Source: Bacteroidota bacterium (lineage in GTDB: Bacteria > Bacteroidota > Bacteroidia > Bacteroidales > Prolixibacteraceae). From it: a stretch of 39,148 bases of DNA. Of the stretch, positions 1 through 39,148 are shown piece by piece (positions within the stretch are counted from its first letter, which is position 1; each line of letters begins with the position of its first letter). The stretch lies in the NCBI GenBank assembly GCA_030698405.1, contig JAUYMU010000017.1, positions 1-39,148 of the forward strand, read 5' to 3'. The notes beneath the pieces were generated by a model. That model searched no databases and was not told the DNA's origin. It was given only the letters and a program-made list of their open reading frames with translations. Both the position numbers and the translations under genes were made by a program.

Positions 1-120
1 AAGATGGTGATCAACAAAGAGGCATTCAACCCATGTGCCATAGAAGATTATCAGCAAAAATATAAAGAAAAGAAAATCAATCAACTAAAGAAGAAAATAG
101 CCCTTCTTGAAGCTGCTTGA
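1..120 (+). CDS. 3' end of an unidentified gene, possibly an IS110-type transposase (partial)
   Basis: Frame 1 is open from the window edge and ends in TGA at 118-120. It encodes about 39 residues of a lysine-rich, probably helical C-terminus (KEKKINQLKKKIALLEAA near the end). The style (a short NKEAFNP segment followed by a charged coiled tail) recalls the C-termini of some Bacteroidota IS110-family transposases, but I cannot confirm this from 39 residues. The position is suggestive: the next reading frame in the same phase is a GH92 gene lacking its natural N-terminus, as expected if a mobile element landed in or just upstream of that gene. Alternatively it is the tail of an unrelated resident gene. 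Confidence 0.4.
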   Translation, partial: KMVINKEAFNPCAIEDYQQKYKEKKINQLKKKIALLEAA

Positions 121-186
121 AAAACAAGTTACATAAGAGAACGAAGTCCTCAAAAAATAATCACTCCTGCAGATTATGCCGACACA

Positions 187-2397
187 ATGATGGGTACTGC
201 TCATTCCCGCTGGATGATTGCACCCGGCCCGTGGATGCCTTTCAGCATGGTAAAACTAAGTCCCGACAATCAAAACGGAGGCTGGCAGGCAGGTTACGAT
301 CCTATTTTCGAAACCATCGGTGGTTTTAGCCACATCCACGAATGGACCATGGCAGGACTTTCGATGATGCCGACCAACGGAAAATTGAAAACTCAGGTCG
401 GCGACGAGAAAAAACCGGACGAAGGTTACCGGTCACGATTAAACAAAGAGACCGAAGACGCGCCGATAGGCTATTACAAAGCCGACTTAACTGATTATGG
501 AATTACGGCCGAACTTACAGCCACCACCCGATGCAGCTTTCAGCGATACACTTTTCCGAAGGACAAGGAAGGATCGCGCGTGCTGATTGATTTACAGAAT
601 CCTGCCGAATACGGTTATAAACTAGAGGAAGTTCAGATTAAAAAGGTGAATGATTACCGTGTTGAAGGATTCAGCAAGCAACTTTCGCCCAACACATGGT
701 CTGGCGGAGTATCACAGGAATACATTGTTCATTTTGTGGTTGAATTCGATCAGCCAATCAAAAATTTTGGTGTCTGGACAGAAGATGGGATTCTGGATAA
801 AATCGAAATTCTTCAGCTGAAGAACTGTAAAGATGCAGGCGCTTTTGCCGAATTTGACACCCAAGAAAATACAGTTGTTCAGGTTCGAACCGGAATTTCT
901 TATGTCAGTATAAAAAATGCAGCACTAAATCTGGAAACAGAAGTAAGACAACCATTTGGATGGGATTTTCAAGCCGTGAGGCAAAACAATCTCAATACCT
1001 GGAACGATTTGTTTGGGCGCGTTAAAATATCCAGTAACGACCGCCGCGAAAAGATGCGTTTTTACTCCAATATGTACCGGGCTTTGTGCAGCCGCAATAT
1101 TTTCAGCGATGTGGACGGAAAATGGGTGGATGCCGACGAGAAAATCAGGCAACTTCCTGATCCAAATTCTCCGGCGCTGGGTTGTGATGCATTCTGGAAC
1201 ACTTTCTGGAATCTCAACCAATTTTGGAATCTGCTTACTCCTGAATGGAGCAATCGCTGGGTGAATTCGCAACTGGCCATGTACGATGCGGGAGGCTGGC
1301 TGGCCAAAGGACCTGCCGGGATGGAATATATTCCGGTAATGGTAGCCGAACACGAAATTCCGCTGATTGTGGGAGCTTACCAAATGGGAATACGCGATTT
1401 TAATGTTGAAAAAGCTTTTGAAGCTGTTAAAAAGATGCAGACTACGCCGGCCCAAAAAGTTGGCGGCGGTTTTGCCGGAAACCGTGATTTGGTGCCTTAC
1501 CTGAAATACCATTTTGTACCAATGGACAAAGGCCGGTTTTCCAATTCTCTGGAATATAGCTACGACGACTGGACTGTCAGTCAGTTTGCCAAAGCCCTGG
1601 GAAAAGAAGCAGACCATCAGGAATTTAAAAAGCGTGGAGAATACTGGAGGAATGTAATTGATCCTGAAACTGGTTATGCCCGTCTGAAAACGTCCGACGG
1701 AAATTGGGCGCCCGATTTTGATGCCTACAAGTCGGGGGCAAACCACCACTATGTAGAAGGGAATGCCTGGCAACTCACTTTTTTTGTTCCGCAGGATGTT
1801 CCTGAACTGGCCGAAATGATTGGTAAGGACCGCTTTATTGAGCGACTCGACTGGGGTTTCGAGGAAAGCAACAAACTTCGGTTCAATGCTCCAAACGATC
1901 AATACTGGGATTATCCTGTCATACAGGGAAATCAGCAGTCGATGCATTTTGCATTTCTCTTCAATTGGGTCGATCGCCCTTGGTTAACCCAAAAATGGAG
2001 CCGCGCCATTGTTGACCGTTATTACGGTTATGGTCTGGCCAATGCCTATTTGGGCGATGAAGATCAGGGACAAATGAGTGCCTGGTTCATTATGGCCTCT
2101 CTTGGATTGTTTCAAACAGACGGTGGTTGCCGGGTGGATCCTGTGTATGAAATTGCCAGCCCACTGTATCCAAAAGTTGAAATTAACCTTGGGCAACGTT
2201 TTGGCCGTGGCGAAAAGTTTATTATTGAAGCCAAAAATGCTTCACGATTAAATAAATTTGTGCAAAATGCCACGCTAAATGGTCAGCCTTTGCAATCATT
2301 CTTTTTTCCTGCAAGTGAGCTGTTAAAAAGTGGCTCTTTGGTGCTCGAAATGGGGCCTGAACCTAACAAGGAGTGGGGAATCCAGAACGAAAAGTAG
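187..2397 (+). CDS. GH92 alpha-mannosidase, 5'-truncated (no signal peptide)
   Basis: This belongs to glycoside hydrolase family 92, calcium-dependent exo-alpha-mannosidases acting on N-glycans or fungal mannan. Family segments seen: WMPFSMVKLSPDN near the N-terminus, GGFSHIHEW, EGNAWQLTFFVPQD, GNQQSMHFAFLFNW, and GDEDQGQMSAW from about residue 623, the region that supplies the base aspartates in characterised members. At 736 residues from the first ATG it has no signal peptide, although its neighbours do. The frame stays open upstream to 121, and the residues before that ATG (PADYADT) still match the family's DYVDTxxGT opening, so the true coding region began further upstream and is missing. 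The stop of the preceding frame sits at 118-120. It is probably a broken or poorly expressed gene. It heads a plus-strand row of glycosidases, with 63 bases to the next gene. Confidence 0.85.
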   Translation: MMGTAHSRWMIAPGPWMPFSMVKLSPDNQNGGWQAGYDPIFETIGGFSHIHEWTMAGLSMMPTNGKLKTQVGDEKKPDEGYRSRLNKETEDAPIGYYKADLTDYGITAELTATTRCSFQRYTFPKDKEGSRVLIDLQNPAEYGYKLEEVQIKKVNDYRVEGFSKQLSPNTWSGGVSQEYIVHFVVEFDQPIKNFGVWTEDGILDKIEILQLKNCKDAGAFAEFDTQENTVVQVRTGISYVSIKNAALNLETEVRQPFGWDFQAVRQNNLNTWNDLFGRVKISSNDRREKMRFYSNMYRALCSRNIFSDVDGKWVDADEKIRQLPDPNSPALGCDAFWNTFWNLNQFWNLLTPEWSNRWVNSQLAMYDAGGWLAKGPAGMEYIPVMVAEHEIPLIVGAYQMGIRDFNVEKAFEAVKKMQTTPAQKVGGGFAGNRDLVPYLKYHFVPMDKGRFSNSLEYSYDDWTVSQFAKALGKEADHQEFKKRGEYWRNVIDPETGYARLKTSDGNWAPDFDAYKSGANHHYVEGNAWQLTFFVPQDVPELAEMIGKDRFIERLDWGFEESNKLRFNAPNDQYWDYPVIQGNQQSMHFAFLFNWVDRPWLTQKWSRAIVDRYYGYGLANAYLGDEDQGQMSAWFIMASLGLFQTDGGCRVDPVYEIASPLYPKVEINLGQRFGRGEKFIIEAKNASRLNKFVQNATLNGQPLQSFFFPASELLKSGSLVLEMGPEPNKEWGIQNEK

Positions 2398-2460
2398 AAT
2401 TTGCAGATAGTGACGAATTATAATCCCGACAACATTAATGATGTCAAAACAAAATAACCT

Positions 2461-4860
2461 ATGACGATAAATCGGAAAAACAGATCAATCAACACATTGT
2501 CATTCATCCTTCTAATACTTTTGGCTGCATGCAGTTCTCCCGTAAAAACCACTTTTGATGCAACAGCCTGGGTCGATCCGCAGATAGGATCTGTTCATGG
2601 TCGCTGGTTTTTTTACACGCCGGCCTCGCTTCCGTTCGGAATGGCCAAGTTGGCGCCCCACACCAATGCCTATGGAAGTATGGGCAGTTGGGGGCCTTGC
2701 GGTTACGACGACCGGCATACATCGATTGAAGGATTTGGCCATTTTCATGAATTCCAGATTGGGGGACTCGTATTTATGCCAACTGTTGGCGAATTGAAAA
2801 CAGTTCCGGGTACGCTCGAAAATCCGGACAAAGGTTACCGTTCGCGATTCGACAAGGAAAACGAACACGCTGAACCCGGTTATTATTCGGTAATCCTGAA
2901 GGACTATAATATTACAGCAGAGTTGACTGCTACCGAACGGGTAGGCTTTCACCGATATACTTTTCCTGAAACCAAACAAGCGCGCCTGATACTCGACATT
3001 GGCCACAAACAGGGCGAAAGCAGCGATGTAACTGATGCTTTTGCTGAAGTGGTGAACGGAAATGAAGTGGAAGGCTATATTGAAACCTATCCGGAATACG
3101 CAAAATTCAGCGATCCGGGGAAACGGGTAAAAATGTATTTCGTTGCCCGAATGAACAAACAGCCCATCGAAACCGGAGCATTTGTCGATTCCATCCATCA
3201 GGCCGGCGTTTCAGAAACAAAAGGTATTGGCAATGGTTTGTTCCTGAATTTTGAGATGAAAAAAGAGGAGGTGCTGGAAATTGCCACCGGGCTGAGCTAT
3301 ACATCCATCGAAAATGCAAGAAAAAACCTCTTGGCCGAATCAAAGGGGAAAACGTTTGATGAAGTCAGAACTTCAGCAAAAGAAGCCTGGAACGAAAAAC
3401 TTGGGAGGATTGTTGTGGAAGATGAGGACAGTTTAAACAAGGTGAAATTCTATACCGGATTGTATCATGCCCTTCTCGGACGTGGAATCTCCAACGATGT
3501 AAACGGACAGTATCCTATGGTTGACAACGGTATCGGACAAATTCCGCTCGATGAAAAGGGAGTTCCAAAATACCATCATTACAACACCGACGGCATCTGG
3601 GGCGGGTTCTGGAACTTAAGTCAGCTTTGGGCCTTGGCCTATCCCGATTATTTAAGCGAATACGTTCAATCGAACATTGATTTCTACAAAAATAGTGGTT
3701 GGTTGCACGATGGACAGGCTGCCGGGGTTTATACCAATGGCGTACAAACTAATTTTCAGGGATTGCTCATTGCCGCTGCTTATAACTCCGGAATCCGTGA
3801 TTTTGAAGTTGAAACCGGTTACGAAGCTGCCCGGAAGAATGAACTGGAATACCATGGCCGCGATCTTGGAAACGGGAAATACGACCTGAATTATTTTGTA
3901 AAAAATGGTTATGTTCCTTATAAAGATACGGTGATATCAAATGGTTGGGTTTTCAATTTCGGAACTTCGCACACGCTGGAATACACATTCAGTTCGTATG
4001 CTGTTGCTCAAATGGCCAAAGCGCTCGGTCACGAGGACGATTACGCAAAGCTGATGAAACAGGCTACTTATTACCGGAATATTTTTGATCCTGAAACAAA
4101 ATACATCCGTCCCAAAAATGAAGATGGCACTTTCATTAAGAATTTCGATCCGATGAAGGCCTGGGATGGTTTTCAGGAAGGAAACGCTTTTCAATACACC
4201 TGGTATGTTCCGCACGATGTGGATGGACTTATCGGTTTGATGGGAAAAGATGAATTTAACCGGCGTTTGGACGAGATGTTTATCAACGCTGAAAAGAGCC
4301 AATTTGGCGGCGGATCGGATGAAATCCATAGTTTCTCCGGAATCGACAAACAATACAACCACGGAAATCAGCCTTGTCTGCACGATTCATGGCTCTTTAA
4401 TTACAGCAGTCAGCCGTGGCAAACCCAAAAATGGACACGTGCCATCTGCGATGAGTTTTACGGAACTGAGCCGCTGCGTGGATACGGCGTTGGCCAAGAC
4501 GAAGATCAGGGGCAGTTGGGAGCCTGGTTTGTAATGGCCGCCATTGGAATCTTTGACGTTCAGGGTCATTCCAATGTGAATCCGACTTTCCAGTTTGGAA
4601 GTCCGCTGTTTGATAAAGTAACGATTAAACTCGATCCTAAATATTATTCAGGAAAAGAACTGGTGATTGAAACCAAAAACAATTTGAAAGAAAATAGCTA
4701 TGTTCAGTCAGCTTTATTCAACAACGGGAAGTTAGAAAACTGCTGGATCGACCGTAAAAAACTGACCGACGGAGGCACACTGGTTTTCGAAATGGGTGCA
4801 CTGCCAAATACAAATTGGGGAATAATTAACGCACCACCATCAATGAGTAGGGAAAAATAA
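2461..4860 (+). CDS. GH92 alpha-mannosidase, lipoprotein
   Basis: A 799-residue GH92 enzyme, predicted to trim terminal alpha-mannose at the cell surface or in the periplasm. The N-terminus is a lipoprotein signal with lipobox LAAC (Cys24). Family segments follow: WVDPQIGS, LPFGMAKLAPH, GFGHFHEFQIGG, EGNAFQYTWYVPHDVDGL, HGNQPCLHDSWLFNY and GQDEDQGQLGAW from about residue 678. The +1-side loop reads GNQP rather than the GNEP seen in the convergent fourth GH92, which suggests a different linkage preference; the linkage cannot be fixed from sequence alone. It lies 63 bases after the truncated GH92 and 19 bases before the six-hairpin glycosidase, so it is probably co-transcribed with both. Confidence 0.93.
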   Translation: MTINRKNRSINTLSFILLILLAACSSPVKTTFDATAWVDPQIGSVHGRWFFYTPASLPFGMAKLAPHTNAYGSMGSWGPCGYDDRHTSIEGFGHFHEFQIGGLVFMPTVGELKTVPGTLENPDKGYRSRFDKENEHAEPGYYSVILKDYNITAELTATERVGFHRYTFPETKQARLILDIGHKQGESSDVTDAFAEVVNGNEVEGYIETYPEYAKFSDPGKRVKMYFVARMNKQPIETGAFVDSIHQAGVSETKGIGNGLFLNFEMKKEEVLEIATGLSYTSIENARKNLLAESKGKTFDEVRTSAKEAWNEKLGRIVVEDEDSLNKVKFYTGLYHALLGRGISNDVNGQYPMVDNGIGQIPLDEKGVPKYHHYNTDGIWGGFWNLSQLWALAYPDYLSEYVQSNIDFYKNSGWLHDGQAAGVYTNGVQTNFQGLLIAAAYNSGIRDFEVETGYEAARKNELEYHGRDLGNGKYDLNYFVKNGYVPYKDTVISNGWVFNFGTSHTLEYTFSSYAVAQMAKALGHEDDYAKLMKQATYYRNIFDPETKYIRPKNEDGTFIKNFDPMKAWDGFQEGNAFQYTWYVPHDVDGLIGLMGKDEFNRRLDEMFINAEKSQFGGGSDEIHSFSGIDKQYNHGNQPCLHDSWLFNYSSQPWQTQKWTRAICDEFYGTEPLRGYGVGQDEDQGQLGAWFVMAAIGIFDVQGHSNVNPTFQFGSPLFDKVTIKLDPKYYSGKELVIETKNNLKENSYVQSALFNNGKLENCWIDRKKLTDGGTLVFEMGALPNTNWGIINAPPSMSREK

Positions 4861-4879
4861 ACCACTAAACAGAATTAAA

Positions 4880-6190
4880 ATGAAACGAAAATTATCTATT
4901 TGTCTTTTACTGGCCATTACTTTTGGCTGTTCTGCCCCGGTAAAAAATAAAGCCGACAAGGAATTGGCTGCCAAAATCATGAACGATGAATATTTTGCTT
5001 TTACCAAACAAAAGGCGCTTGAAATAATTAAAACCGGTTTTAATGCCGGCGATGGCTACCGCGAAGTGTGGATTCGCGACTACAACACCTTTATCGAACT
5101 GGCCGGACAGGTTTATCCGAAGGAAGAACTGAAAGAAAATCTTTTGGTCTTTTTCAGGATGCAGGGAGAGGACGGAAATATTATTGATGGTTTTACACCT
5201 GCTGAAAAAATTGGCAAAGGAGAAACTGATTTCTCGTATTCGGAGCTGGAACCGCGCTATGCAGGACATAAAAATACGGTAGAAACCGATCAGGAATCGT
5301 CCTTGGTTCAGTCAGTGTACAAATACATTAAAATAACGGGTGACAGTTCCATTTTGAATGAACAAATAGGAGATAAAACCGTGGCTGTGCGCCTGACGGA
5401 CGCCATGGATTTTTTAATGAATCACCGGTACAATCAGCAATATGGATTGATTATTGGCGCAACAACTGCCGACTGGGGCGATGTGCAGCCCGAACATGGC
5501 TGGGGTGTGGATCTGGACGAAAATACCCATCCGGCCATTGATATATACGACAATGCCATGTTTATTATCGCCCTGAACAATATGATTGAAATCCTTCCGG
5601 CGACAAAAGAAAAGTGGGGAAAAGTAAGAAACGACATTGCCGAAAACAGCCGGAAACACCTTTGGGACAGTCAGAATAAAAAGTTCATTCCTCACATCTA
5701 TTTGGAAAAAGGATCTCCGTTTCCGGACGATTTTGATGAAAACCAGATTTACTATTTCGGCGGAACAGCGATTGCCATTGAGGCAGGTTTGCTGAGTAAA
5801 GACGAAATCAAAATATCGCTGGACGAAATGATCAACCGGGTTAAACAGGCCGGGGCTGCATCCATCGGACTCACGCTTTATCCTCCTTATCCTGAAGGAT
5901 ATTTTGCCAATAAAATCATGAATCCGGTTTACAGCTATCAAAATGGGGGCGACTGGACCTGGTTTGGCGGTCGCATGATTCAGGAATTGATAAAAAACGG
6001 TTTTGTACAGGAAGCATACGAACAGGTTCAACCCATGGTAAAGAGGGTAAAAGACAACGATGGCTTTTACGAATGGTATTCAATTGACAACAAGCCAAGA
6101 GGCTCCGGAACTTTCAGGGGCGAAGCAGGTGTTTTGTTTCAGGCCATTTCGATGTTTGAATCGTGGAGTAAACCCGTAACGTTTAAATAA
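4880..6190 (+). CDS. (alpha/alpha)6-barrel glycosidase, family not assigned
   Basis: A 436-residue exported protein whose N-terminus looks like a lipoprotein signal (TFGC, Cys17). The body has the layout of six-hairpin glycosidases of the GH63/GH37/GH125/GH15 type: REVWIRDYNTF (residues 61-71), comparable to the acidic substrate loop of such enzymes; ETDQESSLV (135-143); TTADWGDVQPEHG (195-207); and a tryptophan-rich GGDWTWFGGRM segment near the C-terminus. The WIRD motif resembles the WLRD of GH125 exo-alpha-1,6-mannosidases, and placement between GH92 genes fits a debranching role on mannan, but the rest does not match GH125 closely enough for me to assign it. The likely catalytic acids lie among Asp67, Asp198 and Asp201 (inference). 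The 19-base gaps on both sides indicate one operon. Confidence 0.8.
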   Translation: MKRKLSICLLLAITFGCSAPVKNKADKELAAKIMNDEYFAFTKQKALEIIKTGFNAGDGYREVWIRDYNTFIELAGQVYPKEELKENLLVFFRMQGEDGNIIDGFTPAEKIGKGETDFSYSELEPRYAGHKNTVETDQESSLVQSVYKYIKITGDSSILNEQIGDKTVAVRLTDAMDFLMNHRYNQQYGLIIGATTADWGDVQPEHGWGVDLDENTHPAIDIYDNAMFIIALNNMIEILPATKEKWGKVRNDIAENSRKHLWDSQNKKFIPHIYLEKGSPFPDDFDENQIYYFGGTAIAIEAGLLSKDEIKISLDEMINRVKQAGAASIGLTLYPPYPEGYFANKIMNPVYSYQNGGDWTWFGGRMIQELIKNGFVQEAYEQVQPMVKRVKDNDGFYEWYSIDNKPRGSGTFRGEAGVLFQAISMFESWSKPVTFK

Positions 6191-6209
6191 TCATCTAAAC
6201 CAACATAAA

Positions 6210-8483
6210 ATGAAAATCTTATTATTTGGCTTTTTAATCTGTTTTTCAATTCATTCTTTTGCCCAAAATCCATCACCAGTTGATTCCGTCAACACCTTGA
6301 TGGGCTCCGATTCGGAGTTTAAACTCTCAAGCGGTAACACCTATCCGGCCATTGCGTTGCCATGGGGAATGAATTTCTGGACACCACAAACCGCCAAAAT
6401 GGGCGACGGTTGGGTGTATGCATACGATGCCTACAAAATTCAGGGCTTCAAGCAAACACATCAGCCCAGTCCGTGGATCAACGATTACGGCCAGTTTTCG
6501 CTTTTCCCTTCGACCGGAGAATTGAAAATTGCAGGAGAAGAACGTGCAAGCTGGTTTTCGCACAAAGCTGAAACTGCCAAACCTCATTATTACAGTGTTT
6601 ACCTGGCCGATTACGATGTAACTACTGAAATTACACCTACTGAGCGGGCAGCCATTTTTCGTTTTACTTTTCCTGAAAACGAAAAATCGTGGGTATTGGT
6701 CGATGCTTTCGACAGGGGTTCGTACATCAAAATTATTCCTGAAGAAAATAAAATCATCGGTTTCACAACCAGAAACAGCGGCGGCGTTCCCGAGAATTTT
6801 AAAAATTATTTTGTGGTGGTTTTCGACAAGTCATTTGCTGAAAGTCAGGTATGGAGCGGTAAAGAAATCGTGTCAGGAAAGTCTGAACTTCAGGATATAC
6901 ACGTAGGCGCTGCCATTCGCTTTGTGACAAAAAAAGGTGAAAAGGTTCATGCAAGAGTTGCCTCTTCATTCATTAGTTTCGATCAGGCTGAACTGAATCT
7001 GAAAGAATTGGGAAAAGACAACTTCGATCAGGTTTGCCAAAAGGGGAAAGAGATATGGAACAAAGAACTGTCGCGTATTTCAGTGGAAGGCGGAACGACC
7101 GATCAAATCAGGACTTTTTATTCGTGTTTGTACCGAACATTGTTGTTTCCACGGAAGTTCTTCGAGTTCGATAAAGATGGTAAAATGGTACATTACAGTC
7201 CTTATAACGGACAGGTTTTGCCGGGAGCAATGTTTACCGACAACGGATTCTGGGACACATTCCGCGCTGTTTTTCCATTCTTTAACCTGATGTATCCCGC
7301 ACTGAACGCACAGATTCAGGAAGGTTTGGTAAATACTTACAAGGAAAGCGGTTTTCTTCCTGAATGGGCAAGCCCGGGACACCGCGATTGTATGATCGGC
7401 TCCAACTCGGCCACCATTGTGGCAGATGCCTACCTGAAAGGCGCCCGCGGCTACGACATCAATACGCTTTATGAAGCCGTGATTAAAAACAGCAAAACGG
7501 AAGGTCCTTTGTCTTCGGTTGGGCGGAAAGGTGTTGATTATTACAACAAGTTGGGATACGTTCCTTACGATGTGAAGATCAACGAAAATGCCGCCCGGAC
7601 CCTCGAATATGCTTTTGCCGACTGGACGATCTGGAAACTGGCCAAAGAGTTGAAACGTCCTCAGGCCGAAATTGATTTGTTTGCCAAACGCGCAATGAAT
7701 TACCGGAATGTGTTCGATAAGGAAACCAAACTGATGCGTGGTAAAAACGAAGACGGTTCATTCCAGAAACCGTTCAATCCGTTTAAATGGGGCGATGCAT
7801 TTACCGAAGGAAACAGCTGGCATTACACATGGTCGGTTTTTCACGATGTGCAGGGATTGGTTGATCTGATGGGAGGAAGGAAGGAATTTGTTTCGATGCT
7901 CGACTCTGTTTTTGTTGTTCCACCAATTTTTGATGAATCGTATTACGGACAGGTGATTCACGAAATACGCGAAATGCAGATCATGAATATGGGCAATTAT
8001 GCGCACGGCAACCAGCCCATTCAGCACATGATTTACCTGTACAATTACGCCGGTGAGCCCTGGAAAACACAAAAATGGGTGCGCGAGGTGATGGATCGCA
8101 TGTATCTGCCAACGCCAGACGGCTATTGCGGCGATGAGGACAACGGCCAAACTTCAGCATGGTACGTTTTCTCGGCTATGGGATTCTATCCGGTTACTCC
8201 CGGAAGCGACGAATATGTTTTGGGCGCACCTTTGTTCAAAAAAATTACGGTGAAACTCGAAAACGGGAAGGAATTAATTCTGAACGCTCCTGAAAATAGT
8301 TCTGAAAACAAATACATTCAATCGGTGACTTTAGATGGGAAACCATACAGCAAAAACTGGCTGAGCCATCGTGAACTGATGAAAGGTGCTACCATCAATT
8401 TTAAGATGATTGCAACTCCCGATCTGAAAAGAGGTATTAATGAGGCCGATTTTCCATATTCGTTTTCGAATGAGAAGCGGTAA
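6210..8483 (+). CDS. GH92 alpha-mannosidase, secreted
   Basis: A 757-residue GH92 enzyme with a cleavable type I signal peptide (hydrophobic core 3-15, SFAQ around residue 19). Distinctive features are the VNTLMGSDSEFKLSSGNTYPAIALPWGMNFWTPQ opening (residues about 26-60), typical of a GH92 subgroup different from the BT3990-like alpha-1,2 group, and HGNQPIQHMIYLYNY and GDEDNGQTSAWY (from residue 641) in the catalytic domain. It is the last plus-strand gene of the locus. Its TAA stop (8481-8483) is immediately followed by the complement of the stop codon of the opposing GH92, so the two genes share a zero-base junction and their transcripts must overlap. No terminator hairpin is visible between them. 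Confidence 0.93.
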   Translation: MKILLFGFLICFSIHSFAQNPSPVDSVNTLMGSDSEFKLSSGNTYPAIALPWGMNFWTPQTAKMGDGWVYAYDAYKIQGFKQTHQPSPWINDYGQFSLFPSTGELKIAGEERASWFSHKAETAKPHYYSVYLADYDVTTEITPTERAAIFRFTFPENEKSWVLVDAFDRGSYIKIIPEENKIIGFTTRNSGGVPENFKNYFVVVFDKSFAESQVWSGKEIVSGKSELQDIHVGAAIRFVTKKGEKVHARVASSFISFDQAELNLKELGKDNFDQVCQKGKEIWNKELSRISVEGGTTDQIRTFYSCLYRTLLFPRKFFEFDKDGKMVHYSPYNGQVLPGAMFTDNGFWDTFRAVFPFFNLMYPALNAQIQEGLVNTYKESGFLPEWASPGHRDCMIGSNSATIVADAYLKGARGYDINTLYEAVIKNSKTEGPLSSVGRKGVDYYNKLGYVPYDVKINENAARTLEYAFADWTIWKLAKELKRPQAEIDLFAKRAMNYRNVFDKETKLMRGKNEDGSFQKPFNPFKWGDAFTEGNSWHYTWSVFHDVQGLVDLMGGRKEFVSMLDSVFVVPPIFDESYYGQVIHEIREMQIMNMGNYAHGNQPIQHMIYLYNYAGEPWKTQKWVREVMDRMYLPTPDGYCGDEDNGQTSAWYVFSAMGFYPVTPGSDEYVLGAPLFKKITVKLENGKELILNAPENSSENKYIQSVTLDGKPYSKNWLSHRELMKGATINFKMIATPDLKRGINEADFPYSFSNEKR

Positions 8484-10676
8484 CTAGTTCGGTTCCGCAC
8501 CCATCGTAAATTCGAGTGTTCCGCCATCCATAATTTCCTGATGGGTAATGAATGAACGATCCAGTTTTTGTCCGTTTAGTTTAACTTCCTGAATGTATTT
8601 ATTTTCGACCGATGCAAGCGGGGCTTTCATGGTAAAGAATTTTCCCTGGGCTATTTCAATTTTAGCTTCCTGAACCAGTGGTGAGCCAAACTGATATTTT
8701 AATTCTGCCGGATTCACCGGATAAAAGCCCATTGCGCTGAAAATATACCATGCCGACATTTGTCCGCAATCTTCGTTTCCGCAAATTCCTTCGGGGGTAG
8801 CGGTGTACATTTCGGTCTGAATCCGGCGGTTCAGTTCCTGCGTGCGATATGGCCTTCCGGCGTAATTAAAAAGGAAAGTGGTGTGATGCCCTGGTTCGTT
8901 TCCGTGGGCATAAGCGCCAATTAATCCTGAAATATCGTTCGAAGCCTCTTCGCCTTTTACTCCTTCTTCAACATTAAACAACTGTTCGAGCTTATCGGCA
9001 AAAGGTTCTTTTCCTCCAAGCAATTCAATCAAACCTTCCACATTTTGCGGAACCAGCCACAAATATTGCCATGCGTTTCCCTCGGTATAATCGCTGCCTT
9101 CATGTTTCGAGAAAGCCGGATCAAATGGAGTTGTCCACGCTCCGTTGCTCAGTTTTCCGCGCATAAAACCGGTTTCCTTGTCGAAATACTGTTTGAAACT
9201 TTCGGCGCGTTTGAAGAAATAAGCAGCGTCTTCGGTTTTGCCCAGCTTCTGCGCAACGGCAGCCACACACCAGTCGTCAATGGCCACTTCGAGCGATTTG
9301 GCAACCGACTGCTGAATTTTATCGGCAGGCATGTATCCTAATTTATCGTACAATCCCATTCCGTCGCGGTCGTGCATCGAAGTAACTTTCATTGCTTCAA
9401 AAGCCAGTTCATGGTCAAAATCGCCGATGCCTTTCAGTATTGCTTCAGCAATTACCGGGATGGAATGATTGCCAACCATACAGAAAGTTTCATTTCCTTG
9501 CAGTTCCCAAACGGGCAGCAATCCTGTTTGGCGGTAATGATCGAGCATTGACTTTACCATGTCGTTCACGCGCGGTTGCTGGGTTAGAGTAAATAATGGG
9601 TGTAATGCGCGGTAAGTATCCCACAACGAAAAAACTGTATATCGGTTGTATCCGCTTGCATTTTGCACATCGCCTTTGGTTCCTTTGAATTCGCCGTTTG
9701 TGTCTGAAAATAAGGCTGGTGCAACCATTGTGTGATACAGTGACGTATAAAAAATGGTTTTCTGAACCGAATCGTTCGACTGAATTTTGATTTTCGAAAG
9801 TTCTTTTTCCCAGGCGTCGGATGCGGCTTGTGCAGTGGCTTCAAAATCCCAGCCCGGCAATGACGAATCGAGGTTTGCCAGTGCATTTTCGATGCTGACG
9901 GATGAAACGCCAACTTTGGCCATCACCTGTTTTTCATTGAATTTCAGCAGGCCAACAGTACGGCCTTCGCCGCCAACATTGGTAATTTCTGACTTCGAAA
10001 TGGGTTGCGAAAAGCGAACAGCAAAAAATACATGCTGATCGGCTGCCCAGCCTTTCGATAAACGTGATCCGGTAACCAGCAAACTATCAACGATATTCAG
10101 GGTAGTTTGGTATGGTTTGTCCCAGTTAATTGCAAAACCGAGATTGATCAGCAGATTGTTTTCGCCTCCTTCAGGAAAAGAATAACGGTGCAAGCCCGCT
10201 CTTTCTGTTACCGTAAATTCAGCTTTTATGCCATTGTTTTTTAGTGTTACAGCATAATAACCAGGCTTTGCTGTTTCCTGATCGTGGCTGTATTTTCCGG
10301 CGTAACGGGTAACAAAATCAGCATTTTTTTCGCCTTCCTGAAATGTCACTTCCGAAGTTACCGGTAAAAATGAAATATCGGCCAAATCGCCGATTCCGGT
10401 TCCGCTCAGGTGGAGGTGACTGAAACCTGCCACAACACTGTCGGAATAATGATAACCCGAGCACCAGTCCCAGCCTTGAGTGCCGTTATCGGGGCTCAAT
10501 TGTATTTGTCCGAACGGATAAGCGGCCCCGGGAAAAGTGTGTCCATGATAGCCGGTTCCGATAAACGGATCGACGAAATCTGTCAAACGATCCTCCTGAA
10601 TTGAGTTGGTTGAAGTTCCGGTGCAGGCTGCCAAAAGCAATAATGCTCCGGAAATGGTGTAAATAAACTTGTTCAT
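8484..10676 (-). CDS. GH92 alpha-mannosidase, lipoprotein (BT3990-like group)
   Basis: A 730-residue GH92 enzyme with lipobox LAAC (Cys18). The N-terminal DFVDPFIGTGYHGHTFPGA and GWDWCSGYHYSD segments, the AYAHGNEPGHHTTFLFNYAG loop and GNEDCGQMSAWYIFSAMGFYPV (from about residue 633) are the arrangement I associate with the alpha-1,2-mannosidase group typified by Bacteroides BT3990; the +1-site tryptophan and the GNEP loop are both present, unlike in the three plus-strand paralogues. Specificity remains inferred. It is transcribed alone toward the plus-strand GH92 row. A -7-like element (TACTTTTG on the minus strand, 10699-10706) lies 22 bases upstream of the ATG and slightly overlaps nothing but the short gap and tail of the archaemetzincin gene. 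Confidence 0.94.
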   Translation of the reverse strand: MNKFIYTISGALLLLAACTGTSTNSIQEDRLTDFVDPFIGTGYHGHTFPGAAYPFGQIQLSPDNGTQGWDWCSGYHYSDSVVAGFSHLHLSGTGIGDLADISFLPVTSEVTFQEGEKNADFVTRYAGKYSHDQETAKPGYYAVTLKNNGIKAEFTVTERAGLHRYSFPEGGENNLLINLGFAINWDKPYQTTLNIVDSLLVTGSRLSKGWAADQHVFFAVRFSQPISKSEITNVGGEGRTVGLLKFNEKQVMAKVGVSSVSIENALANLDSSLPGWDFEATAQAASDAWEKELSKIKIQSNDSVQKTIFYTSLYHTMVAPALFSDTNGEFKGTKGDVQNASGYNRYTVFSLWDTYRALHPLFTLTQQPRVNDMVKSMLDHYRQTGLLPVWELQGNETFCMVGNHSIPVIAEAILKGIGDFDHELAFEAMKVTSMHDRDGMGLYDKLGYMPADKIQQSVAKSLEVAIDDWCVAAVAQKLGKTEDAAYFFKRAESFKQYFDKETGFMRGKLSNGAWTTPFDPAFSKHEGSDYTEGNAWQYLWLVPQNVEGLIELLGGKEPFADKLEQLFNVEEGVKGEEASNDISGLIGAYAHGNEPGHHTTFLFNYAGRPYRTQELNRRIQTEMYTATPEGICGNEDCGQMSAWYIFSAMGFYPVNPAELKYQFGSPLVQEAKIEIAQGKFFTMKAPLASVENKYIQEVKLNGQKLDRSFITHQEIMDGGTLEFTMGAEPN

Positions 10677-10698
10677 TTGTTGGTTTTAAGTGATGGTG

Positions 10699-10706
10699 CA
10701 AAAGTA
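10699..10706 (-). promoter_or_regulatory. candidate -7 promoter element for the minus-strand GH92
   Basis: The minus strand reads TACTTTTG, a match to the Bacteroidota TAnnTTTG -7 box, placed 22 bases before the GH92 ATG. A TTG about 16 bases further upstream (plus-strand 10723-10725) is closer than the usual -33 spacing, so only the -7 element is convincing. Confidence 0.35.
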
Positions 10707-10707
10707 A

Positions 10708-11238
10708 TCAAATCATCAGATTCAACTTGCACTGATTGCACAGATGATGGCTCTTTTGATCAATATCTTCCACATACGTGCTCGACCTCATCACACAATC
10801 GGGATTTTTGCAGTGTATCAATCCAAAAGTATGGCCGAGTTCGTGGATAACTTCCTTCCGGATTCGATCGACAAAGATTTGTCCGTTGGCTTTGATTCCG
10901 TAGCGTTCATTGTTCAGCCTGTAAACAGAGGCGATGCCAGCGCGCCCGTTTAAAAAGGCCTGTCCGAAAATATAGGTAAGAATGGGGATAAAAAGGTCAA
11001 CATTAAATATTCCGAGTATTTTAACCCTGTCGGAAGCAAACCGGAAATCAATTTCCTTTATCAGCTTGTTTCCATCGTATTGCCTTCGGGCCGAATCATA
11101 AAATTCACTTAAATCCAAATGTCCATCCTGAATTTTTACCGGAAGTGAAAACTCTCGTTCTACGTCATTCACGACCATTTCAAGAAGTTCTTTCTCGAAA
11201 TATCCAAATGAAATTAACGTGATGTTATCAAGATTCAT
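10708..11238 (-). CDS. amzA: archaemetzincin family zinc protease
   Basis: A 176-residue cytoplasmic zinc metalloprotease of the archaemetzincin (M54) family. The full signature is present: HELGHTFGLIH at residues 132-142 gives the three zinc ligands and the catalytic glutamate; Cys143 and Cys148 (x4 spacing) follow; Met150 is the metzincin Met-turn; and Cys167/Cys170 (CNQC) complete a likely structural second zinc site. There is no signal peptide. Length is normal for the prokaryotic form. Family members are putative aminopeptidases with poorly known substrates. It is the last gene of the minus-strand run that starts with the redox module and its two-component system, 37 bases after the response regulator, so co-transcription with them is possible; a functional link is not shown by the sequence. 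Confidence 0.92.
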   Translation of the reverse strand: MNLDNITLISFGYFEKELLEMVVNDVEREFSLPVKIQDGHLDLSEFYDSARRQYDGNKLIKEIDFRFASDRVKILGIFNVDLFIPILTYIFGQAFLNGRAGIASVYRLNNERYGIKANGQIFVDRIRKEVIHELGHTFGLIHCKNPDCVMRSSTYVEDIDQKSHHLCNQCKLNLMI

Positions 11239-11275
11239 TCACAATCAGTTTAATAGAAGCCAGATTGGTTCCTGA

Positions 11276-12616
11276 TTAATTGGCAGGTTTTAAATCGTAT
11301 TTCTTTATTTTGTTGTAGAGCGTTACTCTGTCAACTTTCAGGGCTTTGGCCGAAACCGAAATGTTCCAGTTGTATTTGCTGAGAATTTGAAAAATGTGGT
11401 TTTTTTCGAGGTCGTCAAGGCTTTCAAAAGTGGTATTGACGACCGTTTTTCCCAATGGAAGATCTTTAAGGCTGATTTTTTTACCGTTTCCAACTACAAT
11501 TGCGCGCTCGATCATGTTTTCAAGTTCGCGTATATTGCCCGGAAACGGGAATTCTTCCAGACGTTTTAATGCTCCTGAATCGATGGAAATAAGCGGTCTG
11601 TTCATTGACATGCAGTACTTTTTGATAAAGTAATCAACAAGTAACGGAATGTCCTCAATCCGCTCGCGCAGTGGCGGAACATTGATATTTACCACGTTTA
11701 GCCTGTAAAAAAGGTCTTCGCGAAAAATCCCTTTTTCCACCATGCTTTTCAAATCTCTGTTGGTGGCACAAATTACCCGGAAATCAGAAGATATTTCCTT
11801 GTTGCCGCCAACGCGCACAAAACTCTTGCTTTCGAGTACCCGCAGCAATTCAACCTGCATTTTTTGTGAAATCGTAGCAATTTCATCCAGAAAAATGGTG
11901 CCGCTGTCGGCCATTTCAAACCGTCCTTTGCGATTGTAAACAGCTCCGGTAAAAGCGCCTTTTTCGTGTCCGAAAAGTTCGCTTTCCAGCAAACTTTCGC
12001 TTAACGCGCCGCAATGTACGCTTACCATCGGGAAAAATTTGCGGGGCGAATTTGCATGGATGGCCCTGGCTACCAGCTCTTTTCCTGTTCCACTTTCGCC
12101 TGTTATTATTACTGAAGCATTTGACTGGGCAACACTTTCAATTTCTTTGAGCACTTTCTGCATCGCTTCGCTGTTGCCAATCAAATCTTCCACGTTTTCC
12201 AGCGAAACTACTTTTTCCTTCAGGATTTCATTTTCTTCAAGCAAAGAAATTTGATTTGACGCGTTTCTGATGAGGTGGGAGAGATCGTCGGGATCGAAAG
12301 GTTTTGTCACATAATCGAATGCGCCGTCTTTCAATGCCTGAACTGCTGTGTCAACAGTTGCAAATGCGGTCATCATGATAACGATGGATTCTTTTCGCAG
12401 CGATTTTATTCGCTTTAGCATTTCAAGGCCATCCATTCCGGGCATTTTAATATCGGCCAAAATGATATCAAAATTGTCGGATTCAAGCATCGACAATGCT
12501 TTCTTCGCATTTTCGGCACATTCAACGCGGTATCCGTCTTCAATAAACCAGTTGAACAATGAGTCTCTAACCGATTCTTCATCATCGACGATTAGTATGG
12601 ATATTTTTTTTGCCAT
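11276..12616 (-). CDS. sigma-54-dependent response regulator (NtrC/AtoC type)
   Basis: A 446-residue activator with three domains. The receiver (1-120) has acidic pair Asp11/Asp12, phosphorylation site Asp55 (LADIKMP) and Lys105 (TKPF). The AAA+ sigma-54 interaction domain (about 143-370) has Walker A GESGTGKE at 173-180 and GAFTGA at 220-225, the loop that contacts sigma-54. A Fis-type helix-turn-helix sits at the C-terminus (SAKALKVDRVTLYNKIKKY). It is therefore expected to activate sigma-54 promoters on phosphorylation. It starts 12 bases after the stop of the heme-motif histidine kinase, its evident partner. A sigma-54-like -24/-12 element lies upstream of the redox operon at 19161-19175, which makes that operon the natural target (inference). 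Confidence 0.96.
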   Translation of the reverse strand: MAKKISILIVDDEESVRDSLFNWFIEDGYRVECAENAKKALSMLESDNFDIILADIKMPGMDGLEMLKRIKSLRKESIVIMMTAFATVDTAVQALKDGAFDYVTKPFDPDDLSHLIRNASNQISLLEENEILKEKVVSLENVEDLIGNSEAMQKVLKEIESVAQSNASVIITGESGTGKELVARAIHANSPRKFFPMVSVHCGALSESLLESELFGHEKGAFTGAVYNRKGRFEMADSGTIFLDEIATISQKMQVELLRVLESKSFVRVGGNKEISSDFRVICATNRDLKSMVEKGIFREDLFYRLNVVNINVPPLRERIEDIPLLVDYFIKKYCMSMNRPLISIDSGALKRLEEFPFPGNIRELENMIERAIVVGNGKKISLKDLPLGKTVVNTTFESLDDLEKNHIFQILSKYNWNISVSAKALKVDRVTLYNKIKKYDLKPAN

Positions 12617-12628
12617 AGTATTTTTTCC

Positions 12629-14302
12629 TTAAGTCCGTATCAGGGGTAAAGTTATTGAAATTGTTGTTTCTTTTCCGCGTATCGACTTTACATCAGTTTT
12701 CCCTTTGTGACTTTGAACAATGCCGTGAACAACGGCAAGACCCAATCCAATGCCGCTTTCTTTCTCCTTGGTTGAAAAGAAAGGTTCGAAAATGTGCGGA
12801 ATGTCCTCTTCCGCAATTCCAACTCCATTATCAGTAATTTCTATCCTGATGTGTTCCTCGTCCGGATTCAGTGTTCTGAAAATTACTTCGCCGTTTTCTG
12901 CAACAGCTTCGGAAGCATTCACAAGTATAGCCACGCAAACTTGTTTAATCTGGTTCGGGCTGCAACTGATCAGATCTGTTTTTGCGCCAAAATCAGACAA
13001 AAAGCCAATGTTTGCGACTTTCATCGGATGAGACATTAATTCAAATGTTTCAAGCAGAATTTCGTGAAGGTGCCTTGGCTGAAAATTATTCTGATCTTTC
13101 CGTGAAAAATCCAGTAAGCTATTTACAATCTCACCACAGCGTTTTGTTTCATTCTCAATAAGTTTCAAATGCCTCAGCATCGGTTCTTTCTTTGTTGGCG
13201 CAAAATCCTGATTGTTTAACTGCTTGTAAATTAATTTTGTGTAAATCAGAATTCCGGATAACGGATTGTTGATCTCGTGTGCTACCGACAATGATAATTT
13301 TCCCAGAGAGGCAATTCTTTCAATGTTTATCAGCTCGTTTTGGGCCTGTCCCAATTCTTCCGACTTTTTCTGAACTTTGTATTCGAGTTGCTGCGACCAG
13401 TTTTGAAGTTCGTTTGTGGCGGTTTGCAGGTTGTCAAGCATCTTATTAAAAGCGAACGAAACCATTCGCATGTCGGAAAGTTGATTGGGTTTTATTTCCA
13501 GACGGGTGTTTTTGTCGCCTTGTGCAACAGCTTCGCTTGCGGTAATAAGCTCATTTAAAGGATCTTTAATCTTTTTATTCGTAAATAGTATTAAAAATAT
13601 CAGGAGCAAAAAAGTCATCAAAGCTGCCAGCAATGTATAATCGGTTGTCGATTTTTTAAGCGCATTATCAAGTCTTTCAAGTGGCATTTTAATGATGAGT
13701 GAGCCAAGTACCTTATCTTCAGGACTGTGTGCATGGCATGAACTGGTTGAGCAGGATTTGTTGTTTAGAATTGGTGATTTGATTAACAAATGCCTGCTAT
13801 TCGTATTTGTATTTGGATTCATAATGCACTCACTGTCAGCATTAATTATCCGGTGCGATTTTTCATTGGCAGAAAACATGGTGCCGAAATCCTTGTGGCA
13901 ACTAATGCAGTCGGGGTCGCCATGATCGTCGGTATCGTTCGAAATTGAGGTATAAACAAGGTAGTTGTTGTTGTCGTACATATTAACATCATCAATTCCG
14001 GTCATGGTATTGATAATGTCAAGTGTTGCCTGAAGGGAAGTCCGGTCGTTTTCGAGCATGGAACGATACAAAGCACCCTCAACGAGGTAGCCGATATTAT
14101 TACCATTTTCACTAATCACCGATTTCATGTACTCCTCGTTTACCGATCGGAATATGATACCGAAAGATACAAACAGGAAAACCGACGAAATGGTGATGAT
14201 GAATACTACCCGTCCGTATATTGAAGAACGGAATTTCACATATCCCTTTATTAACGGACTTCCCAGGCTATTTTCACCAGTTATTTTTTTGAACCAACTC
14301 AT
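12629..14302 (-). CDS. membrane sensor histidine kinase with periplasmic c-heme motifs
   Basis: A 557-residue kinase. TM1 is at about 32-51 and TM2 at about 222-240, enclosing a 170-residue periplasmic domain. That domain carries CISCH at 132-136, a canonical CxxCH c-heme motif, and CSTSSCH at 184-190, a CX4CH variant, with further histidines (H150, H171, H192) that could act as axial ligands. A HAMP domain follows (about 241-295), then a coiled coil (295-330), the H-box SVAHEINNPLSG with phospho-acceptor His342, and an ATPase domain (N-box NASEA, DNGVGI, GLGLAV). The heme motifs suggest sensing of redox state or a small heme ligand in the periplasm. It is paired with the sigma-54-dependent regulator immediately downstream and sits directly after the redox module genes. 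An AT-rich inverted repeat lies just upstream (14314-14339). Confidence 0.93.
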   Translation of the reverse strand: MSWFKKITGENSLGSPLIKGYVKFRSSIYGRVVFIITISSVFLFVSFGIIFRSVNEEYMKSVISENGNNIGYLVEGALYRSMLENDRTSLQATLDIINTMTGIDDVNMYDNNNYLVYTSISNDTDDHGDPDCISCHKDFGTMFSANEKSHRIINADSECIMNPNTNTNSRHLLIKSPILNNKSCSTSSCHAHSPEDKVLGSLIIKMPLERLDNALKKSTTDYTLLAALMTFLLLIFLILFTNKKIKDPLNELITASEAVAQGDKNTRLEIKPNQLSDMRMVSFAFNKMLDNLQTATNELQNWSQQLEYKVQKKSEELGQAQNELINIERIASLGKLSLSVAHEINNPLSGILIYTKLIYKQLNNQDFAPTKKEPMLRHLKLIENETKRCGEIVNSLLDFSRKDQNNFQPRHLHEILLETFELMSHPMKVANIGFLSDFGAKTDLISCSPNQIKQVCVAILVNASEAVAENGEVIFRTLNPDEEHIRIEITDNGVGIAEEDIPHIFEPFFSTKEKESGIGLGLAVVHGIVQSHKGKTDVKSIRGKETTISITLPLIRT

Positions 14303-14313
14303 CGCAGTTACCT

Positions 14314-14339
14314 TAATTTAGTTTTTGAATGCTAAATTA
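14314..14339. repeat. AT-rich inverted repeat before the sensor kinase gene
   Basis: TAATTTAG (14314-14321) and CTAAATTA (14332-14339) are perfect inverted arms of 8 bases around a 10-base spacer, starting 12 bases upstream of the kinase ATG. It could be an operator or chance in AT-rich DNA. Confidence 0.3.
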
Positions 14340-14361
14340 GTCTCAAAACTTTAATTCAGGT

Positions 14362-15132
14362 TCAACTATTCAAATTTGTTTCACTTCTTCGGAAACAATT
14401 GTTCTTTTTGCATAAAACTTTGGTACTCAAAAAATCTTTCTGGAACTCTTCCCATATTTCATTTGGAAGTTCAGAAAGCGGTTGATCAATCAATTCGCCG
14501 CCATCCTGCAATAGTATGCTTTCCTGCATTGGTGAATATTTTCCCAATGAAGTGGCCAAGAAATCCTTAAACCTTTCCAGTTCCTGTGTTGCCCAGGATG
14601 TTGCATCTTCGGCAATGTAATATGAATTGGTGTCGGCAATCCAGCTTGTAGGCTTAATTTCGTACAACCAGCCTTTTCCGTATGAATCTTCGTTTAACAG
14701 TTCTGGAGATTTAGCCAGTTCTGAATTTATCGTCCTAATCTCTCCTGAAATTGGGGAGTAAATCTTTAAAATTTTGCCCTGTTGGTTAATTTCTGCCAGT
14801 AAGTCGCCTTTTTTTACTTTCTCGCCAGCATATTTAAGGCTGTTGAAATTTACTTTGCCGGTAATATGCAGCAACAAATCATCGAGACCAACCTTCGCGA
14901 CTCCAGTCATTTCAAGATGTGTCCAGGTGTGAAATCTGCTGAAGAGAATACCCTGAGGAATTTTTAAAGAGTTGGATGTGAGAATTCCTAAGGACTTTTG
15001 AAGTTGTTTTTTAGGCTTCACCTCTCTGTTTAATATTAGCCAGAAAGGAATAAGGATTACAAAAAACACAGCGATTGCCAAATATTCAATCCCTTTTGTT
15101 TCGAAAATGTTGATGTAAGTAAATCCGTCCAT
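14362..15132 (-). CDS. membrane-anchored GcvH-like (lipoyl-domain fold) protein
   Basis: A 256-residue protein with one N-terminal membrane span (16-34) followed by a positively charged stretch (NREVKPKK), which places the rest in the cytoplasm. Residues about 60-165 align with glycine cleavage H protein: FSRFHTWTHLE matches the YSKEHEW opening, VGLDD the VGIT strand, and YSPISGEI plus SPELLN and GWLYEIKP the C-terminal half. In an ungapped alignment the lipoyl-lysine position is Gly119, with Lys120 next to it, so the modification site is shifted or lost. The tail carries ILLQDGGELIDQPL and an acidic WEEF segment shared with the large protein at the head of the operon. It follows NrfD after a 131-base gap containing a long hairpin. 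It is not a true glycine cleavage component: no gcvT or gcvP is nearby. Confidence 0.82.
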   Translation of the reverse strand: MDGFTYINIFETKGIEYLAIAVFFVILIPFWLILNREVKPKKQLQKSLGILTSNSLKIPQGILFSRFHTWTHLEMTGVAKVGLDDLLLHITGKVNFNSLKYAGEKVKKGDLLAEINQQGKILKIYSPISGEIRTINSELAKSPELLNEDSYGKGWLYEIKPTSWIADTNSYYIAEDATSWATQELERFKDFLATSLGKYSPMQESILLQDGGELIDQPLSELPNEIWEEFQKDFLSTKVLCKKNNCFRRSETNLNS

Positions 15133-15204
15133 AGTTTTATTTTTTTATGCTGTCTTCAAAAATGGTTTCGTGACAGCTGGTTTGTTTTTATTTTTTTTCT
15201 TTCA

Positions 15205-15260
15205 CCCTTCGACAGGCTCAGGGAGCAATAGTCGATGCGCTCCCTGAGCCTGTCGAAGGG
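15205..15260. repeat. 22-bp perfect inverted repeat (REP-like hairpin) inside the redox operon
   Basis: Arms 15205-15226 and 15239-15260 are perfectly complementary over 22 bases and enclose a 12-base loop. The core CTTCGACAGGCTCAGGGA is a variant of a palindromic repeat widespread in Bacteroidota and other genomes. It begins four bases past the NrfD stop codon and would form a very stable stem in the operon mRNA, just before the second GcvH-like gene. It is a different family from the REPs around the RAYT gene. Confidence 0.9.
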
Positions 15261-15263
15261 AGT

Positions 15264-16502
15264 TTAATCACTATTTATTTTTTTTTCTTTCAAGGGGGAA
15301 AAGTCACTGAGAACTGGCATACGACGGATAACCCATCTGAAAATCCAGATTTCAGTAAAAATAACTGCAAGCGTAACAACAATTTCCATCCACGATGGAA
15401 CATAGGGTACTGCGGCATCCCATCTGAAACCAATTACGGTAACATTAAGCCTGTTAACGATTATGCCAAGCATTGTCAAAATAGCTGCGATCCGAATCAG
15501 CAGAACATCTCCGGTGCGGTAACTGTAAAAAAACAGCATCATCGGAACAAGCACAAAACCCAGCATCTCAACCAAAAACCAGTAACCCATCGGGGTATTT
15601 AAATAAACCCAGTTCTTTCCGTGAATAAATACAAGGAAATGTAAACAGAAGTAGGCAAACATGGCTACCGCACATATTTTTGACAAACCGTGGATGATTC
15701 CATGTTGGGCTTTTTTATTTTTGTCACTGATTTTGTTGAAAAATACTTTGTGACTAATCGCACCTTCGAAAATGACCATCGATAATCCTGCAAAGACACT
15801 GGATACCAAAAATAAAATTGGAATAAATTCGGAATACCACAGCGGATGAATTTTGTCTTTCGCCATCAGATAGAGCGCGCCCAAACCTGATTGGTGCAGT
15901 GTTGACAAGGTTATTCCGAAGATTACAGCTCCGATGGACATTCCTGAAAGTATTTTATGTGCACGTCTGGATCCGATCCATTCAGCAATGGCAGGTGAAA
16001 ATTCGATCAGAAGGGCAAGCATATAAAGTACAAAATGCCATGCCACCAGAAACAGTACCGAACTGGTTCCGAAACTATTGCCAATCATCGGGTTAATTAC
16101 ATTCCACGGGCGACCTAAGTCGAGCAGCAAAGCTCCGGTGTAAAATGCGTAGGCAAGAAAGCCGTTCAGTACAGTTACCCTCACAATGGAATGATATTTT
16201 TTCATGTTCAGGATATATACCATAAATGTGACCACATATGCGCCTCCGGCAAATGCAACTCCGGTAACCACGTCAAAACCAATCCACAAACCCCACGGAA
16301 CGTCCTGAGTTAAATTTGTAATTGAGCCCAGACCTTTCCAAAACCGAATCACAATCAGGAAAAAGCCCAAAAGAATGATGGGTATTGAAATAATATTAAA
16401 TGGGGTTAGCCATTTTCCTTTCGGTTTTAATTCACTGACTAAAAATCGCCAGTTAATTTTGCGTTCATTTTCCCTGACAATAGGATAGGCCTGGTTAATC
16501 AT
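15264..16502 (-). CDS. NrfD/PsrC-type polytopic membrane subunit
   Basis: A 412-residue integral membrane protein of the NrfD/polysulfide reductase C family, which exchanges electrons between quinone and a partner iron-sulfur subunit. About ten hydrophobic segments run through the protein (for example IISIPIILLGFFLIVI, AYVVTFMVYIL, VLFLVAWHFVLYMLALLIEF). I place the start at the ATG at 16502: its first bases overlap the ferredoxin stop in the sequence ATGATTAA, an 8-base overlap typical of translational coupling. The longer frame beginning at 16577 would run deep inside the ferredoxin gene with an unrelated 25-residue extension. Pairing of Tat-exported ferredoxin plus NrfD is the standard electron-transfer unit of Psr, Nrf, Hyb and Dsr-type complexes, but no catalytic oxidoreductase or multiheme cytochrome accompanies it here. 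Confidence 0.92.
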   Translation of the reverse strand: MINQAYPIVRENERKINWRFLVSELKPKGKWLTPFNIISIPIILLGFFLIVIRFWKGLGSITNLTQDVPWGLWIGFDVVTGVAFAGGAYVVTFMVYILNMKKYHSIVRVTVLNGFLAYAFYTGALLLDLGRPWNVINPMIGNSFGTSSVLFLVAWHFVLYMLALLIEFSPAIAEWIGSRRAHKILSGMSIGAVIFGITLSTLHQSGLGALYLMAKDKIHPLWYSEFIPILFLVSSVFAGLSMVIFEGAISHKVFFNKISDKNKKAQHGIIHGLSKICAVAMFAYFCLHFLVFIHGKNWVYLNTPMGYWFLVEMLGFVLVPMMLFFYSYRTGDVLLIRIAAILTMLGIIVNRLNVTVIGFRWDAAVPYVPSWMEIVVTLAVIFTEIWIFRWVIRRMPVLSDFSPLKEKKINSD

Positions 16503-17355
16503 GGTCTTCTTCTTTAGTTTGGTTATTTTTAGTTGCAGCGTAAATTCCAAGCAGGAGTGGTGGCAGAAGTAAATCAACAGAAGGAACGGTGTAGAGGAAT
16601 CCCTTTGTAAGCTCCGGATAGGAAGAGTTTTGAAGTTTGGTATTTAATCCCAATTCATTAAACGGAACAGGTGAAAGGTATAACCAACCGGTACCACCTG
16701 CTGTGTCTTCCCCATAAATCTGACTGATGTAATCGTTTGGGTTTTCTGCGATTCGTTGCCTGGCTTCGGCTATAAGTTCCCTGCGTGTTCCAAAAATAAT
16801 GGCATCACCGCAGGTTTCGGCACAAACCGGTATTTCACCATTTTTAATTCGGTCGTAACACATGTCACATTTCTGAATTTTTGGATTTGCACTATGAAAT
16901 TCAAATTTCGGAACATCAAACGGGCACGAAACCATGCAATACCGGCATCCCATGCATTTTTCTTCTCTCCATATAACCGGTCCTTCTTTTGTTTTTAGCA
17001 TGGCCTCTGTCAAACAAGCCGCGGCACAGGCCGGTTCGTTGCAATGCATACACTGGTTTTTTACGAATGCTTCGCCTTTTGTTGTTTCGAATTTACTGAT
17101 GACGCTGCGTTGCGATTCACTGGTATCCCTTTTTACTCCAGCTACCAGTTCTCCCTGAGGTTCGGGCAGATCATGCGCTTTTGCGCAGGCTTTTTCACAA
17201 GCTCTGCACCCGATGCAACGAGTTGAATCATAAAGCATTCCATAAAATTCGATTTCACTACTTTCTGGAGTCGATGCTCCAAAACTCTTACCCACAGCGA
17301 GGGAAATCCCAATAAGTCCGGCTGTTTTGAAAAAGATTCGCCTATCGATACTCAT
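16495..17355 (-). CDS. Tat-exported 4x[4Fe-4S] ferredoxin subunit (HybA/DsrO/PsrB-like)
   Basis: A 286-residue electron-transfer subunit. The N-terminus DRRIFFKTAG (4-13) is a twin-arginine signal followed by a hydrophobic stretch, so the folded protein is exported. Sixteen cysteines form four clusters: 47/50/53/57, 102/105/110/114, 134/137/140/144 and 163/166/178/182, each in the spacing typical of DmsB/HybA-type subunits. A hydrophobic C-terminal segment (about 259-274) could anchor it to the membrane beside NrfD, as in HybA. The stop overlaps the NrfD start (ATGATTAA), so the two subunits are translationally coupled. By analogy, it would pass electrons between a periplasmic partner and the NrfD quinone site; that partner is not encoded here. 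Confidence 0.95.
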   Translation of the reverse strand: MSIDRRIFFKTAGLIGISLAVGKSFGASTPESSEIEFYGMLYDSTRCIGCRACEKACAKAHDLPEPQGELVAGVKRDTSESQRSVISKFETTKGEAFVKNQCMHCNEPACAAACLTEAMLKTKEGPVIWREEKCMGCRYCMVSCPFDVPKFEFHSANPKIQKCDMCYDRIKNGEIPVCAETCGDAIIFGTRRELIAEARQRIAENPNDYISQIYGEDTAGGTGWLYLSPVPFNELGLNTKLQNSSYPELTKGFLYTVPSVDLLLPPLLLGIYAATKNNQTKEEDHD

Positions 17356-17399
17356 AATTTTAGTTGTTTATGGTTGTTAGAGAGTATTCTAAAAATCAA

Positions 17400-19079
17400 T
17401 TATTTGGAGGTGTCAATAAATTTTGTCTGAAAATCTTCCCATACTTCCGGTTCAAGATCGGCCAGAACATTGTCAGTAAGTTCGCCTCCATCCTGAAGTG
17501 TGATGTGTGCGTAAGCCAAACTGTTTATCCTTGCTGAGGCTGCAAAAAAGTCTTTGAGTCGGGTAAATTCATTTTGTAACCATTCGCGGTAATTTTCGCC
17601 CATTATCATGAACTGAATTTCCCTTAACCAGTTTTTTGGTTCAATCAGATAGATCCAACCTTTTGAAAAGGGAGAAGAATTGATCATTGAAGTATCAGAA
17701 ATGAGTTTTTGGTTTTGTTCTACGATAATGCCCGAAATGGGGGAGTAGATATTTAATTGTTTGCCATCACGAACAATGGTAAGGATCTTTTCACCCTTTC
17801 GTACCATTTCACCGGGTTCTTTCATGATGATGCGATTGAGTGTTCCGGTAACATGTTGCATGAAATCGTCGAGGCCAACTTTCACATTTCCATCTTTTTC
17901 CATAAATGCCCAGGTGTGTGTTTTGTCGAAATAGAGACCCTTGGGAGCAGTCACCAAATGTTCATTAAATGCCTTGACGGAATTGTCATGTTCATTTACT
18001 GCGATCTGATTTCTGTTTTTCCGGTATCCGACAACAGCAGTTATTATTGATGCGGCAACAACAAAACCCAAAAGAATTAGCATCCAGGTTTTTGAAGTAA
18101 AAGGTTCGTCTGTTTGAGCTTCCGTAACATTCGTTCCTATTAAGGCATCAATGTTCGAATGTATTTCGACACTGGCCAGATCGCTGTATCCGTTTTTATT
18201 CAGAAATTGCTGCCCATCGGCAAGTATCCATGTTAAAAATGCAACAGTATTCTCATCTGTTGGTTTGGCGGATGAGGCTGCGTAAATACTTCCGCATAAA
18301 TCATGTGGATATTTTCCGATCCAAACGCCGCGGGTGAAATCGCTCAGGTTTTCGTAAATATTTTCAAAATTATCAATCCGGCCATTTTTGTTTTTATCTA
18401 TCGGAAGTAGCTTAATTCCCTCAATTGTATTATTGGTCGAAGCATCACGAACGTCAGTCAGTTTGCAAAATCCAATGGCATAAATATCCTTCTGAACAGC
18501 CAAAATAAGTTCTGCAGCGTTTGCAACCAGAACTCCATTTATTGCTTCTGAATTTGTTTTGCTGAAATTTGCAAGGTTCGTTTTTACTGATTCGTTGTTA
18601 ATAACAAAGTAATTGATGCGTGCATTCTTTCCGCCATCAATCATGGTTTCCCAATTCTGCATTTCGGGATTACCTAAAAGTTGTGCAAACTCTTCTGCTG
18701 AAATGCCCTGGCGATAGATTTCGTTCAGCATTGGATTTTTCGCGTTGACGACCGATACGATCGCATCGCGGCCAATTACCATTTTCCATGCTGTTTCGCC
18801 AATTTCTTCAGTAATAAAGCTGAGATCGTTGCCGGTGGTGGTTTGATTATCAGTCATGTTGCTTACAGCAATTTTCATGTCTGGATTTAACCTGCCATAT
18901 TCAATAGCCCAATTGGTTGCGAGGTTGTTCAATTCCGGAGAGCTCAAAATATTTAATGTATTCTCTGCGGAAGTTTTGGTTTGAACTCCTGTTTGGTTGT
19001 CGGTTTGTTCATTGCCCATACTTGTTTTGCAAAAGAATAGAAGCGACAACCCGATGATTAATACTGAAATGTTTTTCAT
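17400..19079 (-). CDS. PstS-like periplasmic binding domain fused through one TM to a GcvH-like domain
   Basis: A 559-residue protein with an unusual architecture. After a signal peptide (1-22), residues about 40-310 resemble type II periplasmic binding proteins of the PstS/PBP-like group (LNILSSPELNNLATNWAIEY at the start; AFLTWILADGQQFLNKNGY near the end). Inside lies DKNKNGRIDNFE (228-239), a textbook EF-hand calcium loop. A single TM (331-351) followed by YRKNRN sends the remainder into the cytoplasm. Residues about 375-480 are GcvH-like (YFDKTHTWAFME, VGLDDFMQHVTG, IYSPISGI, GWIYLIEP). The ungapped lipoyl position is Gly439, with Lys440 adjacent. The tail LQDGGELTDNVL with an acidic WEDF segment matches the second GcvH-like protein. 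It is the first gene of the ferredoxin-NrfD operon; a sigma-54-like element lies 82 bases upstream. The substrate is unknown. Confidence 0.85.
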   Translation of the reverse strand: MKNISVLIIGLSLLFFCKTSMGNEQTDNQTGVQTKTSAENTLNILSSPELNNLATNWAIEYGRLNPDMKIAVSNMTDNQTTTGNDLSFITEEIGETAWKMVIGRDAIVSVVNAKNPMLNEIYRQGISAEEFAQLLGNPEMQNWETMIDGGKNARINYFVINNESVKTNLANFSKTNSEAINGVLVANAAELILAVQKDIYAIGFCKLTDVRDASTNNTIEGIKLLPIDKNKNGRIDNFENIYENLSDFTRGVWIGKYPHDLCGSIYAASSAKPTDENTVAFLTWILADGQQFLNKNGYSDLASVEIHSNIDALIGTNVTEAQTDEPFTSKTWMLILLGFVVAASIITAVVGYRKNRNQIAVNEHDNSVKAFNEHLVTAPKGLYFDKTHTWAFMEKDGNVKVGLDDFMQHVTGTLNRIIMKEPGEMVRKGEKILTIVRDGKQLNIYSPISGIIVEQNQKLISDTSMINSSPFSKGWIYLIEPKNWLREIQFMIMGENYREWLQNEFTRLKDFFAASARINSLAYAHITLQDGGELTDNVLADLEPEVWEDFQTKFIDTSK

Positions 19080-19160
19080 GATATTGACATTTAAAAGTGT
19101 TCTTGAAATTTGGCCATTGATTCAGATCATTGAAAAATCTGCAATCATATTTTGGGCAAT

Positions 19161-19175
19161 TCAACAACAATGCCA
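19161..19175 (-). promoter_or_regulatory. sigma-54-like -24/-12 element
   Basis: The minus strand reads TGGCATTGTTGTTGA. It matches the -24 TGGCA and the TTG of the -12 box at exactly the right spacing, but the last conserved base is A rather than C (TTGA instead of TTGC). It would start transcription about 70 bases before the first redox gene. The presence of a dedicated sigma-54-dependent regulator in the same gene run makes it credible despite the mismatch. Confidence 0.4.
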
Positions 19176-19251
19176 AATATAAAATAGCTATGTAAGTGTC
19201 AGTATATCAAATGAATGAAAAGAAAGTGAGTGAAAAACAAACAAGAAGAGG

Positions 19252-19348
19252 TGTTGAATAAATATACAGTGTGTTTGCATTGTTTTCGTAAGAGTTAGAT
19301 AATCAATAGTATAAGTTAATTGATTAATTAATATACACTGTTGAATAA
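19252..19348. repeat. paired TGTTGAATAA / AATATACA boxes (possible activator sites)
   Basis: TGTTGAATAA occurs at 19252-19261 and again at 19339-19348. AATATACA-type elements flank them (19261-19268 and 19330-19337), and ACAGTGT occurs once on each strand (within AATATACAGTGT and AATATACACTGT). They lie 80-180 bases upstream of the sigma-54-like element, where enhancer-binding proteins usually bind. Confidence 0.35.
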
Positions 19349-19534
19349 TGCATCATTAGCTTTTTTAATCTACTGAAAATAAAAGGTATATGATACAGCA
19401 TGGTTTTAATGGATCTCAATTGCGAAATGAAGCTTGAGGACAAATCTTCGGAATAAAAAAATGGAAGACAAATTTCTTTATCTCCCATAATGATCCTGAA
19501 ATATCAAATTAACCAGTGCTTTCTAATTGCTTTC

Positions 19535-20239
19535 TCAAATCTGTTCAAGACCGTGGTGATGCGTCCATCTGAATTTATTGTCATCAAAATCGGTAGCAAA
19601 AATCACATCTTTCAATAGTGCATCAGTCCTCTCGCGGCCATTTTCAAAAGAATAATATTTTGATTTAATTTCTATCTCTTTATAAATTGGTTCGAGCGCT
19701 AATATTCCAGTAAAAGTAAAAAGTCCAAGTTCATTATCAACGCCTTCACGTTTTGACTTTATTCGTACAATCTCGTAGATCGAACTTTGGTTAATCCATT
19801 CATAATCCATCCCACACCAATCAAAGCGGAAATCTGTAACCTGCCTGCCACTTTTGTCAATGTAGCCCCATTTCCCATTTCGTTCCACCGATATATATGT
19901 ATCGTCTAACCACCCTTCATCAATACTATCAAAAAAATCAGTAAGGTTATTGCCGTAGAAATCCATTAATGCATATTTTCTATCACCATACGTTTTTGTC
20001 GGATCGTCAACCACAAAGGAAACACCATTGTCAAAGGGGTTATTTGTAATGATGCAAGAGTTATCAATGTGGAAATCATACTTCCTGACAAGCCTACCTC
20101 TAAAATCAAAAATATAATTCTCGTGACAAAGCCAATCGCCAGGATCGACAAAGTTGATTATACTGGGGTCAAAGCCTAGATTTTCAAGTTCTGACATTTC
20201 TTCGTTGTCATCGTAAATATCATCTTGGTCGCCGTACAT
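19535..20239 (-). CDS. WG-repeat protein
   Basis: A 234-residue acidic cytoplasmic protein with no signal peptide. The segment VERNGKWGYIDKSGRQVTDF is a clear WG repeat (PF14903-type beta repeat), and weaker copies can be seen around YALMDFYGNNLTDFFDSID and GLFTFTGILALEPIY. WG-repeat proteins are common, varied and mostly uncharacterised in Bacteroidota. It starts 54 bases after the stop of the type IIG restriction-modification gene, on the same strand, so both may be read from one transcript; whether it is functionally tied to it is unknown. The opening MYGDQDDIYDDNEEM is strongly acidic. Confidence 0.72.
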   Translation of the reverse strand: MYGDQDDIYDDNEEMSELENLGFDPSIINFVDPGDWLCHENYIFDFRGRLVRKYDFHIDNSCIITNNPFDNGVSFVVDDPTKTYGDRKYALMDFYGNNLTDFFDSIDEGWLDDTYISVERNGKWGYIDKSGRQVTDFRFDWCGMDYEWINQSSIYEIVRIKSKREGVDNELGLFTFTGILALEPIYKEIEIKSKYYSFENGRERTDALLKDVIFATDFDDNKFRWTHHHGLEQI

Positions 20240-20293
20240 ACTCTTTATTTTTACTCAATGACCTCTGCTTCTTCCTTTCCGCTTAGGTTTTAT

Positions 20294-23200
20294 CTAATTT
20301 TCTTCCACAATCGTTTTCTCTTCCTCACTCAACTTATACAACCTATAAACCATCCGATCAATCTCTTTGTCAGTTGCATCAATTTGTTGTTTGATGGCAA
20401 GTGCTTTATTCGATTCCTGCATGAAGTATTCTTCCCATTCAGCTTTTTGCGTTAGTGTGAGTTTTACTTTGCTTTTTTCAAGCTCTTTTAAAAACTCTTT
20501 AAATGATATTTGAAACCAATTTTCAAGTTTGGCTGTGAGCTTTTCTAAATTGTATTCGCGCTGTATGTTGCGGATAAATTTCGAGCAAAGGGTTTGCAGG
20601 TCAGCAGTTAATCGGGCACGGTGTGTTGCATATTGCGCAAGCGTGGCTGTCTGTTCTTCGTTTGCTTGCGCAACAGGAAAATGCTCGAAATAAACTTTTC
20701 GGATTTCACGAGTGCCGCCTATTAATTCAGGACAATTGTGCCAAATCCAAAGCTTTGCCAATGAAGAATTAAATACGGCAGTGAGGAAAAGTAAAGAAAT
20801 AGAATCATCTTGCACTGTTAGGATAAAGCTTTTATCATTACCCAACATTCCACTTTCGTCGTACATGAATGGAAAAACCGAAGTCATGTTGGGATAGATG
20901 ATTTTTGGTTTTGAAAATTCATTGTGATAGCCAATGCTGTCTTGTGTTTCAAACCATTTGCCGCTTGTCTTTTTGCGAGCACCATTGTCGCCGGTTTGTT
21001 TCAATCGGTCATATCCAAATGAAAGCAAATGTTCTTTGATGGCTGGATAATTCTCAATATCCAGTTTTAGTGACGGAAATGTGCAAATCAGATATTCATA
21101 ACCAGTTATTCCATAAGCGGAAATATCCCTGCCACGCACCATTGGTCTGATGAGTTCAGCGCTTTTGGCATCGGCAGACACTAACTTTTGCCGTGTTTCT
21201 TCATCAATATAAAAAGCTTCGTTGTAACCTGTAAGTATTCCCCTGTATGTGTTTATTGGCAAATCCTTCAGTTCCATACCCATTAATTTCATCTGCTCCA
21301 GCTTTTGGGTATCGTTGTATGGTTGAATGCTCCATTCGCATTCGCCAAATTTGGAAGTGGGATAGTCATATAAATTACTTTTTACCTCTGTCATAAAATC
21401 GCCATGATAGGTTTTCTGGTTGAGCGACAAGACTTTTGCGTTTGTGCTTGGTTCACTTTTTTGCGTAACGAAAATGCAGACAATTGTTGCAGCTCCCTGG
21501 AAGAATTGGATGTCGCCAAAGTTCAATATCTGACGCAAACCAGTTTTCGACAGAAACTTCCGAAGTGGTTTGCCATACGCCACCAACATCCATTTGTTGG
21601 GCATAATAAACGATTGAATGCCGCCATTCTTTAGTAATTTATAACCGCGTTCGGTAAAAAGACAATACAGGTCGGCTCCCTTGTCGAATGTTTCGTAACC
21701 GCAATTTTTGAGCTTCTCACTCATTTCTCCCATGCTTTGGAGCTGAACGTAAGGCGGATTTCCAATCACCACATCGAAACCACCTTTATTGAACCCATAA
21801 ATGGAGTCGTGTTCTGAAACAGTATCTAACTTTTCGGCATATTCAAAAACTTTTTTTGAGAGTTCAGCAGCTTCCTTCGACAATGCCAAGGCCTGCTCTG
21901 CTTTTGATTGCGCTTCGAGCGATTTCTCTTTGATCAGTTTAAGGTAGTCTGGTGTTTTGTCCTTGGGAACTTCAATCAGTGGCGTTTCTATTTCTTTTCG
22001 ACCAAATACTTGTGGAAATTCGCGTTCCCAATCAAAGGCTTTTTCGCCAGCAACCGCCGGATCGCTAATCAACGAGTTGCCGCATTTAATGTTGTTATTC
22101 AGGTCGTTCAGCTTGCGGTTGGGTTGTGCCGTACGCAACCACAACGAAAGTTTGGCAATCTCAACACTCTCTTCGTTCAAATCGACACCAAAGAGGTTGT
22201 TTTCCAGAATGCTTTTTTCAATGTCGCTAAAAATGATCGGAACACCCAATAGTTTGGCTTGTAATTCGTCGATGTAGCGGTGCTCGTTAATTAAAAAGTC
22301 GAGCGCCTGATTCAGAAAAGCCCCCGAACCACAAGCCGGGTCGCAAATGGAGAGTTGCAACAACCAATTTTGATAGGTTTTCAGTTTTTCGAGCAGCGCC
22401 TGTTTGGTTTTTAATTGCCGCTTTTTGTCAGTGGCATATTCTTCTTCGATAATCTGAAGTTCGGCTTTCTTTTCGATGCAAAGTTTTCCAACGGTGTTTT
22501 CAACAATGTATTTGGTAATGTATTTCGGTGTGTAAAATACCCCGTCTTTTTTGCGTCTGGTCTTTGTTTTGTCAATTTCCACTCCGGCCAATTGCGCATT
22601 GATCTCGTCGAGTTCGTTCAGCGAGTTCTCAAAAATATGCCCGAGAATATTGACATCTACCTCGCTGACAAAATCGTATTCCGAAAGTTTATAGCTGTGT
22701 TTGAATAACAATTCATCGTCAATGAGGATTGCGTCAAGCACCTCGTCGGGTTTAAACAAACCACCATTGTATGCAAACACATCATACCTTTTCCCTTTGT
22801 ACCCTGTGTTCAGGTATTCAAAATATTTTTTGAAGCGTTGGTAAAGTGGTATTTCAACATCCCGTTCCTGTAAGTCTCTCCAGTCGTTTAAGATTAAACG
22901 TACTGAATTTGGCGGCAGCAAATGGCGATCTTCGGCAAAAAACAGGAAAAGAAAGCGGTCTAACAATTTTTGAGATTTCTTGAATAGCGTAAGCGAATCG
23001 TATTGCGGATTGAGGGAAACAAGATTTTGGTGCAATTCGCGTTTAAAGAGCGAATAATCCTGATACAATTTTCTGGTAATGACATCTTCTTGGCTCAAAG
23101 ATTCCTCTTTTACCTTTTTCGGAATTCCCTTTTCAATCGACTCGAAGGCCAGACACAAATAGAGAATTTGAAAATCGGTTTTCGACAAGGTAAACAGGTT

Positions 23201-23656
23201 GAATTCAATGTGTTCAATGGCGTTGTCGATGTAAAACCGCAGCTTTTCAAAATTAGAAGTGATTACATACACACAAACTGGCTGATTGTTTTTGTAACCA
23301 AAAGCCTGCGATTCAATTTTGCTTAAATCGGTGGTGTTGGTTCCCTTTAGCTCGATAACCGCTTTTACGCTTTCGTTTATGATGATTGCTCCATCTGCTT
23401 TTTTGCTGTCTTTGATATTTTTGTATTCGGTGGTGAGGTTAAAGCCGGGTGTTGGGTTGAGTTTGTAACCCAATATTTTTACAAACAACTCACGGAGGAA
23501 ACCTTCCTGATATTGTTCTTCTTTGCTGTTTCTAATGTTTTCCTGAATGTCAGTGTTTCCGAAATAGGTTTTAAACTCCTGATACTTCTCATTGAGTAAC
23601 TCAGAACTGAGCTGTTTCAGATATTTCTGTTCTACGGTTTTTTGGAAAAGCGCCAT
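20294..23656 (-). CDS. type IIG restriction-modification enzyme (Eco57I-like)
   Basis: A single 1120-residue polypeptide carrying nuclease, adenine methyltransferase and specificity functions. The N-terminus has a PD-(D/E)xK nuclease pattern: Asp88 (KKADGAI) and Glu102-x-Lys104 (AVIELKG). The methyltransferase has the YTP motif (375-377), SAM-binding DPACGSGAFL (439-448) and the N6-adenine catalytic NPPY (633-636). A TaqI-like target-recognition region (about 800-1010) and a helical C-terminus follow. It would methylate and cleave DNA at one specific sequence. There are no separate R, M or S genes, as expected for type IIG. The ATG at 23656 is preceded by a good -7 element. Frame and motifs are intact, so it is probably active. 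The WG-repeat gene follows at 54 bases. Confidence 0.93.
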   Translation of the reverse strand: MALFQKTVEQKYLKQLSSELLNEKYQEFKTYFGNTDIQENIRNSKEEQYQEGFLRELFVKILGYKLNPTPGFNLTTEYKNIKDSKKADGAIIINESVKAVIELKGTNTTDLSKIESQAFGYKNNQPVCVYVITSNFEKLRFYIDNAIEHIEFNLFTLSKTDFQILYLCLAFESIEKGIPKKVKEESLSQEDVITRKLYQDYSLFKRELHQNLVSLNPQYDSLTLFKKSQKLLDRFLFLFFAEDRHLLPPNSVRLILNDWRDLQERDVEIPLYQRFKKYFEYLNTGYKGKRYDVFAYNGGLFKPDEVLDAILIDDELLFKHSYKLSEYDFVSEVDVNILGHIFENSLNELDEINAQLAGVEIDKTKTRRKKDGVFYTPKYITKYIVENTVGKLCIEKKAELQIIEEEYATDKKRQLKTKQALLEKLKTYQNWLLQLSICDPACGSGAFLNQALDFLINEHRYIDELQAKLLGVPIIFSDIEKSILENNLFGVDLNEESVEIAKLSLWLRTAQPNRKLNDLNNNIKCGNSLISDPAVAGEKAFDWEREFPQVFGRKEIETPLIEVPKDKTPDYLKLIKEKSLEAQSKAEQALALSKEAAELSKKVFEYAEKLDTVSEHDSIYGFNKGGFDVVIGNPPYVQLQSMGEMSEKLKNCGYETFDKGADLYCLFTERGYKLLKNGGIQSFIMPNKWMLVAYGKPLRKFLSKTGLRQILNFGDIQFFQGAATIVCIFVTQKSEPSTNAKVLSLNQKTYHGDFMTEVKSNLYDYPTSKFGECEWSIQPYNDTQKLEQMKLMGMELKDLPINTYRGILTGYNEAFYIDEETRQKLVSADAKSAELIRPMVRGRDISAYGITGYEYLICTFPSLKLDIENYPAIKEHLLSFGYDRLKQTGDNGARKKTSGKWFETQDSIGYHNEFSKPKIIYPNMTSVFPFMYDESGMLGNDKSFILTVQDDSISLLFLTAVFNSSLAKLWIWHNCPELIGGTREIRKVYFEHFPVAQANEEQTATLAQYATHRARLTADLQTLCSKFIRNIQREYNLEKLTAKLENWFQISFKEFLKELEKSKVKLTLTQKAEWEEYFMQESNKALAIKQQIDATDKEIDRMVYRLYKLSEEEKTIVEEN

Positions 23657-23681
23657 TGGTAGTTAGATTTTCTTTAATGAT

Positions 23682-23689
23682 CAAACTTA
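23682..23689 (-). promoter_or_regulatory. candidate -7 promoter element for the type IIG gene
   Basis: The minus strand reads TAAGTTTG, an exact TAnnTTTG match 25 bases before the ATG. A TTTG (plus 23715-23718) lies upstream with 25 intervening bases, somewhat longer than usual, so the -33 assignment is weak. Confidence 0.4.
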
Positions 23690-23786
23690 CATAAAAAACG
23701 GAAGACTGCGAGAGCAAAATTAAAGCTTTTTGATAGCCTTTGGATTGAGCGTTGGCATAGGAGAATAATCACGCAATAAAATGAAA

Positions 23787-23826
23787 AACCCGAAGGGTTG
23801 GAATTTTCATACCAACCTTTCGGGTT
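23787..23826. terminator. inverted repeat, probably a bidirectional terminator
   Basis: Arms 23787-23801 and 23812-23826 pair over 15 bases with one mismatch around a 10-base loop. The left arm is preceded by A residues and the right arm followed by T residues, as in bidirectional intrinsic terminators. No gene end is immediately adjacent, so it insulates the dipeptidase and the type IIG gene. Confidence 0.5.
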
Positions 23827-23981
23827 TAATGCCACCTGGCAAATTTCAAATATCTATAATTTTGTCTGGCCTGCCTATTGGTTGCTACCGTGTACCCACA
23901 AATAATAAGGAAATACTAATACAGAACAAAAAACAATGGAACGCGAATTAAATATGATCTAGCGGATTAAAGCTGATTAAA

Positions 23982-23999
23982 ATCCCGACAAGTCGGGAT
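23982..23999. repeat. short perfect hairpin
   Basis: ATCCCGAC and GTCGGGAT pair perfectly around AA. Flanking A-rich and T-rich runs would extend the stem weakly. It is about 155 bases past the PepD stop and may be a repeat unit or a distal terminator. Confidence 0.4.
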
Positions 24000-24154
24000 G
24001 ATTTTTAAAGAAACGCTTATAAATATCAAACATCCATTATCCCATTTTTCTTTTTTTGTATCCATTCCAATTTATTGGAATATAAATCCGCTTTCCATCC
24101 GCTGAACCCGCGTAAATCCGCGTTCTATTATTTTTTCTATTATCCGGTTATGAT

Positions 24155-25621
24155 CTATTTCGCCGGAATATTCTTCAGTGTTTCCACCAGGAAATCCCAG
24201 AATTTGCTGACTGATTCGATGTTTACTTTTTCATCCGGAGAGTGCGGGAAACGAATGGTTGGACCAAACGAAATCATGTCCCAATTTGGATAAGTTCCGC
24301 CCAGAATACCACATTCCAAACCGGCATGAATGGCTTTTATTTCAGGAATGCGACCGAATTTGGAGTTGTAAACCTGTTGCATGGTTTTCAGAATTGGAGA
24401 ATCCATGTTGGGTTTCCATCCCGGATAACCACCTTTCAGTGTGACTTTGGCGCCTGCAAGCGTAAATACAGAATCCATCCGCGAACCCAGTTCTGCCCTT
24501 GCTGTATCGACCGAACTGCGCATCAGACATGAAACTTCAACGATTTTTGCGGCGTTGTCAGATTTTACAATGGCCAGATTGGTGGATGTTTCAACCAGTC
24601 CGGGCATACTGTCACTCATGCGGATTACTCCGTTCGGACAGGCAACAATGGCATGGGTTAAGTTGATCTGGGTTTTTTCATCGATGAGTGTCGCTGGCAT
24701 TTCGATTTTCGAAAGCTCGATTTTCAGCGTTGGTTCGGTTGCTGACAGTTCGCGTTTGATGATGGTGGTAAGTCCTGCGATCTGGCCAACCAGTTTGTCG
24801 GCTTTTTCGTACGGAACGGTAACGACTCCAAACGCTTCACGCGGAATTGCATTGCGCAGGTTTCCGCCATTGATGGACGCCAAACGCACTCCGCATGTTT
24901 TGTGAGTTTCCTTCAGCAAACGGAAGAAAATTTTGTTGGCATTTCCGCGCCCCAATGGAATATCCAAACCCGAGTGACCACCTTTAAGTCCGGTAACATT
25001 CAGGCGGAAACTGATGGAATCGGCCGGAACCGGAACTTCAGTAAATTTAAACTGAACGATGGCATCTTCACCGCCTGCGCAACCAACATACAATTCGCCT
25101 TCATCTTCCGAATCCATGTTAATGAGGATTTCACCCTTCAGGATACCTGATTTTAGATTGTTGGCTCCGTCCATGCCGGTTTCTTCGGTAGCGGTAAACA
25201 ATCCTTCGATTGGCCCATGCGCCAGATCTTTCGAGGCAAGTACGGCCATTGCAGCGGCAACTCCAATTCCATTGTCTGATCCAAGCGTTGTTCCGTTTGC
25301 TCTGACCCATTCACCATCGATGATGGTTTCAATCGGATCTTTCGCAAAATCATGGTCTTTGTCGCTGTTCTTTTGCGGAACCATGTCGAGATGACCCTGA
25401 AGAATTACTCCTTTGCGTTTTTCCATTCCGGCAGTTGCGGGTTTGCGAATGATCACATTTCCGGCTTCATCCTGAATTGTTTCCAACCCGAGACCTTTTC
25501 CAAAGTCGGCAATAAACTTGCGAACTTGCTCTTCGTGGTGCGAAGGCCGCGGAATACGCGTCAATTCATAAAAGTTTTCCCATATTTCAACGGGACTTAA
25601 TTTTGAGATTTCGTTGCTCAT
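24155..25621 (-). CDS. pepD: cytosolic dipeptidase, PepD family (M20)
   Basis: A 488-residue di-zinc aminoacyl-histidine/nonspecific dipeptidase. Visible active-site residues are His77 and Asp79 (GHLDMVPQ), bridging Asp116 (LGSDNGIG), the Glu146-Glu147 pair (TATEETGMDGA) and Asp in NMDSEDEGE. Length and layout, including the inserted lid domain, are normal for PepD. There is no signal peptide, so it hydrolyses dipeptides in the cytoplasm. The MFS carrier gene lies upstream on the same strand, but a strong terminator sits between them, so PepD probably has its own promoter. Together with that carrier and the POT transporter further along, it forms a peptide-uptake neighbourhood. Confidence 0.95.
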   Translation of the reverse strand: MSNEISKLSPVEIWENFYELTRIPRPSHHEEQVRKFIADFGKGLGLETIQDEAGNVIIRKPATAGMEKRKGVILQGHLDMVPQKNSDKDHDFAKDPIETIIDGEWVRANGTTLGSDNGIGVAAAMAVLASKDLAHGPIEGLFTATEETGMDGANNLKSGILKGEILINMDSEDEGELYVGCAGGEDAIVQFKFTEVPVPADSISFRLNVTGLKGGHSGLDIPLGRGNANKIFFRLLKETHKTCGVRLASINGGNLRNAIPREAFGVVTVPYEKADKLVGQIAGLTTIIKRELSATEPTLKIELSKIEMPATLIDEKTQINLTHAIVACPNGVIRMSDSMPGLVETSTNLAIVKSDNAAKIVEVSCLMRSSVDTARAELGSRMDSVFTLAGAKVTLKGGYPGWKPNMDSPILKTMQQVYNSKFGRIPEIKAIHAGLECGILGGTYPNWDMISFGPTIRFPHSPDEKVNIESVSKFWDFLVETLKNIPAK

Positions 25622-25710
25622 ATATTTGTTTTTAAAATGAAATTCGGTTTAAAATTCAGTTCCTAAAAGTACAATTAATCCGGGTAGTTTGTTTCATAAA
25701 TGGAACAATA

Positions 25711-25743
25711 AAAAACCTGCATCCGCTATAACGAATGCAGGTT
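25711..25743 (-). terminator. intrinsic terminator after the MFS carrier gene
   Basis: Stem arms 25714-25722 and 25735-25743 (AACCTGCAT / ATGCAGGTT) are perfectly paired around a 12-base loop. Read on the minus strand the stem is followed by TTTTTTATTG, a good U-tract. It lies 55 bases past the MFS stop codon. Confidence 0.8.
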
Positions 25744-25797
25744 CTCTTTTATTTCAGATCAGATATTTGAATTCGGTTTAAACCTCGGGGTGCTGGC

Positions 25798-27210
25798 CTA
25801 TACCATTTTTGGTGTTTTTTTATTTGGCAATTCCAAACCGTAACCGTGCTTGGCATCCACTTTTCGAAGATACAATGCCAGTAAAATTGCAGCAACACCA
25901 AATCCGGCAAAAATCAGTTCAGGAACCAGATAATTGTAGGCAGCACCTGGAATTTGGGCGGCAATTTGTTCGGCCACACCAGGGTTTGATTTTGTAATTG
26001 ACCAGCCAATTAAGCCGGGAACCAGCATTAGCCCAATGTTCTGAATCCAGAAAATACATCCGAAGGCAGTTCCGAGATAACGATCTTCAATAATTTTTGG
26101 CAGTGAAGGCCACATCGAAGCAGGAACCAGTGAAAAGGCTGTTCCTAAGATGACAATCGTTCCGAATGCAAGTAAATATGAAAAGTTTTCGTTGGGAACC
26201 AGTGCAAAAATTAAGTGTGACGCAACCAGCAAAATAGCGCCATACAACATTAATGATGCGCCTTTCCCTTTTAGATCGAGGAACAATCCGATGAACGGAG
26301 TCAAAATCATTGCTCCGATCGGGAAAAATGAAAATAAGTTTGAAGCTTCGGTAATTGGAATATTTAGCTTCGAAGAAAGCATGTCGGTTGCAAATTTCTG
26401 GAAAGGGAAAATTGCTGAATAGAACAAAACGCAAAGTCCGGCAATGGCTATAAAGCCTGGATTTGTGAAAATTTTGGCAAGATCGCTGATCCTGAATTCA
26501 TCTTCAGGAGCGAGCTTCCCATCGTCGCCAAGTTGTTTGTCTAATTTCACATCCATAAAAACATAAATCAAAGAGGTGAGGAGTCCGATACACAGAAAAG
26601 CCAGCCCCATGAATACTGAATTGGCTGGATTCCATTGTGCAGGATTTTCAGAATTGGCAAAAATCGGCGATAAGCGGAAAACAGCAAAAACTCCAAGTCG
26701 TGCAACAGCCATTTCGAGACCCATTGCAAGGGCCATTTCTTTACCCCTGAACCATTTAACGATCGTTTTTGAAACGGTAATCCCAGCCATTTCGACCCCA
26801 ATGCCAAAAATTGCAAATCCGCAATAAGCAACCAGTGCAGTGGTTGGCAATTCCCATCCAAAAACGGAGGATACAGAAGCGACATCGATGTATTTCAGGG
26901 CTGCAAACTTAATTGCTGCACCAGCTACCATGGTGATGGTCGATAACATCAGGGTAAAACGAATACCCATTTTATCGAGAATAATTCCTGAAAGTATCAG
27001 AAACCCGACAAATACGTTTAAAAAGAATTCCGATCCGCCTAAATAACCAAAAACTTCAGGCGACCAATTAAAGTTTGTCAACATCATTTTTTGTAGCGGC
27101 GCCACCACATCTACAAAGAAATAAGCGAAAAACATGGTTGCCGAAATCAGAATCAATGCCATCCATCTGGCAATTGGTGAATCGTGTAAAGTTTGTTTTA
27201 ACTGTTGCAT
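25798..27210 (-). CDS. MFS transporter resembling MFSD1 dipeptide carriers
   Basis: A 470-residue, 12-TM major facilitator. The loop between TM2 and TM3 reads SGIILDKMGIR (74-84), a motif-A variant. The stretch GVEMAGITVSKTIVKWFRGK (138-157), followed by ELAMGLEMAVARLG-like sequence, resembles the G-E-x-x-x-V...WFxGKE...GLxxxxARxG pattern I remember for human MFSD1, a lysosomal dipeptide uniporter. That link is from memory and should be treated as a hypothesis; NarK/OFA-type assignments are the alternative. Genomic context supports it: the next gene on the same strand is a cytosolic dipeptidase. The C-terminus is short and basic. A terminator follows the gene at 25711-25743. Confidence 0.8.
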   Translation of the reverse strand: MQQLKQTLHDSPIARWMALILISATMFFAYFFVDVVAPLQKMMLTNFNWSPEVFGYLGGSEFFLNVFVGFLILSGIILDKMGIRFTLMLSTITMVAGAAIKFAALKYIDVASVSSVFGWELPTTALVAYCGFAIFGIGVEMAGITVSKTIVKWFRGKEMALAMGLEMAVARLGVFAVFRLSPIFANSENPAQWNPANSVFMGLAFLCIGLLTSLIYVFMDVKLDKQLGDDGKLAPEDEFRISDLAKIFTNPGFIAIAGLCVLFYSAIFPFQKFATDMLSSKLNIPITEASNLFSFFPIGAMILTPFIGLFLDLKGKGASLMLYGAILLVASHLIFALVPNENFSYLLAFGTIVILGTAFSLVPASMWPSLPKIIEDRYLGTAFGCIFWIQNIGLMLVPGLIGWSITKSNPGVAEQIAAQIPGAAYNYLVPELIFAGFGVAAILLALYLRKVDAKHGYGLELPNKKTPKMV

Positions 27211-27260
27211 AAAAAAGAGTTATTAATTTATTTTATGAGTTGGTTTTTTTAGAAGCCCCT

Positions 27261-27276
27261 AAATTAAGAAAATATA
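27261..27276 (-). promoter_or_regulatory. shared upstream motif, possible promoter of the MFS gene
   Basis: The minus strand reads TATATTTTCTTAATTT. The same 16 bases occur upstream of the GH140-type gene (38971-38986), 42-50 bases before the ATG in each case. TATATTTT differs from the TAnnTTTG box only at the last base. Confidence 0.35.
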
Positions 27277-27304
27277 CCTCTTTCAAACGATGATTTAAAT
27301 TGGA

Positions 27305-27338
27305 TAAAAAAAATCCCGAAAGACATGCTTCCGGGATT
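27305..27338 (-). terminator. intrinsic terminator after the DUF4831 gene
   Basis: Arms 27312-27322 and 27328-27338 pair over 11 bases with one mismatch. On the minus strand the stem is followed by a run of eight T residues. It lies 55 bases past the DUF4831 stop. Confidence 0.75.
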
Positions 27339-27392
27339 ACTTTTATCCGATTATTCTCGTTCAACCGATGACTTGAAATAAGCCAGCAGTGT

Positions 27393-28508
27393 TTATTTAT
27401 TTTCAGTAATACTTTTTACAGCTCCGGTAGTTGGGAAAAATTCCATTTTGTAAGTTCCGTCGAGCAAATCTTCAGGAATAGGGGCAATTGTACCGAATTG
27501 TGCAATTGGTGCGCGTGCTCCGGCCAGTTGGGTAGCGCCATCCATAATCCTGATTTCCGACATTCCCGGCATACGGTAATACAATCCGCTTTTCCCGGCA
27601 TTTGGATTTTCGGAGGTGCTCAAACTGCTTTGTTTGGCAGCCAGATTTTCAGCCTTCGTAACATCAATGACGATGGGCCGGCCTGATAAATCTGATTTTG
27701 GCAATACGCCGCGTTCTTCACTGTACCTGAAGATTACTTCGCCTTTAACTGTTTTTTGTCCGGGAACGAAGTCGAAACTGAACTCGTGAGATTGTTTCGT
27801 CGATTTTCCGACAAACAATGCCACATAGTTTTCTTCCATTTTGCCCAGTTCTTCAGTCATAACTTCAAAAGATTTTCCGTCGGGAAGCGGCTCGTCATCG
27901 GCATTTGTCAAAAGGCTGAATCGGGAGTTGCGAAGGTTGAAAATGGTTTCGGCAGCTTCGGCTGCTTTTTGTTCCTGACTTTTGGAAACCATTTTTACCC
28001 TTTTTGTTGAATCGATGGGCGAATAGAAGCTCCAGATTGACAAATCAGTATATTTAACCGGTTTGTCGGGGTTTTTCATCAGGAATGAACTGGTTTGAAT
28101 GGCAGGTTCCTGATATTTTATTGCCGAATTAATTCCTGCCAGAATTCCTGATTCGGTTTGGCTTATCAATTGAGCCGCCTGTCCCATGGCTTTGCGAACC
28201 TGATCAGGATCGGGTTCGCTGAATACTTCGATTTTTATTTCATCCAAATTCCAGCGATCAGCATCTGTTGATGAAACATTGTCGATGCCCAGCATTTTTT
28301 GTGCATAGTTTGAAAACGGTCCGTGAACGTATCGTTCCCTGGTTGCTTTCACATACACACGTATGCCTGTTTGCGGCAGTGCATATACAACTCCTTCTGC
28401 CGGACCTGTTACCGTTCCGGAAGCTGATTTTCTCTTGTCGTCTTTTTGTGCAGTCGTGATTGAAACTACAAAAAGCGTAAGTACCAATGTTAATATTGAA
28501 AGTTTCAT
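27393..28508 (-). CDS. DUF4831 family exported protein
   Basis: A 371-residue protein with a type I signal peptide (1-20, ending TTAQ). The sequence following (GVVYALPQTGIRVYVKATRE, residues about 40-59, then YAQKMLGI and IKIEVFSEPDPDQ) is the layout of DUF4831, a Bacteroidota family of exported proteins of unknown function, usually about 350-380 residues. The second half alternates charged and hydrophobic residues as in a beta-rich domain, with SGLYYRMPG near residue 318. No catalytic motif can be identified. It is a single-gene unit with its own terminator, between the MFS carrier gene and the toxin-antitoxin pair. Confidence 0.8.
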   Translation of the reverse strand: MKLSILTLVLTLFVVSITTAQKDDKRKSASGTVTGPAEGVVYALPQTGIRVYVKATRERYVHGPFSNYAQKMLGIDNVSSTDADRWNLDEIKIEVFSEPDPDQVRKAMGQAAQLISQTESGILAGINSAIKYQEPAIQTSSFLMKNPDKPVKYTDLSIWSFYSPIDSTKRVKMVSKSQEQKAAEAAETIFNLRNSRFSLLTNADDEPLPDGKSFEVMTEELGKMEENYVALFVGKSTKQSHEFSFDFVPGQKTVKGEVIFRYSEERGVLPKSDLSGRPIVIDVTKAENLAAKQSSLSTSENPNAGKSGLYYRMPGMSEIRIMDGATQLAGARAPIAQFGTIAPIPEDLLDGTYKMEFFPTTGAVKSITENK

Positions 28509-28567
28509 ATTTCTATAATTTAATTGTTTTCGTTTCTCTGATAATTAAATTGGGTGATGACATGGCA

Positions 28568-28726
28568 TTATTGTCCAATCGGTTTTAATCCACTTTTTTT
28601 AATCCGTGAATCAATGTACTTTTTAAACTCCTCAAATGTCATGTTTTGAGTTTCAACGCTAATTTTATCACGTATTTCACGCATCATTTTCACGGCATCA
28701 AATGATTTTTCTTTTTTAGTATTCAT
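28568..28726 (-). CDS. small antitoxin-like protein, partner of the PIN protein
   Basis: A 52-residue frame from ATG at 28726 to TAA at 28568. It begins MNTKKEKSFDAVKMMREIRD and continues into an amphipathic helix (NMTFEEFKKYIDSRIKK). It is lysine- and glutamate-rich, helical and overlaps the 3' end of the PIN gene by 11 bases, the arrangement of toxin-antitoxin partners read from one transcript. Short proteins of this look commonly follow PIN genes in Bacteroidota and cyanobacteria. I infer antitoxin from size, charge and overlap; there is no recognisable DNA-binding domain. Without it, the PIN gene would have no visible partner. Confidence 0.65.
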   Translation of the reverse strand: MNTKKEKSFDAVKMMREIRDKISVETQNMTFEEFKKYIDSRIKKSGLKPIGQ

Positions 28727-29178
28727 AATTCAAAAGATCTTTAGGACTGCGTATTTCAATCATCGGGTATCCAAGTCTGTAATTGACAGAATTATACCCT
28801 TTAATCCTGTCCAGATTTACAATGTGTCTGAAATTCCAACTTGCCAGAACATCAACTCTGCTAATTGTGGCAAGAGCAATATGTCTGCAATCTTCAAGGC
28901 TTGATTTGCCGACAACTCCCTCAGCAATGTACTTATCTGCAAGTTTAATGGCCTCTTCTGTTAATTGAACACGTTCAAACTTATCCGCTGTATATTGATA
29001 AAGCAACTCGCGAACATTTTTTGGGCGCTCCGCTTAGTTCAAGATCAAGTAAGTCTGAAACAACAAATACGATTTCATTATTTTCAAGTCTTTTGAAAAG
29101 GCCCTGAGTCGCTTCACTAAATTCTTCATCAAAGTATCCACCAACAACTGATGTGTCTATGTATATTCTTTGTTTCAT
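28716..29178 (-). pseudogene. PIN-domain ribonuclease toxin with a frameshift
   Basis: Two frames make one PIN protein of about 153 residues. The first (29178 down to about 29020) encodes MKQRIYIDTSVVGGYFDEEF with catalytic Asp8, and SDLLDLELSGAPK with the second acid; the second frame (about 29020 to 28716) resumes with RELLYQYTADKFERVQL and contains SLEDCRHIALA and SRVDVLASWNFRHIVN, the C-terminal acidic site. Removing one base from the six-A run (plus-strand T run 29017-29022) joins them seamlessly as APKNVRELLYQY. The family cleaves RNA as type II toxins. The break may be a real inactivating mutation, a sequencing error or slippage at the homopolymer. A good promoter precedes it and the small antitoxin-like gene overlaps its end. 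Confidence 0.85.
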
Positions 29179-29196
29179 ATTATGTAATCATCTTTG

Positions 29197-29228
29197 CAAA
29201 GGTACAAAGTTTATCAAATGATTTGAAA
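29197..29228 (-). promoter_or_regulatory. promoter of the PIN/antitoxin pair
   Basis: The minus strand has TTTC (plus 29225-29228), 20 bases, then TACCTTTG (plus 29197-29204): an exact TAnnTTTG -7 box and a one-mismatch -33 box at the usual spacing. The ATG at 29178 is about 19 bases below the -7 box. Confidence 0.55.
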
Positions 29229-29299
29229 TCCTTAAAATATGGGAGTTCTTCTGTTCTCATCATTTAAGTTGATTCTATAACATCAAAATAGCCAAAATA

Positions 29300-30808
29300 T
29301 TATTCAAGCTGAATAAAAGCTGCACCCAACTGTTCAATTATGTCTCCGGCGATCATTGCCTGCTGGCTAAATTTTTCAGCCGCAAGATCTCCTGCCAGCC
29401 CATGCAGATAGGCTCCGATGAGTGCGGCATCTTCAGGAGAATAACTTTGAGCAAGTAATCCAAGGATGATTCCTGTAAGCACGTCGCCACTTCCACCGGT
29501 TGCCATTCCAGGGTTTCCGGTACTGTTGAAATACACCTCCCCATTCGGGAAAGTGATGCAGGTATGTGCTCCCTTTAAAACCACAATTACTTTGTAACTT
29601 GCCGAAAACTGAAGTTGCAATTGCATTCGCTCAAATGAATTGACAGATGATCCGGCCAACCGTTCAAATTCTTTGGGATGTGGCGTTAATATTGAGTTTT
29701 CAGGAATCAGATGATACCAATCCTGATTTTCGGCAAGCATATTCAAAGCGTCGGCATCAATTACAATTCTTTTCAGTTGTTCCTGAAGTAGCTTTTTGAA
29801 TGCGAGTTGCGATTCTGGTGTTTTGTCGAGTCCCGGGCCAATTCCAACTGCTGAAAATGTCTTCAGATCGGGAAATTCACTGAAAATAAATTTGGAATGA
29901 TCGATGGAAGTCATTGCTTCGGGAACTGAATTCTGGATAATTTCGTAACCCAGGCGCGGAACATGACAGGTTAACAAACCAACTCCTGAACGCAGGCAAG
30001 CTTTTGACGACAGCACAGCAGCGCCCATTTTCCCATAACTTCCGGCAATAAGCAAAGCATGTCCGAATGTTCCTTTGTGCGAAAACTTATCGCGTTTTTT
30101 TATTTTTCCTGAAATGAATTCTTTGGTCAGGTAGAAATAATTGCTTTCTGTTTGGCTGATGGCCGCAGCAGATAATCCGATGGGCAGCACTTCCCACTCT
30201 CCGGTAAACTGATAGCTTTCAGGAAAAAAGAAACTGATTTTTGGGAACTGAAAGGTGAGGGTGTGGTTTGCCTTTATGACAGCTGATAAATTGTTGTTCG
30301 AATTGTCTTCACCGAAAAGTCCACCGGGAATATCTATTGAAATAACTGTTGCACCCGAAAGGTTTATTTTCCGTACAATTTTCTCAGCCAATCCATCCAG
30401 CGGTTTATTTAATCCTGAACCAAACAATCCATCAATAACAATTACTTCTGAAGGAATTTCAGGAATTGTCTCTTCAGAATCTATTTTTTTCAGGAGTACT
30501 TTATTTTGCTCTTCCAAGCGCTTTAGGTTGAGGGCCGGATCGCCTTTTGGTTCGCGACCAAAAGTGGATAGAAAAACGGTACAATTATAACCTGCCAATG
30601 CCAGCATCCGGGCAACGGCCAGTGCATCGCCTCCATTGTTCCCGGGACCGGCGAAAAACCAGAGTGGACTATCGTGATCAATGTGTTGTGAAATCCACCA
30701 TGCAACCTTATCCGAAGCCCTTTCCATCAAGTCGATAGATGAAATGGGTTCGAGTTTCATGGTCAACTGGTCAATTTCTGATATTTGCGAACAAGTGAAT
30801 AGTTTCAT
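29300..30808 (-). CDS. nnr: bifunctional NAD(P)HX epimerase / ADP-dependent dehydratase
   Basis: A 502-residue metabolite-repair enzyme that epimerises and dehydrates the damaged cofactors NADHX and NADPHX. The N-terminal YjeF/epimerase domain (1 to about 215) shows GPGNNGGDALAVAR from residue 54 and the GLFGSGL and VISIDIPGG strands. The C-terminal dehydratase domain (about 230-500) shows SYGKMGAAVLSSKACLRSG, ILTPHPKEF and GNPGMATGGSGDVLTG, the ADP-binding glycine-rich segment. Both halves are complete, so the protein is of normal length. It is cytosolic and housekeeping. It is divergently placed relative to the POT transporter, with 223 bases between the two starts. Confidence 0.96.
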   Translation of the reverse strand: MKLFTCSQISEIDQLTMKLEPISSIDLMERASDKVAWWISQHIDHDSPLWFFAGPGNNGGDALAVARMLALAGYNCTVFLSTFGREPKGDPALNLKRLEEQNKVLLKKIDSEETIPEIPSEVIVIDGLFGSGLNKPLDGLAEKIVRKINLSGATVISIDIPGGLFGEDNSNNNLSAVIKANHTLTFQFPKISFFFPESYQFTGEWEVLPIGLSAAAISQTESNYFYLTKEFISGKIKKRDKFSHKGTFGHALLIAGSYGKMGAAVLSSKACLRSGVGLLTCHVPRLGYEIIQNSVPEAMTSIDHSKFIFSEFPDLKTFSAVGIGPGLDKTPESQLAFKKLLQEQLKRIVIDADALNMLAENQDWYHLIPENSILTPHPKEFERLAGSSVNSFERMQLQLQFSASYKVIVVLKGAHTCITFPNGEVYFNSTGNPGMATGGSGDVLTGIILGLLAQSYSPEDAALIGAYLHGLAGDLAAEKFSQQAMIAGDIIEQLGAAFIQLE

Positions 30809-30965
30809 GATTTAAATTTTCCCTAAAGTTACGAATTCCAAAATTTTAACGTTTGTGTTTGTTTGCGAAATAAAAAATATCCGATAATTTTCATTTTTAA
30901 TGTGCTTGTCAATTATTTTTATCAGCTACTGACATTAGTCAAATTTTATTCCTTAAAAACTTCGT

Positions 30966-30973
30966 TATATTTG
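30966..30973 (+). promoter_or_regulatory. candidate -7 promoter element of the POT transporter
   Basis: TATATTTG is an exact TAnnTTTG match, 58 bases before the ATG at 31032. No convincing -33 TTTG is found at the normal distance. Confidence 0.45.
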
Positions 30974-31031
30974 CCACTATTGCAAAAACTTAGATTATAC
31001 AATCTATTCATTCATTTAAAAAATTTGAAAT

Positions 31032-32531
31032 ATGATTAAAGGACACCCGAAAGGACTTATTGCAGCGGCATTGGCTAACATGGGCGAACGCTTTGGTTTT
31101 TATACTATGATGGCGATTTTGGTTTTGTTTTTAATGGCTAAATTTAATTTAACAGGAACTGAAGCCGGCGCTTTGTATTCGATTTTTTATGGCTCTATTT
31201 ATATTTTGGCGTTGGTGGGTGGTTTAATCGCCGACAAACTAAGAAATTATAAAGGGACCATTATAGTCGGTCTGATTATTATGGCAGTTGGTTATACATT
31301 GCTAGCGATACCAATGCTAATTACAACCAAATATATTGCATTGGCTGCCTTGTTGGTTATTGCATTTGGTAATGGTTTATTCAAAGGTAATTTGCAAGCC
31401 CTTGTAGGCCAGATGTACGATAATGATGAGTTTCGTAATAAAAGAGATTCCGGGTTCCAGATCTTTTATATGTTTATTAATATAGGCGCAATGTTTGCTC
31501 CTTTCCTGGCTAGCTGGGTAAGAAATACCTTTGTTAAGATGCAGGGATATGCGTATAATGCCGAATTGCCGGGTTTGTGTCATCAATACCTTGATGGAAA
31601 AATGTCGGAAGAAGTTACTTCGGGTAAGTTCTCGGTATTAGCTAAAACCGTATCCGATGGGGTTATTCCGAATAATTTGTCTGACTTTGCAACCAGTTAC
31701 TTAGATGCTTTCAATACAGGATTTCACTATGCATTTTTAACTGCGGTAGTTGCAATGGCAATTTCGCTGGTTGTTTTTCTGATATCAAAAAATACTTTGC
31801 CAACTCCAAAAGCAAAAGTAAAAACTGTATCGAATCTGACTGCTGATCAAATCAAACAAGACGCACATGAAATCAAACAGCGGATTTACGCCTTACTGGC
31901 TGTATTTGGTATCGTAATTTTCTTCTGGTTCTCATTTCATCAAAATGGCTTAACGCTTACCATGTTTGCCAAAGATTACACCCTACTTGGGGGTATTTTC
32001 GGTTCAGCTGAAATTTTCCAGTCTGTCAATCCATTCTTAGTTGTATTCCTCACTCCCTTGATTATTTTCATATTTAGCTTTCTGGAAAAAAGAGGTATTG
32101 TACCATCAACTCCTAAAAAGATTGGTATAGGTATGGGTATTGCAGCCCTGGCTTTTATTGTAATGGCTTTGGGTTCGATGGGCTTACCGGTTTTGAGTGA
32201 AGTGGAAGCGCAGGGTGGTCTTGATGCATCGTTAAAAGTTACTCCTTGGTTATTGTTTACAACTTACTTTATTTTAACCGTTGCCGAATTGTTTATTTCA
32301 CCTCTTGGAATTTCTTTCGTTTCAAAAGTTGCTCCGGCACATATGCAAGGTTTAATGCAGGGAGGTTGGTTAACTGCCACAGCAGTTGGGAATTTTTCTT
32401 TATTCCTGGGAGCAATGATGTATGACAATATATCAATTTCAATCACCTGGGGTGTTTTTGCTCTTGTTTGTTTGCTATCAATGTTAATCATGCTGGCGAT
32501 GGTAAAATGGCTCGAACGCGTTGCCAAATAG
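31032..32531 (+). CDS. proton-dependent oligopeptide transporter (POT/PTR family)
   Basis: A 499-residue inner-membrane symporter that imports di- and tripeptides with protons. The N-terminal ANMGERFGFYTMMAILVLFL contains the ExxERFxYY-type proton-coupling motif of POT carriers, and TGTEAGALYSIFYGSIY and LGGLIADK-like GGLIADKLRNYKG follow. The cytoplasmic loop (about 265-290) and the large number of hydrophobic segments (about 14) fit bacterial POTs. The last TM ends in KWLERVAK. It is monocistronic: a candidate promoter lies at 30966 and a strong terminator at 32559. Functionally it belongs with PepD and the MFSD1-like carrier as peptide uptake. Confidence 0.94.
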   Translation: MIKGHPKGLIAAALANMGERFGFYTMMAILVLFLMAKFNLTGTEAGALYSIFYGSIYILALVGGLIADKLRNYKGTIIVGLIIMAVGYTLLAIPMLITTKYIALAALLVIAFGNGLFKGNLQALVGQMYDNDEFRNKRDSGFQIFYMFINIGAMFAPFLASWVRNTFVKMQGYAYNAELPGLCHQYLDGKMSEEVTSGKFSVLAKTVSDGVIPNNLSDFATSYLDAFNTGFHYAFLTAVVAMAISLVVFLISKNTLPTPKAKVKTVSNLTADQIKQDAHEIKQRIYALLAVFGIVIFFWFSFHQNGLTLTMFAKDYTLLGGIFGSAEIFQSVNPFLVVFLTPLIIFIFSFLEKRGIVPSTPKKIGIGMGIAALAFIVMALGSMGLPVLSEVEAQGGLDASLKVTPWLLFTTYFILTVAELFISPLGISFVSKVAPAHMQGLMQGGWLTATAVGNFSLFLGAMMYDNISISITWGVFALVCLLSMLIMLAMVKWLERVAK

Positions 32532-32558
32532 TATATATTCTGCAATAATCTATTTTCT

Positions 32559-32585
32559 GAGCGACTTCGGTCGCTCTTTTTTTTT
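32559..32585 (+). terminator. intrinsic terminator of the POT gene
   Basis: GAGCGAC (32559-32565), a TTCG tetraloop, GTCGCTC (32570-32576) and nine T residues. It lies 27 bases past the stop codon. Confidence 0.95.
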
Positions 32586-32729
32586 GTACGATATGTATTT
32601 TCGCTGTACAGTTTGAAGAAAGGGTATCAGCGCCTGAATAAATTAGGAACAGAATTACCTCAAAACATTATTCCATGATGGTTTTTAGGATTCTTGTATA
32701 AAGTATAAACATACTACCGATTAAAGTTA

Positions 32730-32737
32730 TAATTTTG
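32730..32737 (+). promoter_or_regulatory. weak -7 promoter candidate for the class D beta-lactamase gene
   Basis: TAATTTTG matches TAnnTTTG 47 bases before the ATG, without a convincing -33 box. Confidence 0.3.
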
Positions 32738-32784
32738 AAAGACCTCTTTGAACTTTTCGGATTTGGTTCTGTAAATTGTAAGAT

Positions 32785-33612
32785 ATGATCAATCAATTTG
32801 TTCGCATGCGGTTAAATCTATTGATTGCAATCATGGCAATTGTAAGTTCATGTACGATTCAACCAGCCAAAAAAGATTTGCCGCCAAATTTCCAACCTTT
32901 CTTTGAAGAATATGGTGTTCAGGGCTGCTTCCTGCTGTACGACCTGAAAAACGATCTCTACCAGATTTATAATTCCCATCGCTGCGAGGAAGGTTTTCTT
33001 CCGGCTTCGACGTTTAAAATTCTGAATGCCTTGATTGCTCTCGAAACCGGGGTTGTAACCGATGAAAACACAGTGATTCCATGGGATGGAGAAGTCCGTT
33101 CTGTAGAAGAATGGAACAAAGACCATACTTTGGCATCTGCAATTCAATATTCTGCAGTTCCTTATTTTCAGGAAGTAGCGCGGCGCATTGGACCTGAACG
33201 AATGAAAGAATACATTGATGATTCAGATTTCGGACGAATGGACATTTCCCCGGAAACCATTGATCGTTTCTGGCTTTGGGGAGATTCGCGGATTACTCCA
33301 TGGGAGCAAATGAATTTCATTATTCACTTCTTCAACAATCAATTGCCATTTTCACTTGAAAATATCGATCTTGTTAAAAAACTAATTATCCTGAAGCAAA
33401 CCGACAAATGGATTTTCCGCGGAAAAACAGGCATGACTGTTCAGGATGGAAAAAACATTGGTTGGCTGGTTGGCTACCACGAGGAAAACGGAAATGTCTG
33501 GCTGTATGTTTGCAATGTTGAATCAGGCCAGGAAAACTCAGCAAAGTTCAGAGAAAGCCGCCGCGGAATAACCGAAAAGGTATTCAAATCAATGGGTCTG
33601 ATGGAGGAATAG
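32785..33612 (+). CDS. class D (OXA-like) beta-lactamase homologue, lipoprotein
   Basis: A 275-residue serine beta-lactamase/penicillin-recognising protein. Motifs in order: Ser75-Thr-Phe-Lys78 (PASTFK; Lys78 would be the carbamylated lysine), SAV at 123-125 (Ser-x-Val), DFGR at 148-151 where OXA enzymes have YGN, WLWG near the conserved tryptophan, and KTG at 214-216. The N-terminus carries a lipoprotein signal ending SSC (Cys23); the ATG at 32806 (residue 8) would give a tidier signal. The catalytic set is complete, so it may be an active beta-lactamase, but the FGR variant leaves hydrolytic range unclear. It is monocistronic, lying between transport and metabolic genes with no mobile element beside it, so it looks resident rather than acquired. 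Confidence 0.92.
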   Translation: MINQFVRMRLNLLIAIMAIVSSCTIQPAKKDLPPNFQPFFEEYGVQGCFLLYDLKNDLYQIYNSHRCEEGFLPASTFKILNALIALETGVVTDENTVIPWDGEVRSVEEWNKDHTLASAIQYSAVPYFQEVARRIGPERMKEYIDDSDFGRMDISPETIDRFWLWGDSRITPWEQMNFIIHFFNNQLPFSLENIDLVKKLIILKQTDKWIFRGKTGMTVQDGKNIGWLVGYHEENGNVWLYVCNVESGQENSAKFRESRRGITEKVFKSMGLMEE

Positions 33613-33637
33613 GCAGGACTTATTCTTCATAAAAGTA

Positions 33638-33901
33638 TTAGGCGACTAACCCTGCGTCAATTTTCAGAACGTAGCCAAGTTTTTGCATGTAATTATTACA
33701 ATCATCCCAAAATAACCCGAATTCTTTTACATCAGCTAAGCCAAGTCTGGCAAGTATATCCCGAACAACTTCCGGATCCTCACCCTGTATGTCGCCTTCC
33801 ATAAATGCGTTTTCTGCCCAATTTACCAAATCATGTAGTGTGGTTTTATTTTGTAAATAATTCAGCAAATTTACAGCTAATTGTTGTTTCGTTATTATCA
33901 T
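33638..33901 (-). CDS. small acidic protein, possible immunity protein
   Basis: An 87-residue acidic protein starting MIITKQQLAVNLLNYLQ. The conserved-looking core is WAENAFMEGDIQGEDPEVVRD and ILARLGLADVKEFGLFWDDC, a pattern I have seen in small Bacteroidota, Leptospira and cyanobacterial proteins of unknown function. It overlaps the end of the preceding truncated frame by four bases (ATGA), the usual layout of effector and immunity genes in polymorphic toxin loci, which leads me to suggest immunity function. This is inference; no fold or activity is identified. Confidence 0.65.
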   Translation of the reverse strand: MIITKQQLAVNLLNYLQNKTTLHDLVNWAENAFMEGDIQGEDPEVVRDILARLGLADVKEFGLFWDDCNNYMQKLGYVLKIDAGLVA

Positions 33902-34158
33902 GGTTTCTCAATTTTTAAATGTCCACTATCAATAGGATATTTCTCATGAACCTCTACAAGTAACTCATTTTCATTGTAAATTTCTTGACGAAATGAAATT
34001 GTTATTTCATTTTGGTCAACAATTTTAACGTATCGCGCCTTCCATCCCATACGACCTTCTATTTCAAACCAATAAAGTCTTGATCCATTCGGCAGATCTT
34101 CATAATTTGGAAATTTTTTTCGTTTTCCTGTCTTTTGCTGATGTCCAAGGTGTTTTGT
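33898..34158 (-). pseudogene. truncated gene overlapping the small acidic protein
   Basis: An open frame of 86 codons, ending in TGA at 33898-33900, with no start codon before its middle. It reads HLGHQQKTGKRKKF, then FEIEGRMGWKARYVKIVD, ISFRQEIYNENELLVEVHEK and YPIDSGH. The quality of the translation (no biased composition, and a four-base ATGA overlap with the next gene) indicates that it was once coding. The position before a small immunity-like gene and the compact basic start suggest the C-terminal domain of a toxin whose upstream part has been lost; an in-frame TAA stands at 34159-34161. It may alternatively be a small gene using a non-standard start. Confidence 0.55.
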
Positions 34159-34242
34159 TTAATTCAAAGCAAATTTAAGAATTCTTATCCAATAATGATT
34201 ACCGAAAAATTTCTGTCTTTCTAACTTATACATTGTCTTTTC

Positions 34243-36156
34243 CTATCTTTTCACTTCGACAAGCGCTCCATCAATAATCTGTACAACAACATCTTCGTCG
34301 AGTAAAGTAGTAATGTCGCCCAAATTGGACGCATCGCCTTCGGCCACTTTCCGGAGTATGCGGCGCATAATTTTTCCTGAACGGGTTTTTGGCAATCCCG
34401 GAACAAGTTGAATAAGATCAGGACGGGCAAAAGGTCCGATTAAATTGGTAACTGCCATTTTTATACTTTTCCTGATTCCTTCTTCGCCTCCGGTTGAAAG
34501 TTCGCCACAAACCACAAAAGCATAGATTCCCTGACCTTTTATCGGATGCGGATAGCCTACGACTGCCGATTCATTGACCAAAGGATGCGAGTTGATGGCA
34601 TTTTCAATTTCAGCAGTTCCAAGCCGGTGACCCGAAACATTGATCACATCGTCAACACGTCCAAGGATGCGGTAATAACCATCTTCGTCGCGCTGTGCAC
34701 CGTCACCGGTAAAATAAAGATTCTTATACGTTGAGAAATAAGTTTGCCTGAAACGTTCATGGTCTCCCCAAATGGTTCTGGCCATTCCGGGCCATGGAAA
34801 TTTGATGCAAAGGTTTCCTTTCACACTGTTGCCGGATTGTTCTTTTCCTTCTCCATCTACTATAATGGGTTGAACTCCGGGCAACGGCAAGGTTGCAAAC
34901 GATGGTTTTGTCGGGATAATTCCGGGTATTGGACTGATCATTATGCCACCGGTTTCGGTTTGCCACCAGGTATCTACAATTGGGCAGCGGTTTCGGCCAA
35001 TGTGGTCGTGGTACCAGTGCCATGCTTCTTCGTTAATAGGTTCACCCACTGTTCCCAAAACTTTTAACGACGACAAATCTTTATCATTGATATGTTCCAT
35101 TCCGAGTGCCAGTAATGACCGGATAGCGGTTGGCGCAGTGTAAAACTGATTGACTTTGTGTTTATCAACTATATCCCAAAAACGTCCGGCATCCGGCCAG
35201 GTTGGAACGCCTTCAAACATCAGCGTTTGAGCGCCATTCAGGAGCGGACCGTAAACAATGTACGAGTGACCGGTAACCCAGCCAATATCGGCAGTGCAGA
35301 AATAAACATCCCCGGCATTGTACTGAAATACATTCATAAAAGTGTAGGCAGTGTAAACCATGTACCCGGCAACTGTATGCACAATACCTTTGGGTTTGCC
35401 TGTCGATCCTGAAGTATAGAGGATGAAAAGGTTGTCTTCGGCGTCCATTTCTTCAGCAGCGCAAACATCTGATTGTCCTTCGATGGCATTGTGCCACCAA
35501 ATGTCGCGTCCATCTACCATGTTAACTTTAGAATTGGTTCGCTGAAAAACTACAACTTTCTCAACACAGTCGCATGACTCCAAAGCTTCATCAACAATTT
35601 TCTTGAGAGGTGTAATTTTTTCACCCCGGAAGCCACCATCAGCGGTTAATACTACTTTCGTTTCGGCATCGATAATACGATCGGCCAGCGAAGCTGCTGA
35701 AAAACCTGCGAAAACCACTGAATGAACAGCGCCAATGCGGGCACAGGCGAGCATGGCAATGGTTAGTTCAGGAACCATCGGCATGTAAATAGCCACCCGA
35801 TCGCCTTTTTGTACCCCAAGCCCTTTTAGTGCGTTGGCAAATTTATTGACTTCCTTGTGTAATTCGTTGTATGACAACGTTCTGGTTTGCTCTTCCGGAT
35901 TGTTGGGTTCCCAAATAATTGCAGGTTGGTTCCCGATAGTGTAAAGATTACGTTCAAATATGTTTTCGGTAATGTTTAGCTTTCCACCTAAAAACCATTT
36001 TACTGAAGGACCTTCAAAATCCCACTCCAGAACTTTGTCGCAGCGTTTATGCCAGTAAAAACTTCCGGCAATTTCGGCCCAAAAGGCTTCCGGATTGACA
36101 AGGCTTTTTTGATACTCGTGAATGTAACCTCCTAAACTGTGAATTTTTGGTACCAT
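34243..36156 (-). CDS. acs: acetyl-CoA synthetase
   Basis: A 637-residue AMP-forming enzyme activating acetate to acetyl-CoA. The N-terminal cap (IHSLGGYIHEYQKSLVNPEA), the P-loop YTSGSTGKPKG, the acetate/acyl pocket WWQTETGG, the hinge RILGRVDDVINVSGHRLG and the C-terminal RSGKIMRRILRK (the lysine that is acetylated to switch the enzyme off) are all present. Length is standard. It is cytosolic and single-copy here, 394 bases after the RAYT region start. A weak AAATTAGGAAA element lies 48 bases upstream. It would assimilate acetate from fermentation or cross-feeding. Confidence 0.97.
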   Translation of the reverse strand: MVPKIHSLGGYIHEYQKSLVNPEAFWAEIAGSFYWHKRCDKVLEWDFEGPSVKWFLGGKLNITENIFERNLYTIGNQPAIIWEPNNPEEQTRTLSYNELHKEVNKFANALKGLGVQKGDRVAIYMPMVPELTIAMLACARIGAVHSVVFAGFSAASLADRIIDAETKVVLTADGGFRGEKITPLKKIVDEALESCDCVEKVVVFQRTNSKVNMVDGRDIWWHNAIEGQSDVCAAEEMDAEDNLFILYTSGSTGKPKGIVHTVAGYMVYTAYTFMNVFQYNAGDVYFCTADIGWVTGHSYIVYGPLLNGAQTLMFEGVPTWPDAGRFWDIVDKHKVNQFYTAPTAIRSLLALGMEHINDKDLSSLKVLGTVGEPINEEAWHWYHDHIGRNRCPIVDTWWQTETGGIMISPIPGIIPTKPSFATLPLPGVQPIIVDGEGKEQSGNSVKGNLCIKFPWPGMARTIWGDHERFRQTYFSTYKNLYFTGDGAQRDEDGYYRILGRVDDVINVSGHRLGTAEIENAINSHPLVNESAVVGYPHPIKGQGIYAFVVCGELSTGGEEGIRKSIKMAVTNLIGPFARPDLIQLVPGLPKTRSGKIMRRILRKVAEGDASNLGDITTLLDEDVVVQIIDGALVEVKR

Positions 36157-36359
36157 TGTTATTTCAATTAGGTTTAATAAAAGATCGTTTTGTTGGATTT
36201 ATCAAATTAGGAAACAAGTAAAATGGATTTTAGTTGACAAACAGCAGGTTGTATTTTTCACGACTTGTTGGATCAGCTACTTTGCAGGTATCCTTGTTTT
36301 ACACAATCCCCAGTTGGGTAATGCAAGAAATGTGTGAAGTCCTTCAAGGTTAATGGGAG

Positions 36360-36493
36360 CCGGATTTTCCAGCGTCCGGCATTCTTTCTGCGACTTAGGA
36401 AAGTCGCAGTCCCTTGGGAACCGGACTTTCCTAAGTCCGGCACTTTTAGCCTTGAATAATCTTAAGTTTTCTTTGCGACTTAGGAAAGTCGCA
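36360..36493. repeat. REP hairpin array upstream of RAYT
   Basis: Units of two related hairpins. A has the stem GCGACTT / AAGTCGC (36389-36408 and 36474-36493); B has the stem CCGGACTT / AAGTCCGG (36421-36440), plus a diverged B copy (36360-36379). The cores of A and B are near reverse complements. 36374-36440 is repeated exactly at 37379-37445. Confidence 0.93.
36374..36440. repeat. 67-bp perfect direct repeat, upstream copy
   Basis: Identical over 67 bases to 37379-37445, flanking the RAYT gene. It contains one A and one B REP hairpin. Confidence 0.95.
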
Positions 36494-36550
36494 GTCATGG
36501 AAATTTGATGTCTCTATTTTTTCTTAACTTTAGCAAATAGCATAAGGAAA

Positions 36551-37333
36551 ATGAGACCAAGAAAGGAATATTACCACCGCAAACTTCCACATTTTCAGCA
36601 ACCCGGCCAGTGGTATTCAATAACATTTACGCTCGTTGGCGCAATGCCAAAAGGTGCAATGGACAAGTATTCTTTAGATCTCGAAATTGCTAAAAACCGT
36701 GTTCAGGAACTGGGGCTTTACCAGGTTAGCGGTTTTGAAGCAGCATGTTTCCAGATTCCGGAAATCGGAAATAAAGGATTATCTTCGTCGCGGGAGTCGG
36801 ACTTTCCAAAGTCCGACAAAAACTTCGACTTTGGAAAGTCGAAGTCCCAACTCGCACAAGCTCAGAAAGACTATCAAATTGCCCTGCGCAAATACCGTTT
36901 TGCTTACGACAAGAACCTTCACAACTCAACAGAGCCAACTATTCTGCTTATCAAAGAAAATAATAGAATACTAATTGAAAATGCGCTTTTATTTTGGGAA
37001 GGCAAACGATTGACTAACCATGCATGGTGTATCATGTCGAATCATGTTCATTGGGTACTTTCGGTTTCAGAGAAAGATGAAAATGGGAAACCTGTTTTTC
37101 TGGAAGATATTTTACATTCGGTGAAGCTTTTTACTGCCCGTAGAATTAATGATAATGAAGGCAAATCTGGACAATTCTGGGAACACGAAAGTTTTGATAC
37201 AACCATAAGGAATGAGACACATTTCGCTAATGTGGTTAATTATGTAATAAATAATCCCGTTTCAGCAGGTTTGGTATCCGATTGGAGAGATTGGCCGGGG
37301 ACGCGTGTTTTTGGGGACGTTGGTATTTCATGA
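36551..37333 (+). CDS. REP-associated tyrosine transposase (RAYT, Y1_Tnp)
   Basis: A 260-residue HUH single-strand nuclease/transposase of the TnpA_REP group. The HUH pair is HVH at 165-167 (MSNHVHWVL), and the catalytic tyrosine is Tyr231 in YVINNPVSAGL. The start MRPRKEYYHRKLPHFQQPGQ is the usual N-terminus of Bacteroidota RAYTs. The gene is flanked by its likely substrates, the REP hairpins. Unusually, residues about 82-98 (ESDFPKSDKNFDFGKSK) are encoded by a pair of REP-like hairpins (36796-36817 and 36823-36844) inserted in frame; the rest of the protein appears intact. It is expected to mobilise or process REP units as single-stranded DNA. Confidence 0.93.
   Translation: MRPRKEYYHRKLPHFQQPGQWYSITFTLVGAMPKGAMDKYSLDLEIAKNRVQELGLYQVSGFEAACFQIPEIGNKGLSSSRESDFPKSDKNFDFGKSKSQLAQAQKDYQIALRKYRFAYDKNLHNSTEPTILLIKENNRILIENALLFWEGKRLTNHAWCIMSNHVHWVLSVSEKDENGKPVFLEDILHSVKLFTARRINDNEGKSGQFWEHESFDTTIRNETHFANVVNYVINNPVSAGLVSDWRDWPGTRVFGDVGIS
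36796..36844. repeat. REP-like hairpin pair inside the RAYT coding sequence
   Basis: Two palindromes: 36796-36817 (GTCGGACTTTCC core, perfect 8-9-base stem) and 36823-36844 (CTTCGACTTTGG core). They resemble the B and A REP hairpins outside the gene but with changed loops (CCAAAG versus CCTAAG). They are read through in frame. Confidence 0.85.
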
Positions 37334-37378
37334 CTCCAAAAGCAAAAATATCCAGGAGATGGATTTTCTGCATACCAT

Positions 37379-37445
37379 GTCCGGCATTCTTTCTGCGACT
37401 TAGGAAAGTCGCAGTCCCTTGGGAACCGGACTTTCCTAAGTCCGG
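37379..37445. repeat. 67-bp perfect direct repeat, downstream copy
   Basis: Exact copy of 36374-36440, starting 46 bases after the RAYT stop. Together the two copies bracket the transposase gene. Confidence 0.95.
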
Positions 37446-37522
37446 TATTTCTAACCTTGATAAAGTTAAAGTTTCTTTCTGCGACTTGGGAAAGTCGCAG
37501 TCCCGGAAAGTCGCAGTCCGGG
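37394..37522. repeat. REP hairpin array downstream of RAYT
   Basis: A hairpin (37394-37413), B hairpin (37426-37445), a variant A hairpin with a GGG loop (37480-37499) and a partly degraded unit (37500-37522). It ends nine bases before the stop codon of the convergent GH140-type gene, so it could also act as the mRNA 3' end for both. Confidence 0.9.
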
Positions 37523-37530
37523 AAAATGTT

Positions 37531-38928
37531 TTATTTCCCCGGAGTTGTAAATCCTGCATCTTTGTCATCGATGACCAAAATCCAGTCGTTGCCGCGTCCA
37601 CCTTTTTCAGGCCTGAATTCCTGAATTCCTTTATTGGCAATCTCTTTCAGTTTGGTTGCTTCACCGGTTTTGGGATTAAACCACCAAAGTACCGACTCTG
37701 ACCATCCCAGTTTTTCGAGGTTTATGCTGGCTCCCCAACCTGTTGGGATGTAAACAAATGCATAGCTTTTGCCTTTGGTAGCCACAATGTAATCGGTTTC
37801 AGGCATGTATTCGTTGGTTATTAATTCCTGAAATGGAATTCGTTCCGTCATCGGGCGGCTTTCCATCAGGCGGCGCATATTGAGCATGTCAAAGGCTCCG
37901 GGCAAATCCAGATCATCGTACCAGGTATGACGGGCAAAACCAACAGGTTTTCTTTCAGGAGTGAGCATTTGCCAGATGGCGTGGCATCCGTAGGTATGGC
38001 CAAAACCTCCGGAGAACAGATTCCAGTAGGCTGCCTGACGAACATCGGCATCGTCGAACCAGCCCAGAATCTCGGGCTTCCAGTCGTGCGGATGATCTTC
38101 GTAGCGTGGTTCTCCATCAAAGGTTGGTTTTGTTGGCTGAAGCTGGTAATCCGGAAGTAGTAATTTTTTATAGGCAGCATACGAACGTTCGCCGTGCCCG
38201 GTTTGCAACATGTTAAAATCGAGCCAGTCCTGATTGTGAAACCATTTTGAGGAGCTGTTTCCACCCATTGGGTGAAAAGTCATCAGGTGATTTTTATCCA
38301 CCGATTTAATTCCGTTGGCCAGTGCATTCCAAATTTCGAGGTTGGCACCGCCACCTTGCCGGTCGCCACCGTTTATCCATATGATGTTCGGAAAATCTTT
38401 GTAGCGGGTTCCAATCCATTTACCGAATTGAAACGCATTCTCTTTATTGAAAATTACTGGTCCGACTCCCCATTGTTTGTCAACTTTGTCGCCCCAGGTG
38501 GGAAGCAGACCGATAAACATGCCTTTCTCTTCGGCCTTTTTGATCACCCAATCCACATGAGCAAAATACTTTTCATTGGGTTTCGTCAGGTCGTTGTTAA
38601 TCAAAGGTTTTTCACCTTCCATATTGGGTGTATTCAGTCCGTCGAGTTCGGCCAAAGCTACTGCCTGAATAACAGTAAATCCCTTCTCACGGCGGTTTTC
38701 GAGGTATTTTTCTGAATCTTTCTTATCAAGCCGGTGAAATAATTCCCAACCAGTATCAGCGAGATAGAAGAACTTTGCACCGTTTTCAAATTCGAGGAAT
38801 CGTTTGTTGTCCGAAACTTTTAACTTCCCGTTTTTGAAGTCAACCGATGGGCCTTGCCATTTAGTTTCCTGAGCTTGAGATAATGACCAGATTCCGAAGA
38901 AGGCAATAAGTAGTAAAATTCGATTCAT
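37531..38928 (-). CDS. GH140-type glycosidase (DUF4038), apiosidase-like
   Basis: A 465-residue secreted enzyme: signal peptide 1-20 (SLSQAQ), a TIM-barrel of the DUF4038/GH140 group (GAKFFYLADTGWELFHRL near the start, IIWINGGDRQ with a probable acid/base aspartate, FDGEPRYEDH with a probable nucleophile glutamate) and a C-terminal beta-sandwich typical of the family (IPFQELITNEY to the end). Characterised GH140 members remove apiose-linked groups of rhamnogalacturonan II in pectin; related members act on other glycans, so substrate is not certain here. It stands alone on the minus strand, with no pectin genes nearby. Its 3' end abuts the RAYT REP array. A 16-base motif shared with the MFS gene lies upstream. 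Confidence 0.88.
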   Translation of the reverse strand: MNRILLLIAFFGIWSLSQAQETKWQGPSVDFKNGKLKVSDNKRFLEFENGAKFFYLADTGWELFHRLDKKDSEKYLENRREKGFTVIQAVALAELDGLNTPNMEGEKPLINNDLTKPNEKYFAHVDWVIKKAEEKGMFIGLLPTWGDKVDKQWGVGPVIFNKENAFQFGKWIGTRYKDFPNIIWINGGDRQGGGANLEIWNALANGIKSVDKNHLMTFHPMGGNSSSKWFHNQDWLDFNMLQTGHGERSYAAYKKLLLPDYQLQPTKPTFDGEPRYEDHPHDWKPEILGWFDDADVRQAAYWNLFSGGFGHTYGCHAIWQMLTPERKPVGFARHTWYDDLDLPGAFDMLNMRRLMESRPMTERIPFQELITNEYMPETDYIVATKGKSYAFVYIPTGWGASINLEKLGWSESVLWWFNPKTGEATKLKEIANKGIQEFRPEKGGRGNDWILVIDDKDAGFTTPGK

Positions 38929-38970
38929 GATTAGTTTTAGTTTAGTCGGTTTTAAGATTTCGATGTTCTA

Positions 38971-38986
38971 AAATTAAGAAAATATA
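38971..38986 (-). promoter_or_regulatory. shared upstream motif, possible promoter of the GH140-type gene
   Basis: The minus strand reads TATATTTTCTTAATTT, identical to 27261-27276 upstream of the MFS carrier gene, 42 bases before the ATG. Confidence 0.35.
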
Positions 38987-39148
38987 TTTATCCGATCATT
39001 TTCAGTTTTATTTAGTGTCTTTAAGAAAACTACCTATTTTTTCGAAATGTGTACATAATTACTCATAATAGGCTGACTTTTTCGGTTACCACCAATACAT
39101 TTTTAAGCCTATTGATTAGTTGCCGTAATTTTCGCCACCTAAATTTGA

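Follow-up and report, generated by a model that had tools for sequence, protein, structure and literature searches.

A conserved Bacteroidota gene cluster joining a predicted regulatory set to a detachable ferredoxin-NrfD redox set, with GcvH-like domains that lack the lipoyl lysine

What could GcvH-like domains be doing in a gene cluster that also encodes a ferredoxin, an NrfD-type membrane protein and a two-component system with heme motifs? The question is raised by a 39,148-nt stretch of DNA (the window; contig JAUYMU010000017.1, positions 1-39,148, assembly GCA_030698405.1) from a Bacteroidota bacterium of the Prolixibacteraceae, in which seven genes, all on the minus strand and within 10708-19079, follow one another in the order fusion protein, ferredoxin, NrfD, TM-GcvH, heme-motif kinase, sigma-54 regulator and archaemetzincin (Table 1). 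The gene set, domains and one-strand layout reported in a preliminary description of this DNA are all present; the title of that description does not name the archaemetzincin. Ten further window genes that were checked encode glycosidases, a methylase and others, and a literature search found no description of such a system.

Table 1. Features of the cluster and of the region upstream of it
Feature	Position	Strand	Basis
Archaemetzincin; HExxHxxGxxHC and C-terminal CxxC	10708..11238	-	NF033823, motif
NtrC/AtoC-type response regulator; Response_reg, Sigma54_activat, HTH_8 (Fis-type HTH)	11276..12616	-	Pfam, NCBIfam
Histidine kinase; periplasmic sensor with CxxCH and CX4CH, HAMP, HisKA, HATPase	12629..14302	-	Pfam, motifs
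Second GcvH-like protein; N-terminal TM, GcvH-like domain, C-terminal extension as in fusion	14362..15132	-	Pfam, alignment
NrfD-family membrane subunit, HmcC/HybB-like, 412 aa	15264..16502	-	Profile models
Tat-type ferredoxin, HmcB/HybA-like, C-terminal hydrophobic segment	16495..17355	-	Profile models, Cys count
PstS-like/TM/GcvH-like fusion, 559 aa	17400..19079	-	Pfam, AF2 model, alignment
Fusion layout: signal segment, PstS-like periplasmic domain, TM about 327-350, GcvH-like about 380-503 (predicted cytoplasmic), conserved C-terminal extension			
Sigma-54-type -24/-12 element TGGCATTGTTGTTGA	19161..19175	-	Begins 96 bases ahead of fusion start
Upstream palindromic site TGTATATTTATTCAACAC, putative response regulator binding site	19251..19268	-	Motif counting

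Conservation of the cluster

Is this order more than an accident of one contig? Among the best 80 of 103 relatives of the fusion, all 80 of them by name Bacteroidota or members of that phylum, the full order is kept at 52 loci and therefore goes beyond chance; 13 more are consistent with it and are cut by contig ends. At nine of these best 80 the core of ferredoxin, NrfD and second GcvH-like protein is absent as a whole: seven such coreless loci have GcvH, kinase, response regulator and archaemetzincin, the other two being cut after kinase or regulator, and four further loci (L220, L222, L223 and L225) likewise combine these genes with absence of the core. As for the rest, the sequence stops at the fusion in L052 and L086, the triad of kinase, regulator and archaemetzincin stands upstream in L064, the core lacks an adjoining triad in L060 and L113 (2.9 and 7 kb visible past the core), and the fusion is alone in L092. 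As judged from sequence, the cluster is a predicted regulatory set joined to a detachable redox set, conserved in Bacteroidota. The former comprises a TM-GcvH, to which a PstS-like periplasmic domain may or may not be joined, the heme-motif kinase, the sigma-54 regulator and the archaemetzincin; the latter, the 16-Cys ferredoxin, the HmcC/HybB-type NrfD and the second TM-GcvH.

The preliminary description had named rare co-occurrence in other genomes as what would speak against such a module. Across 198 genomes of the taxonomic order, the GcvH gene and this NrfD occur together in 22, the GcvH gene alone in five and the NrfD alone in two, and the two genes adjoin in all 22 genomes that hold both (Fisher p 2.4e-22, uncorrected for kinship). 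The central part of that description is supported: a redox core, here of HmcB/HmcC type, travels with a heme-motif, sigma-54 two-component system and with two GcvH-like domains for which a cytoplasmic location is predicted. In two genomes of the order, an HmcB/HmcC-like pair lies beside formate dehydrogenase parts with no GcvH gene in the visible stretch; this NrfD type is therefore not always dependent on GcvH.

GcvH-like domains without the lipoyl lysine

The GcvH fold is recognized in the fusion (PF01597 at residues 382-503, E 8.5e-23) and in the second GcvH-like protein (E 6.4e-22), and the AF2 model of the fusion (mean pLDDT 79.7) matches GcvH 1onl with a target-normalised TM score of 0.89. 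Hydrophobic stretches begin at residues 3 and 327 of the fusion, and a single one at residue 9 of the second protein; the C-terminal extension of the fusion reads LQDGGEL and later EVW..FQ.

Fold and family, as assigned by Pfam and structure, are what would be expected if these domains were lipoate-binding carriers of electrons or acyl groups that serve the NrfD core in the way LbpA serves sHdr, which was the view of the preliminary description. An alignment of 249 GcvH-like domain sequences, among them that of the genome's own GcvH (present under two labels), makes that reading very improbable. At the lipoyl-lysine column, the genome's own GcvH has Lys, as do 15 of the 16 canonical relatives whose motif could be read (20 taken), whereas Gly stands there in 78 of the 79 fusions and in 60 of the 66 second GcvHs, and Lys in just two of 40 TM-GcvHs from other genomes of the phylum; PDB alignments agree that the lipoyl-accepting lysine at the hairpin tip is absent from the cluster's domains. 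A lysine does follow, K440, which forms with G439 a pair invariant in all 78 aligned fusions and can be counted in favor of lipoate carriers; yet it is shifted by one residue, directly past the model's hairpin turn, and this shifted lysine itself varies in the TM-GcvHs from other genomes of the phylum. Lipoylation as the general mode was rejected on this alignment, and the analogy to sHdr is unsupported because the lipoyl lysine is absent. The long receiver-containing forms described below may be lipoylated, since nine of 25 hold Lys at the lipoyl column. The cluster's GcvH-like domains, which share the fold with GcvH and with sHdr-associated LbpA, differ from both, according to alignment and topology prediction, in being without the lipoyl lysine, membrane-anchored and equipped with a C-terminal extension. 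In a tree, the canonical GcvHs form a separate branch with weak support (0.51).

The periplasmic half of the fusion resembles PstS structures by its AF2 model (top 4jwo, E 5.7e-15) and PBP_like_2 by sequence at residues 94-245 (E 1.4e-5; 25.5 bits, slightly short of the cut-off of 27). Considered as a possible phosphate sensor, it shares 26% identity with the genome's own PstS and differs from it in three of the four ligand loops of PstS; position 47 is Ser or Thr in 86% of the fusions. An EF-hand-like loop at 228-239 was considered as a specialty of the fusion and discarded, stand-alone PstS-like proteins having the loop too. The PstS-like part is optional: it is missing from six of 27 relatives in the taxonomic order, and the proposed place of a periplasmic ligand domain at the heart of the system is therefore not supported. 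The idea that the fusion itself is the core of the system was overturned by the unfused relatives and dropped.

The ferredoxin-NrfD core and known quinone complexes

Does the redox core belong to a complex that already has a name? The ferredoxin carries exactly 16 Cys in four clusters and begins with DRRIFF, presumably a Tat-like motif (read by eye). The likely start of NrfD is 16502, where its gene shares 8 bp with that of the ferredoxin, the start at 16577 in the list of open reading frames being an upstream TTG; PF03916 scores 54 bits (gathering score 25.8), and a PDB sequence search with NrfD found no relative. In agreement with the earlier view that the set matches no named complex, ferredoxin and NrfD fall below the cut-off of every NCBIfam complex model among the matches listed. 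The top ones are HmcB on the ferredoxin (306 bits vs 420) and HmcC on NrfD (399.6 vs 550); HybA (225.6 vs 263) and HybB (252.1 vs 450) are likewise under their cut-offs, and QrcC (51.6 vs 400) and QrcD (80.7 vs 570) are far short.

The Hmc complex consists of subunits HmcABCDEF. Both Hmc and the nine-heme Nhc complexes of sulfate reducers have an HmcB/NhcB-type ferredoxin and an HmcC/NhcC-type NrfD, as the cluster does; unlike them, the cluster has sub-threshold models and no multiheme cytochrome (HmcA/NhcA), no reading frame in the window having at least three CxxCH, and it adds two GcvH-like proteins, a kinase, a regulator and an archaemetzincin. The menaquinone reductase Qrc (QrcABCD) also combines NrfD with a ferredoxin, but neither QrcA nor QrcB is among the cluster's genes. 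Group 2 hydrogenases have HybA and HybB of like type, whereas neither the cluster nor the set of ten further window genes that were checked includes a hydrogenase gene.

Is the cluster, then, an ordinary Hmc/Nhc/Hyb-like quinone module, in which ferredoxin and NrfD do the work, GcvH is an inert scaffold or assembly protein, and the two-component system controls transcription only? The rank of the HmcB and HmcC models is in line with this, and an NtrC-type regulator with a sigma-54 promoter would suffice for such control. We nevertheless consider it unlikely, as it leaves unexplained both why GcvH stays with kinase, regulator and archaemetzincin in the coreless loci and why GcvH is fused to receivers elsewhere. 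An HmcC-like NrfD was found in none of the ten coreless-type genomes searched (the nine coreless ones and that of L092; genome completeness not stated), with five of five controls positive, and other NrfD-family proteins numbered one to four in each of five such genomes tested. Coreless loci keep GcvH where no HmcC-like NrfD is found, and GcvH therefore cannot act solely on this NrfD.

Related GcvH-like loci in other Bacteroidota

At 19 of 20 loci fetched for such fusions, a GcvH-like domain fused to phospho-receivers (TM-REC-GcvH, REC-GcvH) is encoded beside an Hmc-like complex, with ferredoxin, NrfD and a 13-CxxCH protein ahead of the receiver-GcvH gene; the likeness of these loci to Hmc/Nhc thus extends to that last protein. 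The twentieth (L172) ends shortly past its kinase, and in L119 the cytochrome is matched by HmcA and nine-heme models with scores short of the cut-offs. Both domains exceed Pfam cut-offs in four of four REC and GcvH proteins examined, and the consensus retains the receiver residues DDE, D and K. An NrfD gene lies no more than eight genes from 41/46 GcvH-like genes without a receiver and 45/48 with one, and none within eight genes of the remaining 8/94. GcvH-like genes also flank QrcABCD-like genes (in L137 QrcA exceeds its cut-off, 219 vs 180 bits), and these Qrc-like loci adjoin a kinase, archaemetzincin and response regulator of the cluster's type.

These loci bear on a further possibility, in which the GcvH-like domains serve signalling by sensing together with the kinase: they would bind a metabolite or pass on the state of the PstS-like domain, with no direct contact to NrfD. 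The loci that keep GcvH, kinase, regulator and archaemetzincin without the core, whether among the best 80 or the four further ones (L220, L222, L223 and L225), would fit it. It appears distinctly unlikely all the same: the second GcvH is part of the core and is lost together with it, GcvHs flank QrcABCD-like genes, and the make-up of receiver-GcvH is that of a signalling output, not an input.

Kinase, regulator and archaemetzincin

In the kinase, CxxCH and CX4CH both precede the second hydrophobic stretch, and 100 of the 101 kinases at these loci have the two motifs, by which it is a putative c-type heme sensor. Its model has a pLDDT of 75.4, and the list of 50 structure matches consists mostly of sensor-kinase chains. 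NtrC-type systems such as AtoSC and ZraSR have the same architecture of kinase and sigma-54 regulator, but the cluster differs from them in its periplasmic CxxCH and CX4CH sensor, the linked archaemetzincin and, in related loci, the GcvH outputs.

The archaemetzincin scores 160.6 bits against NF033823 (cut-off 145) with HExxHxxGxxHC present; 87 of 90 relatives have this full motif and 67 of 90 the C-terminal CxxC. CarG of Myxococcus is reported to be an archaemetzincin-like protein tied to regulation, with the catalytic Glu of HEXXH replaced (PMC3427221); the cluster's protein is likewise an archaemetzincin homologue linked to regulation, but its HExxH is intact. According to the same source, very little is known about the biological importance of archaemetzincins (PMC3427221), a protease family on which the conserved tie to a sensor system offers a handle.

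Promoter and upstream site

By sequence, a -24/-12 element and an upstream site both lie ahead of the predicted operon. The sigma-54 variant TGGCA-N6-TTGA was found by unbiased counting; of 73 upstream regions, 56 contain the -24/-12 form (0-1 in ten base shuffles) and 71 the palindromic site type (4-11 in ten base shuffles). In the window, a second half-like site lies 87 bases upstream of the palindromic one, at about 19330-19347. A comparison scan with the classical sigma-54 consensus gave a weak signal before the fusion (3/72 regions scoring at least 10, none in shuffles), no score in the window, and 6/43 vs 0.2 before GcvH genes of other loci. Of ten genomes scanned, six have the site pair before the fusion gene, three of these at four further places as well, and four have it nowhere; in the window's genome, the predicted operon itself is the only match to the strict form. 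Promoter and conserved palindrome together suggest self-regulation.

A possible docking and output role for the GcvH fold

What role would then reconcile these observations? Tentatively, and with somewhat less than even confidence, we favor a non-catalytic role for the GcvH-like domain, as docking or regulatory subunit in NrfD-type quinone complexes and as output domain in two-component systems. The seven genes would form one operon; the kinase would read periplasmic redox or electron-acceptor state by its c-type hemes, and the regulator would turn on its own operon via the sigma-54 promoter. By way of ferredoxin and NrfD, electrons would pass between menaquinone and a partner in the periplasm, while the GcvH-like domains, carrying neither acyl groups nor electrons, would bind the NrfD complex from its cytoplasmic side and control how it assembles or how active it is. 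Periplasmic state may be relayed across the membrane to GcvH by the PstS-like domain of the fusion, a role that phosphorylation would take in the REC-GcvH proteins, and the archaemetzincin probably serves the circuit in regulation or quality control. Speaking against this reading are the coreless loci, the HmcB/HmcC-like pairs with no GcvH gene in view, the GcvH-like genes with no NrfD nearby and, for the long receiver forms, the lysines kept at the lipoyl column. Broader, and more doubtful, is the proposal that a non-lipoylated GcvH fold has become a dedicated signal-output and docking domain for NrfD-type quinone complexes. Its membrane-tethered (TM-GcvH), periplasm-coupled (PstS-TM-GcvH) and phospho-controlled (TM-REC-GcvH, REC-GcvH) forms would let two-component systems reach Hmc- and Qrc-like electron-transport complexes directly at the membrane, in addition to acting on their genes.

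Control of respiratory complexes is usually described as transcriptional. If the proposal is true, receiver-GcvH beside Hmc-like and GcvH beside Qrc-like complexes would constitute a direct, reversible switch on quinone electron flow at the level of protein, and the natural variants, with or without periplasmic domain and with or without redox core, make the idea testable. It would also assign a first function to proteins likely to be annotated automatically as glycine cleavage H proteins.

Conservation of the gene order and apparent loss of the redox core

The preliminary description had placed the fusion, ferredoxin, NrfD and GcvH genes together with a two-component system on one strand, an order that is present in the window (see table) and recurs widely. 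A single scan in which the fusion was searched against named genomes gave 103 relatives, the best 80 of which were retained as loci, all titled Bacteroidota or members of Bacteroidota. With cluster members counted at 100 bits or more, the full order fusion-ferredoxin-NrfD-GcvH-kinase-response regulator-archaemetzincin was found on one strand in 52 of these best 80 (48 plain, four with an additional kinase or response regulator ORF), and 13 more agree with it as far as contig ends allow. Nine loci are coreless, i.e. the kinase directly follows the fusion without ferredoxin, NrfD or second GcvH; response regulator and archaemetzincin come after the kinase in seven of them, and two are cut. The remaining six are arranged otherwise or uninformative.

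Features of the cluster, genes in order of transcription, and of its control region
Feature	Position	Strand	Remark
PstS-like/TM/GcvH-like fusion	17400-19079	minus	transcribed first
16-Cys ferredoxin	16495-17355	minus	second
NrfD protein	15264-16502	minus	third
TM-GcvH protein (second GcvH)	14362-15132	minus	fourth
Kinase	12629-14302	minus	fifth; CxxCH and CX4CH in periplasmic part
Sigma-54 response regulator	11276-12616	minus	sixth
Archaemetzincin	10708-11238	minus	seventh
TGGCA-N6-TTG[ACT] element	19161-19175		before fusion
TGT-N10-AACA type palindrome	19251-19268		before fusion; second half-like site 87 bases above

The core looks to have been lost as one unit, with fusion, kinase, response regulator and archaemetzincin retained, because three stretches from other genomes with flanking genes in common differ in it: it is present in L104, absent from L107 and reduced in L101 to a ferredoxin stump of ~72 aa (11737-11955). 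A chimeric ferredoxin-kinase ORF occurs in L224 (8404-9549), and both this ORF and the L101 stump look like scars of redox-core deletion. A search for an HmcC-like NrfD at E 1e-10 gave no match in ten possibly incomplete genomes (the nine coreless ones and that of L092; mostly MAGs, L049 and L109 not being so labelled), and the same query, as a control, detected it in five of five core-bearing genomes. Five coreless genomes each hold one to four other NrfD-family proteins by the family model.

Among 198 genomes of the window's order, a sample not selected by the cluster, the fusion or its GcvH part was matched at E 1e-60 or better in 27 and the HmcC-like NrfD in 24. Both are present in 22, the former alone in five and NrfD alone in two (Fisher p 2.4e-22, uncorrected for kinship); in all 22 the matches share a contig with a gap of ~1.2 kb or less. 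The PstS-like domain is an optional addition, since the GcvH gene is unfused in six of the 27 genomes (five core-bearing clusters that begin with a plain TM-GcvH, and one coreless). In the two NrfD-only genomes ferredoxin and NrfD adjoin parts of formate dehydrogenase-N alpha and no GcvH-like gene lies in the stretch seen around NrfD; this NrfD type can thus work without GcvH too. The HmcB/HmcC-like pairs beside formate dehydrogenase-N alpha lie at L227:9648-14763 and L226:35-4477, and the L227 alpha gene forms two frames (188 and 818 aa), split as a selenocysteine stop would give.

Ten further window genes, including both flanking neighbours, are unrelated to the cluster or unrecognised; they comprise GH92 and GH94 glycosidases, an Eco57I-type methylase, an M20 peptidase, an MFS transporter and others, and a family search with the gene at 19535-20239 returned no match. 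Every frame in the window has fewer than three CxxCH motifs, so that the window encodes no multiheme cytochrome subunit. Beside the cluster, at 187-10676, Pfam assigns three genes to GH92 and one to the GH94 type; the gene at 6210-8483 in this stretch is by reading a putative further GH92. The spacer that separates the NrfD gene from the second GcvH gene holds a perfect 19-base inverted repeat (15208-15257), perhaps a dispersed palindromic repeat, of which the window holds only these two copies. The PstS-like domain has an EF-hand-like calcium loop (fusion residues 228-239; also L003:1438-2391) that stand-alone PstS-like proteins have as well; 57 of 78 fusions fit its strict pattern.

Other settings of GcvH-like genes

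Stretches around matches of fusion or archaemetzincin in 395 genomes of the phylum revealed three further settings. The first combines one or two copies of TM-GcvH with ferredoxin, NrfD, often a further GcvH, kinase, response regulator and archaemetzincin. In the second, GcvH-like genes surround genes of the size and order of QrcA/QrcB/QrcC/QrcD, on both sides in L135, L137, L141, L145 and L146 and on one side in L143, adjoining a kinase-archaemetzincin-response regulator set. Family models, run on L137, gave QrcA above its cut-off (219 versus 180 bits), QrcD at it (569.9 versus 570), and QrcB (259.4 versus 440) and QrcC (366.4 versus 400) under theirs.

The third setting comprises ferredoxin, NrfD, a 13-CxxCH protein and a ~625 aa kinase, followed by two response regulators with GcvH-like output, a soluble REC-GcvH (~265 aa, short form) and a membrane-anchored TM-REC-GcvH (~385 aa, long form). 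In 20 stretches selected by long GcvH-bearing frames, both regulators and the kinase are present in all, and the three other genes in 19, the twentieth (L172) ending ~1.2 kb past the kinase. Response_reg and GCV_H both exceed the Pfam cut-off in four of four receiver-GcvH proteins examined; the DDE, D and K positions of the receivers are kept by consensus in the 25 long forms and the 23 short ones. A single hydrophobic segment is present in every long form, and in 24 of them it lies close to the N-terminus. Such pairs of soluble and membrane-anchored regulators (L155-L174, e.g. L156:8168-10154, and L119:12038-14048) stand behind an Hmc-like operon, often adjoining 16- and 19-heme cytochromes.

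NrfD lies at most eight genes from 41 of 46 GcvH genes and 45 of 48 REC-GcvH genes, counts that are informative because the loci were chosen via fusion or archaemetzincin matches, not NrfD. The eight genes without it are in L127, L136, L142, L152 and L172, the last two of which stop within a few kb.

Archaemetzincin was found in 52 of the 395 genomes at E 1e-6. In stretches L114-L154 a kinase and sigma-54 response regulator stand within three genes of it in 30 of 32 cases (exceptions: L134, a clipped copy of the window, and L144), which is not an independent sample for archaemetzincin because the stretches were chosen by archaemetzincin gene or fusion matches. In six of the 30, neither NrfD nor GcvH lies within the stretch seen.

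The lipoyl position

When aligned by HMMER to solved GcvH proteins, a glycine sits at the position of their lipoyl lysine. In a joint alignment this column holds lysine in the genome's own GcvH and glycine in 78 of 79 fusions and 60 of 66 second GcvHs, which gives no support to the analogy with lipoate-binding GcvH-like proteins. Lysine occurs in two of 40 TM-GcvHs from other genomes of the phylum, two of 14 forms from Qrc-like loci and nine of 25 long receiver forms, and the short ones mostly have Asp (18/23); among 20 canonical GcvHs from other genomes the motif could be read in 16, and 15 of those have the lysine. The residue after the lipoyl position is an invariant Lys in the fusions (78/78), modelled just past a hairpin turn (strands 431-437 and 440-445). 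The canonical GcvHs group in one branch, weakly supported (0.51), of a tree built from 105 sequences. Fusions, second GcvHs, long receiver forms and short receiver forms each make up a single branch of their own, which plain TM-GcvHs and Qrc-locus forms do not.

The control region

Upstream of the fusion, TGGCA-N6-TTG[ACT] occurs in 56 of 73 regions versus none or one in ten base shuffles, and 71 of 73 have the TGT-N10-AACA type palindrome versus 4 to 11 in shuffles. Its usual distances above the -24 element are ~70-100 and ~160-190 bases. The palindrome is a putative site that the neighbouring response regulator would bind. The combined pattern precedes the fusion in six of ten genomes searched, with four further matches elsewhere in three of these six.

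Proposed function

Judging from their protein families, ferredoxin and NrfD would carry electrons from menaquinone to an acceptor in the periplasm, or to menaquinone from a donor there, a reading backed by a review (PMC8076601) whose text mentions neither GcvH nor glycine cleavage nor response regulator. The nearest GcvH-like precedent, the LbpA paper (PMC6067878), concerns lipoylated proteins. No description of this gene set was found in the open-access literature searched; since most subscription papers fall outside that scope, novelty is not thereby proven. The missing lipoyl lysine, membrane anchoring, receiver fusions and frequent company of NrfD complexes suggest that the GcvH-like domain would be a docking or regulatory part. 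The NrfD complexes that it accompanies are of different types, and in coreless genomes it may act on another NrfD complex, or on the kinase itself.
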